Assembly (NCBI GenBank): GCA_025356715.1
Contig: JANXRU010000146.1
Coordinates: forward strand, 1-64,000
Origin: Bacteroidota bacterium
Lineage (GTDB): Bacteria; Bacteroidota; Bacteroidia; B-17B0; B-17BO
Direction of reading: 5' to 3'
DNA: 64,000 nucleotides
The translations under genes were made by a program, and so were the position numbers. Below the pieces are notes generated by a model. The model was not told where the DNA came from. It worked only from the letters and a program-made list of their open reading frames with translations, and did no database searches. This document shows, in pieces, positions 1 through 64,000 of the stretch. Every line of letters starts with the position of its first letter. The stretch's first letter is position 1.

Positions 1-2597
<2,597 letters not shown>

Positions 2598-2640
2598 TTT
2601 AATATCTCAATTTGTGAAAATTGTATTTTCTTTCAAAATG

Positions 2641-2650
2641 TCAAAGAACA
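2641..2650 (-). promoter_or_regulatory. boxA-like antitermination site before 23S
   Basis: The minus strand reads TGTTCTTTGA between tRNA-Ala and 23S, and the same ten bases occur in the 16S leader at 4573-4582. The motif resembles the NusB/NusE boxA of rRNA operons, for example TGTTCTTTGA in Bacillus spacers. Recurrence at both expected places supports the call; the function is inferred. Confidence 0.65.
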
Positions 2651-2672
2651 TACCACGCAATTTGCGTGATTG

Positions 2673-2746
2673 TGGAGAATAACGGATTCGAACCGTTGAC
2701 CCCCTGCGTGCAAGGCAGGTGCTCTAGCCAGCTGAGCTAATTCCCC
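2673..2746 (-). tRNA. tRNA-Ala (anticodon TGC)
   Basis: A complete cloverleaf can be folded on the minus strand. The acceptor arm is GGGGAAT pairing with ATTCTCC, T8-A9 are present, the D arm begins GCTC, the anticodon stem-loop is CCTGC-CTTGCAC-GCAGG with anticodon TGC, and the T arm contains GGTTCGAATCC. The discriminator is A at 2673 and no CCA is encoded. It lies in the 16S-23S spacer beside tRNA-Ile, the usual arrangement. Confidence 0.96.
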
Positions 2747-2760
2747 AATAACGATTATTG

Positions 2761-2834
2761 TAGTCCCGCCCAGATTTGAACTGGGGACCTCTACATTATC
2801 AGTGTAGCGCTCTAACCAACTGAGCTACGAGACT
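2761..2834 (-). tRNA. tRNA-Ile (anticodon GAT)
   Basis: The minus strand folds with acceptor AGTCTCG pairing with CGGGACT, then T8-A9, a D arm starting GCTC, anticodon stem CTACA-CTGATAA-TGTAG with anticodon GAT, and a T arm with GGTTCAAATCT-type sequence. The discriminator is A at 2761 and CCA is not encoded. It sits between 16S and tRNA-Ala in the spacer. Confidence 0.96.
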
Positions 2835-2932
2835 ATTTTATTAATCAAGCATTACTCAGAAGGTTGAACCCTCTGATTCTCGCTATTGGTTACCCTATAG
2901 CATAATTATAGGTATAAATAGAACGATAAAAA

Positions 2933-2956
2933 TTGAAGTATTTTGAAATAGCGGAC
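2933..2956 (-). repeat. 3' arm of 16S-flanking processing stem
   Basis: This stretch is complementary to 4555-4576 on the other side of 16S. About 22 bases pair, with a single two-base bulge. In the transcript this would close the pre-16S loop as an RNase III type processing stem. The complementarity is read directly; the enzyme is inferred from the known rRNA maturation pathway. Confidence 0.8.
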
Positions 2957-2973
2957 AATCAAATCCAACTCTA

Positions 2974-4498
<1,525 letters not shown>

Positions 4499-4554
4499 AA
4501 AAGATTATTTGAAAATGACTATTATTAGGATTTGAAACTCTGTATTAAACAAAG

Positions 4555-4576
4555 GTCCGCTATTTCAAAACTTCAA
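4555..4576 (-). repeat. 5' arm of 16S-flanking processing stem
   Basis: This is the partner of 2933-2956: the two arms match as an inverted repeat across the whole 16S gene except for a two-base insertion. It lies in the 16S leader, overlapping the upstream side of the boxA-like site. Confidence 0.8.
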
Positions 4577-4582
4577 AGAACA
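4573..4582 (-). promoter_or_regulatory. boxA-like antitermination site in 16S leader
   Basis: The minus strand reads TGTTCTTTGA, identical to the site before 23S at 2641-2650. The position in the leader, downstream of the promoters, fits a boxA for rRNA transcription antitermination. Confidence 0.65.
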
Positions 4583-4647
4583 TTATATCATTAATGCCGT
4601 AAGGCTGATATTGCAATTTTTAAATTCCCTCATTGTTTAAGGGGGTG

Positions 4648-4677
4648 CAAATGTAAGCGATTTTTTAAATCTGTCAA
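4648..4677 (-). promoter_or_regulatory. rRNA operon promoter, proximal copy
   Basis: On the minus strand TTGACA (4672-4677) is followed after 16 bases by TACATTTG (4648-4655), matching the Bacteroidota consensus of a -33 TTG and a -7 TAnnTTTG with 19 bases between TTG and TA. It lies about 150 bases upstream of 16S. Confidence 0.85.
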
Positions 4678-4753
4678 GAAAAATATTATTTATTTTTCAG
4701 AGCCTTACTTTTTTTAGAACAATCCGCAGTATTAATATTTCAAAAGCGGGGTG

Positions 4754-4783
4754 CAAATGTAAGTGACTTTTTAAATCGAGCAA
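4754..4783 (-). promoter_or_regulatory. rRNA operon promoter, distal copy
   Basis: On the minus strand TTGCTC (4778-4783) and TACATTTG (4754-4761) have the same spacing as the proximal promoter. Flanking bases also match: both copies have the GCACCCC-type bases after the -7 element and an A/T-rich run upstream. They form a tandem duplication of about 106 bp. The two copies probably fire the same rRNA operon. Confidence 0.8.
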
Positions 4784-5039
4784 GAAAAAAATATTTTTTT
4801 TTCGCTTACTAAACATTTCGCTTCACAGAACTTTTCTTTAACTGAATTGGTGTTTCCTATCGTTAAAGGGAGGGCAAAGGTAAAGTGGTTTAATAAATTA
4901 CCTAATATTTGTTTTGATTATTTCCTATATCCTTGTAATACAGTTTGTTTTTTTGTTTTACATTTTAAAGTAAAAATTGACCAAAGAATATTAAATGTAA
5001 AGTACATATTTTCGCACTCTTATTTTTAAAGATACTGAT
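4784..5039. other. Spacer between rRNA promoters and the aldehyde dehydrogenase gene
   Basis: This is A/T-rich sequence. A third minus-strand TAnnTTTG (TACCTTTG at 4875-4882) lacks a recognisable TTG at the matching distance, so it is at best a degenerate third rRNA promoter copy. I see no convincing plus-strand promoter for the gene at 5040 and no coding sequence I would support. Confidence 0.4.
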
Positions 5040-6689
5040 ATGGAATTATTTAAGAAGCATCAATCAATTATTGACCAATCAATTGGGGCCATTAGGAACA
5101 GAAACTATTTTACTATTTATCCGGAGTTACCTAAATTTTATGCTGAAGATGGTGATGACAAGGCTAAAGTATACATGAGTTCGGTAATGAATAATGATTT
5201 CACAGAACTGTTTCAAGAAAAAAGTACATCATATATTGGAGAAGAGGTTTCCCCATACTTACAAGTTGGCATCGGTATTAAATATCCAATATATACTGTG
5301 AATGATTTGATTTTTAATTCTCAAACAGCCCAAAAGAAATGGGGTAAAACCACACTTGAAGAAAGAGTAGGTTTATTAATAGAATGTTTGGAGAGAATTA
5401 AACTTAGATTTTTTGATATTACTTATGCTACTATGCACACAACTGGGCAATCCTATATGATGTCATTTCAGGCGTCTGGACCACATTCTAACGATAGAGC
5501 TTTAGAGGCAATTATTCAAGGATATATTGAGCAAACTAAATATGTTAAGGAAACAGATTGGATAAAACCTATGGGAAAGTTTGATTTGAAAATACATAAA
5601 ACATTTAAAGCTATTCCTAAAGGTGTTGGTTTATTAATAGGATGTTCTACATTTCCTATTTGGAATACAGTTCCAGGTTTATTTGCAGATTTGATTACAG
5701 GAAATGCTGTGATTGTGAAACCTCATCCCAAAGCTGTTTTACCAATTGCTATTGTTGTTGCAGAGATCCAAAAGGTTTTTAAAGAATATGGGATTGATGT
5801 GAATACCGTTCAGCTTGCAGTTGATTCTATCAATAAACCCATTACTAAAGAACTTGCAGAGAATCCAGCTGTTAAACTAATAGATTATACTGGTGGAGTT
5901 GAGTTTGGAAATTATATTGAATCATTACCTAAAACCACATTTACAGAAAAGGCAGGAGTTAATTCTGTAATTATTGATTCAGTAACTGATTTGAAAGCGG
6001 TAATGCAAAACATAGCATTTTCGGTGTCATTATACTCAGGTCAAATGTGTACAGCCCCACAAAATATTTTTATTTCTAAAGATGGCATTAAAACAAATGA
6101 TGACATTGTTTCTTTTGATGATGCTGTTAAATTATTATCAGATGCAATTACTGGATTGGTTGATAACCCCAAAGCGGGTGCTCCAACATTAGGAGCTATT
6201 CAATCAGATATAACTTATAACAGAGTTGCAGATTCTAAAAATATTGGAGGAAAAGTAGTTCTTGAATCAAAAGCGATAAAAAATGAAGAATTTCCTGATG
6301 CACGAATTGCAACACCAACAATGATTATTTTGGATAGAAATCAACGAGATGTTTATAATCATGAATGCTTTGGTCCCATTATTTTTGTTATTAAAACAAA
6401 TGATGTGGATGATTCGATTGCATTAACCAAGCAACTTGTTTTAGAAAAGGGAGCAATAACTTGTGGTGCATACTCAACTGACGAATCAATTAAAAATAAA
6501 ATTGCTGATGAAATGAACGAGGTGTTCACTCCCGTTTCATTTAACTTTACTGGTGCAGCTTTTATTAATTCTCACGCAGCATTCAGCGATTTTCATGTTA
6601 GTGGAGGCAATGCAGCAGGAAATGCAAGCTTTGTAAATGCAGAATATATTGTGAAAAGGTTTGTGTGGGTTGGTAATAGATATGCTTAA
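5040..6689 (+). CDS. paaN: Aldehyde dehydrogenase family protein, PaaN-like
   Basis: The 549-residue protein has the aldehyde dehydrogenase plan: an NAD-binding region around GNAVIVKPHP (221-230), the general-base glutamate in FTEKAG (E303), the catalytic cysteine in GQMC (C337) and a C-terminal HECFGP signature (441-446). Length and the extended N-terminus fit the PaaN branch linked to phenylacetate breakdown, and there is no C-terminal MaoC hydratase domain as in PaaZ. No other paa genes lie nearby, so the substrate is uncertain. The ATG at 5040 is the first in frame after the rRNA spacer. The gene is monocistronic and convergent with the gene ending at 6704. Confidence 0.75.
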   Translation: MELFKKHQSIIDQSIGAIRNRNYFTIYPELPKFYAEDGDDKAKVYMSSVMNNDFTELFQEKSTSYIGEEVSPYLQVGIGIKYPIYTVNDLIFNSQTAQKKWGKTTLEERVGLLIECLERIKLRFFDITYATMHTTGQSYMMSFQASGPHSNDRALEAIIQGYIEQTKYVKETDWIKPMGKFDLKIHKTFKAIPKGVGLLIGCSTFPIWNTVPGLFADLITGNAVIVKPHPKAVLPIAIVVAEIQKVFKEYGIDVNTVQLAVDSINKPITKELAENPAVKLIDYTGGVEFGNYIESLPKTTFTEKAGVNSVIIDSVTDLKAVMQNIAFSVSLYSGQMCTAPQNIFISKDGIKTNDDIVSFDDAVKLLSDAITGLVDNPKAGAPTLGAIQSDITYNRVADSKNIGGKVVLESKAIKNEEFPDARIATPTMIILDRNQRDVYNHECFGPIIFVIKTNDVDDSIALTKQLVLEKGAITCGAYSTDESIKNKIADEMNEVFTPVSFNFTGAAFINSHAAFSDFHVSGGNAAGNASFVNAEYIVKRFVWVGNRYA

Positions 6690-6703
6690 CTGGTGTGTTG
6701 GTT

Positions 6704-8119
6704 TCAATTACTAAATCCGTTGAATTGTAAAGTTTGAAAACTTCCAATTGCAGTTTTACCTTTTATAATATTGAATGAAAAAGTATCGGTTTCATTAAAA
6801 GAATTTTTGTCTGAAGATGCAGCAAACTTTATTTTTAAATTACCTTCTGGTAAACTCATTCGTGAATAATTTATAGAGTAGGGAAGTAGTTGCCAATTGC
6901 GGGTATCAGCTTGTTCGGATAAAGCATTTATTAAACTTAATGCTGCACCAAGTCCTTCATTTTGTTTTCGTAAGGCTTCTTCTTCTGCTTGTTTTATAGC
7001 AACTCTTAGTAATGCTTCTCCTAATTCTTTTAACATTCTATCATCTAATGAACGAAATGCAATTGCATTAATATTTTCTGCAACTTCAAATGAAGAGTTT
7101 AAGGATAAGCTATCGCAACTTAATACCCCTTGATTGTATAATGGATTTCTTGTTACATATTTTGGGAAAGCAACACGAATAAATTTGAGTGTAGACAGGC
7201 TACTGCTTTTATTATTATCTGTTCCAACATAAAATGGGAATGATAAATTTAACTCAGCATTATAAAAACGAACCCATCCATTTCCTGCGGGAATAACGGC
7301 AAAATTTATACTCCATTGATCTTTTACTGGACCTAACCCATTATTCCAAAAAAAGACCAATGTTCCATTATTTATATTTTCTGATTCATAATTGATTTGA
7401 AATTCTTTTTCGTAGCGATGTCCTTCATCAATAAAACCAGTAAGATAAGCTGTTCTAATTAAATCTTTTTTGAGTTGTGTTGGAATTTTGGTTCCAAGCA
7501 TCGTTTGATAATCATCGCGATAAATTTCATACGCATTTCTATAGGCTATAAATGCATTGTTATAATCATTTTGAGCATCATAAATAATTCCCATTAAGTT
7601 GTTGGCAAAGGCATCGCGCTTGTATTTATTTTTTCCATGATAGTAATCCGTAATCTTAATAAGCTTTTGCTGCATGCGCTTACATTCAACTAAAGCGTCA
7701 TCCAATAATCCTAAATCAATATAATTTAAGGTTGAATAATAATGAAGTAATAGTTGTTCAAAACCTTCGCCATTATAAGGCTCAAAATTTGGATTTGTTA
7801 AAAGACTGATGGCTGTTGCAGCATAATTTTTATGAAAATCTTCTACATAATAATCGGCTAATTGAAAATATTTATTACTTTCTGTTGAGTTACCATTCAT
7901 CCATAAAACAGTTCCTTTGTTTAAATAATAAAGAAGGATATTTTTTTTCTCTTTTTCGAGTTTGGGGTCGTTTAAAATTTTTTCGGCTACATCTAATTTT
8001 CCATCATAGACCGCATTCATCAAGTTTTCATTTTTTTGATAATAGGTAGCGCATGCCATTATAAAAAACGACATCAGTAACAAGCATAAAAATTTAATAT
8101 GTTTTTTTAGAAAGAACAT
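6704..8119 (-). CDS. COG3014-type lipoprotein with TPR-like helices
   Basis: The 471-residue protein begins with a lipoprotein signal peptide whose lipobox ends in MAC (C23). An alpha-helical TPR-like half follows (about 40-230), with tyrosine-rich repeats such as ALVECKRMQ and AFIAYRNAYEIY, and then a beta-rich C-terminal half. This fits the COG3014 family of unassigned lipoproteins. It lies 28 bases after the LpoB-like gene, with which the family often travels, so the two probably act together at the outer membrane, perhaps on peptidoglycan synthesis. That role is inferred from the neighbour. The exact function is unknown. Confidence 0.7.
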   Translation of the reverse strand: MFFLKKHIKFLCLLLMSFFIMACATYYQKNENLMNAVYDGKLDVAEKILNDPKLEKEKKNILLYYLNKGTVLWMNGNSTESNKYFQLADYYVEDFHKNYAATAISLLTNPNFEPYNGEGFEQLLLHYYSTLNYIDLGLLDDALVECKRMQQKLIKITDYYHGKNKYKRDAFANNLMGIIYDAQNDYNNAFIAYRNAYEIYRDDYQTMLGTKIPTQLKKDLIRTAYLTGFIDEGHRYEKEFQINYESENINNGTLVFFWNNGLGPVKDQWSINFAVIPAGNGWVRFYNAELNLSFPFYVGTDNNKSSSLSTLKFIRVAFPKYVTRNPLYNQGVLSCDSLSLNSSFEVAENINAIAFRSLDDRMLKELGEALLRVAIKQAEEEALRKQNEGLGAALSLINALSEQADTRNWQLLPYSINYSRMSLPEGNLKIKFAASSDKNSFNETDTFSFNIIKGKTAIGSFQTLQFNGFSN

Positions 8120-8147
8120 TTATACAGCCTCTTTATAATTTAGAAGC

Positions 8148-8735
8148 TTAGTTTTTAATAAATTTCTTGATTTGTTTTTCGCCAATCCAAACTTTTTCGT
8201 TGCTTTCTAAATCGGTGAGTTCAAGATTGATTTGATAGGTAACGGTTTTTTTGTTTTTGTATTGATCTTCAATGGATGAAATCACACCATTCAACATAAA
8301 ATCAGCACCTTTTTCTTTTCCCCACTGTTTGCGTGTTTCTTCAGATGAAAAAGTTTGTTGATCATTTCTTTCATCTCTTAACTCTGAGCGTTGCTCACCC
8401 GATTGAACTACCGAAACATTATCAGAGTTTACAAAGGCACGTTCTAAATTTTTAATAAAAGTGATTGGGTCAATATGTTCAGAAGATTTGTTTTTGATGC
8501 TCCCAACAATAACAGCTGGTTTACGATTTGCTTTGGCTGCAAAATTTCCACTCCAAGGTTTCTCAAGGGCATCTTTAATCATTTCGTCTGCCACTAATTT
8601 TGAGTCGGTATCATTCCATCTTCCACTTAAATCTGTTTGTTGGGTTGGGTCAATACGTTTAACTTTTCGATTTGCACATGAGCCGAGTAATAAAAACGAA
8701 AGTACAAGCGGTGCAATAAGAATTCTTTTTATCAT
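8148..8735 (-). CDS. LpoB-like penicillin-binding protein activator lipoprotein
   Basis: The 195-residue protein has a signal peptide with lipobox LGSC (C20). A conserved DLSGRWNDTDSKLVADEM segment (about 40-57) typical of the LpoB/COG3417 family follows, then an alpha/beta domain containing AVIVGSIKNK and GADFMLNG. In E. coli LpoB is an outer-membrane lipoprotein that activates PBP1b; whether this protein has that partner is not known. It is first in a two-gene operon with the COG3014-type lipoprotein. Its ATG is at 8735. Confidence 0.8.
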   Translation of the reverse strand: MIKRILIAPLVLSFLLLGSCANRKVKRIDPTQQTDLSGRWNDTDSKLVADEMIKDALEKPWSGNFAAKANRKPAVIVGSIKNKSSEHIDPITFIKNLERAFVNSDNVSVVQSGEQRSELRDERNDQQTFSSEETRKQWGKEKGADFMLNGVISSIEDQYKNKKTVTYQINLELTDLESNEKVWIGEKQIKKFIKN

Positions 8736-8815
8736 GAGAATATTTTTTTAGTTTTTGGGATTAAACAAATTACGTTCCACAAAATAAAACTTTTTTAAGT
8801 AAACGATATTAAATA

Positions 8816-8849
8816 AAAAATGGAGCTGTTTTTAGCAACTCCATTTTTT
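8816..8849 (-). terminator. Hairpin terminator after the cupredoxin gene
   Basis: Arms AAAAATGGAG and CTCCATTTTT enclose a short loop and end in a T run on the minus strand. It lies 24 bases after the stop at 8873, as expected for an intrinsic terminator, and could work from either strand. Confidence 0.75.
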
Positions 8850-8872
8850 GTTTTTCATGAATGATATTTTTA

Positions 8873-9370
8873 TTATTCAACAATTAACACTCCTTGCATT
8901 TTCATCCAATGACCTGGATAGGTGCATATGTATGTGTATGTTCCCGCAGCAGGAGCCGTAAACTCCAACGTAACCGTTTTGCCAGGCTCTGAAACGGCTG
9001 ACCCTGCAATTACATTTGGATTTTGTGCATTAAAATAGTTTTTGTCTTTTAAAGGAATTCCTTCCATGGCTACTTCTTTTTCGGTTCCTTGTTTTACAAT
9101 TACAATATTGTGAAGCATGGCTGCATCATTTCCTTTATTAGTTAAATTAATTTTCACCATTGCGCCTGCTTTAACTTTCATTTCTTTGGTATCATAACTC
9201 ATATCGGCCATTGAGTTTCCTATTGCATTAATAGTAAACTCAACACTTTCGGGAGTAGCAGCTGGTTGTTCGGTTGCTGTAGTTTCGGTATTTTGTTTGG
9301 CTGGTTTTTCTCCACCGCATGATGCAAGTATTGTTGCACCAGAGAATAATAAGATGATTGCTTTTTTCAT
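8873..9370 (-). CDS. Azurin-like cupredoxin lipoprotein
   Basis: The 165-residue protein has a lipoprotein signal (lipobox ASC, C18), a linker rich in T, E and P, then a cupredoxin domain (about 43-165). The type 1 copper ligands are visible: H87 in MLHN, C149 and H154 in the Cys-x4-His loop, and M158 four residues later, which is the azurin arrangement. It is probably a membrane-anchored periplasmic or surface electron carrier; its partner is not shown by the context. It follows the AsmA-like gene by 52 bases on the same strand and is followed by a terminator. Confidence 0.88.
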   Translation of the reverse strand: MKKAIILLFSGATILASCGGEKPAKQNTETTATEQPAATPESVEFTINAIGNSMADMSYDTKEMKVKAGAMVKINLTNKGNDAAMLHNIVIVKQGTEKEVAMEGIPLKDKNYFNAQNPNVIAGSAVSEPGKTVTLEFTAPAAGTYTYICTYPGHWMKMQGVLIVE

Positions 9371-9422
9371 TTCGGTTTGTGTTTTAAAATTTAACGATTG
9401 AGTAGTTAATTAGTTTTTAGCG

Positions 9423-12086
9423 TTACTTCCCAAATAAACCTTTCAATTTTTTCTTGGCTTCTTCTTCAGCTTGTTTTTTTAGGTTATCACCTTCGGCTTT
9501 TGCTTTTGCTTCGCCTTCTTTTTTTAATCTATCGGCTTCGGCTTTCACTTTATCTTCATTTTCTTTTTTCAATCTATCTATTTCTGCTTTGGCTTTATCT
9601 TCCAATATTTTTTTCTGTTTATCTAGTTCGGCAGCTGCTTGGTCTTTTAATGAGTTGGCCTCACTTTTTGCTACATCACCCATATTTGTTTTTACAGTTG
9701 GATTAGAAAAGGTTCCACCAATTCCTAAGTTCACATTTACGGTTTCATTAAGCTTAATATTGGTTCCTCCTTTTTTATTAAGGTCGCTCATCATTTTATT
9801 TACCGCATCATTTGCACCACCCAATACCGAAAGTGGAACAGCCATTTTACCTGTGTAATCAATGGTTTTATCAATACCTGTTGAACCTGATAGATTTAAT
9901 TTTTGTCCGGCAACATTTACATCAAAAGGCTTCGTGTAAACTCTTCCTTTTTCTACTTTATATTGAATACGAACATTATTTAAAGCCAAGGTTTTAAGCT
10001 TATCATTTTTTAATGTGTTTGCTAACACATCTAAAACTTTTACTCCACTTACTTCGGCATTTGGAATTAATAGCACCCCTTCGGCAAATAAAGTTTCGTA
10101 ATTTGGATTTAGTTTTTTATCAAACTCAGTATTCATTTTAAATGTTGTAGAAAAATTTCCTTTTATGTTTTCGGCAATGGGAGCCATTTTTTTAACGGTA
10201 TTAAATGTTACAAATGCTTTTTGGAAGTCTAAATGTTCAATTCCGAAATTGATATTTGCTGTTGGTTTTTTAGGGTTTGTGGTTTCATAAAAACCGTCCA
10301 TACTCATGGCAGCGCCAAGTGTATTTAATGCAATTTTATTGAAGGTTAGTTTTTGCTCAGCAATATGAATTCCCCCTTTTAAATTGGTAATTTCCATATT
10401 GGTGTAAAGTAGTTTTTCGATACTGCTATTTAAAGTAAAATCAATGTTTGAAGGAATCTCTGGCGCATCCATTGAGGCAGTGTCAGGTTGTTTTGTTGTA
10501 TTGGTTTTAGCCGTTTCTTTTGATAAAAACTGATTGGCATCTATCATATTACTTCTAAAATCAAGTTTGCCAACGAGTGTTCCTTTGTTTAAAAAGTATG
10601 GAATAAAATTTTCTAATGTACCATCCATTTTCATATCACTTTTTCCAATGGTGGCATCAAACCCAGTAAGAGTAACAATTTTTGGGGAGAAGTTTAAAGC
10701 AGCATTTTTCAAATTCAGGCCCTGAGGTAAATCTGCTGATTGATAGGTAATGTTTTGCGCTTGAATACTTCCTGAAATAGTTACACTTTCATATCTCTTG
10801 GCTTCAATATCGCTCATTTTAGCTTTAGCTTCAAAATCAGAGGTAATTAATCCACTCACTTTCATTCCGTTTTCTAAAGGAATAATTTTAGTAATATTAT
10901 CGAGGTTTATTTTTCCTTTTAAATGCGCATCAATATTTGGATCCTTAATTGGATTTGTTACAATAAGTTTGGCATCAAACGCATCCTGTGCAATCTCAAA
11001 GTGCATTTTTGAAAGATTAATTTTGGTATCATCTAAGTTGCCATTTGGATTAGTAACCGCTAAATTTATTTGCACATTATTTACTGGTGAAGGCAATGCT
11101 GGATATTTAAACATTCCATTTTCAACCAATAGGTTTAAGGCAAATGCTGGCATCTGTTTGGCATTATAAGTTCCTTTTGCAAAGCCATCAAAACCAAGTT
11201 TGCCAGAAGTTTGTAAGTCTTTAAAATCTTTTGCATAAATAGCTGGAACTAACGAAAGGAAATTTTTAAAATCAGATTTCGTAACAGCATATTTTATATC
11301 CATTATAATATCATCGCCTTTCATTATCACATTTCCATCAAACCCTAAAACAAGTTCGTTTAAACTCATTTCGTTTTCTTTAAATGTAAATTTCATTTCG
11401 GGTATGTTGGCTTCAATATCAGCCTTGATACTTGATTTTACTTTACTTAAATAAGTTAATCCTCCCATGCTAAATGTTACTGCATCGGCTTCTGATAAAG
11501 TATTTAACAAAAAATTATCTTGAGTAAAATCTCCCTTTAAGGTATGTGATAAATTTTTAACGTTTGCATACACGCCTCCTTGTTTATCATCATAAATAAT
11601 GTTGGCATTTTTTATTTCAAACTTTTTTAAAGCAATATTAAATTTGCTTGAAGAAGTATCAGTGGATGGTTGTGTTGAGTCGGTAGATGGTTTGGTAATA
11701 TCCCAATTTGTTTTTCCATTTTTTAATACAATGGCATGGATAGTTGGTTGGTCTAAAAGTACACTTCTAATTTTAATTTTATCGCCATTAATCACACTCA
11801 TTATATCAAGTGTAGCTCTAAATTCTTTCAAAGATAGAAGTGTATCCCCTTCGAATTCGTCAATTCCAATTACACTTAAACCATTAATTCCGAGGGTAAA
11901 ATCAGGGAAATTTTTGATAAGACTAAGCGTGATATTGTTATCAAAATTTATTTTAGCATTTATATTTTTATTGGCTTCAGTTTTTACAATATCTACAATT
12001 TTACTTTTAAAAATAATTGGAAGAATAACAGCTGCTGCAATAATGAATACAATAAGTGAAACAATAATGATTAATAATTTTTTCAT
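9423..12086 (-). CDS. AsmA-like envelope protein
   Basis: The 887-residue protein has one N-terminal membrane helix (about 4-26), a long beta-rich body of AsmA type (LDQPTIHAIVLKNGKTNWDI-like motif around residue 105) and a charged coiled-coil tail. AsmA proteins are membrane-anchored and thought to span the periplasm, affecting outer-membrane lipid balance. The tail (about 829-873) is three copies of a 15-residue repeat of the form EDKxKAExDRLKKE, ending in KLKGLFGK. The gene starts only 5 bases after the receiver gene stop at 12092, so it may belong to the signalling operon upstream. Confidence 0.8.
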   Translation of the reverse strand: MKKLLIIIVSLIVFIIAAAVILPIIFKSKIVDIVKTEANKNINAKINFDNNITLSLIKNFPDFTLGINGLSVIGIDEFEGDTLLSLKEFRATLDIMSVINGDKIKIRSVLLDQPTIHAIVLKNGKTNWDITKPSTDSTQPSTDTSSSKFNIALKKFEIKNANIIYDDKQGGVYANVKNLSHTLKGDFTQDNFLLNTLSEADAVTFSMGGLTYLSKVKSSIKADIEANIPEMKFTFKENEMSLNELVLGFDGNVIMKGDDIIMDIKYAVTKSDFKNFLSLVPAIYAKDFKDLQTSGKLGFDGFAKGTYNAKQMPAFALNLLVENGMFKYPALPSPVNNVQINLAVTNPNGNLDDTKINLSKMHFEIAQDAFDAKLIVTNPIKDPNIDAHLKGKINLDNITKIIPLENGMKVSGLITSDFEAKAKMSDIEAKRYESVTISGSIQAQNITYQSADLPQGLNLKNAALNFSPKIVTLTGFDATIGKSDMKMDGTLENFIPYFLNKGTLVGKLDFRSNMIDANQFLSKETAKTNTTKQPDTASMDAPEIPSNIDFTLNSSIEKLLYTNMEITNLKGGIHIAEQKLTFNKIALNTLGAAMSMDGFYETTNPKKPTANINFGIEHLDFQKAFVTFNTVKKMAPIAENIKGNFSTTFKMNTEFDKKLNPNYETLFAEGVLLIPNAEVSGVKVLDVLANTLKNDKLKTLALNNVRIQYKVEKGRVYTKPFDVNVAGQKLNLSGSTGIDKTIDYTGKMAVPLSVLGGANDAVNKMMSDLNKKGGTNIKLNETVNVNLGIGGTFSNPTVKTNMGDVAKSEANSLKDQAAAELDKQKKILEDKAKAEIDRLKKENEDKVKAEADRLKKEGEAKAKAEGDNLKKQAEEEAKKKLKGLFGK

Positions 12087-12091
12087 GGGTG

Positions 12092-12487
12092 TTAAACTAA
12101 TTTTGATAATAGATTTTGAATACTTTGTTGAGTGATGGGTTTATTTAAATAATCTTTAGCGGTGATAAAAGTTTTTGCTTTTAAAATATCACTTTCGTTT
12201 ATTGATGAAGTTAAAAAATATGGGATGTGTAGATTTTGAATTTCTATTGGAAGTTTTTCAAATTCAGTCATAAATTCAAATCCATTCATTAAAGGCATAT
12301 TTATATCAACAAAAACAATTGTTTGAACATTGTTAGAAGATGTTTTTTTTATTGATTCGAGAGCCTCTGTTGCGTAAATAAATGATTGAATGTTTGCCCC
12401 ATCAATAGCATTTTGAATCATTTTTGTTGCAATAAAAATATCAATTTGGCTATCATCAATAATGATGTAATTATAGTTTTTGCTCAT
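12092..12487 (-). CDS. Stand-alone response regulator receiver protein
   Basis: The 131-residue protein is a single CheY-like receiver domain with an acidic pair (IIDDS), the phospho-acceptor aspartate in VFVDINMP (D61 from the chosen start), the conserved threonine/serine region TSS and a lysine in YLNKP. There is no output domain, so it probably acts by protein contact. I chose the ATG at 12487, one base after the preceding stop, over a GTG nine bases upstream that would overlap it. It is directly downstream of the receiver-kinase gene and 5 bases before the AsmA-like gene. Confidence 0.88.
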   Translation of the reverse strand: MSKNYNYIIIDDSQIDIFIATKMIQNAIDGANIQSFIYATEALESIKKTSSNNVQTIVFVDINMPLMNGFEFMTEFEKLPIEIQNLHIPYFLTSSINESDILKAKTFITAKDYLNKPITQQSIQNLLSKLV

Positions 12488-12488
12488 G

Positions 12489-13583
12489 TTATGCACTTTT
12501 GTTAGGAAGGGTTACAGTAAATTCTGTTCCTACGTTTTCGGTAGATTTTACTTCTATTTCTCCACCAATTCTTTTTAGAGTATCTTTTACATTGTACAAA
12601 CCAAATCCCGAACCAAATGCTTCGTTGGTTGCTCTATAAAACATATTAAATATTTGATCGATGTAATCTAGTTCGATACCAATTCCATTATCTTTAATGG
12701 TTATTATTGCTTTGTATTTGTTTTCTACAATTGATATTTCAACCCATTTATCTTCATTATCTTTTCGTTGGTATTTAAAAGCATTCGAAAGCAAATTATT
12801 GATAATTAATTTGATGCTCAATGTATCGGATTTGAATTTTCCAGTTTGTGTAACTTGAGTTTTTAATGTAATGCTATTTACTTTTTCATTTAGTGTATAA
12901 ATATCTTTCATATCATCCACCATTTCTTGAAAATCTATGCTTCTTATTTCAAGTTCGCCTCTATTAATTCTATAATAATCTTGGATGCTATCAATAAACT
13001 CATCTAATTTTTCGGCAGTTTCCTTAATCCAGCCCAATAGTTCTTTTGCTTTAGCAGGATTTTCTTCTTTTTCAAGTATATCAATTGCTCCTTTAAAACT
13101 CATCATAGGACCTTTTAAATCATGAGTTACACTATGTGCAAATTTGTCTAAATCATCATAAGCTTTTTTGAGTTCTTTATTTTTTATGGCCAACAAAGAA
13201 GTGGTTAAATAAAATTTATGTGCTTCATCAATGGCGGTAATAATATCATTTTCAACCCAAGGTTTTTTAATATATCTAAAAATATGCCCCCTATTAACGG
13301 CATCAATAATTGATTCTATATCGGTATATCCAGTAATTAAAATTCTAACAGGATAAGGAAATTTACTTCTTAGGATTTCAAACAACTCTACACCGGTTTT
13401 CTCAGGCATTCGTTGATCAGAGAGTATAACTTGAATATCAGGATTTTCATCAAAAATTTTTAACGCCTCAGCATGGTTACTGGTTGTAAAAATTTCATAT
13501 CTAAACCTAAATGATGCTTTAAAACCAATTAAATTTTCTTCTTCATCATCAAGGTATAATATTTTTATTTTAGGATTTTCCAC
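12489..13583 (-). CDS. Receiver domain fused to a histidine kinase
   Basis: The 364-residue protein has an N-terminal receiver (about 6-120) with D56 in SDQRMP and K108 in IKKPW, a short helical linker, a HisKA helix with H154 in VTHDLKGP, and an ATPase domain with DNGIGI (298-303) and GSGFGLY near 325. No membrane segment is visible, so it is probably cytoplasmic and takes its input through the receiver, perhaps from the membrane kinase encoded just upstream. Its receiver closely resembles the whole divergent receiver gene at 17659. The start is GTG, 11 bases after the previous stop. Confidence 0.9.
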   Translation of the reverse strand: MENPKIKILYLDDEEENLIGFKASFRFRYEIFTTSNHAEALKIFDENPDIQVILSDQRMPEKTGVELFEILRSKFPYPVRILITGYTDIESIIDAVNRGHIFRYIKKPWVENDIITAIDEAHKFYLTTSLLAIKNKELKKAYDDLDKFAHSVTHDLKGPMMSFKGAIDILEKEENPAKAKELLGWIKETAEKLDEFIDSIQDYYRINRGELEIRSIDFQEMVDDMKDIYTLNEKVNSITLKTQVTQTGKFKSDTLSIKLIINNLLSNAFKYQRKDNEDKWVEISIVENKYKAIITIKDNGIGIELDYIDQIFNMFYRATNEAFGSGFGLYNVKDTLKRIGGEIEVKSTENVGTEFTVTLPNKSA

Positions 13584-13594
13584 GCGATACGAAT

Positions 13595-15790
13595 TTATGA
13601 TAATTGTTGAACTAAAGGAATTTCAATTATAAATTCTGTTCCTTCATCCAAAACAGAGTTTACCTGAATGCTTCCATTATGCTTTTTAATGATATTATAA
13701 ACTATTGATAATCCCAATCCAGTTCCCTCACCAACAGGTTTTGTTGTATAAAAAGGTTCAAACAGTTTATGCTTTGTAATTTCGCTCATTCCAATTCCAT
13801 TATCTGCAATAATAATATGTAGGTTATTGCCTGTGAAAATTGTTGACAGGGATATTTTGCCTCCATCAAGTTCTCCAAATTTCGATTTAACAGCATAAAT
13901 GGCATTTGAGATAATATTTAAAAAGATTTGATTTAATTTTCCAGGATAACAATCCACGATGCAATGAGGTTGGTATTTTTTAATTATTTTTATTTTGTTG
14001 GATAACAAATTATTTACAATAGTAATGGTTGAATCTAAGCCTTCATTAATATCGGCTTTTTTCAAATCATCTTCATCCAATCGAGAAAACACACGCAGTC
14101 CTTTTACAATTTCAGCGGTTCGAGATGATCCTTCGTTAATTCCTTTCAGTAAAAAATCAATTTCGGTTTTTAGATAATCAAAATCAATTTCGGTTTTTAA
14201 TTCTTTTATTTTTTCTTGTTTTTCTTGTTCAGTTAAATCTAAAATGGAAAGGGTTTCAATTTTATTTAACAGTTCAAGCACCATATCTACATCACGCTTC
14301 AAAGGTTTTACGTTGGATGTAACAAAATTTATTGGATTGTTTATTTCATGGGCAATGCCTGCTGTAAGCTGACCAAGTGATGCCATTTTTTCTGATTCAA
14401 CAAGTAAGGCTTGAGCTTCTTTTAATTCATGTAAAGTTGAATTTAGTTGTGTATTTGATTCGTTGAGTTCAAATGTTCGCTCGTTCACTTTTATTTCCAG
14501 TGTTACATTTTGTTCACGAATAATTTTTTCGTTTTCTTGAGCAGATGCTAATGCTTCTTTTTGAGCAAGTTCTTTTTCTTTTCTAAAAATATTTATCTTA
14601 TCGGCAAGTGCAAATGAAAGTAGCAAAGTTTCAGATGCTGAACCCCACTGAAGTGATGAATTGGTAAAAAGATTACTTGGTATGACACTGAAATTTTTTA
14701 AAATAAATAATACTAATGCAGCTATAAAAATAGACCAAGCCAACAAGAAGAATTTTGCAGGTCGATAATTTTTTAAGGAAACATATATAGAAAAAACTAA
14801 CGCATAAATACTCACTAATAATCCCACAATATCGAGCAGTTTAAATGCTGTTTGATGATATCCCAAAGTATAACTTAAAAATATGGCGATATAACCCGTA
14901 TAAAAAAAATATAACCCTTTGTGTAAGTATGGAGCGTGATGTTTAAGATTTAGAAAACCAGAAGCAAATGAAATGGCTCCAATTCCAGAAATTACCGAAC
15001 TGATAACAATAATTAATGTATTTAAATTTGGTGTATCTACAATAATAAAACGCATAAAAAAACCACTCAGCCCAGCTTGTGCAATGGCAATAAACAATAC
15101 ATAAATAACGTAATACAAATAGTTTTTGTCTTTAACAGATAGATAAACAAATAAGTTATACAAAAACATAAACATCATGATGCCAATGTATATAGCTATT
15201 AAAATATTATAGTTGGTAGAGTTGCGGTAAAAATCTTTAATAGTACTAATTTGAATGGGAACTAATAATTGAAGTTCGCTATTGATAAATAAATAAATTT
15301 CAACACTATCGTTTTCATTTAAATGGGGTAAATAAAATGAAGGGTATTGATGTAATATTTGTTTGGCATAACTTGGGTTTTGATTACTTATTTGCATTGA
15401 ACTCCAAGCAGCGTTATTCTTTTTATAGTAAAATGTGATATTATCCAGCAGCGGATTTTCAATACTTAAAATATAGTTTTGGGTATGTTGTTTAGCAATA
15501 AAACTAAACTTAAACCAGCAGCCATTTTTTTGATAGGCAAGATTGATAAAATTTTCTTCAACTTTTTTGAATAAATTATTATTTAATGCCTTGTTAAAGG
15601 TTATTGATGAGTTGGAGTCTATTAAATATTCAATATCACTTTTTAATTTAAGTTGACCTTCGGGAAAAGTAATAATCGACACTGCATTTGATGCAAATGC
15701 AAGTGCAAGAACGCAAATTAGAGTACTCGTAATTCGTTTAATGATGAGCTTAATTTTTATTTTTAAGTTTAAATTCATTTTTATTTGCAT
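13595..15790 (-). CDS. 7TMR-DISM sensor histidine kinase
   Basis: The 731-residue protein has a signal-like N-terminus, an extracytoplasmic beta domain (about 45-185, 7TMR-DISMED2 type), seven or so membrane helices (about 190-395), a coiled coil (about 400-465), a HisKA region with H481 in AHEINNP, and an ATPase domain with N-box near 629, DNGIG (663-667) and GTGLGLS (689-695). It is likely an inner-membrane sensor for a periplasmic ligand. The ATG at 15790, or another at 15778, overlaps the previous gene by 41 or 29 bases, suggesting translational coupling to the acyltransferase-like gene. Confidence 0.9.
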   Translation of the reverse strand: MQIKMNLNLKIKIKLIIKRITSTLICVLALAFASNAVSIITFPEGQLKLKSDIEYLIDSNSSITFNKALNNNLFKKVEENFINLAYQKNGCWFKFSFIAKQHTQNYILSIENPLLDNITFYYKKNNAAWSSMQISNQNPSYAKQILHQYPSFYLPHLNENDSVEIYLFINSELQLLVPIQISTIKDFYRNSTNYNILIAIYIGIMMFMFLYNLFVYLSVKDKNYLYYVIYVLFIAIAQAGLSGFFMRFIIVDTPNLNTLIIVISSVISGIGAISFASGFLNLKHHAPYLHKGLYFFYTGYIAIFLSYTLGYHQTAFKLLDIVGLLVSIYALVFSIYVSLKNYRPAKFFLLAWSIFIAALVLFILKNFSVIPSNLFTNSSLQWGSASETLLLSFALADKINIFRKEKELAQKEALASAQENEKIIREQNVTLEIKVNERTFELNESNTQLNSTLHELKEAQALLVESEKMASLGQLTAGIAHEINNPINFVTSNVKPLKRDVDMVLELLNKIETLSILDLTEQEKQEKIKELKTEIDFDYLKTEIDFLLKGINEGSSRTAEIVKGLRVFSRLDEDDLKKADINEGLDSTITIVNNLLSNKIKIIKKYQPHCIVDCYPGKLNQIFLNIISNAIYAVKSKFGELDGGKISLSTIFTGNNLHIIIADNGIGMSEITKHKLFEPFYTTKPVGEGTGLGLSIVYNIIKKHNGSIQVNSVLDEGTEFIIEIPLVQQLS

Positions 15791-16484
15791 CTAATATTTC
15801 AAGATCCCATTCAATATCAATTTCCCTTGTTCGGTATGGAACTAACTCTCTGCAAAACTGTTTAGGTTGCAATCTCAATGATCTAATTTTTTCAACTTCA
15901 TATGGGTCGGCAGTGCTCAATTTTTCAGTATCTTCTAATAAAACAGCTGTTGCTAATAAGTCCTCTTTGGGATAATAAAATGTGCCATGATTTCCCAATT
16001 GATCAACAGTAATACATCCAACGCGTTCAGAAAATTTAACGGTGTATGGAGCACATAATGCCCAAATGGAAGAAATTCCAATTTGTTCGGCAATAGCAAT
16101 ACCGGCACGTGTAATAAAAAAAGCCCCAATTCCCAAACCTGATGCTTCTCTTGAATTCCATGAACCACATAATTCACCAGTTCCGTCTTGGCTTAAAATT
16201 TTTACCATGTTGTAAATTTTTTCATCCATATATCCTGTGGCTTCTTCAATGGGCAAAGGAGTAATTCCATTAGCTACATTAACTCTGGCTCCTCCATAAA
16301 CTTTTTGTTTATCTAATGATTCAACAATAATCGCAAATGATGCTGGATTATACATCCATTCATTTTTTGAAGAAGTTACTTGATTAACTCCAACCAATTC
16401 CAACACATGTCTGTGCCCTTCAATAAATTTAAGGCAAGCTTCTGGGTCGGTTGTTGCTCTAAAAGCTCTTATACGACAGTGCAT
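15750..16484 (-). CDS. GNAT/autoinducer-synthase-like acyltransferase, tentative
   Basis: The 244-residue protein looks like a diverged GNAT or N-acyl amino-acid synthase fold. YGGARVNV is followed by LPIEEATG (a beta strand with acidic residues), then ELCGSWNSRE-SGLGIG-AFFITRAGIAIAEQIG resembles the acyl-CoA binding turn and helix, and YTVKFSERVGC resembles the last GNAT strand-turn. The assignment is by eye and weak; a structure prediction would settle it. It starts 3 bases after the ThiF-like gene and overlaps the kinase gene, so it is firmly part of this operon. It may make or attach an acyl group used in signalling, which is speculation. Confidence 0.45.
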   Translation of the reverse strand: MHCRIRAFRATTDPEACLKFIEGHRHVLELVGVNQVTSSKNEWMYNPASFAIIVESLDKQKVYGGARVNVANGITPLPIEEATGYMDEKIYNMVKILSQDGTGELCGSWNSREASGLGIGAFFITRAGIAIAEQIGISSIWALCAPYTVKFSERVGCITVDQLGNHGTFYYPKEDLLATAVLLEDTEKLSTADPYEVEKIRSLRLQPKQFCRELVPYRTREIDIEWDLEILDANKNEFKLKNKN

Positions 16485-16487
16485 ATC

Positions 16488-17549
16488 TTAGAAAATTAAT
16501 TTTTCAAGATCAATATAAAATCTACCGGAATTTTGATGTTGCTGTAATAATATTCTTCGTGTAATATCAGTTGTGATTGCTCCTCCTAATACCACTGATG
16601 ACGCTAATTGCGGCCAGGTTGTAATTGTTTTTCCAATTTCTGTCATAGAGTATTTTAATCTATCTGAGCAATTTTCAAATGAAACAAGTTTCATCAGAAT
16701 TTGGATTCTTTCATTGGCATCAATATTTTTTAAATGTAATAAATTTTCTTCGTTTATCAACCCGTGGAAAATTGGTCGGTTGGGTTCAAGGTCAAATCGT
16801 TCAATATCCAACATCCCTTTATCATTGGTATCCATTACCACAGGTAGAGCTATTTTTCTGGCGTATAAGCGAGTAGCAACTTTTATTTCCAAACTATCAC
16901 ATACTTCAATAGCGATATCTAATTTACCATCACCTTCAAAAAAATCGGAAATATTATTTTCTGTAATGCCTTCATCAAAAATTTTAACAGAAATAAATGG
17001 ATCAATTTCTGAAATTTCTCGTGCGGCAAAAATTACTTTTGGTAAACTTAGGTTATGTAATCCGGTTCTTATTCTGTTTAAATTACTTAGTTCGAGTGTG
17101 TCAAAATCGGCTAACCTAATTTCGTTGCAAATGCGTTCTGTTGCTATTGTTAGCGCAATTGAGTGTCCAACGGATAAACCTATTACACCTATTTTTTTTG
17201 ATGAAAGTATAGTCATTTCATCAGGTGTAATTTTATATTTATTTCTACTCGTTCTTAATTCGATAAATTCTTTTTCATCAAGGATATGAATTAAATTTTT
17301 GTTCCAAGGATAATATGCCCAAATGCCATAATTTTCTGTTGATATATGATTAATATGTTCAGCGATAAGTTGGGCATATTCTTGTTCATTTAATATTCTT
17401 TGAGGATTTTTTGACTTTATTAATTCTCTTAGTTGAGAATCTATTGTATCAATAACATTTACTAAATTATCTTTTCTTAAGGTGTTCAATAATTCAGTAT
17501 CATCAGGCTTCACAAATATTGGTTTGTATTGATACGATTTATTTTTCAT
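16488..17549 (-). CDS. ThiF/E1-like adenylyltransferase
   Basis: The 353-residue protein has about 120 N-terminal residues of unknown type and then a ThiF/MoeB/E1 domain. Seen are a degenerate nucleotide loop (IGVIGLSVGHS), the ADFDTLELSNLNR signature with acidic residues and the conserved Asn and Arg, and a DTNDKGMLDIERFD segment. Zinc Cys-x2-Cys pairs and an obvious catalytic cysteine are missing. The GLSVG form resembles the E1 half of Rv1355c-type proteins, but no nitroreductase domain follows. Such enzymes adenylate a C-terminal carboxylate. The ATG at 17549 is preferred to a TTG at 17582, which would lie at the predicted transcription start. It heads the operon. Confidence 0.75.
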   Translation of the reverse strand: MKNKSYQYKPIFVKPDDTELLNTLRKDNLVNVIDTIDSQLRELIKSKNPQRILNEQEYAQLIAEHINHISTENYGIWAYYPWNKNLIHILDEKEFIELRTSRNKYKITPDEMTILSSKKIGVIGLSVGHSIALTIATERICNEIRLADFDTLELSNLNRIRTGLHNLSLPKVIFAAREISEIDPFISVKIFDEGITENNISDFFEGDGKLDIAIEVCDSLEIKVATRLYARKIALPVVMDTNDKGMLDIERFDLEPNRPIFHGLINEENLLHLKNIDANERIQILMKLVSFENCSDRLKYSMTEIGKTITTWPQLASSVVLGGAITTDITRRILLQQHQNSGRFYIDLEKLIF

Positions 17550-17586
17550 ATTTTTAAGATGTTTAATTTTGCGAGGAGGCAAGTAT

Positions 17587-17594
17587 CAAATTTA
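17587..17594 (-). promoter_or_regulatory. -7 element upstream of the ThiF-like gene
   Basis: The minus strand reads TAAATTTG, a full match to TAnnTTTG, 37 bases before the ATG at 17549. No clear -33 TTG is seen at the expected distance, so the promoter is plausible but not complete. Confidence 0.45.
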
Positions 17595-17658
17595 TTAATC
17601 TGAATAACTTGCGAAAAATAACTATTTGTTTTAAGTTTACGCCACTTATTTATTAGAT

Positions 17659-18126
17659 ATGGCTGATAAAATGATTAGTATTCTATACATAGATGATGAA
17701 GTAAATAATCTTCAATCGTTTAAGGCAACCTTCAGACTAAAATATAATATTTATATTGCCATTAGTGGCGAAGAAGCTAAAGAGGTTTTGAAAAATAATT
17801 CCGATATCGAAATTATTATTACCGACCAACGAATGCCAAATATGACAGGTGTTGAATTTTTGGAATCTATTCTTGAGGAGCATCCTGAGCCAATAAGGAT
17901 TCTTTTAACTGGATATGCAGATTTGAATGCGGTAATTGATGCGGTTAATAAGGGAAAAATATTTCATTACTTGAGCAAACCTTGGAACGAAGAAGAAATA
18001 ATTAAAACAGTAGAGGTTTCTCATGAGTTATATGAAAAGAGAGAATTAGAGAAGACATATACCAACAGTGTGGAAACAGTAAACAGCCAATTAGAGTTTT
18101 TACTTAGACAAAAACTGCTTTCTTAA
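17659..18126 (+). CDS. Response regulator receiver protein, divergent
   Basis: The 155-residue protein is a receiver domain (about 6-120) with D56 in TDQRMP, a TGYAD threonine site and the lysine in LSKPW, plus a short helical tail with no recognisable output domain. It is strikingly similar to the receiver of the kinase encoded at 12489, including the FKATFR and AVIDAVNKGKIF segments, so the two are paralogues. It is transcribed away from the ThiF-like gene with 109 bases between the starts. It probably exchanges phosphate with one of the two kinases of this cluster. Confidence 0.9.
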   Translation: MADKMISILYIDDEVNNLQSFKATFRLKYNIYIAISGEEAKEVLKNNSDIEIIITDQRMPNMTGVEFLESILEEHPEPIRILLTGYADLNAVIDAVNKGKIFHYLSKPWNEEEIIKTVEVSHELYEKRELEKTYTNSVETVNSQLEFLLRQKLLS

Positions 18127-18131
18127 AAGGC

Positions 18132-18314
18132 TTATTTCAAATCTTTATTATTTTGCATTTCAAATCGTTTTTTGTCTTGATCTAATTGATCCGATTTTTG
18201 TTTTTGCTCTTGTTTTTTCTTATCAGCGTTAGCTGCTTTTTTGGCACTTCCACAAGATGCAACTGTTGATGCAATTGCAATACATATGATTGATTTTAAC
18301 AGGATAGTTTTCAT
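18132..18314 (-). CDS. Small lipoprotein with charged tail
   Basis: The product is 60 residues: a lipoprotein signal with lipobox ASC at about residue 21, then a Lys/Gln/Asp-rich tail that is likely helical or disordered. I chose the ATG at 18314 because it gives a clean signal peptide; a longer reading up to 18362 would overlap the neighbour and add a non-signal-like prefix. It is convergent with the receiver gene ending at 18126. The function is unknown. Confidence 0.65.
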   Translation of the reverse strand: MKTILLKSIICIAIASTVASCGSAKKAANADKKKQEQKQKSDQLDQDKKRFEMQNNKDLK

Positions 18315-18358
18315 AACAAAAATTTTAAAGCGTGAATTTACAAATACATTGCCAAAAG

Positions 18359-19303
18359 TCAATTCAAATATACTTCTGTAGCCCCTCCACCAAATTTTAA
18401 CGTGTCAGCGTCATGGTATGAGTTTACTAATTGTTTTTGTAATCCTAAATAATTTCTAATTTTATTTTTAAGAAAATGATTGCCCACGCCATGAATAAAA
18501 ACAATACTCTTCATCTTGTGTACATGAGCCATTTCCAAACTTTTTGTGAATGCTTCCATTTGTAATGAAATCATTTCTGTTGGGTTTAAGGAAGAAATAT
18601 TGACAACTAATTTTTCGATATGTAGATCAATAATGGATGATGGTTTTTTATCAAATGAAATTTCTACTTCTTGCTTTTCGGTAAAATCTTTTTCTTTCAA
18701 TTTTTTCAAATCGAGTGTGGGTGTTTTATCATTTTCAATTTTTAGAAGATACGCTTGTCTGTTTAAAAAAAAGGTGTGTTTAAATGATGCGTGAAATTCT
18801 TTTGCACTAAACGTTATCGAATAATTAATGGGTAGTAAAAGTTTGTCGGGTTGTTTATTAATTTGAATAAATTGAAAATGGAATTGTGGCCATACGCTAA
18901 ATTTTTCCAAATCATATCGTCCTAATTCAATGGTTTCGTTCAACACTAATTTCCCCGATTTTTTTAATTGGAACCCTTGCTTATTTTTTTCATAAAATGC
19001 GAATAATATTTCTTCGGAATCACTGTTGTATAATTTAAAATCAAGTAGCACATCATTCATTCTGTCAAAAGCAATATATATTCCTTGATTGGCTTTTAAG
19101 TCTTTATTTACAAGCTTCTCAATTGTGTTTTCTTCTGATTTATTTTGTATTCCAGTAACTTTTACCAATTGAGAAATAGGCACAGGAATTTCAAAGTCAT
19201 CGTCAATTGTAACACCTGCATTACTTCCGTTTATGTTAGTTACAATGCCTTCTAAATTTTCATTCAAAAATCTTACTTTATCGCCTAATTTTATTGTGTT
19301 CAT
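18359..19303 (-). CDS. DUF2027 protein with C-terminal Smr domain
   Basis: The 314-residue protein starts with a small KOW-like beta region (VRFLNENLEGIVTNI), has a DUF2027-type beta-rich middle (about 70-200), and ends with an Smr domain (about 225-314) showing DLHIEKL and SIVFIHGVGNHFLKNKI. Smr domains, named from MutS2, are often nucleases or RNA/DNA binders. Here the usual GxG loop appears as GVGN. The combination is characteristic of Bacteroidota. Its ATG overlaps the previous gene's stop by four bases (ATGA), so the two are translationally coupled. Confidence 0.85.
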   Translation of the reverse strand: MNTIKLGDKVRFLNENLEGIVTNINGSNAGVTIDDDFEIPVPISQLVKVTGIQNKSEENTIEKLVNKDLKANQGIYIAFDRMNDVLLDFKLYNSDSEEILFAFYEKNKQGFQLKKSGKLVLNETIELGRYDLEKFSVWPQFHFQFIQINKQPDKLLLPINYSITFSAKEFHASFKHTFFLNRQAYLLKIENDKTPTLDLKKLKEKDFTEKQEVEISFDKKPSSIIDLHIEKLVVNISSLNPTEMISLQMEAFTKSLEMAHVHKMKSIVFIHGVGNHFLKNKIRNYLGLQKQLVNSYHDADTLKFGGGATEVYLN

Positions 19304-20064
19304 TTATCAGTTACTATTAAAATTTCTTTTAATCTATTTGCTAAAACAATTAGATATTTATCGTTTATTTCTTTCATGGTATTTTCATTTCCACCTTTTA
19401 TTGTGAGTGTTTCTGCCCGTAATAAATTTCCACTTTTGTCAAACAAATTATAATGCAAAACATATTCGCGTTTGTATTCTTGTTTCATCCATTCAATAGC
19501 ATTTTTGTTATTGGTGTTAATTTCAAATTGGCTGATAAACAGAATGTATTTTTCGTTATATTTTTTATTGAGCGATTTAAACAATTCTGGATCACCAATC
19601 ATGGCAAGCATCACAGCCGAATCACTAACCCAAAATGTTTGGTCTTTTGATTTGCGAGAAAATTTATCAAGCAATTGTTTTACTGCCGATTTTTCTTCTA
19701 CACCTTTTTCTTTCATGTACTCTTGTTTCATTTCGCGCGAGTAAACCGTGTAGCGAGTAGCAGCATAAATATGGTTTAAGTCTTGCTCACCATTTAAACT
19801 TGTGGCTCTCATTAAACTAATGGCATCAAAAGAAGCAAGCAATTGGTGATACACATTTGCTTCAACATTATTGCGCATTTCATTTCTCACGGTCATTTCA
19901 TTTAATTTAGAAAAGCGAGAAATATCTGGATCAGCATCCGAAAAATACATCATACTTTGATAAGGTATGATGAGCACTTTACTTGGTATTTTTATTGAAT
20001 CTTGCTGAGCAAAAGCAGAAATAAATGAAAAATAAAATGTTGAAAGGAAGATAAATTTTTTCAT
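19300..20064 (-). CDS. Secreted protein of unknown function
   Basis: The 254-residue protein has a Sec signal peptide ending near FAQQ (about residue 20) and no recognised domain. The mature part contains KVLIIPYQSMMYFSDAD early on, followed by a helical region and a strand-rich segment with YVLHYNLFDKSGNLL. It may be periplasmic. A TACATTTG element at 20084-20091 lies 19 bases before the ATG. It is coupled to the DUF2027-Smr gene by a four-base overlap. I do not recognise the family. Confidence 0.75.
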   Translation of the reverse strand: MKKFIFLSTFYFSFISAFAQQDSIKIPSKVLIIPYQSMMYFSDADPDISRFSKLNEMTVRNEMRNNVEANVYHQLLASFDAISLMRATSLNGEQDLNHIYAATRYTVYSREMKQEYMKEKGVEEKSAVKQLLDKFSRKSKDQTFWVSDSAVMLAMIGDPELFKSLNKKYNEKYILFISQFEINTNNKNAIEWMKQEYKREYVLHYNLFDKSGNLLRAETLTIKGGNENTMKEINDKYLIVLANRLKEILIVTDK

Positions 20065-20133
20065 GAGTTGATAAATGGATGTTCAAATGTAACTCATTAC
20101 ATACCTCATGAAATTAACATGTGCACATTGAGT

Positions 20134-21459
20134 TTATTTAACGATTAACTGCCAAATATCATTACCAAAAATAAGTACCATTAACGAAAGTAAAATAACC
20201 ATCCCAACGGTTTGAATACGTTCCATCCATTTATCACTGAGGGGTCTTCCAATTATCATTTCAATAATTAATAAAACTACATGTCCGCCATCTAGAGCGG
20301 GTATTGGTAAAATATTCATGAAAGCTAAGCCTAAAGAAATGAGTGCAGTAAATAACCAAAATCTACTCCAAATCCATTCGCCACCATAAAATTTTGCAAT
20401 CCCGATGGGACCTTGAACAGCTTTGTTTGCAGGAATATCACCATTAAAAATTTTGCCCCAGCCCTTTACTTGAAGTGAAATTGTTTCTCCAGCTCTTTTC
20501 AAACCCATTGGAAACGATTGAAAGAAACCATACTTAACAGAATCGTATTTCAAATCATTGGTTTCTGGACCAATACCAACTTTTCCTTCTTTGCTAATTT
20601 CTATTGGAAGTTTTAACGTATCAGTATTTCTAAGCACAGTAAAAACTGTTTTTGAATTGGCATATTGTTTTAATAATTGTTGAAACTCATCAAAAAATTG
20701 AAAAGAAGTTGTATCAACAGCAATGATTTTATCATTGATTTGTAGACCAGCTTTTTCAGCATTATTATTAGGTGCAATAGCTCCTACAAAAAATGTCATT
20801 CGTGGAGCAAAAAAAGCTGTTTTACCTTCTTCAGAGAATTTATTTGCAAAATCAGCAGGAAGTTTTACTTGGATATTTTCTCCATTTCTTTCAACAGTAT
20901 AAACTGTATTTTCTCCAAGTATTTCATCTGTACTTAAAGCATCCTCAAAATATTTTATTGTTTTTCCGTTTACAGAAATAAGTTTATCACCTTTTTGAAA
21001 TCCAGATTCAATAGCAAATTCAGAAGGAATTATTCCATATTGAATAGAACTGTTTAGAGTATTTTTTTCGCCATAACTATAAGTAAGCATGGCAAAAATA
21101 AAAATTCCTGTAAGCACATTCATTACCACTCCACCAATCATCACAATTAATCGTTGCCAAGCGGGTTTGCTTCTAAATTCCCAGGGTTGGGCAGGAAGTT
21201 TCATGGCTTCTTTATCCATACTTTCATCAATCATTCCTGCAATTTTTACATAACCACCAAGAGGGAGCCAACCAATTCCCCATTCGGTTTCTCCAATTTT
21301 TACGCTATATAATTTCTTTCCCCAAGCATCAAAAAAGAGGTAAAATTTTTCTACTTTAATTCCGAAAGCACGTGCTGCTAAATAATGTCCTAATTCGTGA
21401 AGTATTACTAAAATTGATATGCCCGCAATAAGTTGGGCTGCCATTATTAATCCTTGCAT
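20134..21459 (-). CDS. rseP: RseP-type site-2 zinc metalloprotease
   Basis: The 441-residue membrane protease has the zinc motif HELGH (H21, E22, H25) in its first transmembrane helix, two PDZ-like regions (about 130-200 and 210-280), and the second catalytic signature around NILPIPALDGGHV near residue 385, with a final hydrophobic helix. RseP cleaves anti-sigma factors within the membrane and removes signal-peptide remnants. It lies downstream of dxr on the same strand, a common arrangement, though 110 bases of spacer with low-complexity words separate the two. Confidence 0.95.
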   Translation of the reverse strand: MQGLIMAAQLIAGISILVILHELGHYLAARAFGIKVEKFYLFFDAWGKKLYSVKIGETEWGIGWLPLGGYVKIAGMIDESMDKEAMKLPAQPWEFRSKPAWQRLIVMIGGVVMNVLTGIFIFAMLTYSYGEKNTLNSSIQYGIIPSEFAIESGFQKGDKLISVNGKTIKYFEDALSTDEILGENTVYTVERNGENIQVKLPADFANKFSEEGKTAFFAPRMTFFVGAIAPNNNAEKAGLQINDKIIAVDTTSFQFFDEFQQLLKQYANSKTVFTVLRNTDTLKLPIEISKEGKVGIGPETNDLKYDSVKYGFFQSFPMGLKRAGETISLQVKGWGKIFNGDIPANKAVQGPIGIAKFYGGEWIWSRFWLFTALISLGLAFMNILPIPALDGGHVVLLIIEMIIGRPLSDKWMERIQTVGMVILLSLMVLIFGNDIWQLIVK

Positions 21460-21460
21460 T

Positions 21461-21500
21461 TAGTTGTTAATTTTTAGTTGTTAGTTTTAGTTCGAGTGAA
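21461..21500. repeat. TTAGTTGTTA-type low-complexity word array
   Basis: The spacer between dxr and rseP holds repeated variants of TTAGTTGTTA and TTTTTAGTTG. Similar word arrays recur elsewhere (36261, 43308, 59880). No coding function is evident. Confidence 0.6.
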
Positions 21501-21569
21501 ATCAAGAACCAATTCATTATTTTAAGGGTGCGAAAATAGACTTTTAACTTGGAAAGCGGAATGTTAAAT

Positions 21570-22724
21570 TTAGCTCAATAAACTTGCAGCAAATTTTCTG
21601 GTTTCGATATCTGTATTAATATAATCTTCCAAAGTTGGTGTTTGAATGAAAGAAATGGTACTCATACATTTTTCATTGAATTCGGCAATTTGAAGAAATT
21701 TTATTTTGTCTTTTAAAAAAGCTTCAACCGTCATTTCGTTTGCAGCATTTAAAATGCAAGCGAGGTTTCCGCCTTTGTTCATGGCATCATAAGCGAGTGT
21801 TAAATTTCTAAATGTTTCTTTATCGGGTTGTTCAAAAGTGAGGGAAGTTATTTCTGAAAACGACATGCGTTTAAAATCAGTTTGTATACGTTGAGGAAAA
21901 AAGAAAGCGTAATGAATAGGTAATTTCATATCGGGTAAACCCATTTGTGCTTTGATACTTCCATCATTAAATTCAACCATGCTATGGATGATACTTTGTG
22001 GATGAACAACTACCTCAATTTGTTCAGGCCTCAATCCAAATAACCATTTTGCTTCAATTACTTCAAAGCCTTTATTCATAAGCGTTGCCGAGTCGATGGT
22101 AATTTTTGCACCCATAGTCCAATTGGGATGTTTAAGTGCTTGTGCCTTGGTAATTTCTAATAATTCATGTTGCTTTTTTCCTCTAAACGGACCACCTGAA
22201 GCAGTAAGAATAACTTTGTCAATGGTGTTTAAATCCTCCCCAACCAAGCATTGAAAAATGGCCGAATGTTCCGAATCAACAGGAATTAAATCAACTTTAA
22301 ATTCTTCGCAAAGTTTGGTAATCAATCCTCCTGCAACAACCAACGTTTCTTTGTTTGCCAAGGCAATTCTTTTTTTATTTTGAATGGCTTTAATAGTTGG
22401 CTGCAAACCACTGTAGCCAACCATTGCGGTAAGAACAGTATCGGCAGAAGTAATGTCCATTACATCAGCAATAGATTGATTTCCAGCAAACACTTTAATA
22501 TCAAAATCGGCTAAGGCGTCTTTTACTAATTGATATTTACTTTCATCAGCAATTACAACATGTGAAGGGTTAAATTTTTTAGCTTGAATAATTAATAAAT
22601 CAGCATTGTTTCCGGCTGTAAGCACTTCAATTTCTATTTTATCAGGATTTGCATGAGCAATCTCTAAGGCTTGTGTGCCAATGCTTCCAGTACTTCCAAG
22701 TATTGCTATTTTTTTCTTTTCCAT
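21570..22724 (-). CDS. dxr: 1-deoxy-D-xylulose 5-phosphate reductoisomerase
   Basis: The 384-residue enzyme of the MEP isoprenoid pathway converts DXP to MEP using NADPH. The Rossmann motif GSTGSIG (about 10-16), ANKETLV, the metal-binding VDSEHSAIFQ and the ASGGPFRG loop are all present, and the length is normal for the family. It is next to rseP, a frequent neighbour. The ATG at 22724 gives the expected N-terminus just before the Rossmann fold. Confidence 0.97.
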   Translation of the reverse strand: MEKKKIAILGSTGSIGTQALEIAHANPDKIEIEVLTAGNNADLLIIQAKKFNPSHVVIADESKYQLVKDALADFDIKVFAGNQSIADVMDITSADTVLTAMVGYSGLQPTIKAIQNKKRIALANKETLVVAGGLITKLCEEFKVDLIPVDSEHSAIFQCLVGEDLNTIDKVILTASGGPFRGKKQHELLEITKAQALKHPNWTMGAKITIDSATLMNKGFEVIEAKWLFGLRPEQIEVVVHPQSIIHSMVEFNDGSIKAQMGLPDMKLPIHYAFFFPQRIQTDFKRMSFSEITSLTFEQPDKETFRNLTLAYDAMNKGGNLACILNAANEMTVEAFLKDKIKFLQIAEFNEKCMSTISFIQTPTLEDYINTDIETRKFAASLLS

Positions 22725-22934
22725 AATATGTTTTCAAAATGCTGGCTGCAAAGTACGCAGAGATTTTTATTTACCGAAGCCAATCATTTTTAGTGGTTTA
22801 TTTTCTTTCTTTTATTAATTTATACCGTTCTTGTATAGAAAGTTCGAACATAAAAATTATCAAGAAAACGTTCCTTATTTTTTTACAGTTTGTTTTAATA
22901 TTTTGGTTCCCACTAAATTTTCTGAGCATCAACT

Positions 22935-24107
22935 TTACGAATTTATTTTTTTTATCTGTTCGTTAAAATCAGCCCAGCCCACAAGATTTGCAAGTGTGCG
23001 TGCCTGTGTTTGTTTACCTGCATAAAACACGTAAGAATTTTTTGCTGTATTTTTTGATAATTTATTCCAGTAAGTAATGGGTTTAAAATAATCATCTGAA
23101 ACAGTTTCGCCTGATTTGATTTCAATGGGAATTAGTGTGCTATTTTTTTCTAAAATTAAATCTATTTCCGAACCTTTGTTATCTCGCCAAAAAAAACTGT
23201 TATCAGTTAAGGCATTGTTGTAACGGTTTTTTGTAAATTCATTAATCACCATATTTTCAAACAATCCTCCTTTTAAAAAATGTGTTTTGAGTTGTGTGCT
23301 TTTTTCTATTCCTAATAAGGAGCAAGCCAATCCAGTATCATAAAAATATAGTTTGGGCATTTTTACTAACCGCTTATTAAAATTATTGTGATGAGGTTGC
23401 AATAGATAAATAATATAACTCGCCTCTAAAATAGAAAGCCAAGATTTTGCTGTATTCACGCTTATTCCGCAATCATTTGCCAATGAAGAGATATTTAACA
23501 GTGAGCCCAAACGACCTGCACACATTCTAATAAATTTCATAAAGTCACTCAGGCTGCCTATGTTTTTCATCTGTTTTACATCACGCTCTACATATGTTTG
23601 AATATAGCTTGGGTAAAAATCTTTTGGAGATATTTTTTTATCATAAATGCGAGGATATGATCCTGTGAAAATATAGTCTTCCCATTTGGTAAGTATTTTA
23701 TTTCCTTGTAATTCGTTTAACGAAAATGGAAGTAACTTTAGGATGGCAATTCTTCCTGCAAGTGTTTGGGAAATATTTTCTAGTAATAAAAAATTTTGTG
23801 AACCTGAAAGAATAAACTGCCCACTTTTATTTTTATCATCTACAATAGTTTGAATGTATGAAAACAAATGAGGCACTCGTTGAACCTCATCAATAATAAT
23901 TCCTTTTGGATAGGCATTTAAAAACCCACGAGGGTCATTTTCTGCAAATCTCCGGTTATCGTTATCTTCTAATGAAATATAGGTATGGTTAGGGAATGAT
24001 TGTTTGAGTAAAGTTGTTTTGCCAGATTGTCTTGGACCTGTTACGGATAACACAGGAAATTTTTTTGCAAGGCGTTGAACGTTTCTAATTTGGTCTCTGA
24101 TAATCAT
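22935..24107 (-). CDS. AAA ATPase with DUF4143 domain (COG1373)
   Basis: The 390-residue protein has a Walker A GPRQSGKTT (about 24-32), Walker B GIIIDEVQRVP (about 70-80), a sensor-like FILSGSQNF, and a DUF4143-type C-terminal half with the restriction-nuclease-like SFFWRDNKGSEIDLIL and PIEIKSGE motifs (about 305-340). The role of this family is poorly known; many copies are found in accessory regions. The gene sits alone between dxr and the GH3 gene and has its own promoter overlapping a perfect 20-bp inverted repeat, suggesting self-contained control. Confidence 0.88.
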   Translation of the reverse strand: MIIRDQIRNVQRLAKKFPVLSVTGPRQSGKTTLLKQSFPNHTYISLEDNDNRRFAENDPRGFLNAYPKGIIIDEVQRVPHLFSYIQTIVDDKNKSGQFILSGSQNFLLLENISQTLAGRIAILKLLPFSLNELQGNKILTKWEDYIFTGSYPRIYDKKISPKDFYPSYIQTYVERDVKQMKNIGSLSDFMKFIRMCAGRLGSLLNISSLANDCGISVNTAKSWLSILEASYIIYLLQPHHNNFNKRLVKMPKLYFYDTGLACSLLGIEKSTQLKTHFLKGGLFENMVINEFTKNRYNNALTDNSFFWRDNKGSEIDLILEKNSTLIPIEIKSGETVSDDYFKPITYWNKLSKNTAKNSYVFYAGKQTQARTLANLVGWADFNEQIKKINS

Positions 24108-24111
24108 ATAA

Positions 24112-24141
24112 CAAAGATATTAAATTAGTACAATTTTGCAA
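24112..24141 (-). promoter_or_regulatory. Promoter of the DUF4143 ATPase gene, overlapping a palindrome
   Basis: On the minus strand TTG (24139-24141) is followed after 19 bases by TATCTTTG (24112-24119), the same spacing as in the rRNA promoters. The -7 element ends four bases before the ATG at 24107, implying a leaderless message. The -33 element lies inside the inverted repeat at 24122-24166. Confidence 0.7.
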
Positions 24142-24166
24142 TACAATTGCAAAATTGTACTAATTT
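24122..24166. repeat. Perfect 20-bp inverted repeat with 5-base loop
   Basis: Arms 24122-24141 and 24147-24166 are exact reverse complements around five bases. One arm reaches into the last codons of the GH3 gene and the other covers the promoter of the ATPase gene. It could be a transcriptional operator or an RNA hairpin at the GH3 message end. There is no strong T tract, so a simple terminator is less likely. Confidence 0.85.
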
Positions 24167-25659
24167 GTAATTTTTAAAACAACAACTTTATCGGCAATTA
24201 TTCTGTCGTTACTTAATCGTGGAACTTTATTTTGACCACCTAATTTACCTTCACTTTTCATGTAATTGATAAATGCATTTTTTTGCATTGTTCTAATTAC
24301 AATTGGTCGAAGAATTTGTCCGTCAATTAAATCTTTGTAGTAAATATTTTTTTGTTGTAAGGCTTCATCTATTTGTTTTGCGAAGTCTTCCATGCTTGTG
24401 GGCATTGAACCAAATTCAACAAACCACTCATGATATGGGAGACCACTTTCTGGATTTACTTGAGGAGCAACTGTAAATTCAACAATGTTGATATTTTCTT
24501 TTTTTGCTACACTCATGAGTGCGTATTCAACTTCTTCACCAATTACATGCTCGCCAAATGCAGAGATAAAATGTTTGATTCGTCCGGTTACTAAAATGCG
24601 ATACGGATTTTTTGAAATAAACTTTATCGTATCGCCAATACTATATCCAAATAGTCCAGCATTGGTATTTAAAATTAAAGCATAATTTTTATTTAGCTCC
24701 ACATCTTTTAAAGAAATACGTGTTGGGTTTTCGTTATAAAATTCATCGCTTGGAATAAATTCATAAAACATTCCGTTATTGGTAAGAAGTAAAAGTCCTT
24801 TTTCTTTTTGTGAATCTTGATAAGCTATAAAACCTTCGCTTGCGGGATAGGTTTCGATGGTATCTATTTTTTTACCAATACTTTGTTCAAGTTTGTTTTT
24901 GTAAGGTTCAAAGTTTACACCACCATACACAAACAGATTGAAATTAGGGAAAATGTCTTTTATTTTTTTGCCAGTTCTTTCAGTAAGTTTATCAAAATAC
25001 ATTTGCACCCAAGGAGGAATTCCACTTATGAGTGTCATGTTTTTATTAATTGTTTCATCAACAATATTGGATACTTTTTCTTCCCAATCTTCTATACAAT
25101 TTGTGAGGTAAGAAGGCATTTGATTTTTACGCAAATATTGAGGAATATGATGATTTACAATTCCACTTAATCGTCCAATAGGAGTTCCATTTTTTTCTTC
25201 CAACACGGGACTGCCTGATAAGAAAATTAATTTGCCATCTACAAAATTTGCGTTACCGGTTTCGGCTATATAACATAACAAAGCGTTGCGTGCCGAGTTG
25301 ATATGAAAAGGAATAGAATCTTTAGTGATAGGAATGTATTTTATGCCTGATGTAGTACCTGAAGTTTTGCTCCAATACAATGGATTGCCAGGCCATAAAA
25401 TATTTTCTTTCCCTTCCATAGCTTCATCAATATAACTTTTCAGACCTTCGTAATCAATTATTGGGACAGATTTTTTGAAGTCATTATAATTTTTGATCGA
25501 AGAAAATTTATGGTCAATTCCGAATTTAGTTTGTTTTGCTCTTGAGAGTAATTCCTGAAATATTTTTTCTTGAAATTTTATCGCATCAAAACTTTCCTTT
25601 TTTACTTTTTTTGAAATAAAAGCAGCGAATGGTTTGGCTAAAAATGATTTTAAACTCAT
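24160..25659 (-). CDS. GH3-family acyl-adenylate-forming enzyme
   Basis: The 499-residue protein has the GH3/ANL plan: SKTSGTTSGIK (about 97-107, ATP phosphate loop), FVYGGVNFEPY, ETYPASEGF, GYSIGDTIKF (aspartate for the ribose) and VTGRIKHFISAFGEHV before the C-terminal lid. Plant GH3 proteins link amino acids to carboxylic acids such as auxin. Bacteroidota copies are common, and their substrates are mostly unknown. It is five bases downstream of the MuiA-like gene and so probably co-transcribed. Its stop codon lies inside a long inverted repeat. Confidence 0.88.
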   Translation of the reverse strand: MSLKSFLAKPFAAFISKKVKKESFDAIKFQEKIFQELLSRAKQTKFGIDHKFSSIKNYNDFKKSVPIIDYEGLKSYIDEAMEGKENILWPGNPLYWSKTSGTTSGIKYIPITKDSIPFHINSARNALLCYIAETGNANFVDGKLIFLSGSPVLEEKNGTPIGRLSGIVNHHIPQYLRKNQMPSYLTNCIEDWEEKVSNIVDETINKNMTLISGIPPWVQMYFDKLTERTGKKIKDIFPNFNLFVYGGVNFEPYKNKLEQSIGKKIDTIETYPASEGFIAYQDSQKEKGLLLLTNNGMFYEFIPSDEFYNENPTRISLKDVELNKNYALILNTNAGLFGYSIGDTIKFISKNPYRILVTGRIKHFISAFGEHVIGEEVEYALMSVAKKENINIVEFTVAPQVNPESGLPYHEWFVEFGSMPTSMEDFAKQIDEALQQKNIYYKDLIDGQILRPIVIRTMQKNAFINYMKSEGKLGGQNKVPRLSNDRIIADKVVVLKITN

Positions 25660-25664
25660 ATCAA

Positions 25665-27308
25665 TTAGTATTCACTAATGATTTTTTCTTTGGGATATTT
25701 TACCTCAAAAGAAAATTTCATGCTGTGTGATTGTTCCGCATCAAGTTTAATAATCCAAGTTAATTTTCCTGTAGTTTCATCATAGTTTGCTCCTTCTGCA
25801 TTCAAAAATTTAATTTCAATTTCTTTATCTGTTGAAACAGGAATTTGATCTTCAACGATAATGATAATTGGTTCTTTTCGTGTGTTACGAATGGTGGTTT
25901 CAAAAGTGTTTGATTCTTTTTTGCTCGAGCCTGTAAATGATTTGCTGCTAAAGTCTTTTAGTTTTTCACGTTTTATTTGAATGCGCTTATCTCTTCCTAA
26001 AGAAATTAATAAGGAATCATTAGTTGTTCCATTAATAAAAGTTTTTCCAACAAAAGTTCCATCAAAATAAATATTGGCCTCCCCACTTATTTGGTTTGCC
26101 AAATCATTACTGGAAACTTTAGCCGTAACAAAAGCATCTTTATCTAATTTTGGAACAGCACCATAAGCATAAATGGCATCTAAATTATTTACCGTTAAAT
26201 CTACTTGATGAGGGCTATTATCAGAAGGAATGGTATATGCTGAAGTTACGTTAAACTCAATGCTTACAGCAGTTTGTTGAACAGTTGCAACGCCATCAGA
26301 AAATGCTAAAGAATTCTGCCCATCTTCCAATTTTGTCATTGTTTTTTTTTGTTCCATTGAAATAGAAACGGGAGCAGCACCTAAATTAGTTGAATAGGGT
26401 TGTTGGTATTTTAAATAATTTGTTTGCAATTCAGGTTTTGTTCCTCCTTCATTTGGGTTTGAAGTAGAAAGTTTGATGGTTACATTTTTCCAATTTTCTC
26501 CAGTTCCTTGTGTTAGGTATGCTTTACTTACTAATTGTAATGGGCTTTTTGTATCACTCACTCTCACATCATAAAAAGGTGTCCAACTGGCATTGGTAAC
26601 CAAATAACTTATTTCAATTTTTGCATTACTTAATACAGAAAGTGTTTTTACAGTAACTAAAATTTCTACATTATTTTGAGAGTTAAATTGAGCAAGTTGG
26701 TTGGCTAATTTATCACGAATAATAATCAACTTTTTTTCTTGATTGGCTAACTTTAAATATTCCTCTCCAATTTCAACAATACGTTTACGAACCAAATTAA
26801 AAACATCTTCTAAGTCATCCACTTTAACACCTGTATTTTCTCCTCCAATTTTTTTATTTGCTATCACAACTTCTTTCTCAATCACTAAAGCGTCCTTTTT
26901 TATTTTATTAATTTCCAACAATTGGTTTACCGCATTCAGCGTATCTTCCAAGTCAATTTCTTGTTTTGATTTTTCATCTGTTTTCAAGAAATTATTTCGT
27001 TGACTAACGGATAGTAAATTTACATTGCCTTCAGTTTTTACTTGTAAACTATTTAGGTTGATATAAGGTGAAAGGTTATCGAAAACCAATTGTGTAGTTC
27101 CGGGTTGAAGCGAAATTTTTGCCACACGAGTTACCTGTGCCTGATTAATAAATATGGTAACATTTGAAATGGAAGAAGAAACCTTTTGTTCGTTTTGTGC
27201 GTAAGCATTATGAAGAACCAAAATTATTAAGCACAAAGTGAACAAAACTTTAGCACAAAGTTTACTAAGGTTTAAAATTCGTAATTTTTTAAAGCGGGAT
27301 ATTTCCAT
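25665..27308 (-). CDS. MuiA-like DUF4139/DUF4140 secreted protein
   Basis: The product is about 547 residues with a signal peptide ending at NAYAQ (about residue 38). A DUF4140-like N-terminal beta region follows ([12 protein letters not shown]), then a coiled coil (about 110-200) and a DUF4139 beta domain to the end ([28 protein letters not shown]). It is annotated in the literature as mucoidy inhibitor MuiA family; the mechanism is unclear. The ATG at 27308 is preferred to a TTG at 27332, because it gives a normal signal peptide; it still overlaps the carboxylase gene by 20 bases. Confidence 0.82.
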
Positions 27309-28860
27309 GTTTTTTTCTGGGTAAGTTAGCAACCTTGTTTTCGAGCATCTTAAACGCTTTGATTAGTTTTTTTCGTGTTTCTTCAGGAAAAATAACTTCA
27401 TCAATAAATCCACGTTCGGCCGCACGATAAGGGTTGGCAAAAATATCGCCATATTCTTTTTCTTTTTTTGTGAGTTCGGCAACAGGATCTGTTGAGCTAT
27501 CAATTTCTTTTTTGAAAATAATTTCCGCAGCACCTTTTGCACCCATCACAGCAATTTCGGCAGTTGGCCATGCAAAATTCATGTCGCAACCAATGTGTTT
27601 TGAATTCATTACATCATATGCGCCACCATAAGCTTTACGGGTAATTACGGTTACACGTGGAACGGTTGCTTCGCAAAATGCGTATAATAATTTTGCCCCA
27701 TTTGTAATAATTGCATTCCACTCTTGATCGGTTCCTGGTAAAAATCCGGGTACATCTTCAAACACCAATAACGGAATGTTAAATGAATCACAAAAGCGAA
27801 CAAAACGCGCCCCTTTTTGTGAGGAATGAATATCTAAACAACCAGCTAATTGTGAAGGTTGATTACCAACAATTCCAATACTTCTTCCAGCTAATCGAGC
27901 AAATCCAACCACAATATTCTCGGCATAACTTTTATGTACTTCGTAGAAAGAATTTTCATCTACAATATTTTCAATTACCTCACGCATGTCATAAGGTTGA
28001 TTGGCATTTTCAGGTATAATATTTTTTAGTGCAGGTCGCATTTCATCACCTTCCTGATAAGGCAAATGAGGAGTTTTTTCTTCGCAATTTTCAGGAATAT
28101 AACTAATGAGTTTTTTAAGTTGGTTGATGCAATCAATTTCATTTGCAGCAGTAAAATGTGCTACACCACTTTTGGTAGAATGAACTGATGCACCACCTAA
28201 TTCTTCACTCGTTACTTCTTCATGAGTTACAGTTTTTACCACGTTTGGTCCAGTAACAAACATATAAGAAGTGTTTTCAACCATCATAATAAAATCGGTT
28301 ATGGCTGGACTATAAACTGCACCTCCCGCACAAGGACCCATGATGGCAGAAATTTGTGGAATAACGCCACTTGCCATCGTGTTTTTATAAAAAATATCAG
28401 CATATCCACCAAGTGAAACTACACCTTCTTGTATGCGAGCTCCCCCCGAATCATTTAATCCAATAATGGGTGCACCATTTTTCATGGCGAGATCCATTAC
28501 TTTACAAATTTTTTCGGCAAAAGTTTCAGAAAGCGAACCTCCAAAAACTGTAAAATCTTGAGAGAAAACATAAACTAATCTTCCGCTTATGGTTCCGTAT
28601 CCTGTAATTACACCATCTCCCAAAATTTGTTGTTTTTCCATTCCAAAATCTTTGGAACGATGCATTACAAAAGCACCAATTTCTTCAAACGAACCTTCAT
28701 CTAATAAAAAATGAATGCGTTCTCTGGCGGTAAGTTTTCCTTTTTTATGTTGAGCATCAATTCTGTTTTGTCCGCCTCCAAGTTGAGACTGCTCTCTTAA
28801 GTTTTGTAACTGTTCTCTTTTATCCATTTCGTTGTTGGCTTGTGCAGCTGATTTTGTCAT
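27289..28860 (-). CDS. pccB: Acyl-CoA carboxylase beta subunit (propionyl-CoA type)
   Basis: The 523-residue carboxyltransferase has LTARERI near the N-terminus, [19 protein letters not shown], the acyl-CoA oxyanion turn [21 protein letters not shown], and the C-terminal [15 protein letters not shown] and [13 protein letters not shown] motifs. Length and motifs match propionyl- or methylmalonyl-type carboxylase beta subunits rather than AccD of fatty-acid synthesis. No biotin-carrier or biotin carboxylase gene is adjacent, so its alpha partner lies elsewhere. The substrate is inferred, not proven. Confidence 0.92.
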
Positions 28861-28927
28861 GATAAATAAATACTATTTTGAATGCAATATTATATGTTTT
28901 TTTAATTTGTTTGGTTTGATAAATATT

Positions 28928-31900
28928 TCAACTCAACAACTCTAATATTTCATCCACATCAATACTTTTAATAAAGCTTTCTTCGGTGGTAATAATGCTT
29001 GATGCTAAACTTTTTTTTCTCTCTTGAAGCGCTAATATTTTTTCTTCAACGGTGTCTTTTGTGATAAATTTATACGTGAATACATTTTTGGTTTGCCCAA
29101 TTCGATGTGTTCTATCAATGGCTTGTTGTTCCACAGCCGGATTCCACCAAGGGTCAATAATAAAAACATAATCGGCAGTTGTTAAGTTTAATCCTAATCC
29201 ACCAGCTTTTAATGAAATCAAAAAATATTTAATCTCCTCATTTGTTTGAAAATTTTGAACCGCAGTTTGTCGTTGTTCGTTTGTTAAACTGCCGTCTAAG
29301 TATGAGTATTTTTCGCCTATTGTATCGAAATGTTTTCGGTAAATTTCTAGTTGTTTTACAAATTGAGAAAACAATAAAACCTTGTGTCCTTCTGATTTTG
29401 CCGTTTCGGCCATGGCAATAATTTCATCATATTTTCCAGAATGGTGTTCATATTCAGGGTTGCTTAATATAGGATGATTGGCAATTTGCCTAAGTTTTGT
29501 TAAGCCCTGTAATAATGCAAAATGTGTTTTACCTAATCCTTGTTCTTTAAGCGATTTTAAAATTTCATTTCTGTAAAATGATTTTACTTTTTCATAAGCT
29601 TCGGCTTGTTCCTCTGTCATATTACAATAAATTACTTGTTCAAATTTTTCAGGTAATTCTGTTGCTACTTGATCTTTGGTTCTGCGCAATACAAATGGTT
29701 TGATGATGGCTTTTAATTGTTGAAGCTTATGAATGTCTTTTCCTTTTTCAATTGGTGTTACAAAGCGTTCGGTAAAAGATTGTAAGCTACCTAATAATCC
29801 AGGATTGATAAAAGATAATTGGCTCCATAATTCTTGTACACTGTTTTCGATTGGTGTTCCCGTAAGCACTAATTTTTGTGACGAGCGTAATTGTTTTACC
29901 GCACGCGATGATTGCGAATTTGGATTTTTGATGCTCTGGCTTTCATCTAAAATAATGTAGTTAAATTTAAATTCTTTGATAACATCAATATCCACTCTAA
30001 CGGTTCCATAAGTAGAAATTACCAAATCGTAATTGATAAATAATTGTGCATTTTTTTCACGCTGGATGCCTGTGTATATAAGTATTTTAATATTTGGTGT
30101 AAATTTTCTGGCTTCGTTAAACCAATTATACACCAATGAATTTGGAACGATAATTAAAGATGTTTTGATAAATGTTCCATTTGAAATCGGTTCACTTGCA
30201 ACTGCCGCAGAATGATTATTTCCATTTGAAGAAAATTCATTTTGTGGAGTTAAGAATGATGTGGTTGAAAACAAATTTAATTGTGGTGCAGCAACTAAAG
30301 TTTGTGGAACAAAAATTTGTTGTTCTACTTTTTGATGCAATTTACTTTCAATATATAATTCCTTTTCTTTTTGAAGAAGTGCAAGAGTTTGAATGGTTTT
30401 TCCTAAGCCCATATCATCGGCTAAGCAACCACCAAATTGATTTTCTTTTAAAAAATAAAACCAATCAAATCCTGCTTTTTGATAGGGGCGAAGTTCTCCT
30501 TTAAATTCAACAGGAATCTCCATTTCTCTTACTTGTCCGTATCCTTTTAATTTATCAAGTTTATCGCTTAATCGTAAATATTTTCCACCATTCTGTCCAA
30601 TTTCCTCAATCAATCCGATATGATGTTTTTCTAATTTTATTTCTTCATCAGAGTTAGAGAATTCTAAAATCCCACTCAAATTTCCAAACCACTCTTCAGG
30701 AATTACAGCAATTAATCCATTGGGTAAAATAAACTCACGTTTACCCTTTAAAATATTTTCTTTAAGTGCTAAAAATGGAAACGAAAAATCTCCAAATTTT
30801 ACCACCGCATGAATATCAAACCAATCTTTTTGCTCTTTAATTTCAAATTTTATTTCGCGTGTTCCGATAAAATATTTATTGAATTCTTCGGTTTGTTCAA
30901 CAATAATATTTTGCGCTTTTAGTATCTCGTCATTTTCATTTAGCCATTCTAAAAATTCATATTTATTGGTGGTTTCAAGCGGAAGTAACGCTCCTAATGA
31001 AATATTTGTATGCTGGTTTTTGATGGTAAAATAAGCACCGTTTATTTGCTTTAGCCCGATGGATTCTATCAGCTTTTTTTGTTCCTCCTCCCAACTTCTG
31101 CTTCGTCTTGTTCGCTTAAAAATGTAGGAGTCTTTTTTCTTTTCAACTATTGCTGAAACATTTTGTTCGCTCTCATATTCAAACAGGGCTCTATCATAAC
31201 AAAAACATAGTTTGAGCGAAATTTTTTCGTTAAAATAAGGCTGGATTTTTAGTTTGGTTTTACCATATGGGCGAGTGGTTATAATGTCAATTCCTTCGGC
31301 ATACACATCAAATTTTTCAACCAATTGTGTGGCAAATTTATTGAAGTAACTTTCTTCGGCATTGGGAGCAATTTGTATAAAACGCTTGCTTAAAAAAGGA
31401 AATAATTTTTTTCCGTCTACATGCTTTTCAAAATCATATAGCATATTGTCCATCATCATCCAAGCGGGTGTGTTGCAAACAATAACCGCATTTTTAAACA
31501 TAAATTCAATACGCTCACCTTTATATTTTATGGTTGGAAAATAACGTGTACCTTCTTCGTTTCTTCTAAAATGAAAGAGCACGGTTGCACGTTCATTAGC
31601 AACTGTAATTTTTACTGATGTGGGATTATTATCATTACCGGTTTTAAAAACTACTTTTCCTCTTAGCTTTTGCAATACCAAATTCATTCGCTCTTCAATA
31701 AAAGGTCTAATATTTTCATTAAAGAATTCATCAGTACAGTATTTTTCAAAATACTCGGCTGTTCTTATTTTCTTTTTTCCATCTACATAAAATTTTTTAA
31801 AGATGAAATCATCATCCAACTCGTCTAAAATTTTAATTAATTCTAAATCGGATGCAGAAATTTTCTTTTCAAAATAAGCAGATGTGCGACTAAAAATTCG

Positions 31901-32029
31901 CTGATGTGTAAGCGTATAGTTACCCAAACCATTTAGCTGAACAATATGCGGTTCAAGGATGTGGCCTAAATAATCATGGTTTACAAATGTGTAAACTAAA
32001 GCAAATGGTTGAGTGTTTACTACTAGCAA
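28928..32029 (-). CDS. SNF2-family DEAD/DEAH helicase-like ATPase
   Basis: The 1033-residue protein has an N-terminal region of about 500 residues without a clear named domain, then a Swi2/Snf2 motor: DDMGLGKTIQT (motif I), ILDESQSIKN (motif II), LTGTPIENS (III), VLLFSQFVKQLEIY (IV), LDGSLTNEQR, LISLKAGGLGLNLT (V) and DRTHRIGQ (VI). Such proteins remodel protein-DNA or protein-RNA complexes. The start is TTG at 32029 (an in-frame ATT lies one codon upstream); no ATG is available near the conserved N-terminus. It is a single gene with about 67 bases to pccB. Confidence 0.92.
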   Translation of the reverse strand: MLVVNTQPFALVYTFVNHDYLGHILEPHIVQLNGLGNYTLTHQRIFSRTSAYFEKKISASDLELIKILDELDDDFIFKKFYVDGKKKIRTAEYFEKYCTDEFFNENIRPFIEERMNLVLQKLRGKVVFKTGNDNNPTSVKITVANERATVLFHFRRNEEGTRYFPTIKYKGERIEFMFKNAVIVCNTPAWMMMDNMLYDFEKHVDGKKLFPFLSKRFIQIAPNAEESYFNKFATQLVEKFDVYAEGIDIITTRPYGKTKLKIQPYFNEKISLKLCFCYDRALFEYESEQNVSAIVEKKKDSYIFKRTRRSRSWEEEQKKLIESIGLKQINGAYFTIKNQHTNISLGALLPLETTNKYEFLEWLNENDEILKAQNIIVEQTEEFNKYFIGTREIKFEIKEQKDWFDIHAVVKFGDFSFPFLALKENILKGKREFILPNGLIAVIPEEWFGNLSGILEFSNSDEEIKLEKHHIGLIEEIGQNGGKYLRLSDKLDKLKGYGQVREMEIPVEFKGELRPYQKAGFDWFYFLKENQFGGCLADDMGLGKTIQTLALLQKEKELYIESKLHQKVEQQIFVPQTLVAAPQLNLFSTTSFLTPQNEFSSNGNNHSAAVASEPISNGTFIKTSLIIVPNSLVYNWFNEARKFTPNIKILIYTGIQREKNAQLFINYDLVISTYGTVRVDIDVIKEFKFNYIILDESQSIKNPNSQSSRAVKQLRSSQKLVLTGTPIENSVQELWSQLSFINPGLLGSLQSFTERFVTPIEKGKDIHKLQQLKAIIKPFVLRRTKDQVATELPEKFEQVIYCNMTEEQAEAYEKVKSFYRNEILKSLKEQGLGKTHFALLQGLTKLRQIANHPILSNPEYEHHSGKYDEIIAMAETAKSEGHKVLLFSQFVKQLEIYRKHFDTIGEKYSYLDGSLTNEQRQTAVQNFQTNEEIKYFLISLKAGGLGLNLTTADYVFIIDPWWNPAVEQQAIDRTHRIGQTKNVFTYKFITKDTVEEKILALQERKKSLASSIITTEESFIKSIDVDEILELLS

Positions 32030-32135
32030 AATGCAATACGCAATAGGTAGCTAAGGTAAAACAACTTATTGATAACAGAAAAGGAAATTTTGAGAAATGA
32101 AGAAAAATAAGAATGTAAATAACTCTATTTATGCG

Positions 32136-32945
32136 CTAAACCTCTACATCACCTTCAAACACAAAAGTTGCTGAACCTTGCAACCAAATATCGGTAAATG
32201 AAAGTTGTTGTTTATTATAATTAAACTTAACGCTTAGTGCTCCACCTTTTACTTTTACATCAATAGTATGAATGCCACCGGGAAGATTATTTAATATAGC
32301 TGTACTTAATGCTGCGGCTGTAACTCCGGTGCCACAACTTAATGTTTCATCTTCAACACCACGCTCGTAAGTGCGTATGCTAATTGTTTTTAAATCAGAA
32401 ACATTTGCAAAATTTACATTAATGCCTTCTTGTTTAAATTCATCATTATACCTGATGCTTTTCGCAGCATCAACGATATTTAATTCGTCAATATTTTTTT
32501 GAAGAAAACGCACAAAATGTGGGGAGCCAGTATTGAGTACAAAAGTATGTTCGTCTCTCAATTCTACATGTGTTACATCTTGCATTTTTAATTTCACATA
32601 CCACTCCTTTTCGTTTTGAGAAATATGTGCATCATGCGCTCCATCAATGGCAATAAAAGTAGTTTCGTTTTGGGCAACATTTAAGTGATAGGCAAATGCA
32701 GCAATACATCTTCCTCCATTTCCGCACATGCTACTTTCATTGCCATCGCTATTATAATATTTCATATAAAAATTAGCAGCATCACTTTTTTGCAATAGAA
32801 TTAATCCATCAGCGCCAATGCCAAATTTGCGGTCGCAGAGTTTAGCCACTAATGCACTATCGTGAATTGGAAATGTTGCAAGTCTGTCATCTATTATCAC
32901 AAAATCATTTCCTGTACCTTGGTATTTATAAAAGTGTAGTTTCAA
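32136..32945 (-). CDS. dapF: Diaminopimelate epimerase
   Basis: The 269-residue enzyme interconverts LL- and meso-diaminopimelate for lysine and cell-wall synthesis. Both catalytic cysteines are present: C74 in SMCGNGGR and C204 in LSCGTGV. The N-terminal KYQGTGNDFV is typical. The start codon is TTG, overlapping the TGA of the upstream gene (four-base overlap), so it is translationally coupled to the hypothetical membrane protein gene. Confidence 0.95.
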   Translation of the reverse strand: MKLHFYKYQGTGNDFVIIDDRLATFPIHDSALVAKLCDRKFGIGADGLILLQKSDAANFYMKYYNSDGNESSMCGNGGRCIAAFAYHLNVAQNETTFIAIDGAHDAHISQNEKEWYVKLKMQDVTHVELRDEHTFVLNTGSPHFVRFLQKNIDELNIVDAAKSIRYNDEFKQEGINVNFANVSDLKTISIRTYERGVEDETLSCGTGVTAAALSTAILNNLPGGIHTIDVKVKGGALSVKFNYNKQQLSFTDIWLQGSATFVFEGDVEV

Positions 32946-33784
32946 AATTTATGAAAATTATTATCCTTAGTTAAAGCAAATTCATTTTTTGTGGTTCTGA
33001 AAATAAAATCATCACCATCTCGCAATAAGTAAATTTCGTATGGGGGAGAAATTCCATACACCACTAATTTTTTGCCGTTAAATTTATATCCTTTATAGTT
33101 TACAGGCGATCTCCAAAACTCAACATAAACCATTATTGGTTTGGATAATTGTGCATTTCGTCCTGCACTTTTTGCGGCCAAAATTTGCATCATACTGTCC
33201 ACAATCATCGAGTCGGTTTCATCTTTTATCGTTTTAAAACGGAGCTCAAAATAATTTTTTTCATACGCCACCACAAACGAATCGAGTTCCATTACATCAC
33301 TTGCAATTCCTACTTCTTCGTGGTTGGTTTCTTCATCAATATTCAATAATTCATTTTCTGTAAATTGTTTTGATGTATCAGTTTGATGAGTAATTATTTT
33401 AGGAACATCGTGTTTGGGTTCTTCTGTTTTTTTAGTTAAAAATGGAATGTGCTTAAAGAAGTTCCATGTAGTATTATTTTTAATTTTATTCGGATGAATG
33501 TCTTCATCTTTAAAAGCATAATAATTTATAGCCAACACAATTCCAGTAACCGAAATCATCAAATACACCAATGAGTTTAAGTTCCATCTTTTTTCTGCTT
33601 CTACTTTATCTTCCACCAAAAGATTTTCTAAAAACTCTTTTCTATTTGTTTTGTAGTGAAGAAAGGAACGTTTGAATGACTCATCGGCTGACAATTTTTC
33701 CTCGAAATCATGGCGCTCACTGTCAGGCATCTCGTTACGAAGATACTTCTCATAAAAATATTGATGTTTTTCGTGCAATGCCAT
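32942..33784 (-). CDS. Single-pass membrane protein of unknown function
   Basis: The 280-residue protein has an N-terminal region with an anti-sigma-like flavour (YEKYLRNEMPDSERHDFEEK, about 10-29), a single membrane helix (about 70-88), and a soluble C-terminal part with a small beta domain (KPIMVYVEFWRSPVNY). I do not recognise the family. It is directly coupled to dapF but need not be related in function. A type II membrane topology with an external C-terminus is likely but not shown. Confidence 0.72.
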   Translation of the reverse strand: MALHEKHQYFYEKYLRNEMPDSERHDFEEKLSADESFKRSFLHYKTNRKEFLENLLVEDKVEAEKRWNLNSLVYLMISVTGIVLAINYYAFKDEDIHPNKIKNNTTWNFFKHIPFLTKKTEEPKHDVPKIITHQTDTSKQFTENELLNIDEETNHEEVGIASDVMELDSFVVAYEKNYFELRFKTIKDETDSMIVDSMMQILAAKSAGRNAQLSKPIMVYVEFWRSPVNYKGYKFNGKKLVVYGISPPYEIYLLRDGDDFIFRTTKNEFALTKDNNFHKF

Positions 33785-33877
33785 TGTAAATCAGTTGCGA
33801 ATTTGGTATTTTTTTGTGAGGTAAAATAAAAATTTAATAGGATTCGTTCATTTGTGTACAAAAAAATTAACTCCTGT

Positions 33878-33885
33878 TATTTTTG
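33878..33885 (+). promoter_or_regulatory. -7 element upstream of htrA
   Basis: TATTTTTG matches TAnnTTTG and lies 32 bases before the ATG. A TTG occurs 23 bases further upstream, at the long end of usual spacing, so support is moderate. Confidence 0.45.
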
Positions 33886-33917
33886 CAGAGAAATTTTTGG
33901 AATAAAATTTGAAAGTC

Positions 33918-35417
33918 ATGAAAAAAAATATGAAAACAATTATGAAAAAGTATCTATCATTATTTTTAGTAGCAGGTCTTGGAGGCTTAGTTGCATTAGG
34001 AATTAACAGATTATTTACAAACAATACCACCACACAATTTCAGGAACAACGTATGGCAAGATTTGCCAGTTTAACTGATATGGGAGCACGACCCGATTTT
34101 GTGGAGGTGGCAGAATTAGTTACACCCACTGTAGTTTTTATCAATACTATTATTGATCCACAAGCTGCAAATAAAGATGAACAACAACAACCTCAAGAAA
34201 TAAATCCGTTCGATTTTTTTCATGGACCAGGTTTTAATTTCCCACAACAAGGTCCTCAAAGTGCGCAAGGTTCTGGAGTTATTATTTCTCAAGATGGGTA
34301 CATTGTTACCAATAACCATGTGGTGGAAGGCGCAACAAAAATTACCGTTGTATTAAATGATAAGCGAGAATATCCGGCCGAATTAATTGGAAGAGATAAA
34401 AATACTGATTTAGCTTTATTAAGAATTGATGAGAAGAATTTACCATTTGCCATGATTGGAAATTCAGATGAAGTGAAAGTTGGGCAATGGGCATTGGCAG
34501 TTGGAAATCCATTTGGACTCACATCAACGGTTACTGCAGGAATTATAAGTGCTAAAGGAAGAAGCATAAATATTATTGGTGATAGAAGCAAACAAAATGC
34601 ATATCCTATAGAATCATTTATCCAAACAGATGCAGCCGTAAATCCTGGAAATAGTGGAGGAGCATTGGTTTCGGCAGACGGAAAATTAATTGGAATTAAT
34701 ACGGCTATTGCTTCTCAAACTGGGCAATATGCGGGGTATTCATTTGCCATTCCAACAAACTTAATGAAGAAAGTAATTGACGATTTAACAAAATATGGAG
34801 AAGTTCAACGTGGTGTTTTAGGTGTTGAGATTAGAGATGTAAATAATGAGCTTGCAGATAAAGAAGGGTTGAAAGAAGTGCGTGGAGTTTTTGTTGGAAA
34901 AGTTCGTCCGAATAGTGCTGCAGAAGATGCAGGTGTAAAGGAAAAGGATGTGATTATTGCTGTTGATGAAATGAAAGTAAACTCTGCTCCAGAACTGCAA
35001 GAACAAATTGGAAAACGTAACCCAGGTGATAAAGTAAAACTAACAGTAATACGTGATGGCAAGGAAAAATTTATTGTGGTAACACTTAAAAATTTGGATG
35101 GAAAAACAACTTTTAAACGTGCCGAAAAAGTGGAGGTGAATAAAGTGTTGGATAGCGAATTTGAAACCATTACTCGTGATGAAAGATTGAAACTACATAT
35201 TGCAAATGGAGTGCGAATTAAAAAAGTAGGGGAGAAGAGCGTATTAAAAAAAGCAGGAATACCCGATGGTTTTATTATAATTTCTGTTGATAAAAAACCA
35301 GTGAATACGGTTAGTGATATGAAAATTTCTTTAGAAAATAAAAAAGGAGGAACGCTTTTAGAAGGTATTAATCCTGATGGTTCAAAAGGTTATTATGGTT
35401 TTGGAATAGATAAATAA
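33918..35417 (+). CDS. HtrA/Deg-type periplasmic serine protease
   Basis: The 499-residue protein has one N-terminal hydrophobic segment (about 12-30), a trypsin-like domain with the triad H134 (NNHVVEG), D164 (NTDLAL) and S246 (NPGNSGGAL), and two PDZ domains (about 285-385 and 415-495). HtrA proteases degrade misfolded envelope proteins. The ATG at 33918 is used rather than a TTG at 33909, which would lack support. TATTTTTG at 33878-33885 is a likely -7 element. A strong terminator follows. It is monocistronic and divergent from the membrane gene at 33784. Confidence 0.93.
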   Translation: MKKNMKTIMKKYLSLFLVAGLGGLVALGINRLFTNNTTTQFQEQRMARFASLTDMGARPDFVEVAELVTPTVVFINTIIDPQAANKDEQQQPQEINPFDFFHGPGFNFPQQGPQSAQGSGVIISQDGYIVTNNHVVEGATKITVVLNDKREYPAELIGRDKNTDLALLRIDEKNLPFAMIGNSDEVKVGQWALAVGNPFGLTSTVTAGIISAKGRSINIIGDRSKQNAYPIESFIQTDAAVNPGNSGGALVSADGKLIGINTAIASQTGQYAGYSFAIPTNLMKKVIDDLTKYGEVQRGVLGVEIRDVNNELADKEGLKEVRGVFVGKVRPNSAAEDAGVKEKDVIIAVDEMKVNSAPELQEQIGKRNPGDKVKLTVIRDGKEKFIVVTLKNLDGKTTFKRAEKVEVNKVLDSEFETITRDERLKLHIANGVRIKKVGEKSVLKKAGIPDGFIIISVDKKPVNTVSDMKISLENKKGGTLLEGINPDGSKGYYGFGIDK

Positions 35418-35440
35418 TTTTTATACGAGTTTGATTGCAT

Positions 35441-35476
35441 AAAAAATCCCCATTGAAACTCAATCGGGATTTTTTT
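35441..35476 (+). terminator. Intrinsic terminator after htrA
   Basis: A TCCC/GGGA stem plus ATTG/CAAT inner stem around an AAACT loop is flanked by an A run and a T run. It lies 24 bases after the htrA stop. Confidence 0.85.
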
Positions 35477-35533
35477 ATGGTAACAGTTTTTGGATTGATT
35501 AATCTGAATTCAAAATTATAGAAGCCTGTAAAC

Positions 35534-35565
35534 AAAAAATCCCTTCCGAATGGAAAGGATTTTTT
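35534..35565 (-). terminator. Intrinsic terminator after rplT
   Basis: Arms TCC(C)TTCC and GGAA(A)GGA around GAAT are flanked by A and T runs. It lies 25 bases beyond the rplT stop on the minus strand, ending the thrS-infC-rpmI-rplT transcript, and could also act as a second stop for htrA. Confidence 0.82.
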
Positions 35566-35589
35566 GTATCGTAAATTTTTTATAAAAAA

Positions 35590-35934
35590 TTATTTTACTT
35601 TTTCAACTACGGCTTTAAAAGTTTCAGGATGATTCATTGCTAAATCTGCTAATACTTTTCTGTTTAAACCTAAGTTACTTTTACTGGCAAGACCAATAAA
35701 TTTTGAATAACTCATTCCATGAGTACGAACTCCCGCGTTAATACGCATAATCCATAAGCCACGGAAATGGCGTTTTTTTGTTTTACGATCACGATAAGCA
35801 TAACCAAGACCTTTGTCTATAGAGTGCTTAGCAACTGTTAATACGTTTTTACGTTTTCCCCAATACCCTTTGGCTAATTTGAGGAGTTTTTTTCTGCGTC
35901 TACGAGACGCTACTGAATTGACTGAACGAGGCAT
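35590..35934 (-). CDS. rplT: 50S ribosomal protein L20
   Basis: The 114-residue basic protein has the L20 signature ([21 protein letters not shown] early, [11 protein letters not shown] and MSYSKFI centrally) and normal length. L20 binds 23S rRNA during early 50S assembly and, in bacteria studied, represses its own operon. It is last in thrS-infC-rpmI-rplT, with an unusually long 108-base spacer before it that may carry a control element. Confidence 0.98.
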
Positions 35935-35970
35935 AATTTAAATTTACTTTTTTTTGAACCTAAGCGGCTA

Positions 35971-36026
35971 ATCGGTTGGGTTAGCACTTTGGGGCTTTTG
36001 TTCGGGTTAAAATTGTTGAAACCGAT
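35971..36026 (-). promoter_or_regulatory. Possible L20-related RNA structure in rpmI-rplT spacer
   Basis: On the minus strand ATCGGTT (36020-36026) can pair with AACCGAT (35971-35977) across 42 bases. Further C/G-rich words such as GCCCC and AACCC lie inside and could add a pseudoknot. The position just upstream of rplT suggests an autoregulatory site. No alignment is available to test covariation. Confidence 0.3.
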
Positions 36027-36042
36027 AATGTGGGTTAAGTAA

Positions 36043-36243
36043 TTACTTACCTATTCCCAATAAATTTTTAACCAATCCCATGTTAGTATCGTCAACCAAT
36101 ACTCTTTTAGTAAGGTTACGTTTTTGCTTGGTAGTTTTTTTGGTTAAAATGTGACTTTTGTAAGCTTGGCCTCTTTTAATTTTACCACTAGGTGCAACTT
36201 TAAAACGTTTGGCTGCGGCTCTGTTTGTTTTTACTTTTGGCAT
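36043..36243 (-). CDS. rpmI: 50S ribosomal protein L35
   Basis: The 66-residue basic protein begins [16 protein letters not shown] and contains [12 protein letters not shown], typical of L35, with normal length. It is encoded between infC and rplT in the standard order. The 49-base spacer from infC carries tandem ATTTACG words. Confidence 0.98.
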
Positions 36244-36260
36244 GATTTGTCTTGTCTATA

Positions 36261-36280
36261 ATTTACGATTTACGATTTTT
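36261..36280. repeat. Tandem ATTTACG words between infC and rpmI
   Basis: ATTTACG occurs twice in direct tandem followed by ATTTTT. It resembles the repeated GAATTACGATTT words beside aroQ at 43308-43333, suggesting a shared intergenic word family. Confidence 0.5.
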
Positions 36281-36292
36281 ATTTTTTGAAAA

Positions 36293-36898
36293 TTATTTGC
36301 TTTTACCTTTAGGGCTCATCAACAAAAACATTTTTTTTCCTTCTAATTTTGGCAACTGCTCTACTTTGCCAAGCTCTTGTAATTTTTGTGCAAACTGAAG
36401 CAATAATAATTCACCTCTTTCTTTGTAAACAATTGCTCTTCCTCTAAATAAAACAAATGCTCTTACTTTATTTCCATCAGAAAGAAATTTTTCGGCATGT
36501 TTTACTTTAAATTCAAAATCGTGTTCATCCGTATTTGGTCCGAAACGAATTTCTTTTACTTCTTGTTTAACTGTGTTTGCCTTTTGTTCTTTCTTCTTCT
36601 TTTTTTGTTCGTAGAGAAACTTTTTATAATCTACTATTTTACAAACTGGAGGCTCAGCATTTGGCGAAATTTCTACCAAGTCTAATTCTAATTCTTCCGA
36701 TAATCGGAGTGCGTCACCAATTGTAAAAACACCTGGCTCTACATTATCTCCTACCAATCGAACTTCTCGAGCTCTAATTAGACCATTGATTTTATGTTCA
36801 GCTTCTACAATTCTTCTTCCTCTGAAGTTTGGATTGTACGGCCTTGGCGGTGGGCCTGAAGGACGGTTGTTGTTTGTTGGATTAATTGGTGCTGCCAA
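36293..36898 (-). CDS. infC: Translation initiation factor IF-3 with non-AUG start
   Basis: The 201-residue IF-3 has a proline/asparagine-rich N-terminal extension (about 1-30), the N-domain ([16 protein letters not shown]), the basic linker (KKKKKEQKA) and the C-domain ([27 protein letters not shown]). No ATG exists before the conserved domain. Candidate starts are TTG at 36898, nine bases after the thrS stop, or ATT at 36886. Rare start codons let IF-3 repress its own synthesis in E. coli, where infC begins with AUU, so the same control is likely here. It is second in the thrS operon. Confidence 0.96.
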
Positions 36899-36907
36899 GT
36901 ATGTTTA

Positions 36908-38839
36908 TTATTTTACGGTTAATTGTTCTTTAAAAAATGTTACAAAATCATCAAGCTTAAATTTGCCGATATCTCCTTCTCCATGCTTCCTTACTGATAC
37001 GGTTTCTTCTGCTGCTTCCTGCTCACCAATGATAATCATGAATGGAATTTTTTTCGTTTCAGCATCACGAATTTTCTTACCGATTTTTTCGTTTCTATCG
37101 TCAAATAGCCCGCGAATATCTGCATTATTCATCACATCCACAACTTTTTGAGAATACTCGTGATACTTTTCACTAATTGGCAATACAGTAAAGGGTTCGG
37201 GGTTTAGCCAAATTGGAAAATTCCCAGCACAATGTTCAATTAATACGGCAACAAATCGTTCTAGTGAGCCAAATGGTGCACGATGAATCATAACTGGACG
37301 GTGTTTTTGATTATCACTTCCGGTGTATTCTAATTCAAAACGCTCAGGCAAATTATAATCAACTTGAATTGTTCCTAATTGCCATTTTCTACCTATGGCA
37401 TCACGTACCATAAAATCTAATTTCGGGCCATAAAAAGCGGCCTCTCCATATTCGATAATAGTTGTTAAACCTTTTTCGGCAGCAGATTCTAAAATAGCTT
37501 GCTCTGCTAAAACCCAGTTGTCTTCCGTTCCAATATATTTGCTTCTATCAACTTTATCTCGTAAAGAAATTTGTGCTGTAAAATCTTTAAAATCTAATGC
37601 ATTAAGCACATACAAAACCATATCAATTACTTTACAAAATTCTTCCTTCACTTGATCTGGCCTGCAAAATAAATGCGCATCATCTTGAGTAAATCCACGA
37701 ACACGGGTTAATCCATGCAACTCTCCTGCTTGCTCGTAGCGATAAACGGTTCCAAACTCAGCATATCTTACCGGTAAATCTTTATATGATTTGGGTGATG
37801 CTTTATAAATTTCGCAATGATGTGGGCAGTTCATTGGCTTTAAGAAAAACTCTTCCCCTTCTCGTGGAGTGGAAATGGGCTGAAACGAATCGGCTCCATA
37901 TTTTTCATAATGACCAGATGTTACATATAAATCTTTTTTGCCTATATGTGGAGTTACTACTGGTAAATAGCCAGCTTTAACTTGTGCCTTTTGTAAAAAT
38001 TGAATTAATCTTTCGCGCAATGCTGCTCCTTTTGGAAGCCATAATGGTAAGCCCATTCCAACTTTTTCGGAGAAGGTAAATAGCTCCATTTCTTTTCCAA
38101 GTTTTCTGTGGTCGCGTTTTTTGGCTTCTTCTAAAAGTGCTAAATATTCGGTAAGCTCTTTTTGCTTTGGAAATGTAATTCCATAAATGCGTGTGAGTTG
38201 TTTGTTTTTTTCATCACCTCTCCAATAAGCTCCTGCAACGCTCATCAACTTAATGGCTTTTATAAAACCTGTTGACGGAATATGTGGGCCGCGGCATAAA
38301 TCGGTAAAGTTTCCTTGTTGATAAAAGGTGATACTTCCATCTTCCAAACCAGAAATTAAATCAAGTTTATACTCATCACCTTTTTCGGTAAAATATGTTA
38401 TGGCATCTGTTTTTGAAATGGATGAACGCTTGTATACATTATCTAGTTTGGCAAGTTCCATCATTTTGTCTTCTATTTTTTTGAAGTCATCAGATGAAAA
38501 TTCTTTTCCTCCAAAATCTACATCATAATAAAATCCATTTTCAATTGCAGGGCCAATTCCAAGTTTAACTCCGGGATACAAAGCTTCTAAAGCTTCAGCC
38601 ATTAGGTGTGCTGATGAATGCCACATGGTTGATTTTCCTTCGGCATCATTCCATGTGAGTAAACTTAATGATGAATCAGATGTGATGGGACGCGTGGCAT
38701 CCCAAATTTCGCCATTTACTTTGGCTGCTAAAACATTTCTTGCAAGTCCTTCGCTGATTGACTTTGCGATGTCTAAACCTGTTACACCCGATTCATACGA
38801 ACGAACCGATCCGTCAGGTAATGTTATTTGTATATTCAT
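36908..38839 (-). CDS. thrS: Threonine-tRNA ligase
   Basis: The 643-residue enzyme has a TGS domain (1-60), the editing domain with [11 protein letters not shown] (HxxxH site) and [10 protein letters not shown], the class II core with [10 protein letters not shown] (zinc cysteine), [24 protein letters not shown], and the C-terminal anticodon-binding domain ([13 protein letters not shown]). Length is normal. It is the first gene of thrS-infC-rpmI-rplT. A TTAATTTG-like -7 element lies about ten bases before the ATG. Confidence 0.98.
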
Positions 38840-38905
38840 AAAAGTAGTGCAAATTAAGCACTCAATCGGTTTTATGAAAATCTATTTATGTTTTTGTTTG
38901 AAATA

Positions 38906-40042
38906 TTATTTCAATTCTTTCATTGATGTTGAATCGTAAGGAGATTCGTGCACCCAAAAACTAATTTCATTATTACTAATACCTCTTTGTAAAAAATAAG
39001 ATTTTATTTGATTAAAATAATGTTCATCGCTATGTGGCATCACATTCATTTCATTAAGTGCCCAAGTCTTTACACTTAGCATTTCGCCATTACAAACAGG
39101 CACTTTTATTTTTTTATATAAATTAAGTTTTAAATCTTCATTAGCTTTTTGCAGGGCATTATTTTTAAAACAAACGTACAAATATTTTGTATCGCCTGTA
39201 TAAAGTTTAAATGAGGATTCATTATTCCAACTGTCAAAAAAATTGAGCGTTGGCGCTATACATAATAGTAAAACTATGGCTTGTGATAGAAATATTTTTT
39301 TTAAAAATTGTGGAGGCTGAAATATAATCTCATCATTAAAAAACATGAACCCAAGTATTGCCATCATACTGATATTCCAAGGCCAAATAATTCCATTATA
39401 ATTAATCCCTAATGGACCATAAATAACCAGTATAAAAATGTGCATAATGATATATCCCATTGCCGCTATTCTTTTTGTTTGTTTAAAAAATAAAGCAATG
39501 GCAAACAAAGCTTCAGAAAAAGAAAAACAATAGCCTAAATTTAAGAATGATGAATTTTTGGAGAGGTTAAAGATAGATTTCCAAACTGTAAAAATATAAC
39601 CATGATTAAACTTAAAAATACCGCTCCAAAAATATGTAGCCACTAAAATAAATACGAGCGAAGCAAAAGTTTTTGTATGAGAAATTTCATCCTCTCGTTT
39701 GAGCGAAGCGAATGGAAATAGCAGAAATAAATATTCGTAAGTCCAAGATTGTAGACGAGTTTCATCAAGCAACATGTTTACTATTTCAATGCTAATAAAT
39801 AAATAAATAAGTTTATTTTTAGAAGGGAAAATAATAAGTGTTAACAGCATTACAATCGACAAAAAAAATAAAAATGTATGTGTTTCATTTGGGATATTTT
39901 TAAACACATCAAAAAATGGAATTACAGGAAATGTTCTATCGGCAAGCCAAAGTTTTATGGAAAAAATTTTGCCAATAATAAATGCAACAGCAATAGTTTT
40001 TTTTACTCTAATTAAAGTTTGATAGGTTTGTGTTATTTGCAT
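38906..40042 (-). CDS. Polytopic membrane protein of unknown function
   Basis: The 378-residue protein has about eight hydrophobic helices in its first 270 residues and a soluble C-terminal part of about 110 residues. The HTTM/DoxX-like layout (KIFSIKLWLADR, YFWSGIFKFNHGY, GYIIMHIFILVIYGP) is suggestive only. It shares one base with the TPR lipoprotein gene upstream (TAATG), so the two form a coupled pair and may work together at the membrane. The function is unknown. Confidence 0.7.
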   Translation of the reverse strand: MQITQTYQTLIRVKKTIAVAFIIGKIFSIKLWLADRTFPVIPFFDVFKNIPNETHTFLFFLSIVMLLTLIIFPSKNKLIYLFISIEIVNMLLDETRLQSWTYEYLFLLFPFASLKREDEISHTKTFASLVFILVATYFWSGIFKFNHGYIFTVWKSIFNLSKNSSFLNLGYCFSFSEALFAIALFFKQTKRIAAMGYIIMHIFILVIYGPLGINYNGIIWPWNISMMAILGFMFFNDEIIFQPPQFLKKIFLSQAIVLLLCIAPTLNFFDSWNNESSFKLYTGDTKYLYVCFKNNALQKANEDLKLNLYKKIKVPVCNGEMLSVKTWALNEMNVMPHSDEHYFNQIKSYFLQRGISNNEISFWVHESPYDSTSMKELK

Positions 40043-41055
40043 TATTTTATCCTCTTTAACCCTTCTTTTGCTAAGCTAAATTCAGGGTTGAGTTGTAGGG
40101 TAAATTCATAGTTTAATTTTGCATCGATATTGTTTTTTAATATTTCATTTACTAAACCTCTCATGTAATATGCATTAATATTATTGTTGTTCATTTGAAT
40201 ACATATTGTCCAGTTTCTTATTGCGTCTTTAAAGTGTTTTGTTTCAAAATTTATATACCCAACATTATAATATGCATTATCATTTGATGGATTAAAAGCA
40301 ACTACTTTTCGGTAATCCAATAACGCTGCTTTATACATTTTATTTTTTTGATAAAATACTCCTCGTGCAAAATAGGCTTCATCACTCTTTGGGTAAATTC
40401 TAATTGCAGCCGAGTAATAATCTACTGCAAGCTTATCATTTTTTGCGGCATATAATAAACCTAATTGCAATGCAGCATCATAAAAATTATTATCGTTTTC
40501 AAAAGCTAATTGTAACGCATCTGCTGATTTGACGGTGTCCTTCATCTCCAATAAATTCATTCCTTTATAATAATACGCAACCGCATTTGTTGGCTCTTTT
40601 TCGATAATGGAATTGAGATAATGAACTGACTTTTGATGCTCCTTTACCACATAATATAACTCTGCAACTTTTAGCTTGGCCTCTGTATAATCTGGTTTTA
40701 ATTTGATGGCTTGTTCATAAGCGTCCGCTGATTTTAACGTTTGATTCATGGCATAATGCAATTTTCCTTTAAAATAATAATACAGTGGATTTTGTTTATT
40801 TAAAGCAATTGCTTGATCAATATCCAACAACGAGCGATCTAAAAATTTTTCATTAAAATATACAATGGCTCTTTGATAATACAACTCGGGATTTGAAATA
40901 TCCTTTTCGATTTGTTTACTTATTTCTTTGGCAGAGTTATTTGTTGTTGTATCAGTAGTTTGTTGTGTTGATTTTTTTTTGTGATTACATGAAGATATTA
41001 CTATCACACAACTTGTGATAAAAATCAGTTTTAAAAAATATGTTTTCAAATACAT
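40042..41055 (-). CDS. TPR-repeat lipoprotein
   Basis: The 337-residue protein has a lipoprotein signal with lipobox ISSC (C23), a short T/S-rich linker, and then about eight tetratricopeptide repeats to the end (for example NPLYYYFKGKLHYAMNQTLK and SDEAYFARGVFYQKNKMYKA). TPR domains bind other proteins. It is translationally coupled to the polytopic membrane protein gene downstream. The partner and role are unknown. Confidence 0.85.
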   Translation of the reverse strand: MYLKTYFLKLIFITSCVIVISSCNHKKKSTQQTTDTTTNNSAKEISKQIEKDISNPELYYQRAIVYFNEKFLDRSLLDIDQAIALNKQNPLYYYFKGKLHYAMNQTLKSADAYEQAIKLKPDYTEAKLKVAELYYVVKEHQKSVHYLNSIIEKEPTNAVAYYYKGMNLLEMKDTVKSADALQLAFENDNNFYDAALQLGLLYAAKNDKLAVDYYSAAIRIYPKSDEAYFARGVFYQKNKMYKAALLDYRKVVAFNPSNDNAYYNVGYINFETKHFKDAIRNWTICIQMNNNNINAYYMRGLVNEILKNNIDAKLNYEFTLQLNPEFSLAKEGLKRIK

Positions 41056-41134
41056 TTGCTTTGCAAGGTTAAGTTTTATAAATATTGAAGTTACTGATAA
41101 TACAATACACTTTAATACAAGTCACAAAAAAACA

Positions 41135-41142
41135 TAATTTTG
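41135..41142 (+). promoter_or_regulatory. -7 element upstream of hmgA
   Basis: TAATTTTG matches TAnnTTTG, 53 bases before the hmgA ATG. No TTG sits at the matching -33 distance, so this is a weak call. Confidence 0.35.
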
Positions 41143-41195
41143 TTTGCAACAACAGATAATAATTTTAACACGTAATTTTTCAATTAATAAAGCAT

Positions 41196-42353
41196 ATGCC
41201 ATTCTATTATCATTTAGGAAAAATACCTGCCAAACGTCACACACAATTTCGTAAACCTGATGGAAATTTATATCAGGAAGAATTAGTTTCAACAGAAGGA
41301 TTTTCAAGTCTGTATTCATTAGTATATCATACACACCCGCCAACTGCAGTTAAAGAAATTGGGAAGCCCTATTCTTTTGGTCCTGTTGCTGCACTCGAAA
41401 AAAATTTGCAGAATAGAAGTTTTCTCACTTTTAAATCAAAACCTGAAGACGATTATTTAGAAAGCAGAGTGTATTTGCTTTTTAACAATGATGTGTATTT
41501 AGCTTCTGCCGCTCCTAAAAAAAGTATGGCGGATTATTTTTATAAAAATTCTGATGCAGATGAAGTTATTTTTATTCACGAAGGAAGTGGAACTTTAAAA
41601 ACTATTTACGGACAAATAAATTTTGAGTATGGAGATTATTTAGTGATACCTCGAGGAACTATTTATCAATTCCATTTTAATGATGAGAACAATAGATTAT
41701 TTATTACTGAAAGCCTTTCACCTATTCGTCCACCCAAAAGATATTTGAATCAATATGGACAATTGCTTGAGCACTCTCCATATTGTGAACGTGATATTAA
41801 GCTGCCACAAAATTTAGAAACGTTTGATGCCAAAGGTGATTTTAAAGTGATGATAAAAAAACAGGATATGATTTTCCCATATACCTACGCCACACATCCA
41901 TTTGATGCTATAGGTTGGGATGGATTTCAATATCCTTATGGATTTTCCATTCATAATTATGAACCCATAACAGGAAGAGTTCATATGCCTCCTCCAATTC
42001 ATCAAACTTTTGAAGGACATAATTTTGTAATTTGTTCTTTTGTACCACGCATGTATGATTATCATCCGCAAGCAATACCAGCTCCCTATGCACATAGTAA
42101 TGTGGATAGTGATGAAGTTTTATATTATGTAGATGGAGATTTTATGAGTCGCAAACATGTAGAGCGAGGAATGATTAGTTTGCATCCAAAAGGAATTCCA
42201 CACGGGCCACATCCTGGCACTGTTGAAAAATCAATTGGTAAAACTGAAACGAAAGAATTAGCTGTGATGATTGATCCATTTTATCCATTAAAAATTACTG
42301 AAGCGGCAATGCAAATGGAAGACCCTCATTATTATAAAAGTTGGGTTGAATAA
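41196..42353 (+). CDS. hmgA: Homogentisate 1,2-dioxygenase
   Basis: The 385-residue Fe(II) ring-cleavage enzyme opens homogentisate to maleylacetoacetate in tyrosine and phenylalanine breakdown. The signature segments are clear: DEVIFIHEGSGTL, YGFSIHNYEPITGRVHMPPP, PRMYDYHPQAIPAPYAHSNVD and SLHPKGIPHGPHPG, carrying the His/Glu iron ligands. Bacteroidota copies are shorter than the eukaryotic form (about 440), and 385 is in range. The next pathway genes (maleylacetoacetate isomerase, fumarylacetoacetase) are not adjacent. It stands alone between divergent and convergent neighbours. Confidence 0.92.
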   Translation: MPFYYHLGKIPAKRHTQFRKPDGNLYQEELVSTEGFSSLYSLVYHTHPPTAVKEIGKPYSFGPVAALEKNLQNRSFLTFKSKPEDDYLESRVYLLFNNDVYLASAAPKKSMADYFYKNSDADEVIFIHEGSGTLKTIYGQINFEYGDYLVIPRGTIYQFHFNDENNRLFITESLSPIRPPKRYLNQYGQLLEHSPYCERDIKLPQNLETFDAKGDFKVMIKKQDMIFPYTYATHPFDAIGWDGFQYPYGFSIHNYEPITGRVHMPPPIHQTFEGHNFVICSFVPRMYDYHPQAIPAPYAHSNVDSDEVLYYVDGDFMSRKHVERGMISLHPKGIPHGPHPGTVEKSIGKTETKELAVMIDPFYPLKITEAAMQMEDPHYYKSWVE

Positions 42354-42397
42354 GGTTGCGTGATAAAGAAATTTATAGGTAGTTGGGGAGATATTAT

Positions 42398-43297
42398 TTA
42401 ACTTCTTGGATGAAATTGTGTAATCACATCGCGCAAAAATTCTCTATCAATATGCGTATAAATTTCTGTTGTGGTGATACTTTCATGCCCAAGCATTTGC
42501 TGCACTGCTCTGAGGTCAGCTCCTGCTTCCACTAAACTTGTAGCAAAAGAATGGCGAAACGTATGAGGAGAAATTTTTTTCTTTATTCCTGCTTCTAATG
42601 CAAATTGTTTAATTAAATAAAAAATCATCACACGTGAAAGTTTTGAGCCGCTTCTATTCAAAAAAACAATATCGTTACTTCCAACTTTTGGCTCCATATG
42701 ATTACGAATATTTTGGGTATAAAAGTTAATGGCTTTAATGGCAACTCTTCCAATTGGAACTAAGCGTTCTTTATTTCCTTTTCCAATTACCCGCACAAAT
42801 TGATCGGTAAAAGAAATGTCAGATATTTTTAAGCTTACAGTTTCGGTAACACGCAATCCGCAACTAAACATCGTTTCTAAAATGGCTTTGTTACGCACTC
42901 CTTCTGGTTTTGATAAATCAATTACTGATATCATCTTATCAATTTCATTTACACTTAATACATCGGGAAGTTTACGTGCTGTTTTTGGGGCTTCTAATAA
43001 TTCACTTGGATTTTTTTTGATAAGGTCTTCCATCATCAAATATTTATAAAATGCTTTGATGCCTGAAATAATTCGGGCTTGCGAAGTAGGCATCATTCCC
43101 AATTCAGAAATCCACCTTAAAAATTCTCGAAGCGTGGCAAGATCAATTTCTTCGGGTGTTACGTTCATTTGTTTAAGTTCCAAAAATTGACAAATTTTTT
43201 CAATGTCATGTTCATAAGCTTCAATAGAATTTAGAGAAAGTGAACGCTCTAATTGAAGATAAGATTTAAAACCTTTGATATAAATTTGCCAGTTCAA
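42398..43297 (-). CDS. xerD: XerD-type tyrosine recombinase
   Basis: The 299-residue recombinase has an N-terminal SAM-like domain (1-90) and a catalytic domain with R149, K173, H245, R248, H271 and nucleophile Y280. Length and sequence suit chromosomal XerC/XerD, which resolve dimers at dif, rather than a phage integrase. The start is TTG at 43297; upstream in-frame codons offer no ATG. It is divergent from aroQ with short repeated words between them. No attachment site is seen. Confidence 0.93.
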   Translation of the reverse strand: MNWQIYIKGFKSYLQLERSLSLNSIEAYEHDIEKICQFLELKQMNVTPEEIDLATLREFLRWISELGMMPTSQARIISGIKAFYKYLMMEDLIKKNPSELLEAPKTARKLPDVLSVNEIDKMISVIDLSKPEGVRNKAILETMFSCGLRVTETVSLKISDISFTDQFVRVIGKGNKERLVPIGRVAIKAINFYTQNIRNHMEPKVGSNDIVFLNRSGSKLSRVMIFYLIKQFALEAGIKKKISPHTFRHSFATSLVEAGADLRAVQQMLGHESITTTEIYTHIDREFLRDVITQFHPRS

Positions 43298-43307
43298 TTT
43301 TATTTTT

Positions 43308-43333
43308 GAATTACGATTTTCGAATTACGATTT
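43308..43333. repeat. Direct repeat GAATTACGATTT between xerD and aroQ
   Basis: GAATTACGATTT occurs at 43308-43319 and again at 43322-43333, two bases apart, in the divergent spacer. The second copy abuts the aroQ -7 element. Confidence 0.7.
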
Positions 43334-43337
43334 ATTT

Positions 43338-43345
43338 TAGATTTG
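43338..43345 (+). promoter_or_regulatory. -7 element of aroQ, implying a leaderless mRNA
   Basis: TAGATTTG matches TAnnTTTG and ends five bases before the ATG at 43351. No good -33 TTG is present. Confidence 0.55.
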
Positions 43346-43350
43346 CATCA

Positions 43351-43773
43351 ATGAAAGTTATCATCATTAACGGTCCTAATTTAAATTTACTCGGAAAACG
43401 TGAGCCTGAAATTTATGGTTCACAAACTTTTGAAGAATATTTTTCAGTATTAAAAATAGAATTTCCTTCCGTTGAAATAAGTTATTATCAAAGTAATGTG
43501 GAAGGAGAACTCATTAACAAATTACATGAAGTTGGTTTTACTTATGATGGAATTATTTTAAATGCCGGTGGATACACACATACTTCTGTTGCATTAAGCG
43601 ATGCGGTTGCTGCCATTAAAACTCCAGTTATTGAAGTTCATATTTCAAATATTTTTGCGAGAGAAGAATACCGACATGTTTCTCTTTTATCAAAACATTG
43701 CAAAGGAATAATTAGTGGATTGGGCTTGAGTGGGTATGCAATGGCAATAAAGTATTTTTCAACCACTAAGTAG
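43351..43773 (+). CDS. aroQ: 3-dehydroquinate dehydratase, type II
   Basis: The 140-residue dodecameric-type enzyme removes water from 3-dehydroquinate in the shikimate pathway. Seen are GPNLNLLGKREPEIYG with the catalytic Tyr22, the ILNAGGYTHTS loop and the EVHISNIFAREEYRH segment with its histidine. The ATG at 43351 is chosen: earlier in-frame TTG codons would add residues encoded by the intergenic repeats, and the -7 element lies just upstream of this ATG. Confidence 0.96.
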   Translation: MKVIIINGPNLNLLGKREPEIYGSQTFEEYFSVLKIEFPSVEISYYQSNVEGELINKLHEVGFTYDGIILNAGGYTHTSVALSDAVAAIKTPVIEVHISNIFAREEYRHVSLLSKHCKGIISGLGLSGYAMAIKYFSTTK

Positions 43774-43806
43774 TTAAGCAATATACATTTGAGTTTAATT
43801 GCATTA

Positions 43807-43908
43807 TTATCTTGCCGATAGCAGGTAACTTCCAACTGCAAGAGAAACCACAGCCGTAAGCAAAACAACAAATAGAATAACTTCTTTTTGATATTTATTG
43901 ATAGTCAT
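43807..43908 (-). CDS. Probable 33-residue single-pass membrane peptide
   Basis: The minus strand encodes a 33-residue peptide beginning MTINKYQKEV, followed by one hydrophobic helix (about residues 11-30, VILFVVLLTAVVSLAVGS) and ending LLSAR. A full -7 match, TATTTTTG at 43913-43920, stops four bases before the ATG, the same geometry as at other genes here, which argues that the frame is real. Small single-pass peptides often modulate membrane complexes. No family is recognised and no homologue search was possible. Confidence 0.55.
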   Translation of the reverse strand: MTINKYQKEVILFVVLLTAVVSLAVGSYLLSAR

Positions 43909-44318
43909 AATTCAAAAATATGTTTGAAAATCAGTGGTTTGACTAGGTTTTTTACGTTTATTATTTTGGTATAATAATTTTATAAACTAATTAGATGAAT
44001 TTGAAATAAGTAGAGAGAAATGGCAATAAATCTGTTATAAGCAGGAATTATTTTTTAAGCGATAAATTCATCAGAAAAAAATACTACATAGTCTTTGTAT
44101 GTTTTTTTAATATTTACTATTGTCGATATCTATTGGTTAAAACGTTTTTATTGAATTAATAGATTGATTGAATGTGTGTCAAAAATTTCACTAAATTCTT
44201 AACTGAATAACGAAACTATAAATTCTCTTAAAATTCTCTTGAGTATTGTAGCCCTGATTTTTTTTATTAATATAGCAAATAATAAACATCTTTCATTTCA
44301 ATAATTATTAATAACATT
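43909..44318. other. 410-base spacer before the giant secreted protein gene
   Basis: Apart from the -7 element of the small peptide at 43913-43920, I see no gene or RNA. A TATAAT-like word occurs near 43970, but no convincing TAnnTTTG with a -33 TTG was found for the gene at 44319. The sequence is A/T-rich and could hold a regulated promoter. Confidence 0.4.
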
Positions 44319-47300
44319 ATGAGAACAGCTAAGCAATTATTATTTAAATCAATTATTCTCCCCTTTATTTTAATAGCTTCAATTGTTGTAGCTCAAACAC
44401 CAATTACCGGTGCTAAGTCAGTACCTGGTAATTATTCGTCTATTAAAATGGCTATTGATAGTTTAAACTTTAATGGTGTCGGGGCGGGGGGAGTAACTTT
44501 TAATGTTCTTGCTACTTGGACAGAAACTGCACCAACCGGTGGTTATCGTATGACGGCTACTGGTAGCTCCTCTAATCCTATTGTTTTTCAAAGAAGTGGA
44601 ACTGGGGTGAATCCATTAATATCAGCTCCAGTTGGAGCTGTAACAGTTTCGAGTGCATCTACAACACTTGATGGAATTTGGACCTTTGTTGGATCTGATT
44701 ATGTAACGATCAACGGTATAGATTTAGTTGATAATAATACCATGCCATCAGGAGCTAATAGTAATATGCCTGATTTCATGGAATATGGTTATGGTTTTTT
44801 CAAAAATTCGGCTGCCGATGGTTGCCAAAACAACAGTGTTAAAAACTGTAAGATCACGCTAAATAATCTGAATGGTTTAATTGGTCCGAGCTTTGGAACA
44901 AATTCATTTAACGGGGCAACAGGTATTCTTTTTTCACCCACTAAAGATACAGCTATATCAGCTGCTGCTGTATTTACACCTTCTGCTGCTTCGGGAACGA
45001 ATTCATCTAATACTATTTACACCAATAATTTCCTTAATTGCTATACAGCAGTTGGCATATTTGGATATTCTGCTGCTTCTCCATATACCTTAGGAGATGC
45101 TAATAATGATATTGGTGGAAATTTAGCTAGTACTGGAAATAATATTCTTAGTTTTGGAACAGGGTTAACGAACTATTTTGTTGCATCTGCTGCTTATGCA
45201 ACAAATGCTATATTGGTTACATCAACAGGTCTGGTTTACCGGGTAAGTGTTGGTGGAACTTCAGGTGTTGCTGCACCAACAACTACAACACTTAACTCAC
45301 CAATTGTTAATGGCTCTTGTACACTTTATTATTTGTATACAACCGTTTTTGCCAATGCAATTTTAGTAAACAATCAGTATGGAATTAATATATCATACAA
45401 TAATATTGTGAATAGCGGAAATGGTAATGGAGCTCCTTCAATAGTAGGTATGCGTGCAATATATATTGGGACTGCAGCGGGAGCAAGTGCAACTGTTACT
45501 TATAATAATATTAATTTAAAAGCGATAGCTTCAGCATCCAATCTTGAAGGGATACAAAATGCAGCAGGAAGCACTGCTAATGGAAATACAATTAACATTT
45601 CAAACAATACACTTTCCTTAACTGAAGGATTGGCTCTGAATTCTACAACAGGAGTGCTAAATGTTCAACCAACAAGTTCCGTTTATGGAATATATAGCAA
45701 TGGCGCCTCTCCTGCAACACTAAGCGTTACCAACAACACGTTTACCAATGATACTAATTACAGCACATCAGGTACCACCTATATGATCTATAATACGGGT
45801 GCTGTTACAACCACTATTAATTTAAATAATAATACTATTGGAAATATGGCATTCCCTGGAGCTTCTGCTAATACTGGAACTATTTATGGTATTTATACAA
45901 GTTCAGGATCGGCATCAACTACCTTAAACACAAACAATAATATTTTTCAGAACTTCAATTTTACTACCACTGCCACCGGAACTATATATTTTATATACAA
46001 TAGTACTCAACAGGGTACATCTAATATGAATTCAAATAATTATAATAACCTTACGTTGAATTCAACAGCAGCCTGTTATTTCGCTTATAATAGTAATGCT
46101 ACCCAAACTACTAATTTTAATAACAACTTTATTACCACTGCGTTTAATAAAACAGGAGCTGGAGGAACTCTTTATGGTTATTATAATTTTGGAAGCCCAG
46201 GAGGAGGAATAGCTACTTTCACTGGAAATAATTTTTCCAATATTACTTTAATTGGTGCAACTGCTTTATATGGTATTTACCAGGCTACCTCAACAAGTCA
46301 GCAATACATAGGTACAAATAATATTGTGAATAATGTTACCAGTGGTGCTGCAGCTATTAGTGGTTTATATTTCACCTATGGAGCAGCAGGATGCGTACTA
46401 AGCGGAAATACTGTTTCCAATATAACTTGTGCTTCTACTTTGTATGGAATTCAACTAGGCACTACAGCATCTACATCCTTAAACTGTTTTAGTAATAATA
46501 TTAATAGTTTAACCACTACGGGTGCCGCTGCTGTTTATGGCATTTACCATGGTGCCGGTACAGCCACTAATATGTATCAGAATAAATTGTTTGCTATTCA
46601 AGCGAACAATGCAGGAGGTACTTCTTTTGGGATTTATATTTCAGGTGCCACCACTGTATCCATGTACAATAATGTTTTAGGAAATATAACAGCACCTATT
46701 TCTACCATTACTGCTCCAACGCCTGCCGTTACAGGTATTTACCTTAGCGGTGGCACAACAATAAATATGTATTATAATACGGTTAATTTAAACGCAACCA
46801 GTTCTGGTGTCAACTTTGGAAGTGCAGCACTTTATACATCTACTACACCAACTTTAACACTAAGAAATAATATTTTAATTAATAATTCAACAGCAAATGG
46901 TACGGGTAAGACAATTACTTATCAAAGAAGTTCGACTACTTTAACTTCGTATGCCAATACATCAAATAATAATGTTTTTTATTCAGGGGCTACACCATCT
47001 TCTACCTATACTTTATTTTATGATGGAACCAATGTTGACTCCACTCTTGTTCAGCTTAAAGCTTTTGTAGCTCCAAGAGATGCTGCATCTAACACTGAAA
47101 ATACAACTTTCATAAGCACATCCGGAGTTTCTTCAAACTTCTTGAATCCTGATAGTACAGTAACGACAGTTGTTGAAAGTGGAGCAAGTAATATTGCAGG
47201 AATTACTACCGATTTTAACGGACGAATCCGTGCCGGAAATGCCGGCTATACGGGTACTTCTACATCTCCTGATATTGGGGCTTTTGAAGGTAACTTAATA

Positions 47301-50300
47301 GGTATACCGATGGTTTATGATTCAAGTAATGTTGATCAAATTATCACAAGTGTTCCTGTTGGTGCAACAAACCAAGCCATTGTTGCTATCAGAGTTTATG
47401 CAGAGAATTCATATAATGCTCTTACTTTAACAAGATTTAAATTAAACACGGCAGGCTCAACAAGTGCAGCCAATATGATTAACGCTAAAGTATTCTATAC
47501 TGGAAGCAGTTCGGTATTTTCATCAGCAACTCAATACGGAACTACAGTTGTTTCACCCAGTGGATTGTTTTATGTTAATGGGAGTTCGCCACTAGCTCCA
47601 GGTGTAAATTATTTTTGGGTTACTTATGACGTATCGGCATCAGCAACGCCTTCAAATGTTTTAGATGTAAGAGTTGATAGCTTATTGCTTTCAGGAGTGA
47701 ACAGAACACCAATCAATGGAAATCCAACCGGATCAAGAACTATTTTGGGCCCGATGTCAGGAACATATTTAGTTGGTTTAGGTCAAACTTATACCACTAT
47801 CACATCAGCCATTGCAGATTTAAATGCACTTGGCGTTAGTGGGGCTGTTTCATTACAACTTACTTCTTTGTATTCAAGTGCATCAGAAACTTTTCCAATA
47901 ACATTTGGTGCAATAAGTGGAGTTGGTCCAACTAAAAAAGTAACTGTTATACCTCAAACCGGTGCAACGGGTCTTAGCATTGTAAGTTCAAATACAACTG
48001 CAACAATAGATATGAATGGTTGTAGTTATATAGTGATTGACGGTAGACCAGGAGGAACCGGAAGCCGAAATCTTGCAATTGGAAATACATCTACATCAGG
48101 TGTTGCTATTCGTTTTATCAACGATGCTTGCTTCAATACTATTCAACATGATACTGTTTATGGAGTGAATTCAGCATCAGCAGGTGGGGTTATTTTCTTT
48201 TCTACTACATCCGGTGTTAGAGGAAATGATAGTAATACAGTTGACAACTGCGATATTAAAGATGGTGCAACTACTCCTGCAACAACTATTTATTCAGCAG
48301 GAAATACAACAACCACTGCTTTAAATAACAGTAATAATTTTATCACAAATAATAATATCTATAATTTCTGGAACGCTACTATTGAATGTAATGCATTTAA
48401 AATTACAGCAGGAAGCACAGATTGGATAATGAGTGGAAACAGTATGTTCCAAACAGCTACTAGAACCGCTACTGCAGCGTTCCAACAATATATTTGGAAT
48501 TGTAATAATACGGGAGCTAACAATCACATCATGACCAATAATTATATTGGAGGAAGTGCACCGTTATGTGGTGGTACACCATGGACGGCTAATAGTTCTG
48601 TTGGATTTAGGATTACGGGTGCTTATTTAAATGTTGGAGTAATAACACCATCAACGTTCAGTGGAAATACTTTTGCCAATATTAACCTTACTAGTGCAGG
48701 TACAGCTTATACAACTACACCTGGAGTGTTTTCAGGACCTTGGTTAGTGGGTGGTTTAGTGAATGTAAACAATAATACATTTGGTAGCATGACCTCCACA
48801 AATTCAATTGTTGTAAATAGTGGAATAGCAAGTAATTTATTGGTGCCTATTGGAGCAACAGGAACTCCTGCAGGAACCATTTCTATTAAAGGCAATAATT
48901 TTGGAGGGATCACTATTAATGGTTCTTCAACAAGTATTAATTCAACTATTAACTTAATTAATATTACTACTTCAACAACAACTACTACTTACAATATTGA
49001 TAGCAATACTTTTGGAAATGGCTTAGCTGATAATATTATTGCTGCAACTGCTTCTGTTTCTGCAACCGGGCAACAGGTAGCAGCTATTCTTTCAAGTGCT
49101 GCTACCAACTTGAATATTCGGTACAACACCATTCAAAATTTTAGAAATAATGCCGTGGGGACATCAACTACTCCTATCAATTGGTTACATGCAATAGATA
49201 TTAGTGGAAATAGTATCGACTCGATTATTGGCAATTCCATGTTTAATTTTAATATTGGTTCAACCTATCAAAATAATAATACAGGTAGTTGCGCCTTAAT
49301 GGGAATTAGAGCCGTTCCGGTAACAGCAGGGAACTATATTTCCGGAAATCAGATATATGGATTTAGCCAAACCTATACCGGATCGAATGCCGTTTCATCC
49401 ATTGGTATTTTAACAAACAATATGTTAACTCCGTCTATTATTCAAAAGAATATTATTCATTCTTTTAATATAGCGGCAAGTGGAAATACCTCATCCATTA
49501 CGGCTATTTATGCTGGTGGTGGTTCAGAGAAATTTATTAATAACATTATACGGTTAGGTATAGATACTTTAGGAACACCTATTACTACTACTCCATTGAT
49601 CTATGGATTTTATAAAAGTTCAGGTGCAATTAACGTTCTTTTCAATTCGGTTTATATCGGTGGATCAGGAATTGGAAGTGGAGTTGCAAATACATTTACA
49701 TTTTATAGTGCTGCAAATGGAATTGATTCAATCATGAATAATGTATTTTCTAATGAACGTTCTAATTCTTCAACAGGAGGAACACATTATGCTATAGGTC
49801 TTGCAGGAAATACAACTCTTTCATGCAATGGTAATATATATTGGTATAATGGTTCAGGGGGGGCACTTGGATTATACGGAGCCACTCCTTCAACGACTTT
49901 ATCTGCTTGGAATACTTTATCAGGAGTTGATGGGGCAAGTGCATTAGCTAATCCACAATTTATCAACCCTACAGGTACAAGTTCAACATTTAATATGCAT
50001 ATCAGTTCATCCATACCAACACCGGTAGAGCGTTCAGGGATTTTTATTCCGTACATTACAGATGATATTGACGGACAAACAAGAAGTGCTTTAACACCAA
50101 CAGATATTGGAGGTGATGCAGGTAACTTTATTCTTAGCGATGTTATTGCGCCAAATATTTCACATGTTGCAGTTGGTAATACCGCATCAACTTCTGATAG
50201 AACTATTACAGCAACAATAACGGATGCAACAGGAGTTAGTCTATACAGTACAAATCGTCCGAGAGTATATTTCAAGAAATCTGCGGCAGGAACATTTGTT

Positions 50301-53300
50301 TCTAATGCAGGAACATTTGTTTCAGGTACGGCTCAAAATGGGGTTTGGTCATTTGTTATCAGTTCATCTGCAATGAGTGGTCTTACGCTTGGTGATTCAG
50401 TTTATTATTATTTGATAGCTCAAGATAGTTCGTCATCAACAAATATATCATCGCTTCCTTCTGGTGTTTCAGCAGTTACTGTTAATGGTATTATTTCTAA
50501 CCCACCAACAAATTATAGCTATACCATTGTGCCCGGCTTTAGCGGAACAATTACCATAGGATCTGGTGGAACTTATCCATCATTAACAACGGCAGGCGGT
50601 ATTTTTGCTGCTATTAATGCAGGTGCTTTAACAGGGAATGTTACATTAATGTTAGTGAGTGATCTTTTAGAAGATGGAACAAATGCTCTTAATGCTTGGA
50701 GTGAAACTGGTGGAGGAAATTATACTTTATCTATTGTACCTGATGGCACTACAGAAAGAGTTGTTGCGGGTTCAAATGCAGGTGCTTTAATTAAATTTAA
50801 TGGTACTCGAAGAGTTAAAGTAGATGGACGTTTTAGTGGAGTTGGTCGTTATTTGAGATTCAGAAACAGAACTCTGGCTGGTGTTACTTTCCAATTCATC
50901 AATGATGCACATCGAGATACAATTACTTATTGTAGCATTGAAGGAGTTAATAACACAACAGGAACCATCTTGTTTGGAACATCAAATGCTGTTGGTGGAA
51001 CAGGTAATGATTCCAATGCAGTGACTTATTGTTTAATTCGTGATACTTTGGGAACATCAGTTGTAACAGGTGTTCCGAATACAGGTGTAAGTTCATCAGG
51101 AACCAGCGGATTAGAAAATAGTGAAAATGCTCTTTTGAATAATGAGATATATAATTGGGGATACAATGCTATAAATTTAAATGCTACCGGAACCGGAAAC
51201 AATTGGAATATTAGTAATAATTCTTTTTATCAAACGGCTAACAGAGCTAACAACCTTCAAATAATATTGATCTCTGGAGGAACAAGCCATAGTATTCGTA
51301 AAAACAGTATCGGTGGTGCCGCAGCAAACAGAAGTGGCAACATCCTTCAAACAAGTAGTGGTTTATATGGTGTATATTATCAATCTGCTGTTACAGGAAC
51401 ACCTTCCGTAATAGATAGTAACACATTTGCTAATTTAATGACTTCGTCATCAACCGGTGTATTTGGTGTTTATGTAACAAGTGGAACAGTGAATATAACC
51501 AACAATACAATTGGAGGTTTGCAAAATGCATGGGACACAATACAAAATGGTTATGACAATGGATTAATATACGTGAGTGGAGGAACTGTTTTAATTGATA
51601 AAAATACTATCGCTAATGCTAAATATATTGGAGGCTCTGGAAACCGTATGGCCGGAATGTATATTGCAGGAGGAGTAACCACTATAACAAATAATATCAT
51701 TCACGATATGGTTGCTAATTCAACCGGTGGCGGATATTTATATTTACCTGTTGGAATTTTATTTTATGGTACTTCCGGTACACATACCATTGAAGGAAAT
51801 ACTATTTATAATATTATAAATAATAACACCGGAGCAGCTACTTATGCTGCAGTTGGTATTGATGTTTATGTCAGTGCTTCTGTTCCTGTTACAATAAAAA
51901 GAAACCGTATTTATAATGTGTACACTTCCAGCACAGGTGTGGGAGCAAGCTCAGGTTTAGCTTCAGGAATTTATGTTGGTACAGGTGGTAATTCTATTTT
52001 GAATAACCAAATAAGTATGGGCGCGTCATCTATATTAGAGAACCGTGTTGTGGGTATACAAGATGTTGCATCAAGTGGTACTAATACTTTTTATTACAAC
52101 AGTGTTTTCATTAATGGAACTACCTCAACAGGAAGCAATAATTCATATTGTATTCAACGTACTTCAACTGCAACGGATATTGTATGGAATAATATTTTTT
52201 ACAACAAACGAACCACAGCGGGAACTGGTTACAATTATGCCACGGGATCAAGTAGTGCCACAGGTATAACTTCAGCGTCTATTGATTATAACTTATTGGT
52301 TGTTCCAGATACTTCAAAAATTGCTGAACTACCTGTTAATATTCCAAATGGTATTAGTGCATTCAATACATTATTTAGGCCAACTACATACAATACTAAC
52401 TGGATGGAATTAGCTTCAACTATTCCATCACTAAATTTATTTACGGATACCTCTGTAGGAAACCTGAACATAAATACCGCAAATGCTGCAAGTTGGTATG
52501 CAAATGGAAAAGGGATTGCACTTGCCGGAATCACCGGAGATTTTGTGAATGCTTCAACAACGCGTTCCACCAGTATTTCAACGGGCTCAACGGATATTGG
52601 CTCTGTTGAGTTTACTACAGCCACTACTCCTCCTGTAGCTATTGCATCTTCTTCACCAACTTTGGGAACTACTTCAACATATTCTTTTGCTAACAGACAA
52701 GTAGCTAGTATTAATTGGGGGTCAACAGGTGTAGTACCTTTTAGTGCTACAGTTACATATTATAGTGGAATAAATGCTCCAAGTTTAATAGCAGGCAAAA
52801 CTCAATATAACGGTTATGTAAATGTAAATGCAATTGGTTCTGTGGGGCTTAATTATATTATTTCTATCATAAGTGATAGTGCTATTTTGGGAAATGTTTC
52901 TAGTTCATCGTCTTCAAGACTTGCTTATTACTCTACATCAACATGGAATTCGGTAACAACAAGTTTGGCTAACGCTTCAACTGGTATATTATCTAGTACC
53001 GTAACCTTAGGTTCGTCATCTTTATCGTCAGTGTATACAGGTACTGATATTACTAATCCTTTGCCTGTTGAATTAGTAAACTTTGCGGCAAATACAGATG
53101 GAAAAGATGTATTCCTAAAATGGAGCACTGCAAATGAATTAAATAATAGAGGCTTTGATATTGAAAGGTCGGTTGATGGAAATCATTTTGAATACATCGG
53201 TTTTGTTCAAGGAAATGGAACATCATCATCATTGAATAATTATACATCAATAGATAAAGAAGCATTTAGTTCAACTGCATCAAACATTATTTTTTACCGA

Positions 53301-53630
53301 TTGAAACAACTAGATAGAAATGGTAAAGCCAGTTATAGCAATATTGTTGAAGTTTCAACCAGTAAAGTAGAATCACAATCTATAAGTGCATATCCTAATC
53401 CTTTTAATACTAGTGTTCAATTAACTTTGTTTACTGCCAGTACACAGCCTATTGATATTTATATAATGGATATTCAAGGACGAAGCATTATGAATATAAA
53501 CCGCACATCTACTAAAGGGTTAAATAAAGTAACCATTGATGAGGTTGGCTCTTTAAATACTGGTATTTATTTTATGCAAGTGAGAACAGGAAATGAAATA
53601 CAAACTATTAAACTGATGAAAACACAGTAA
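44319..53630 (+). CDS. Giant T9SS-exported beta-helix repeat protein
   Basis: The 3103-residue protein has a signal peptide (ends near VVAQ, residue 26), then three related large modules beginning near residues 25, 1147 and 2074, each opening with a segment like YTTITSAIADLNALG and continuing with right-handed beta-helix coils rich in GIY and NN ladders. An Ig-like or adhesion-type domain follows the first module and another sits near 1940-2060. The end (about 2911-3103) has NPLPVELVNF and an SAYPNPF-type sorting domain (from about 3023) of T9SS type A. It is probably surface-bound or released; sugar binding or cleavage is possible but unproven. Confidence 0.9.
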   Translation: MRTAKQLLFKSIILPFILIASIVVAQTPITGAKSVPGNYSSIKMAIDSLNFNGVGAGGVTFNVLATWTETAPTGGYRMTATGSSSNPIVFQRSGTGVNPLISAPVGAVTVSSASTTLDGIWTFVGSDYVTINGIDLVDNNTMPSGANSNMPDFMEYGYGFFKNSAADGCQNNSVKNCKITLNNLNGLIGPSFGTNSFNGATGILFSPTKDTAISAAAVFTPSAASGTNSSNTIYTNNFLNCYTAVGIFGYSAASPYTLGDANNDIGGNLASTGNNILSFGTGLTNYFVASAAYATNAILVTSTGLVYRVSVGGTSGVAAPTTTTLNSPIVNGSCTLYYLYTTVFANAILVNNQYGINISYNNIVNSGNGNGAPSIVGMRAIYIGTAAGASATVTYNNINLKAIASASNLEGIQNAAGSTANGNTINISNNTLSLTEGLALNSTTGVLNVQPTSSVYGIYSNGASPATLSVTNNTFTNDTNYSTSGTTYMIYNTGAVTTTINLNNNTIGNMAFPGASANTGTIYGIYTSSGSASTTLNTNNNIFQNFNFTTTATGTIYFIYNSTQQGTSNMNSNNYNNLTLNSTAACYFAYNSNATQTTNFNNNFITTAFNKTGAGGTLYGYYNFGSPGGGIATFTGNNFSNITLIGATALYGIYQATSTSQQYIGTNNIVNNVTSGAAAISGLYFTYGAAGCVLSGNTVSNITCASTLYGIQLGTTASTSLNCFSNNINSLTTTGAAAVYGIYHGAGTATNMYQNKLFAIQANNAGGTSFGIYISGATTVSMYNNVLGNITAPISTITAPTPAVTGIYLSGGTTINMYYNTVNLNATSSGVNFGSAALYTSTTPTLTLRNNILINNSTANGTGKTITYQRSSTTLTSYANTSNNNVFYSGATPSSTYTLFYDGTNVDSTLVQLKAFVAPRDAASNTENTTFISTSGVSSNFLNPDSTVTTVVESGASNIAGITTDFNGRIRAGNAGYTGTSTSPDIGAFEGNLIGIPMVYDSSNVDQIITSVPVGATNQAIVAIRVYAENSYNALTLTRFKLNTAGSTSAANMINAKVFYTGSSSVFSSATQYGTTVVSPSGLFYVNGSSPLAPGVNYFWVTYDVSASATPSNVLDVRVDSLLLSGVNRTPINGNPTGSRTILGPMSGTYLVGLGQTYTTITSAIADLNALGVSGAVSLQLTSLYSSASETFPITFGAISGVGPTKKVTVIPQTGATGLSIVSSNTTATIDMNGCSYIVIDGRPGGTGSRNLAIGNTSTSGVAIRFINDACFNTIQHDTVYGVNSASAGGVIFFSTTSGVRGNDSNTVDNCDIKDGATTPATTIYSAGNTTTTALNNSNNFITNNNIYNFWNATIECNAFKITAGSTDWIMSGNSMFQTATRTATAAFQQYIWNCNNTGANNHIMTNNYIGGSAPLCGGTPWTANSSVGFRITGAYLNVGVITPSTFSGNTFANINLTSAGTAYTTTPGVFSGPWLVGGLVNVNNNTFGSMTSTNSIVVNSGIASNLLVPIGATGTPAGTISIKGNNFGGITINGSSTSINSTINLINITTSTTTTTYNIDSNTFGNGLADNIIAATASVSATGQQVAAILSSAATNLNIRYNTIQNFRNNAVGTSTTPINWLHAIDISGNSIDSIIGNSMFNFNIGSTYQNNNTGSCALMGIRAVPVTAGNYISGNQIYGFSQTYTGSNAVSSIGILTNNMLTPSIIQKNIIHSFNIAASGNTSSITAIYAGGGSEKFINNIIRLGIDTLGTPITTTPLIYGFYKSSGAINVLFNSVYIGGSGIGSGVANTFTFYSAANGIDSIMNNVFSNERSNSSTGGTHYAIGLAGNTTLSCNGNIYWYNGSGGALGLYGATPSTTLSAWNTLSGVDGASALANPQFINPTGTSSTFNMHISSSIPTPVERSGIFIPYITDDIDGQTRSALTPTDIGGDAGNFILSDVIAPNISHVAVGNTASTSDRTITATITDATGVSLYSTNRPRVYFKKSAAGTFVSNAGTFVSGTAQNGVWSFVISSSAMSGLTLGDSVYYYLIAQDSSSSTNISSLPSGVSAVTVNGIISNPPTNYSYTIVPGFSGTITIGSGGTYPSLTTAGGIFAAINAGALTGNVTLMLVSDLLEDGTNALNAWSETGGGNYTLSIVPDGTTERVVAGSNAGALIKFNGTRRVKVDGRFSGVGRYLRFRNRTLAGVTFQFINDAHRDTITYCSIEGVNNTTGTILFGTSNAVGGTGNDSNAVTYCLIRDTLGTSVVTGVPNTGVSSSGTSGLENSENALLNNEIYNWGYNAINLNATGTGNNWNISNNSFYQTANRANNLQIILISGGTSHSIRKNSIGGAAANRSGNILQTSSGLYGVYYQSAVTGTPSVIDSNTFANLMTSSSTGVFGVYVTSGTVNITNNTIGGLQNAWDTIQNGYDNGLIYVSGGTVLIDKNTIANAKYIGGSGNRMAGMYIAGGVTTITNNIIHDMVANSTGGGYLYLPVGILFYGTSGTHTIEGNTIYNIINNNTGAATYAAVGIDVYVSASVPVTIKRNRIYNVYTSSTGVGASSGLASGIYVGTGGNSILNNQISMGASSILENRVVGIQDVASSGTNTFYYNSVFINGTTSTGSNNSYCIQRTSTATDIVWNNIFYNKRTTAGTGYNYATGSSSATGITSASIDYNLLVVPDTSKIAELPVNIPNGISAFNTLFRPTTYNTNWMELASTIPSLNLFTDTSVGNLNINTANAASWYANGKGIALAGITGDFVNASTTRSTSISTGSTDIGSVEFTTATTPPVAIASSSPTLGTTSTYSFANRQVASINWGSTGVVPFSATVTYYSGINAPSLIAGKTQYNGYVNVNAIGSVGLNYIISIISDSAILGNVSSSSSSRLAYYSTSTWNSVTTSLANASTGILSSTVTLGSSSLSSVYTGTDITNPLPVELVNFAANTDGKDVFLKWSTANELNNRGFDIERSVDGNHFEYIGFVQGNGTSSSLNNYTSIDKEAFSSTASNIIFYRLKQLDRNGKASYSNIVEVSTSKVESQSISAYPNPFNTSVQLTLFTASTQPIDIYIMDIQGRSIMNINRTSTKGLNKVTIDEVGSLNTGIYFMQVRTGNEIQTIKLMKTQ

Positions 53631-53646
53631 TAATTATTAATCTATC

Positions 53647-53681
53647 AAAAAAATCCTTCCAAGCTTTGGAGGGATTTTTTT
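53647..53681. terminator. Bidirectional terminator
   Basis: A stem built from ATCC(T)TCCAA and TTGGA(G)GGAT around GCT is flanked by an A run and a T run. It lies between the giant gene (stop at 53630) and the convergent glycosyltransferase gene (stop at 53684), and can serve both strands. Confidence 0.85.
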
Positions 53682-53683
53682 GA

Positions 53684-54712
53684 TTAGAATTTAAGTTCGG
53701 AAAAAAATTTCTTTTGTTTAATAAAGTGCTCCTTAACAATGCTTCCTTTAAAAGTGCCTTTAAATGAAGTATTTTTTTTGAGAGGTTTTACATCCTTACG
53801 TAATTTCCACCATTTACCAATCTTAAAAAAATAATCAACGTGTGCTCTATGTACAGCCCCACTATATTTTGGAAATCCATTTAACAGAAAAAAAACAGAA
53901 CTTAATAAATCTAAAAAGGCACGGAATGGGATAAGCCAGATTAGTTTACTTAACGGTAAGTTTTTAGTAAGCATAATTAAACTGTTTCTAAAATTTAGAT
54001 ATGTTTTTTCCGGACTCATTTTGTTTAGCGTTCCACCCCCAACATGGTAAACAAAACTTTTAGGAATAACTTTTAAAGTATATCCTGCAAGCTGCATTCG
54101 CCAGCATAAATCAACCTCTTCCATGTGGGCAAAAAAATGTTCGTCAAACCCTCCAACCTCATAAAATACTTTTGCTCTCACAAATAAACAAGCTCCTGTT
54201 GCCCAAAAAATATATTCTTCGGTGTCATACTGGTGGGTATCTTCTTCCAACGATTCAAAAATTCTTCCTCTGCAAAAAACATAACCTAAACTATCAATAT
54301 AACCACCGCTCGCTCCTGCATATTCAAATTGATTTTTATTTTTATAATCCAACATTTTGGGTTGGCAAGCGGCAAGTTGTTTGTCAAATTCCATCACTTC
54401 AATAACTGGTTCAATCCAATGGTTTGTAACTTCAATATCATTATTTAGCAAAACATAGTAATCGGCACTAACATGTTTTAGTGCATGATTATAACCACCG
54501 GCATATCCATAATTAGCATCATTTTTAACAATCTTAATTTGAGGAAAATTTGTTCTAACATATTCCAATGAATCATCTGTTGAATAATTATCGGCAATAA
54601 CAATTTCAAGATTAGGATACGTTGAATTTACAACATTGGGTAAAAATTGCTCGAGCAAACTTTTTCTATTCCAGTGAACAATAACTACAGCAACTTTGGG
54701 AAATTGATTCAT
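53684..54712 (-). CDS. Family 2 glycosyltransferase
   Basis: The 342-residue GT-A enzyme has VVIVHWNRKSLLEQ at the start, IVIADNYSTDDSLEY, a DxD-like site in YVLLNNDIEVT, GACLFVRAKVFYEVGGFDEHFFAHMEEVDLCWR (residues about 172-205) and a C-terminal hydrophobic stretch. It resembles rhamnosyl- or WbbL-type transferases for surface polysaccharide. The donor and acceptor are unknown. It is 21 bases downstream of a small hypothetical gene on the same strand. Confidence 0.9.
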   Translation of the reverse strand: MNQFPKVAVVIVHWNRKSLLEQFLPNVVNSTYPNLEIVIADNYSTDDSLEYVRTNFPQIKIVKNDANYGYAGGYNHALKHVSADYYVLLNNDIEVTNHWIEPVIEVMEFDKQLAACQPKMLDYKNKNQFEYAGASGGYIDSLGYVFCRGRIFESLEEDTHQYDTEEYIFWATGACLFVRAKVFYEVGGFDEHFFAHMEEVDLCWRMQLAGYTLKVIPKSFVYHVGGGTLNKMSPEKTYLNFRNSLIMLTKNLPLSKLIWLIPFRAFLDLLSSVFFLLNGFPKYSGAVHRAHVDYFFKIGKWWKLRKDVKPLKKNTSFKGTFKGSIVKEHFIKQKKFFSELKF

Positions 54713-54733
54713 GCTTAAATTTCTCTCTACGAA

Positions 54734-55093
54734 TTAACTCTTATATGGCACAAATACAAAACTGGCAATGCTTGTGGTGATGAGCATTACACACATGAAT
54801 TTTTTAGGGTCTTTATAAGCTTTAGTAAATGCGTTTTTCTTAGATTCAAGAATCAAATTTTTTTCAACCATTTCTTCCATAGTAGTTGCATAAATATTAA
54901 ATGTGCCTGCCTGATCATTTTTATCAATAATGAGTTCACCCAACTTCACATCTTGCTCGGTAGCAATAAAAATTGGATACTGGGTAAATCCTTCAGCCAT
55001 CATATCAGCCGAAACTTCTTTAATCATCTCATCATAAATTTGGAGGTCAACTTTTAGATTCTCTATTAATTTATTGAATTCTTCTTCTATCAT
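54734..55093 (-). CDS. Conserved hypothetical protein with C-terminal hydrophobic segment
   Basis: The 119-residue protein has an N-terminal helix pair, a central strand region (FIATEQDVKLGELI) and a C-terminal hydrophobic stretch (about 99-113) that could anchor it in a membrane. I do not recognise the family. It lies between nadE and the glycosyltransferase gene on the same strand, 64 bases after the nadE stop. Confidence 0.7.
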   Translation of the reverse strand: MIEEEFNKLIENLKVDLQIYDEMIKEVSADMMAEGFTQYPIFIATEQDVKLGELIIDKNDQAGTFNIYATTMEEMVEKNLILESKKNAFTKAYKDPKKFMCVMLITTSIASFVFVPYKS

Positions 55094-55157
55094 AATTAGC
55101 TGTTAGCAATTTACTATACATTTTTTTCAACGGACTATGTCTTGCAACCACAAAAAA

Positions 55158-56816
55158 TCAACTTAAATACTTAGCCACAATGGGCATTCTTCTTCCAAAT
55201 CCAAATGATTTTGAAGATACGCGCAAAATGGGTGGTGCTTGTAAACGCTTCCATTCATTGATGTTTACTAACTTCAAAATACGTTTTACTAAATCCTCAT
55301 CAAAACCATTGGCAATAATTTCATTGGGACTTTTTCTTTCTTCAATGTATTGAAATAAGATAGCGTCCAACAAATCATAATCGGGTAAGGAATCACTATC
55401 CTTTTGGTCGGGTCTTAGCTCTGCAGAAGGAGGTTTTGAAATAATTTGTTGCGGTATTATTTCGTCTTCTGCATTCATCAAATTGGCTAATTCATACACT
55501 TCATTTTTATACAAATCACCAATTACCGAAAGCCCTCCACACATATCTCCATAAAGTGTTCCGTAGCCAACTGCCAGTTCACTTTTATTGGATGTGTTCA
55601 ACAAAATATATCCAAACTTATTACACAACGCCATCAAAATAATTCCTCTACTTCGCGATTGCATATTTTCTTCGGTGATATTAAAAACTGTTCCTTCAAA
55701 TTGCGGAGCTAACGTTTTTTCGAGCGCATTAAATGTTTCTTCAATAGAAATAATTTCATATTGCACACCTAATTTTTTTGCCATTTGCAATGCATCATCT
55801 ACTGAATGTTGTGATGAAAATCTTGAAGGCATTAATACTACTCTCACATTTTCTTTACCTAATGCTTCAATAGCTAAAACCAATACCACAGCCGAATCGA
55901 TACCTCCTGAAAGACCAAGAATCGTTTTTTGAAAACCTTGCTTCCTAAAATATTCTTTGATACCCAATACCAATGCACTTCTCACATTTTGCATATTGGT
56001 GGCAGCAGTTTTTATTTTTTTTTGTTGAAGAGATTGAACACGTTTTTCGGCAATATTTAATTCATATAAACCTGCATCTTCTTCAAAAGAATTAAGCGTA
56101 TCAATTACGTTAGCATCTTTATCCAACACCATCGAACCGCCATCAAAAATAAGATGAGTTTGTGCACCAATATGATTTACATAAAATAATGGAATAGGGT
56201 ATTTTTTTACATTATCAATCATCACTTGCTTTCTATTTTCAATTTGTGTTTTTGAAAAAGGTGAAGCTGCAATATTAATCATCACATCAGGTTGTTGTTT
56301 CATCAACTCATCCATCGGATTAATAATATACATTGGATTTTCATTAATATTCCATAGGTCTTCGCAAATGGTTAATGCAATTTTGCATCCTTTAAATTCA
56401 ATAATTTCAAAGTGTTTATTGGGTTCAAAATACCTATACTCATCAAAAATATCATAGTTGGGTAAAAGGGTTTTATGCCTCACCGCATTTACTTTTCCAT
56501 CACACAAAAAATAGGCCGTGTTGAATAAATCTTTTCCTTCGATTTTTGGGTTGATAGTTGGTGATCCAATAATAGCAGCAATGCCAATACAGGCTTTTGC
56601 AATTTGATGTACGCTATCGTTACATTGATTAATGAAATCTCTAAACTCTAAAAAATCACGAGGTGGATACCCACAAATGGAAAGTTCGGAGAATACAATT
56701 AAATCAGCACCATCTAATTTTGCTTGATGGATGCGTTGAATAATTTTTGTTTTATTAAACTCAAAATTACCTGTGTGATAATTGAGTTGGGCAAGTGCTA
56801 TTTTTAGTGGTTGCAA
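55158..56816 (-). CDS. nadE: Glutamine-dependent NAD+ synthetase
   Basis: The 552-residue enzyme joins a nitrilase-type glutaminase domain (1-270; E44 in FSELSICG, the lysine in RHKTLLPNYD, the cysteine in LTICEDLW) to an NAD synthetase domain with the pyrophosphate loop GLSGGIDSA (about 298-306). It makes NAD from nicotinic acid adenine dinucleotide. The start is TTG at 56816, just before the conserved KIALAQLNYH; TATCTTTG at 56825-56832 ends eight bases upstream, so the message is almost leaderless. Confidence 0.96.
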   Translation of the reverse strand: MQPLKIALAQLNYHTGNFEFNKTKIIQRIHQAKLDGADLIVFSELSICGYPPRDFLEFRDFINQCNDSVHQIAKACIGIAAIIGSPTINPKIEGKDLFNTAYFLCDGKVNAVRHKTLLPNYDIFDEYRYFEPNKHFEIIEFKGCKIALTICEDLWNINENPMYIINPMDELMKQQPDVMINIAASPFSKTQIENRKQVMIDNVKKYPIPLFYVNHIGAQTHLIFDGGSMVLDKDANVIDTLNSFEEDAGLYELNIAEKRVQSLQQKKIKTAATNMQNVRSALVLGIKEYFRKQGFQKTILGLSGGIDSAVVLVLAIEALGKENVRVVLMPSRFSSQHSVDDALQMAKKLGVQYEIISIEETFNALEKTLAPQFEGTVFNITEENMQSRSRGIILMALCNKFGYILLNTSNKSELAVGYGTLYGDMCGGLSVIGDLYKNEVYELANLMNAEDEIIPQQIISKPPSAELRPDQKDSDSLPDYDLLDAILFQYIEERKSPNEIIANGFDEDLVKRILKLVNINEWKRLQAPPILRVSSKSFGFGRRMPIVAKYLS

Positions 56817-56824
56817 ATCGTGTA

Positions 56825-56832
56825 CAAAGATA
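56825..56832 (-). promoter_or_regulatory. -7 element of nadE
   Basis: The minus strand reads TATCTTTG, matching TAnnTTTG, eight bases before the TTG start. A TTG lies 16 bases further upstream (56849-56851). Confidence 0.55.
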
Positions 56833-56833
56833 T

Positions 56834-57529
56834 TTAAAACATAACTCCCAAATGTAGGGCTACAAAATTCATATTGGCTTTCCAGCGAGATTCGTCAGTA
56901 AAGTTATTCAATGCGTTATCATACCTAAAACCAGCGACTAATAACGTATTTCCGAATGCGTTATACTGAATACCTCCACCAAAAATAATGGATGAGCGAA
57001 AAAAATTAACGCTTTGACTTAAGTCGCCATTGTTTTGTAAAGTATATTTATCAACTGGATCAGGATTATTTACATCTACATTTGATGCATTAAGAACAGA
57101 TGAAGTAATATCTGCTTTAGCTCTTATATTATAACTCATTCCTAAACCGAACTCTGCATAATATCGCAAATATCCAATCTCTTTTGTTCGCATTTTTATG
57201 ATAAATGGAACATTGATATATTGCATTTTGTATTGGTATTCCATGTTTGTTGTTCCCGCATTTTTTTCCTTCACATATACCGAATCGGGTTTAATACTTC
57301 CTCCATAAGTTCCGATACTAAATTCAGTTCCGAAAGAATAATTTTCACTTACAAAATAATCTAAAACCAGTCCATAAGATAGATTTACTTTTGGGCTTCC
57401 GGTGCTTATAGACTTACTATCTGTGCTTGTCCAGGTATATTGTGGAGAGAATTTAACGCCCATTTTTATTTGAGAGAAAACAGGGTTTATCATTAACCAA
57501 AAAATTATTAAGATGAATATTTTTCGCAT
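56834..57529 (-). CDS. PorT-like outer-membrane beta-barrel protein
   Basis: The 231-residue protein has a signal peptide (ends near VFSQ, residue 20) and alternating strands typical of an eight-stranded barrel, for example IKMGVKFSPQYTW, YSFGTEFSIGTYGG, YNAFGNTLLVAGFRYDNAL and a terminal NFVALHLGVMF ending in F. This fits the PorT/OMP_b-brl_2 family of Bacteroidota; PorT itself supports T9SS, but many paralogues have other roles. It is head-to-head with gldB (17 bases between starts), which links it to gliding and T9SS biology. Confidence 0.82.
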   Translation of the reverse strand: MRKIFILIIFWLMINPVFSQIKMGVKFSPQYTWTSTDSKSISTGSPKVNLSYGLVLDYFVSENYSFGTEFSIGTYGGSIKPDSVYVKEKNAGTTNMEYQYKMQYINVPFIIKMRTKEIGYLRYYAEFGLGMSYNIRAKADITSSVLNASNVDVNNPDPVDKYTLQNNGDLSQSVNFFRSSIIFGGGIQYNAFGNTLLVAGFRYDNALNNFTDESRWKANMNFVALHLGVMF

Positions 57530-57534
57530 AAAAC

Positions 57535-57542
57535 TATTTTTG
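57535..57542 (+). promoter_or_regulatory. -7 element of gldB, implying a leaderless mRNA
   Basis: TATTTTTG matches TAnnTTTG and ends four bases before the gldB ATG at 57547. Confidence 0.5.
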
Positions 57543-57546
57543 TTAC

Positions 57547-58593
57547 ATGTTCAAAAATAAGAGAAACAATTTATCGGTTATAGTAGTATTGTGCACACTT
57601 ATGTTAGTGAGTGCTTGCAATGGTTGTAAAAAACATACAGTTAATATTAAAATTCCTAACCATTATGAATCTGCAAAAATAATGCGTTTTGAAAAAGAAT
57701 TATTTTCTATTGATACCAATCAAACAGAAATCGGTCTTAAAAAATTGTATCAAAAGTATGGTATTTTTTATCTTTCGTATGCACGAGATTTAATGGCATT
57801 AAAAGATGATAAAACGGATTCGTTATTTATCAGACCAATGAGTATGGTGGTAAAATATAAACCTTTCAGGTTGCTTGAAAAAACGGTTGATTCAGCCTTT
57901 TCGGATATAAAAAATATAGAAGATGAATTGGGGTTGGCAACAGCTATTTACAAACAAGAATTTCCTAAAAAAACTACTCCACATTATGTAACTTTTATTT
58001 CGGAATACGCCTACGCAAATGTTACTTATGATAGCGTGATGTGCATTGGTTTGGATATGTATATGAATGAAACACTCGGAAAATTTTATCGTGCATTAGA
58101 GTTTCCTGAATTTATGATTCGGAAATTACGAAGAGAATATGTGGTTCCAAATACCATAAAAGCTCTTGGTATTAGCCAGTTTGAAGAACAAACCATAAAA
58201 GATAAACGCTTTATTGCAACCATGATTTTTGAGGGCAAAGTAAGATATTTTATGAATGCACTTTTACCTTATACTGTTGATACAATTATTATGGGTTACA
58301 CTGCCGAACAATTAAAATGGTGTTATGAAAATGAAGGAGAAGTTTGGGCACATTTTATTGAAAAAGATTTGTTGTATAAAGATGAACAATCTACTTTTAT
58401 GCGCTACTTCAATGATGGCCCATTTACCTCTGCTGATGGCGTTCCACCCGAATCAGCTCCTGCTATTGGCGTGTTTGAAGGTTGGCAAATTGTAAAAAAA
58501 TATATGAAAGAAAATCCATCCATTACTTTAGAAGAGTTGATGAATGAAACTGATTTTGAAAAAATTTTAAAGCAAAGTAAATACAGACCGTAA
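57547..58593 (+). CDS. gldB: Gliding motility lipoprotein GldB
   Basis: The 348-residue protein has a lipoprotein signal (lipobox SAC, about residue 24) and a GldB-type body: FEKELFSIDTN early, SMCIGLDMYMNE-like segment, FPEFMIRKLRREYVVPNTIKA (about 185-205), and a C-terminal FEGWQIVKKYMKENPSITLEEL. GldB is needed for gliding and stable assembly of gliding proteins in Flavobacterium. In this lineage gldB commonly neighbours nadE, as here, though gldC is not next to it. Confidence 0.85.
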   Translation: MFKNKRNNLSVIVVLCTLMLVSACNGCKKHTVNIKIPNHYESAKIMRFEKELFSIDTNQTEIGLKKLYQKYGIFYLSYARDLMALKDDKTDSLFIRPMSMVVKYKPFRLLEKTVDSAFSDIKNIEDELGLATAIYKQEFPKKTTPHYVTFISEYAYANVTYDSVMCIGLDMYMNETLGKFYRALEFPEFMIRKLRREYVVPNTIKALGISQFEEQTIKDKRFIATMIFEGKVRYFMNALLPYTVDTIIMGYTAEQLKWCYENEGEVWAHFIEKDLLYKDEQSTFMRYFNDGPFTSADGVPPESAPAIGVFEGWQIVKKYMKENPSITLEELMNETDFEKILKQSKYRP

Positions 58594-58647
58594 GAATAAT
58601 GTATTGATATGTTGATGTGAAAATGTAAGTGGAATTATACTTCCTTA

Positions 58648-59775
58648 TTATTTTTCATTTAGCTTTGGCAATAGGCTTCCTTGTTTATTTATATACAATG
58701 CAACTCCATTATAAATAATATCAGCAACACCATTATCAAACGACCCTACTGCATCAAAATCGGCAGGAATAATTAAGCTTCCTGCTGCATCAATAAACCC
58801 CCATTTCCTTTTAATTAATACTGCACACATTCCTTCGCGATACACGCTTGCATTATCAAAAACATGACGTAAAACCAATGTTCCATTTTTATCAATAAAT
58901 CCCCATTTTCCATCTTTTAAAACAGCGGCTTTGCCTTCACTAAATGGTTTCACATTATCATATATAAGCGGGATTTTTATTTCTCCCTCACCATTTATAA
59001 AGCCATATTTATTATTTGCTGCATTCCAAATAGCAGCCATTCCTTCGGTAAAATCATAAGCCATATCAAATTTTGGTTTGATAACCACATTTCCTTTTGT
59101 ATCTACATATCCATATTTTCCCAATCCATCAATCACAGCTTTATTTTCAAAAAAATGATCGATGTTTCCATATTCGGCTTTTAAAATCATTTCGCCTTTG
59201 GTATTAATAAGACCATATTTTTTTTTCAGTTGAACTCTTGCCAAATCTTCATCAAAATCATCAGCATCTTCATATAAAAAATTAATCATCAGATTTCCTT
59301 TGGTATCAATATATCCAAACTTATAACCAAGCGTAATGATATCATGATTGAACTTTAAAACATGATCGTCAACTTGCTTTGAAACAACAGCTAAACCATT
59401 TTTAAATTTTCTGGCTTCATAAATCGTATCACCTAAATTAATTACACGTTGTCCTTTTGTATTGATATAATATTTTTTGTGGTTGAAATCATTAACAGCG
59501 GCAAGTCCTTCAGAAAATGGACTGATGAATTGATACAAAGACGTATCAACTATACGCACATTTTTTTCGTTAATAATACAAGGTAAATTTTTGAGTGCAA
59601 CTACGGCAAACCCATCTTTAAAATCATCGGCATAATCATACATTGCCGGAATAACCATTCTTCCAATCTGATCCATATATCCCCATTTTCCTTTTACCTC
59701 CATTGGGAATAATTTTGTTTGAGCTGATGCTGCAATTGTGATAAAAGTTAATACAATCAATACTGCCTTTTTCAT
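58648..59775 (-). CDS. Secreted WG-repeat protein
   Basis: The product is about 375 residues: a signal peptide ending near ASAQ, then about eight to ten WG repeats, each of the form KWGFID-x-G-LVI-x-FD-A-F-GxA. The clearest are KWGYMDQIGR, KYGYVDTKGN, KWGFIDKNGT and KWGFIDAAGS. The fold is a repeated beta structure; the function is unknown. The ATG at 59775 is chosen over a longer reading to 59823, because it starts directly with the signal peptide. Confidence 0.88.
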   Translation of the reverse strand: MKKAVLIVLTFITIAASAQTKLFPMEVKGKWGYMDQIGRMVIPAMYDYADDFKDGFAVVALKNLPCIINEKNVRIVDTSLYQFISPFSEGLAAVNDFNHKKYYINTKGQRVINLGDTIYEARKFKNGLAVVSKQVDDHVLKFNHDIITLGYKFGYIDTKGNLMINFLYEDADDFDEDLARVQLKKKYGLINTKGEMILKAEYGNIDHFFENKAVIDGLGKYGYVDTKGNVVIKPKFDMAYDFTEGMAAIWNAANNKYGFINGEGEIKIPLIYDNVKPFSEGKAAVLKDGKWGFIDKNGTLVLRHVFDNASVYREGMCAVLIKRKWGFIDAAGSLIIPADFDAVGSFDNGVADIIYNGVALYINKQGSLLPKLNEK

Positions 59776-59820
59776 GTTGCTAAAATAGTAAAGAGGTTTT
59801 AAGTGCGAAGTAAATAATAT

Positions 59821-59933
59821 CAACAGTTAGTCCATCATAGTTCTTAGTTTAAAATATTACCCATTAACCCAAAACAATCAACTAAAAACTGTGAACCATG
59901 AACTATCGACTATTAACCATCGACCAAAAAAAC
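59821..59933. repeat. Word array upstream of recG
   Basis: Related words such as AACTAAAAACTGTGAACC, ATGAACTATCGACTATT and AACCATCGACC fill this spacer. They belong to the same style of low-complexity intergenic sequence as 21461, 36261 and 43308. They can be read in frame with recG but are not expected to be coding. Confidence 0.55.
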
Positions 59934-59941
59934 TATACTTG
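59934..59941 (+). promoter_or_regulatory. Near-consensus -7 element of recG
   Basis: TATACTTG differs from TAnnTTTG at one base and ends six bases before the ATG at 59948. Confidence 0.4.
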
Positions 59942-59947
59942 CAATAC

Positions 59948-62044
59948 ATGTCGTTTTTAAAAACACCGATAGAATATTTAAAAGGAGTAGGCACTGCAAG
60001 AGCCGAAATGCTCAAAAAAGAGATGGGAATTTTTGTGTTCTCAGATTTGCTTTTTCATTTTCCTTATCGTCATGTTGATCGTTCAAATGTGTATACTATT
60101 TCTGAAATTAGTGGAGAGATGCCGTACATTCAATTGAAGGGTAAAATTATGAATTTTAGAACCATTGGAAAAAGTAAAGCCGAACGCTTGGTGGCTGATT
60201 TAATAGATGCAAGCGGACAAATAGAATTGGTGTGGTTTCAGGGAGCAAAATGGGTGCGCGAAGCTGTAAAAGAAAACAAAGAATACATGGTGTTTGGCAA
60301 GCCAACGGAGTTTAATGGAAACATTAATATTGCCCATCCAATTATTGATGAACCTGATGCGGCCGGACAAAAAAAATATCTCCGCATTATGCCATTTTAT
60401 ACTGCTACAGAGCGGATGAAAACTAAAGGGCTTGATACAAAAGCACTGATGAAATTGACCAATAATTTATTGAATGATGCTAAGTTTTCTATCGAAGAAA
60501 ATTTGCCTCAGTCGGTTATATCATCACAACAATTAATATCACGCAAAGAAGCCCTCATACAAATACATTTTCCTGAAAGTGCTGATAAATTAAAACAAGC
60601 CGAGCAACGATTAAAATTTGAAGAACTATTTTTTATTCAACTGCGATTACTTCGATTTAAATTAAAACGCACACAATTATTTAATGGCATCAAACTCGAA
60701 AAAATTGGAGATTATTTTAATACTTTCTACAAAGAAAAACTTCCGTTTGAATTAACGGATGCTCAAAAACGTGTTATCAAAGAAATAAGAAGTGATGTAA
60801 AAAGTAACAAGCAAATGAACCGTTTATTGCAAGGAGATGTGGGCAGCGGAAAAACAGTTGTGGCTTTAATGTGTATGCTCATAGCACTTGATAATAATTA
60901 TCAGGCGGCAATGATGGCACCAACGGAAATCCTTGCGCAGCAACACTTCCAAACTGTTACCACCTTACTTGGCGATATGCCGGTGAAAGTAAAATTACTC
61001 ACGGGTTCTACTTCAACCAAAGAAAGAAAATTGATTCATGAAGGCATTTTAAATGGAGAAATTAATATTTTAATTGGGACTCATGCACTTATTGAACAAA
61101 TCGTTCAGTTTAAAAATTTAGGATTGGTTATCATTGATGAGCAACATCGTTTTGGTGTGGAGCAACGATCAAAACTATGGAAGAAAAATCAATACCCTCC
61201 GCACGTATTGGTTATGACTGCAACGCCTATTCCGCGCACATTGGCCATGACTTTATATGGTGATTTAGATACCTCGATTATAAATGAATTACCTGCCGGA
61301 AGAAAACCCATCAGAACAGAACATCGCTTTGATGCAAACCGCTTACGAGTGATTGGTTTTATGAAAGAAGAAATTGCCAAAGGCAGGCAAGTATATGTAG
61401 TGTACCCACTTATTGCTGAAAGTGAAAAATTAGATTACATGAATTTGATGGATGGATATGAAAACTTTTGCAGAGATTTTCCTCAACCACAATATCAAAT
61501 TTGTATGGTGCATGGCAAAATGAAACCTGTTGATAAAGACAGAGAGATGCAACGTTTTATAAAAGGACAAGCACATATTATGGTGGCTACAACAGTGATT
61601 GAAGTGGGGGTAAATGTTCCTAATGCAAGTGTAATGATTATTGAAAGTGCCGAGCGTTTTGGGTTATCACAGTTGCATCAATTACGAGGAAGAGTTGGGC
61701 GTGGTTCTGACCAATCTTTTTGTATTTTAATGACGAGTTTTAAACTTAGTGCTGATGCTAAATTACGCATTAAAACAATGTGTGAAACCAATGACGGATT
61801 TAAAATTTCGGAAGTGGATTTAAAACTTCGAGGGCCAGGAGAATTAGAAGGAACACAACAAAGCGGAGTGCTTGATTTACGTATTGCTGATATTGCCAAA
61901 GATCAATTTATTTTACAACAAGCACGACAAGAAGCGCAACATATTTTAGATAACGACCCCACATTAAGCACACCTGAAAACATACAACTGCTCAACTATT
62001 TTACGGAGTATTCAAAACACAATAAATGGGGAAGGATTTCTTAA
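59948..62044 (+). CDS. recG: ATP-dependent DNA helicase RecG
   Basis: The 698-residue helicase has the wedge (OB-fold) domain (about 1-240), then motor motifs GDVGSGKTVVA (I), MAPTEILAQQH (Ia), IIDEQHRFG (II), MTATPIPRT (III), ATTVIEVGVNVPNA (V), QLRGRVGRG (VI) and the RecG C-terminal TRG-type segment. It rescues stalled replication forks. The ATG at 59948 is preferred: an earlier in-frame ATG at 59891 would add 19 residues encoded by intergenic words, and a -7 element lies just upstream of 59948. Confidence 0.96.
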   Translation: MSFLKTPIEYLKGVGTARAEMLKKEMGIFVFSDLLFHFPYRHVDRSNVYTISEISGEMPYIQLKGKIMNFRTIGKSKAERLVADLIDASGQIELVWFQGAKWVREAVKENKEYMVFGKPTEFNGNINIAHPIIDEPDAAGQKKYLRIMPFYTATERMKTKGLDTKALMKLTNNLLNDAKFSIEENLPQSVISSQQLISRKEALIQIHFPESADKLKQAEQRLKFEELFFIQLRLLRFKLKRTQLFNGIKLEKIGDYFNTFYKEKLPFELTDAQKRVIKEIRSDVKSNKQMNRLLQGDVGSGKTVVALMCMLIALDNNYQAAMMAPTEILAQQHFQTVTTLLGDMPVKVKLLTGSTSTKERKLIHEGILNGEINILIGTHALIEQIVQFKNLGLVIIDEQHRFGVEQRSKLWKKNQYPPHVLVMTATPIPRTLAMTLYGDLDTSIINELPAGRKPIRTEHRFDANRLRVIGFMKEEIAKGRQVYVVYPLIAESEKLDYMNLMDGYENFCRDFPQPQYQICMVHGKMKPVDKDREMQRFIKGQAHIMVATTVIEVGVNVPNASVMIIESAERFGLSQLHQLRGRVGRGSDQSFCILMTSFKLSADAKLRIKTMCETNDGFKISEVDLKLRGPGELEGTQQSGVLDLRIADIAKDQFILQQARQEAQHILDNDPTLSTPENIQLLNYFTEYSKHNKWGRIS

Positions 62045-62176
62045 CAATCCTTCTTTGAGGAAGGTGGCTCACGAAGTGAGACGGAAGGTGCAATTTTTGT
62101 TAGTCGAAAGTCGTATTGCTTCGCAAGACTTTACCCCCAGTTACGCAAGAGCGCGCCACCCCTCTTGAGGGCATTG
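62045..62176. repeat. 132-bp structured element with imperfect terminal inverted repeats
   Basis: The ends, CAATCC-TTCTTTGAGGAAGGTGGC on the left and GCGCCACCCCTC-TTGAGGGCATTG on the right, pair imperfectly and each folds on itself. Inner stems CTCAC/GTGAG and TTGC/GCAA are also visible. The sequence is richer in G and C than its surroundings. It looks like a dispersed non-coding element in the recG-SDR convergent gap. Confidence 0.6.
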
Positions 62177-62232
62177 AAAAGAAAGTGTGAAAAAATCTGT
62201 GAAATCTGTGGCTATTATTTGCGCTATAAAAT

Positions 62233-62997
62233 TTATAAAAACACTCCACCTGATGCTTCAATGCGTTGTGCATTTATCCATCGAGCTTCATCAGTGCATA
62301 AAAATGCAATAATGCCACCAATATCTTCTGCTTCACCAACTCTACCTAATGCAGTTTGAGAAGCAATGAATCCTTTTATCTGAGGATTATTTCTAATAGC
62401 AGCTCCGTTAAAATCGGTTTCAATAGCACCCGGAGCAACTACATTTACAGCAATTCCTCTTGGGCCTAATTCTTTTGCCAAATATCGAGTAAAAGTTTCA
62501 ATAGCGCTTTTCATAGATGCGTAAATGGAATAACCCGGATTGCAAAAACGTGTAGTGCCACTTGAAATATTTATAATTCTTCCACCATCATTTATTAGTT
62601 GCAATGATTTTTGAGTAAGAAAATAAACACCTTTAAAATGTACGTTTAGTAATTTATCAAAATCTTCTTCAGTAGCTTGTGCAAAAGGAATGGTTGCTCC
62701 AGTTCCGGCATTGTTCACTAAAAAGTCAAATTTATCCGTGTTCCATTTTTGTTTTAAGGTTGATGAAACCTGATGAATAAAATGATCAAATGATTTTAAA
62801 TCTGATACATCCAATTGCAACGCTAAAGCTTTTTGTCCTAATGATTCAATATCAGAAACTACAACTTGTGCTTCCTCTTTCTTACTGTGGTAAGTGATGA
62901 TTACATCAATACCTTTTTTAGCCAAACTCATTGCCATGTTTTTTCCTAACCCACGACTTCCTCCTGTAACTAACGCTATTTTATTTTTGATTTCCAT
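62233..62997 (-). CDS. Short-chain dehydrogenase/reductase
   Basis: The 254-residue SDR has the cofactor motif TGGSRGLG (about 11-18), NNAG, and the active-site Ser then Tyr-x3-Lys in YASMK, followed by PG and a C-terminal WINAQRIEASGGVFL. An Arg in the glycine-rich loop and a Ser-Lys pair further on favour NADPH. It resembles FabG-type 3-oxoacyl reductases, but the substrate cannot be read from sequence. It is preceded by a 92-base spacer and is not clearly in an operon. Confidence 0.88.
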   Translation of the reverse strand: MEIKNKIALVTGGSRGLGKNMAMSLAKKGIDVIITYHSKKEEAQVVVSDIESLGQKALALQLDVSDLKSFDHFIHQVSSTLKQKWNTDKFDFLVNNAGTGATIPFAQATEEDFDKLLNVHFKGVYFLTQKSLQLINDGGRIINISSGTTRFCNPGYSIYASMKSAIETFTRYLAKELGPRGIAVNVVAPGAIETDFNGAAIRNNPQIKGFIASQTALGRVGEAEDIGGIIAFLCTDEARWINAQRIEASGGVFL

Positions 62998-63089
62998 TTT
63001 GGTTTATGATTATTTTGTAATCAACAACATTACAAATAATGTTCTGTTTTAATAGTTCAAAAATATAATTGATGATTATATAACAGGAA

Positions 63090-63686
63090 TTATATTTTTG
63101 AACTATTAACACCTTGATTAAAAATAAAATCGATGATGCTTAGATTTGGTGCAAAAGAAAATTTCTCTGAAAACACTTGTAAATAGGGCTTAAATACTTG
63201 CTCTGATTTTTTTTTAGGATGAATTTTATTTCTTAAGTCGATAAAATTATCAGTAGCATTTATGTACTCATTGCTCAATAATAATTCTTTTTTTTGTTTC
63301 ATAATTTGCAAACAGACTTGTATCAACTCTAAATTAAATTGTTGTAGAAATTGAAATTTATGAGTATAAAATTTTTCAAAATGATGTTCGTAATGTTCGT
63401 AAAATGGTGATGAACGATAAGCCGATTTGATGGCTTCCAAATGTTGTTTTTGCCAGTTGAAATCATTTTCAATTTCAACTTCAAGCATAACCATTTTATG
63501 TTTCGTTTTTTTTATAGGAATGGTTAAGGCTAATGGTCCGTTTGCCGAAAGTATCACACATCGGTTTCGATAAGTTTGTTTTACAAAATGTTCATGCTGC
63601 TCGAGTATTACATGCTCATCATTCAAAAAATGTTTGAACCATTCCACACAAGGCAAATAATGAATACTTAAAACAGTTGTTGTCAT
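63090..63686 (-). CDS. WbqC-family protein
   Basis: The 198-residue protein begins with STVLSIHYLPCVEWF-like residues and contains YRNRCVILSANGPLALTIPI and the histidine-rich KSAYRSSPFYEHYEHHFEKFY, the core of the WbqC family. Members are found near surface-polysaccharide or envelope genes, and the activity is uncertain. Its ATG overlaps the stop of the deoxynucleoside kinase gene by one base (TAATG), so they are coupled. Confidence 0.85.
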   Translation of the reverse strand: MTTTVLSIHYLPCVEWFKHFLNDEHVILEQHEHFVKQTYRNRCVILSANGPLALTIPIKKTKHKMVMLEVEIENDFNWQKQHLEAIKSAYRSSPFYEHYEHHFEKFYTHKFQFLQQFNLELIQVCLQIMKQKKELLLSNEYINATDNFIDLRNKIHPKKKSEQVFKPYLQVFSEKFSFAPNLSIIDFIFNQGVNSSKI

Positions 63687-64000
63687 TATTCAAACAACCA
63701 ATTAATATGATGAATACCGGGAGTATATTCTTTACAAATTAGTGCTTTTATGTTATTGTAATGATCCACATCATTTACAAAATCAATGCTGGCACAATCA
63801 ATTATTAATATCCGTAAATGTTGGTTTGCCTGAATATATTGTAGGTAAGCATCACTCAAATTTTGCAGGTATTCATTGGTAATATGTTGCTCATAACTTC
63901 TGCCTCTGTTTACAATATTCCACTGCAATTTTTCAATAGGATTATGCAAGTAAACCAACAAATCAGGTTGTTTCATTTGGGCATTAATAATATCAAATAA
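63686..64000 (-). CDS. Deoxynucleoside kinase, N-terminus cut by window
   Basis: The C-terminal 104 residues are visible and the frame runs on past the window edge. KQPDLLVYL and IEKLQWNIVNRGRSYEQHI match the ERS/lid region of deoxyadenosine/deoxyguanosine-type kinases (dNK family), and RILIIDCASIDFVND fits the C-terminal strand. The P-loop lies outside the window. It probably phosphorylates deoxynucleosides for salvage. An ATG inside the visible part is not the true start. Confidence 0.85.
   Translation of the reverse strand, partial: LFDIINAQMKQPDLLVYLHNPIEKLQWNIVNRGRSYEQHITNEYLQNLSDAYLQYIQANQHLRILIIDCASIDFVNDVDHYNNIKALICKEYTPGIHHINWLFE

Follow-up and report, generated by a model that had tools for sequence, protein, structure and literature searches.

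A Bacteroidota gene module that may make a capped N-acyl amino acid and carry the sensor kinase for it

The window analysed here, a stretch of 64,000 nucleotides from a Bacteroidota bacterium (contig JANXRU010000146.1), contains a compact operon in which a ThiF/E1-like enzyme and a GNAT-like protein are encoded next to a 7TMR-DISM sensor histidine kinase, a receiver-kinase, and a single receiver. What do two putative small-molecule enzymes have to do with a membrane kinase? A preliminary description of this DNA had proposed that the two enzymes make or attach a small acylated or adenylated product that is sensed by the kinase. None of the papers listed in a literature search describes this operon.

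Organization of the locus and its proteins

The five packed minus-strand genes (gaps of at most 11 bases or overlaps), the AsmA gene beyond them, and the divergent receiver gene were all found as first described, with open reading frames at the positions given in Table 1. AsmA was considered as a further member of the module and rejected: of 28 named loci, only the nearest, L025, has an AsmA relative.

Table 1. Genes and intergenic region of the locus in the window
Feature	Coordinates	Strand	Remarks
ThiF-like gene	16488-17582	-	364 aa; TTG start; in-frame ATG 11 codons downstream
GNAT-like gene	15750-16484	-	3-base gap to ThiF-like gene; predicted constant synthase of the module
7TMR-DISM sensor histidine kinase gene	13595-15790	-	41-base overlap with GNAT-like gene as called
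Receiver-kinase gene	12489-13583	-	11-base gap to 7TMR-DISM kinase gene; 364 aa
Single receiver gene	12092-12496	-	8-base overlap with receiver-kinase gene; Pfam Response_reg 46.6 bits
AsmA gene	9423-12086	-	5-base gap to single receiver gene; Pfam AsmA
Divergent single receiver gene	17659-18126	+	155 aa; 76 bases from ThiF-like open reading frame
Intergenic region between divergent units	17583-17658	.	presumed promoter region, by position only

The ThiF-like protein matches Pfam ThiF (51.3 bits) and, over model positions 4–339 of 722, NCBIfam NF005901, at 454.2 bits and hence below the cut-off of 476. Judged by sequence, it corresponds to the N-terminal, cyclase half of Rv1355c/TrzS family proteins and lacks their flavin-oxidase half. 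The oxidase is fused in 67 of 130 relatives and absent from the window protein; the fused relatives L001, L013, L006, and L018 score 753–800 bits against the same cut-off. The ThiF adenylation residues D159, D161, N167, N169, R170, K182, and D229 are invariant in 22 Bacteroidota rows, as well as in 8 rows that include actinobacterial relatives, and D229 is probably the counterpart of Asp217 of TrzS. By analogy with the studied enzymes TrzS, TyzB, and OxzB, the protein may close N-acyl amino acids into oxazolones.

No Pfam or NCBIfam family matches the GNAT-like protein at E values up to 0.1, and so it has no autoinducer-synthase family match by sequence; its profile likewise gave no convincing match to PDB chains. 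Its predicted fold nonetheless bears out the GNAT-like label, resembling the N-acyl amino acid synthase FeeM and acylhomoserine lactone (AHL) synthases, with 8–12% identity to FeeM and the LuxI-type enzymes. The nearest structures, FeeM and BjaI, are the same as those of TyzA, a studied oxazolone acyltransferase (PMC10404671). Comparison with one Rhodococcus candidate acyltransferase encoded beside TrzS was not significant (hhalign E value of 0.27). The GNAT-like protein is a predicted N-acyl amino acid synthase.

The kinase is composed of a sensor half, residues 1 to ∼400, comprising a DISMED2 ectodomain and the 7TM region, and a HisKA/HATPase transmitter, residues ∼400–731. Pfam matches are to 7TMR-DISM_7TM (150.5 bits), 7TMR-DISMED2, HisKA (26.1 bits, just below the 26.9 cut-off), and HATPase_c. 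The receiver-kinase consists of Response_reg (residues 8–118), HisKA (145–208), and HATPase_c (253–361) domains with no DNA-binding domain. The divergent receiver ends, in a 16-row alignment, with a near-invariant C-terminal tail, N-x-Q-[LM]-E-F-L-L-R-Q-x-L-L.

Recurrence of the module and exchange of one enzyme

A module with the same parts recurs in many soil and water Bacteroidota. When other Bacteroidota were searched for the ThiF-like protein and its neighbours, 148 ThiF loci were obtained, of which 130 remained after removal of 6 duplicates and 12 loci without flank. The GNAT acyltransferase and the 7TMR-DISM kinase are kept in 130 of 130, the receiver-kinase in 128, and the opposite-strand receiver in 127; because the set recurs to this extent, the operon is not a chance grouping. 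The same-strand single receiver is a less conserved member (69 of 96 loci). Complete loci show six gene orders (oxidase ignored) and retain the part set throughout. The slot enzyme, as the ThiF-like protein will be termed together with the enzymes that take its place, adjoins the sensor half in many loci, such that a single exchanged DNA block could carry both.

Among 93 genomes of one genus, the GNAT gene and the tailed receiver gene are both present in the same 65 and both absent from the same 28, as lists compared by reading. All 170 ThiF-positive genomes among 400 of the order are GNAT-positive, and so are all 11 of those found among 296 genomes sampled across the phylum. No DNA-binding output recurs with the module. 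The preliminary description named ThiF–GNAT pairs without these kinases as grounds for refuting its proposal. Such a pair, which counts in part against it, does occur outside the Bacteroidota, on a Streptomyces plasmid in which ThiF adjoins a GNAT gene with an unrelated sensor and response regulator ∼5 kb away, whereas the DISM kinase is retained throughout the Bacteroidota loci examined. Streptomyces GNAT partners have no detectable sequence relation to the window GNAT.

In all 40 of the ThiF-less loci fetched, a class I SAM methyltransferase occupies the ThiF slot (two of these, L219 and L252, are without adjacent receiver genes), and in L234 the slot is held by an ICMT-family protein. The slot is therefore filled by one of three unrelated enzyme types. 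The methyltransferase profile has no match in any of the 148 ThiF loci at an E value of 1e-20. A ThiF-centred module is ruled out: GNAT is the constant part and ThiF is replaceable. The methyltransferase and the ICMT-family protein may methylate the carboxylate on which the ThiF-like enzyme would act, capping it as a methyl ester.

The E1 fold and weak PADLOC E1–E2 matches, the best at 29 bits, could suggest E1-like protein modification or an E1–E2-type defence operon, but this reading is barely credible given that Rv1355c/TrzS, at 454 bits, is the best-matching family, that the slot is interchangeable with methyltransferases, and that among ORFs of at least 80 aa the conserved set showed no gene for an E2 or ubiquitin-like protein. 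Nothing points to attachment of the product to a protein, and that part of the original proposal is dropped.

Covariation of the slot enzyme with the sensor half

Within the kinase, behaviour switches from sensor-like to transmitter-like at residues 390–420, the end of the 7TM region. On trees of 166 loci, built without a support test, slot type changes 8 times on the sensor tree, 24 times on the GNAT tree, 30 times on the kinase domain tree, and 34 times on each receiver tree, compared with ∼76 in shuffles; this set leaves out L002, which is without GNAT, 6 duplicates, and 16 loci with a missing or short domain. Methyltransferase-versus-other changes number one on the sensor tree, 14 on both the GNAT and kinase domain trees, and 18 and 18 on the receiver trees. 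These counts are a better measure than Mantel permutations, which ignore phylogeny and by which a difference in slot type goes with a larger sensor distance once the transmitters are accounted for (r = 0.415, reached by 0 of 1000 permutations) and shows no correlation with GNAT (−0.026), the kinase domain (0.015), the receiver-kinase (0.025), or the receiver (−0.076). With 7 of 96 rows dropped before the Mantel and gene-order correlations, ThiF covaries with the sensor given transmitters (partial Mantel 0.589, 0 of 2000) and weakly with the kinase domain (0.206, 0 of 2000), and the kinase domain covaries with the receivers (0.79–0.86).

The species pair L168 and L203 captures one such exchange. 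ThiF in one is replaced by a methyltransferase in the other, and the sensors share 30% protein identity, whereas GNAT is identical (100%) and GNAT, the kinase domain, and the receivers together span 96–100%. At the DNA level, identity is 89–97% in GNAT, falls to 49–58% across slot and sensor (68% at the junction), and returns to 95–100% in the kinase half, the receiver-kinase, and the receiver. More generally, for loci with transmitter identity of at least 0.90, sensor identity is 87% when the slot enzyme is the same (73 pairs) and 27% when it differs (5 pairs, made up of L168/L203 and of L213 paired with four ThiF loci that are related to one another, which amount to two independent contrasts); GNAT identity is 96% and 95%, respectively.

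A kinase that senses an outside cue and controls N-acyl amino acid lipid synthesis, with the product not being its ligand, is an improbable explanation. Regulators commonly adjoin their target genes, and kinase sensor domains generally diverge fast, as do those of same-type pairs here: after 7 of 130 loci were dropped beforehand, sensor identity is under 0.55 in 96 of the 222 close pairs, and among the 40 listed, 37 share slot type. Environmental regulation, however, leaves unexplained that the sensor follows the slot, as in the 87% versus 27% contrast above.

Linkage offers a second way to account for the pattern: recombination could move slot enzyme and sensor as a contiguous block with no functional match. 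These are adjacent in many loci, and the flanking GNAT and kinase domains offer homology for exchange. Moreover, in 38 loci with GNAT before ThiF and the receiver downstream, the contrast vanishes, with sensor–ThiF, sensor–GNAT, and sensor–kinase correlations of 0.62, 0.64, and 0.65. In 39 loci of the order ThiF, GNAT, DISM with the receiver upstream, however, the sensor–ThiF correlation is 0.74 although GNAT intervenes, and the upstream receiver tracks the kinase domain (0.85) rather than ThiF (0.40). No methyltransferase/other sensor mismatch occurs in 38 versus 128 loci, best identity across these groups is 0.40 for the sensor as opposed to 0.96 for the kinase domain, and the switch in behaviour coincides with the point where the 7TM region ends. 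Linkage without functional match is accordingly even less probable than environmental regulation.

Oxidase presence is tied more loosely to the sensor than is the methyltransferase, with different-slot pairs reaching a sensor identity of 0.67. For 8 of 166 sensors, the nearest neighbour has another slot type. The nearest sensors in the set to that of the window all come from oxidase-fused loci, though the window is without oxidase, and at an identity of only 0.35–0.37. Four-fold-site divergence was tried as a replacement test and set aside, being near saturation in most pairs listed; in the clearest pair, L122/L143, values are 0.26 for ThiF, 0.28 for the sensor, 0.51 for GNAT, 0.53 for the kinase, and 0.67–0.69 for the receivers.

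A putative signalling circuit and its closest known counterparts

Since a swap of the slot enzyme brings a swap of the sensor half, the operon very probably produces a signal, a small fatty amino-acid compound, and encodes the kinase that reads it. We consider it about three-to-one probable that the module is a self-contained autoinducer-like circuit, built like PhcBSRQ of Ralstonia, whose candidate ligand in the module is an N-acyl amino acid with a cap formed either by cyclisation or by methylation. The GNAT protein, as its predicted fold suggests, would transfer the acyl group of acyl-CoA or acyl-ACP onto an amino acid. The ThiF-like enzyme, by analogy, would use ATP to adenylate the carboxylate, after which the amide oxygen would close the ring to give an N-acyl amino acid oxazolone; because the operon is without flavin oxidase, a saturated ring is expected in the window. 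In relatives, the oxidase is fused, or this step would be taken by the SAM methyltransferase or ICMT-family protein. The capped product would be the ligand of the DISMED2–7TM sensor half, a step strongly supported by the joint replacement. From the kinase, phosphate would pass to the receiver-kinase and single receivers, whose architecture lacks a DNA-binding domain and which may act through protein contacts, with the tail of the divergent receiver as a likely docking piece. Thus, sensing of the enzymes' product, as originally proposed, gains strong, if indirect, support; that product would be acylated, with adenylation a transient step only.

Lantibiotic kinases sense their own product to tune production or self-protection, and the enzymes here could similarly make an antibiotic-like or stress metabolite that the kinase senses for production control rather than cell–cell signalling. 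This alternative, unlikely but the strongest of those considered, would likewise make enzyme and sensor change together. Some antimicrobial activity can be found among N-acyl tyrosine derivatives, and a link between oxazolones and stress is considered possible (PMC12856293). Against it, no recurring exporter or immunity gene was seen in an overview, rather than a gene-by-gene annotation, of the neighbourhoods listed, and the receiver-kinase with a single-receiver output matches the quorum circuit PhcSRQ.

Beyond the autoinducer-like circuit itself, we lean, with less assurance, towards a widespread and unusually modular Bacteroidota cell–cell language, in which one GNAT would supply N-acyl amino acids, interchangeable cappers (cyclase, cyclase-oxidase, SAM methyltransferase, ICMT) would convert the free acid to different neutral signals, and capper and sensor half would be exchanged together, giving pherotype-like groups. 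The role of acyl-oxazolones has been called a major unresolved question (PMC12856293); as a point against signalling, the same paper reports that tryptazolones were more abundant inside cells than outside. A literature search found no receptor for acyl-oxazolones; in well over a hundred of the genomes examined, a candidate is encoded beside the synthase, and the natural slot/sensor exchanges amount to a swap experiment already done by nature. If correct, signalling would be the first known role for acyl-oxazolones, and the Bacteroidota would have a dedicated acyl-signal system. The idea is directly testable, since Pedobacter cryoconitis carries the locus in four genomes (L008, L015, L026, and L028) and deletion tools have been published for another strain of the species (PMC12181424).

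Similar to the module, TrzAS, TyzACB, and OxzAB pair an AHL-synthase-like N-acyltransferase with a ThiF cyclase, and a flavin oxidase is shared by 67 of 130 relatives. They differ in that the window is without oxidase and that the module pathway is tied to a sensor kinase; moreover, the comparison of the window acyltransferase with the Rhodococcus candidate gave no significant match. Compared by architecture, PhcBSRQ likewise comprises a synthase, a sensor kinase, a receiver-kinase, and a receiver, the last two without a DNA-binding domain. The synthase PhcB is a methyltransferase and PhcR has 368–374 residues, compared with 364 for the receiver-kinase of the window (PMC8578825, PMC6989110); PhcQ has 336–337, compared with 155 for the divergent receiver, and signal type determines how PhcB and PhcS group, whereas PhcR and PhcQ group by phylotype (PMC8578825). 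The Phc signal is a hydroxy fatty acid ester, whereas that of the module would be an acyl amino acid from GNAT, and the module has a 7TMR-DISM sensor and an exchangeable capping enzyme. LuxI-type AHL synthases and FeeM are unlike the module, in which a second enzyme would cap the acyl amino acid. The AHL receptor is LuxR; the module instead has a membrane kinase as its putative receptor. In the agr and comQXP pherotype loci, the signal-making genes and the sensor half of the receptor change together as a single block between flanks that are conserved; their signals are peptides and their genes unrelated, but in this block variation they resemble the module.

Module composition in the window and other Bacteroidota

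The operon claimed in the preliminary description is present in the window, with genes for a ThiF-like putative cyclase, a predicted GNAT acyltransferase, a 7TMR-DISM kinase, a receiver-kinase and a receiver; Pfam confirmed the domains of all but the GNAT protein. The AsmA gene was rejected as a module member after comparison at the named loci.

Features located in the window and in two plasmid loci
Feature	Position	Strand	Remarks
Divergent (opposite-strand, tailed) receiver	window 17659-18126	+	counted as module member
C terminus of tailed receiver	window 18082-18123	+	N-x-Q-[LM]-E-F-L-L-R-Q-x-L-L then S or D; nearly invariant, 16 of 16 rows (receiver alignment A6)
Plastocyanin/azurin-like copper protein gene	window 8873-9370	-	3′ of AsmA; order also in L025, the window's nearest relative
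Longest open frame of window by far	window 44319-53630	+	3103 aa
Streptomyces plasmid protein	L155:7170-9038		622 aa; N-terminal weak GNAT match (17.8 bits, cut-off 20.7) joined to ThiF domain
Rhodococcus plasmid locus	L157:4004-8097		TrzS-family gene

Scanning with the window's ThiF protein identified 28 named loci in Bacteroidota, and profile searches found ThiF, in one copy per genome, in 11 of 296 genomes of a phylum-wide sample and in 170 of 400 genomes of the Pedobacter order. The 119 neighbourhoods fetched from those ThiF-positive genomes or genus-mates, the window and the named loci make up 148 loci, 142 without duplicates and 130 with flank. The association of the two enzymes with the kinase genes, noted beforehand for the window, holds in these other Bacteroidota loci: GNAT and the DISM kinase are found in 130/130 deduplicated ThiF-type loci with flank, the receiver-kinase in 128, the opposite-strand receiver in 127 and an oxidase in 67. 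With the oxidase disregarded, complete loci show six gene arrangements; because the genes stay constant while their order changes, a joint function is suggested. Four loci (L120, L121, L123 and L126) have paired, adjoining opposite-strand tailed-receiver-like genes upstream of ThiF.

Exchange of the putative capping enzyme

The position of the putative capping enzyme that accompanies GNAT, here termed the slot, is not always occupied by ThiF. Among 93 Sphingobacterium genomes (genus as judged by L004 and G002), 28 have ThiF and 65 have GNAT; these 65 are also the ones with the tailed receiver (two lists compared by reading). In the Pedobacter order, GNAT occurs in 222/400 genomes, comprising all 170 with ThiF and 52 without. 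In all 40 ThiF-less loci fetched, 38 from these 52 genomes and two more from Sphingobacterium, the gene between GNAT and the kinase encodes a conserved class I SAM methyltransferase of ~255 aa, whose profile had no match at E 1e-20 in the 148 ThiF loci. The receiver-kinase and opposite-strand receiver are present in 38 of the 40. The exceptions, L219 (genome G562) and L252 (G326), contain GNAT, methyltransferase and DISM kinase with no adjacent receiver-kinase, and in G562 a tailed receiver lies ~37 kb off on the same contig. In the phylum sample, GNAT occurs in 12/296 genomes, the 11 with ThiF and G130, whose slot is held by an ICMT-family protein (PF04140, 70.6 bits, cut-off 24). The occupation of the slot after the predicted N-acyl amino acid synthase by three unrelated enzyme types points to one common job, which would most simply be capping of the carboxylate via ring closure or a methyl ester.

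The sensor half (DISMED2-7TM) of the kinase follows the slot enzyme. In 89 ThiF-type loci, its tree distances correlate with those of ThiF at 0.69, GNAT at 0.65 and its own kinase half at 0.50; the kinase half correlates with the receiver-kinase at 0.84 and the tailed receiver at 0.91. Given the transmitters (kinase domain and receivers), the partial Mantel correlation of ThiF and sensor is 0.589, matched in 0/2000 permutations; that of sensor and receivers, given the remaining proteins, is 0.07-0.09. Less clean are residual partial correlations between ThiF and kinase domain (0.206, 0/2000) and between GNAT and receiver (0.151, 6/2000). The number of changes needed to explain oxidase presence is lowest on the ThiF (4) and sensor (6) trees, against 12 for GNAT, 13-14 for the transmitters and ~30 in shuffles. 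In a combined set of 166 loci (66 ThiF-oxidase, 61 ThiF, 38 methyltransferase, 1 ICMT), slot type requires 8 changes for the sensor, 24 for GNAT, 30 for the kinase domain and 34 for each receiver; methyltransferase versus rest requires 1, 14, 14, and 18 and 18, respectively. Sensors of methyltransferase loci are at most 40% identical to any sensor from other loci, and the kinase domains up to 96%. Slot difference, given the transmitters, predicts the sensor (r 0.415, 0/1000 permutations) and none of the other four proteins (-0.076 to 0.025).

The exchange is seen most cleanly between L168 (ThiF) and L203 (methyltransferase), from two species. DNA identity is 89-97% in GNAT, 49-58% in slot enzyme and sensor half, 68% at the junction and 95-100% in the kinase half, receiver-kinase and receiver, with outer flanks at 90-100% except two 200-base bins (66 and 80%) immediately upstream of GNAT. 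The proteins are, rounded, 100% (GNAT), 96% (kinase domain), 99% (receiver-kinase), 100% (receiver) and 30% (sensor) identical. L132/L213 behave alike, except that the receiver end has diverged further, and in L122/L143 the exchange stays within the ThiF type (ThiF 51%, sensor 46%, receiver 100%). Over 16 close different-slot pairs, DISM residues 1-390 are 13-46% identical, residues 391-420 70%, and those beyond 69-95%, there resembling 148 same-slot pairs; the break coincides with the end of the 7TM region (398 by Pfam).

Slot enzyme and sensor half are adjacent in many loci, and DNA neighbours can travel together. Several observations argue against linkage as the whole answer: the break is a domain border within one gene, GNAT, though also close by, often stays behind, no methyltransferase/other mismatch of slot and sensor occurs among the 166 loci, and where the tailed receiver is encoded upstream of ThiF (39 loci), it correlates with the kinase domain (0.85) and not with ThiF (0.40). 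Other data speak for linkage or other causes. For the other main gene order (38 loci), the sensor follows ThiF (0.62), GNAT (0.64) and kinase (0.65) equally; oxidase presence matches the sensor more loosely than does the methyltransferase, with different-slot pairs reaching sensor identity 0.67; and the nearest sensor comes from another slot type in 8/166 loci. The window's nearest sensors (0.35-0.37) are all from oxidase-fused loci; L025, in fact its closest relative with a sensor identity of 0.70, has no complete ThiF and stands outside the compared set. Since the sensor also differs in many same-type pairs, either specificity must be more finely divided than slot type or the sensor must drift fast.

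Proposed circuit

The module is most likely a synthase-receptor circuit, in which the enzymes' product is the ligand of the kinase sensor (probability roughly three in four). The product would be made inside the cell, exit as a neutral acyl compound or be read within the membrane, and bind the DISMED2-7TM sensor, altering kinase output towards the receiver-kinase and receivers. For the window, a saturated oxazolone is modestly favoured, with confidence lowered because no oxidase-free type has a sensor close to the window's. Pfam finds no DNA-binding domain in the receiver-kinase or receivers; the receiver tail, judged from its conservation, is a likely candidate for the output contact site.

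Comparison with known systems

None of the open-access literature matches listed describes the module; subscription papers and preprints lay outside that search. On two Rhodococcus plasmids (L157 and L162), a gene of the TrzS family of oxazolone-forming cyclases adjoins one for a ~259-aa protein (possible TrzA), with a GGDEF gene near, and the M. tuberculosis locus of the oxazolone family also adjoins c-di-GMP genes (PMC12856293); these neighbours hint at a connection between oxazolones and signalling in those organisms as well. The Streptomyces GNAT-ThiF protein may combine a whole acyl-oxazolone pathway in one polypeptide, possibly with acyl groups provided locally, as a KAS III gene comes next after its gene.

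The Ralstonia quorum sensing system PhcBSRQ pairs a methyltransferase with a sensor kinase and adds a REC-HK protein and a receiver protein that lack DNA-binding domains; variants of its synthase and sensor group according to signal type, those of the two regulators according to phylotype (PMC8578825); PhcQ is reported to act through binding of the regulator PhcA (PMC13320629) or, alternatively, on signal production (PMC6989110). The module has a comparable composition, with a putative signal synthase, sensor kinase, REC-HK and receiver without a DNA-binding domain; PhcQ, with 336-337 aa, is longer than the tailed receiver here (155 aa).
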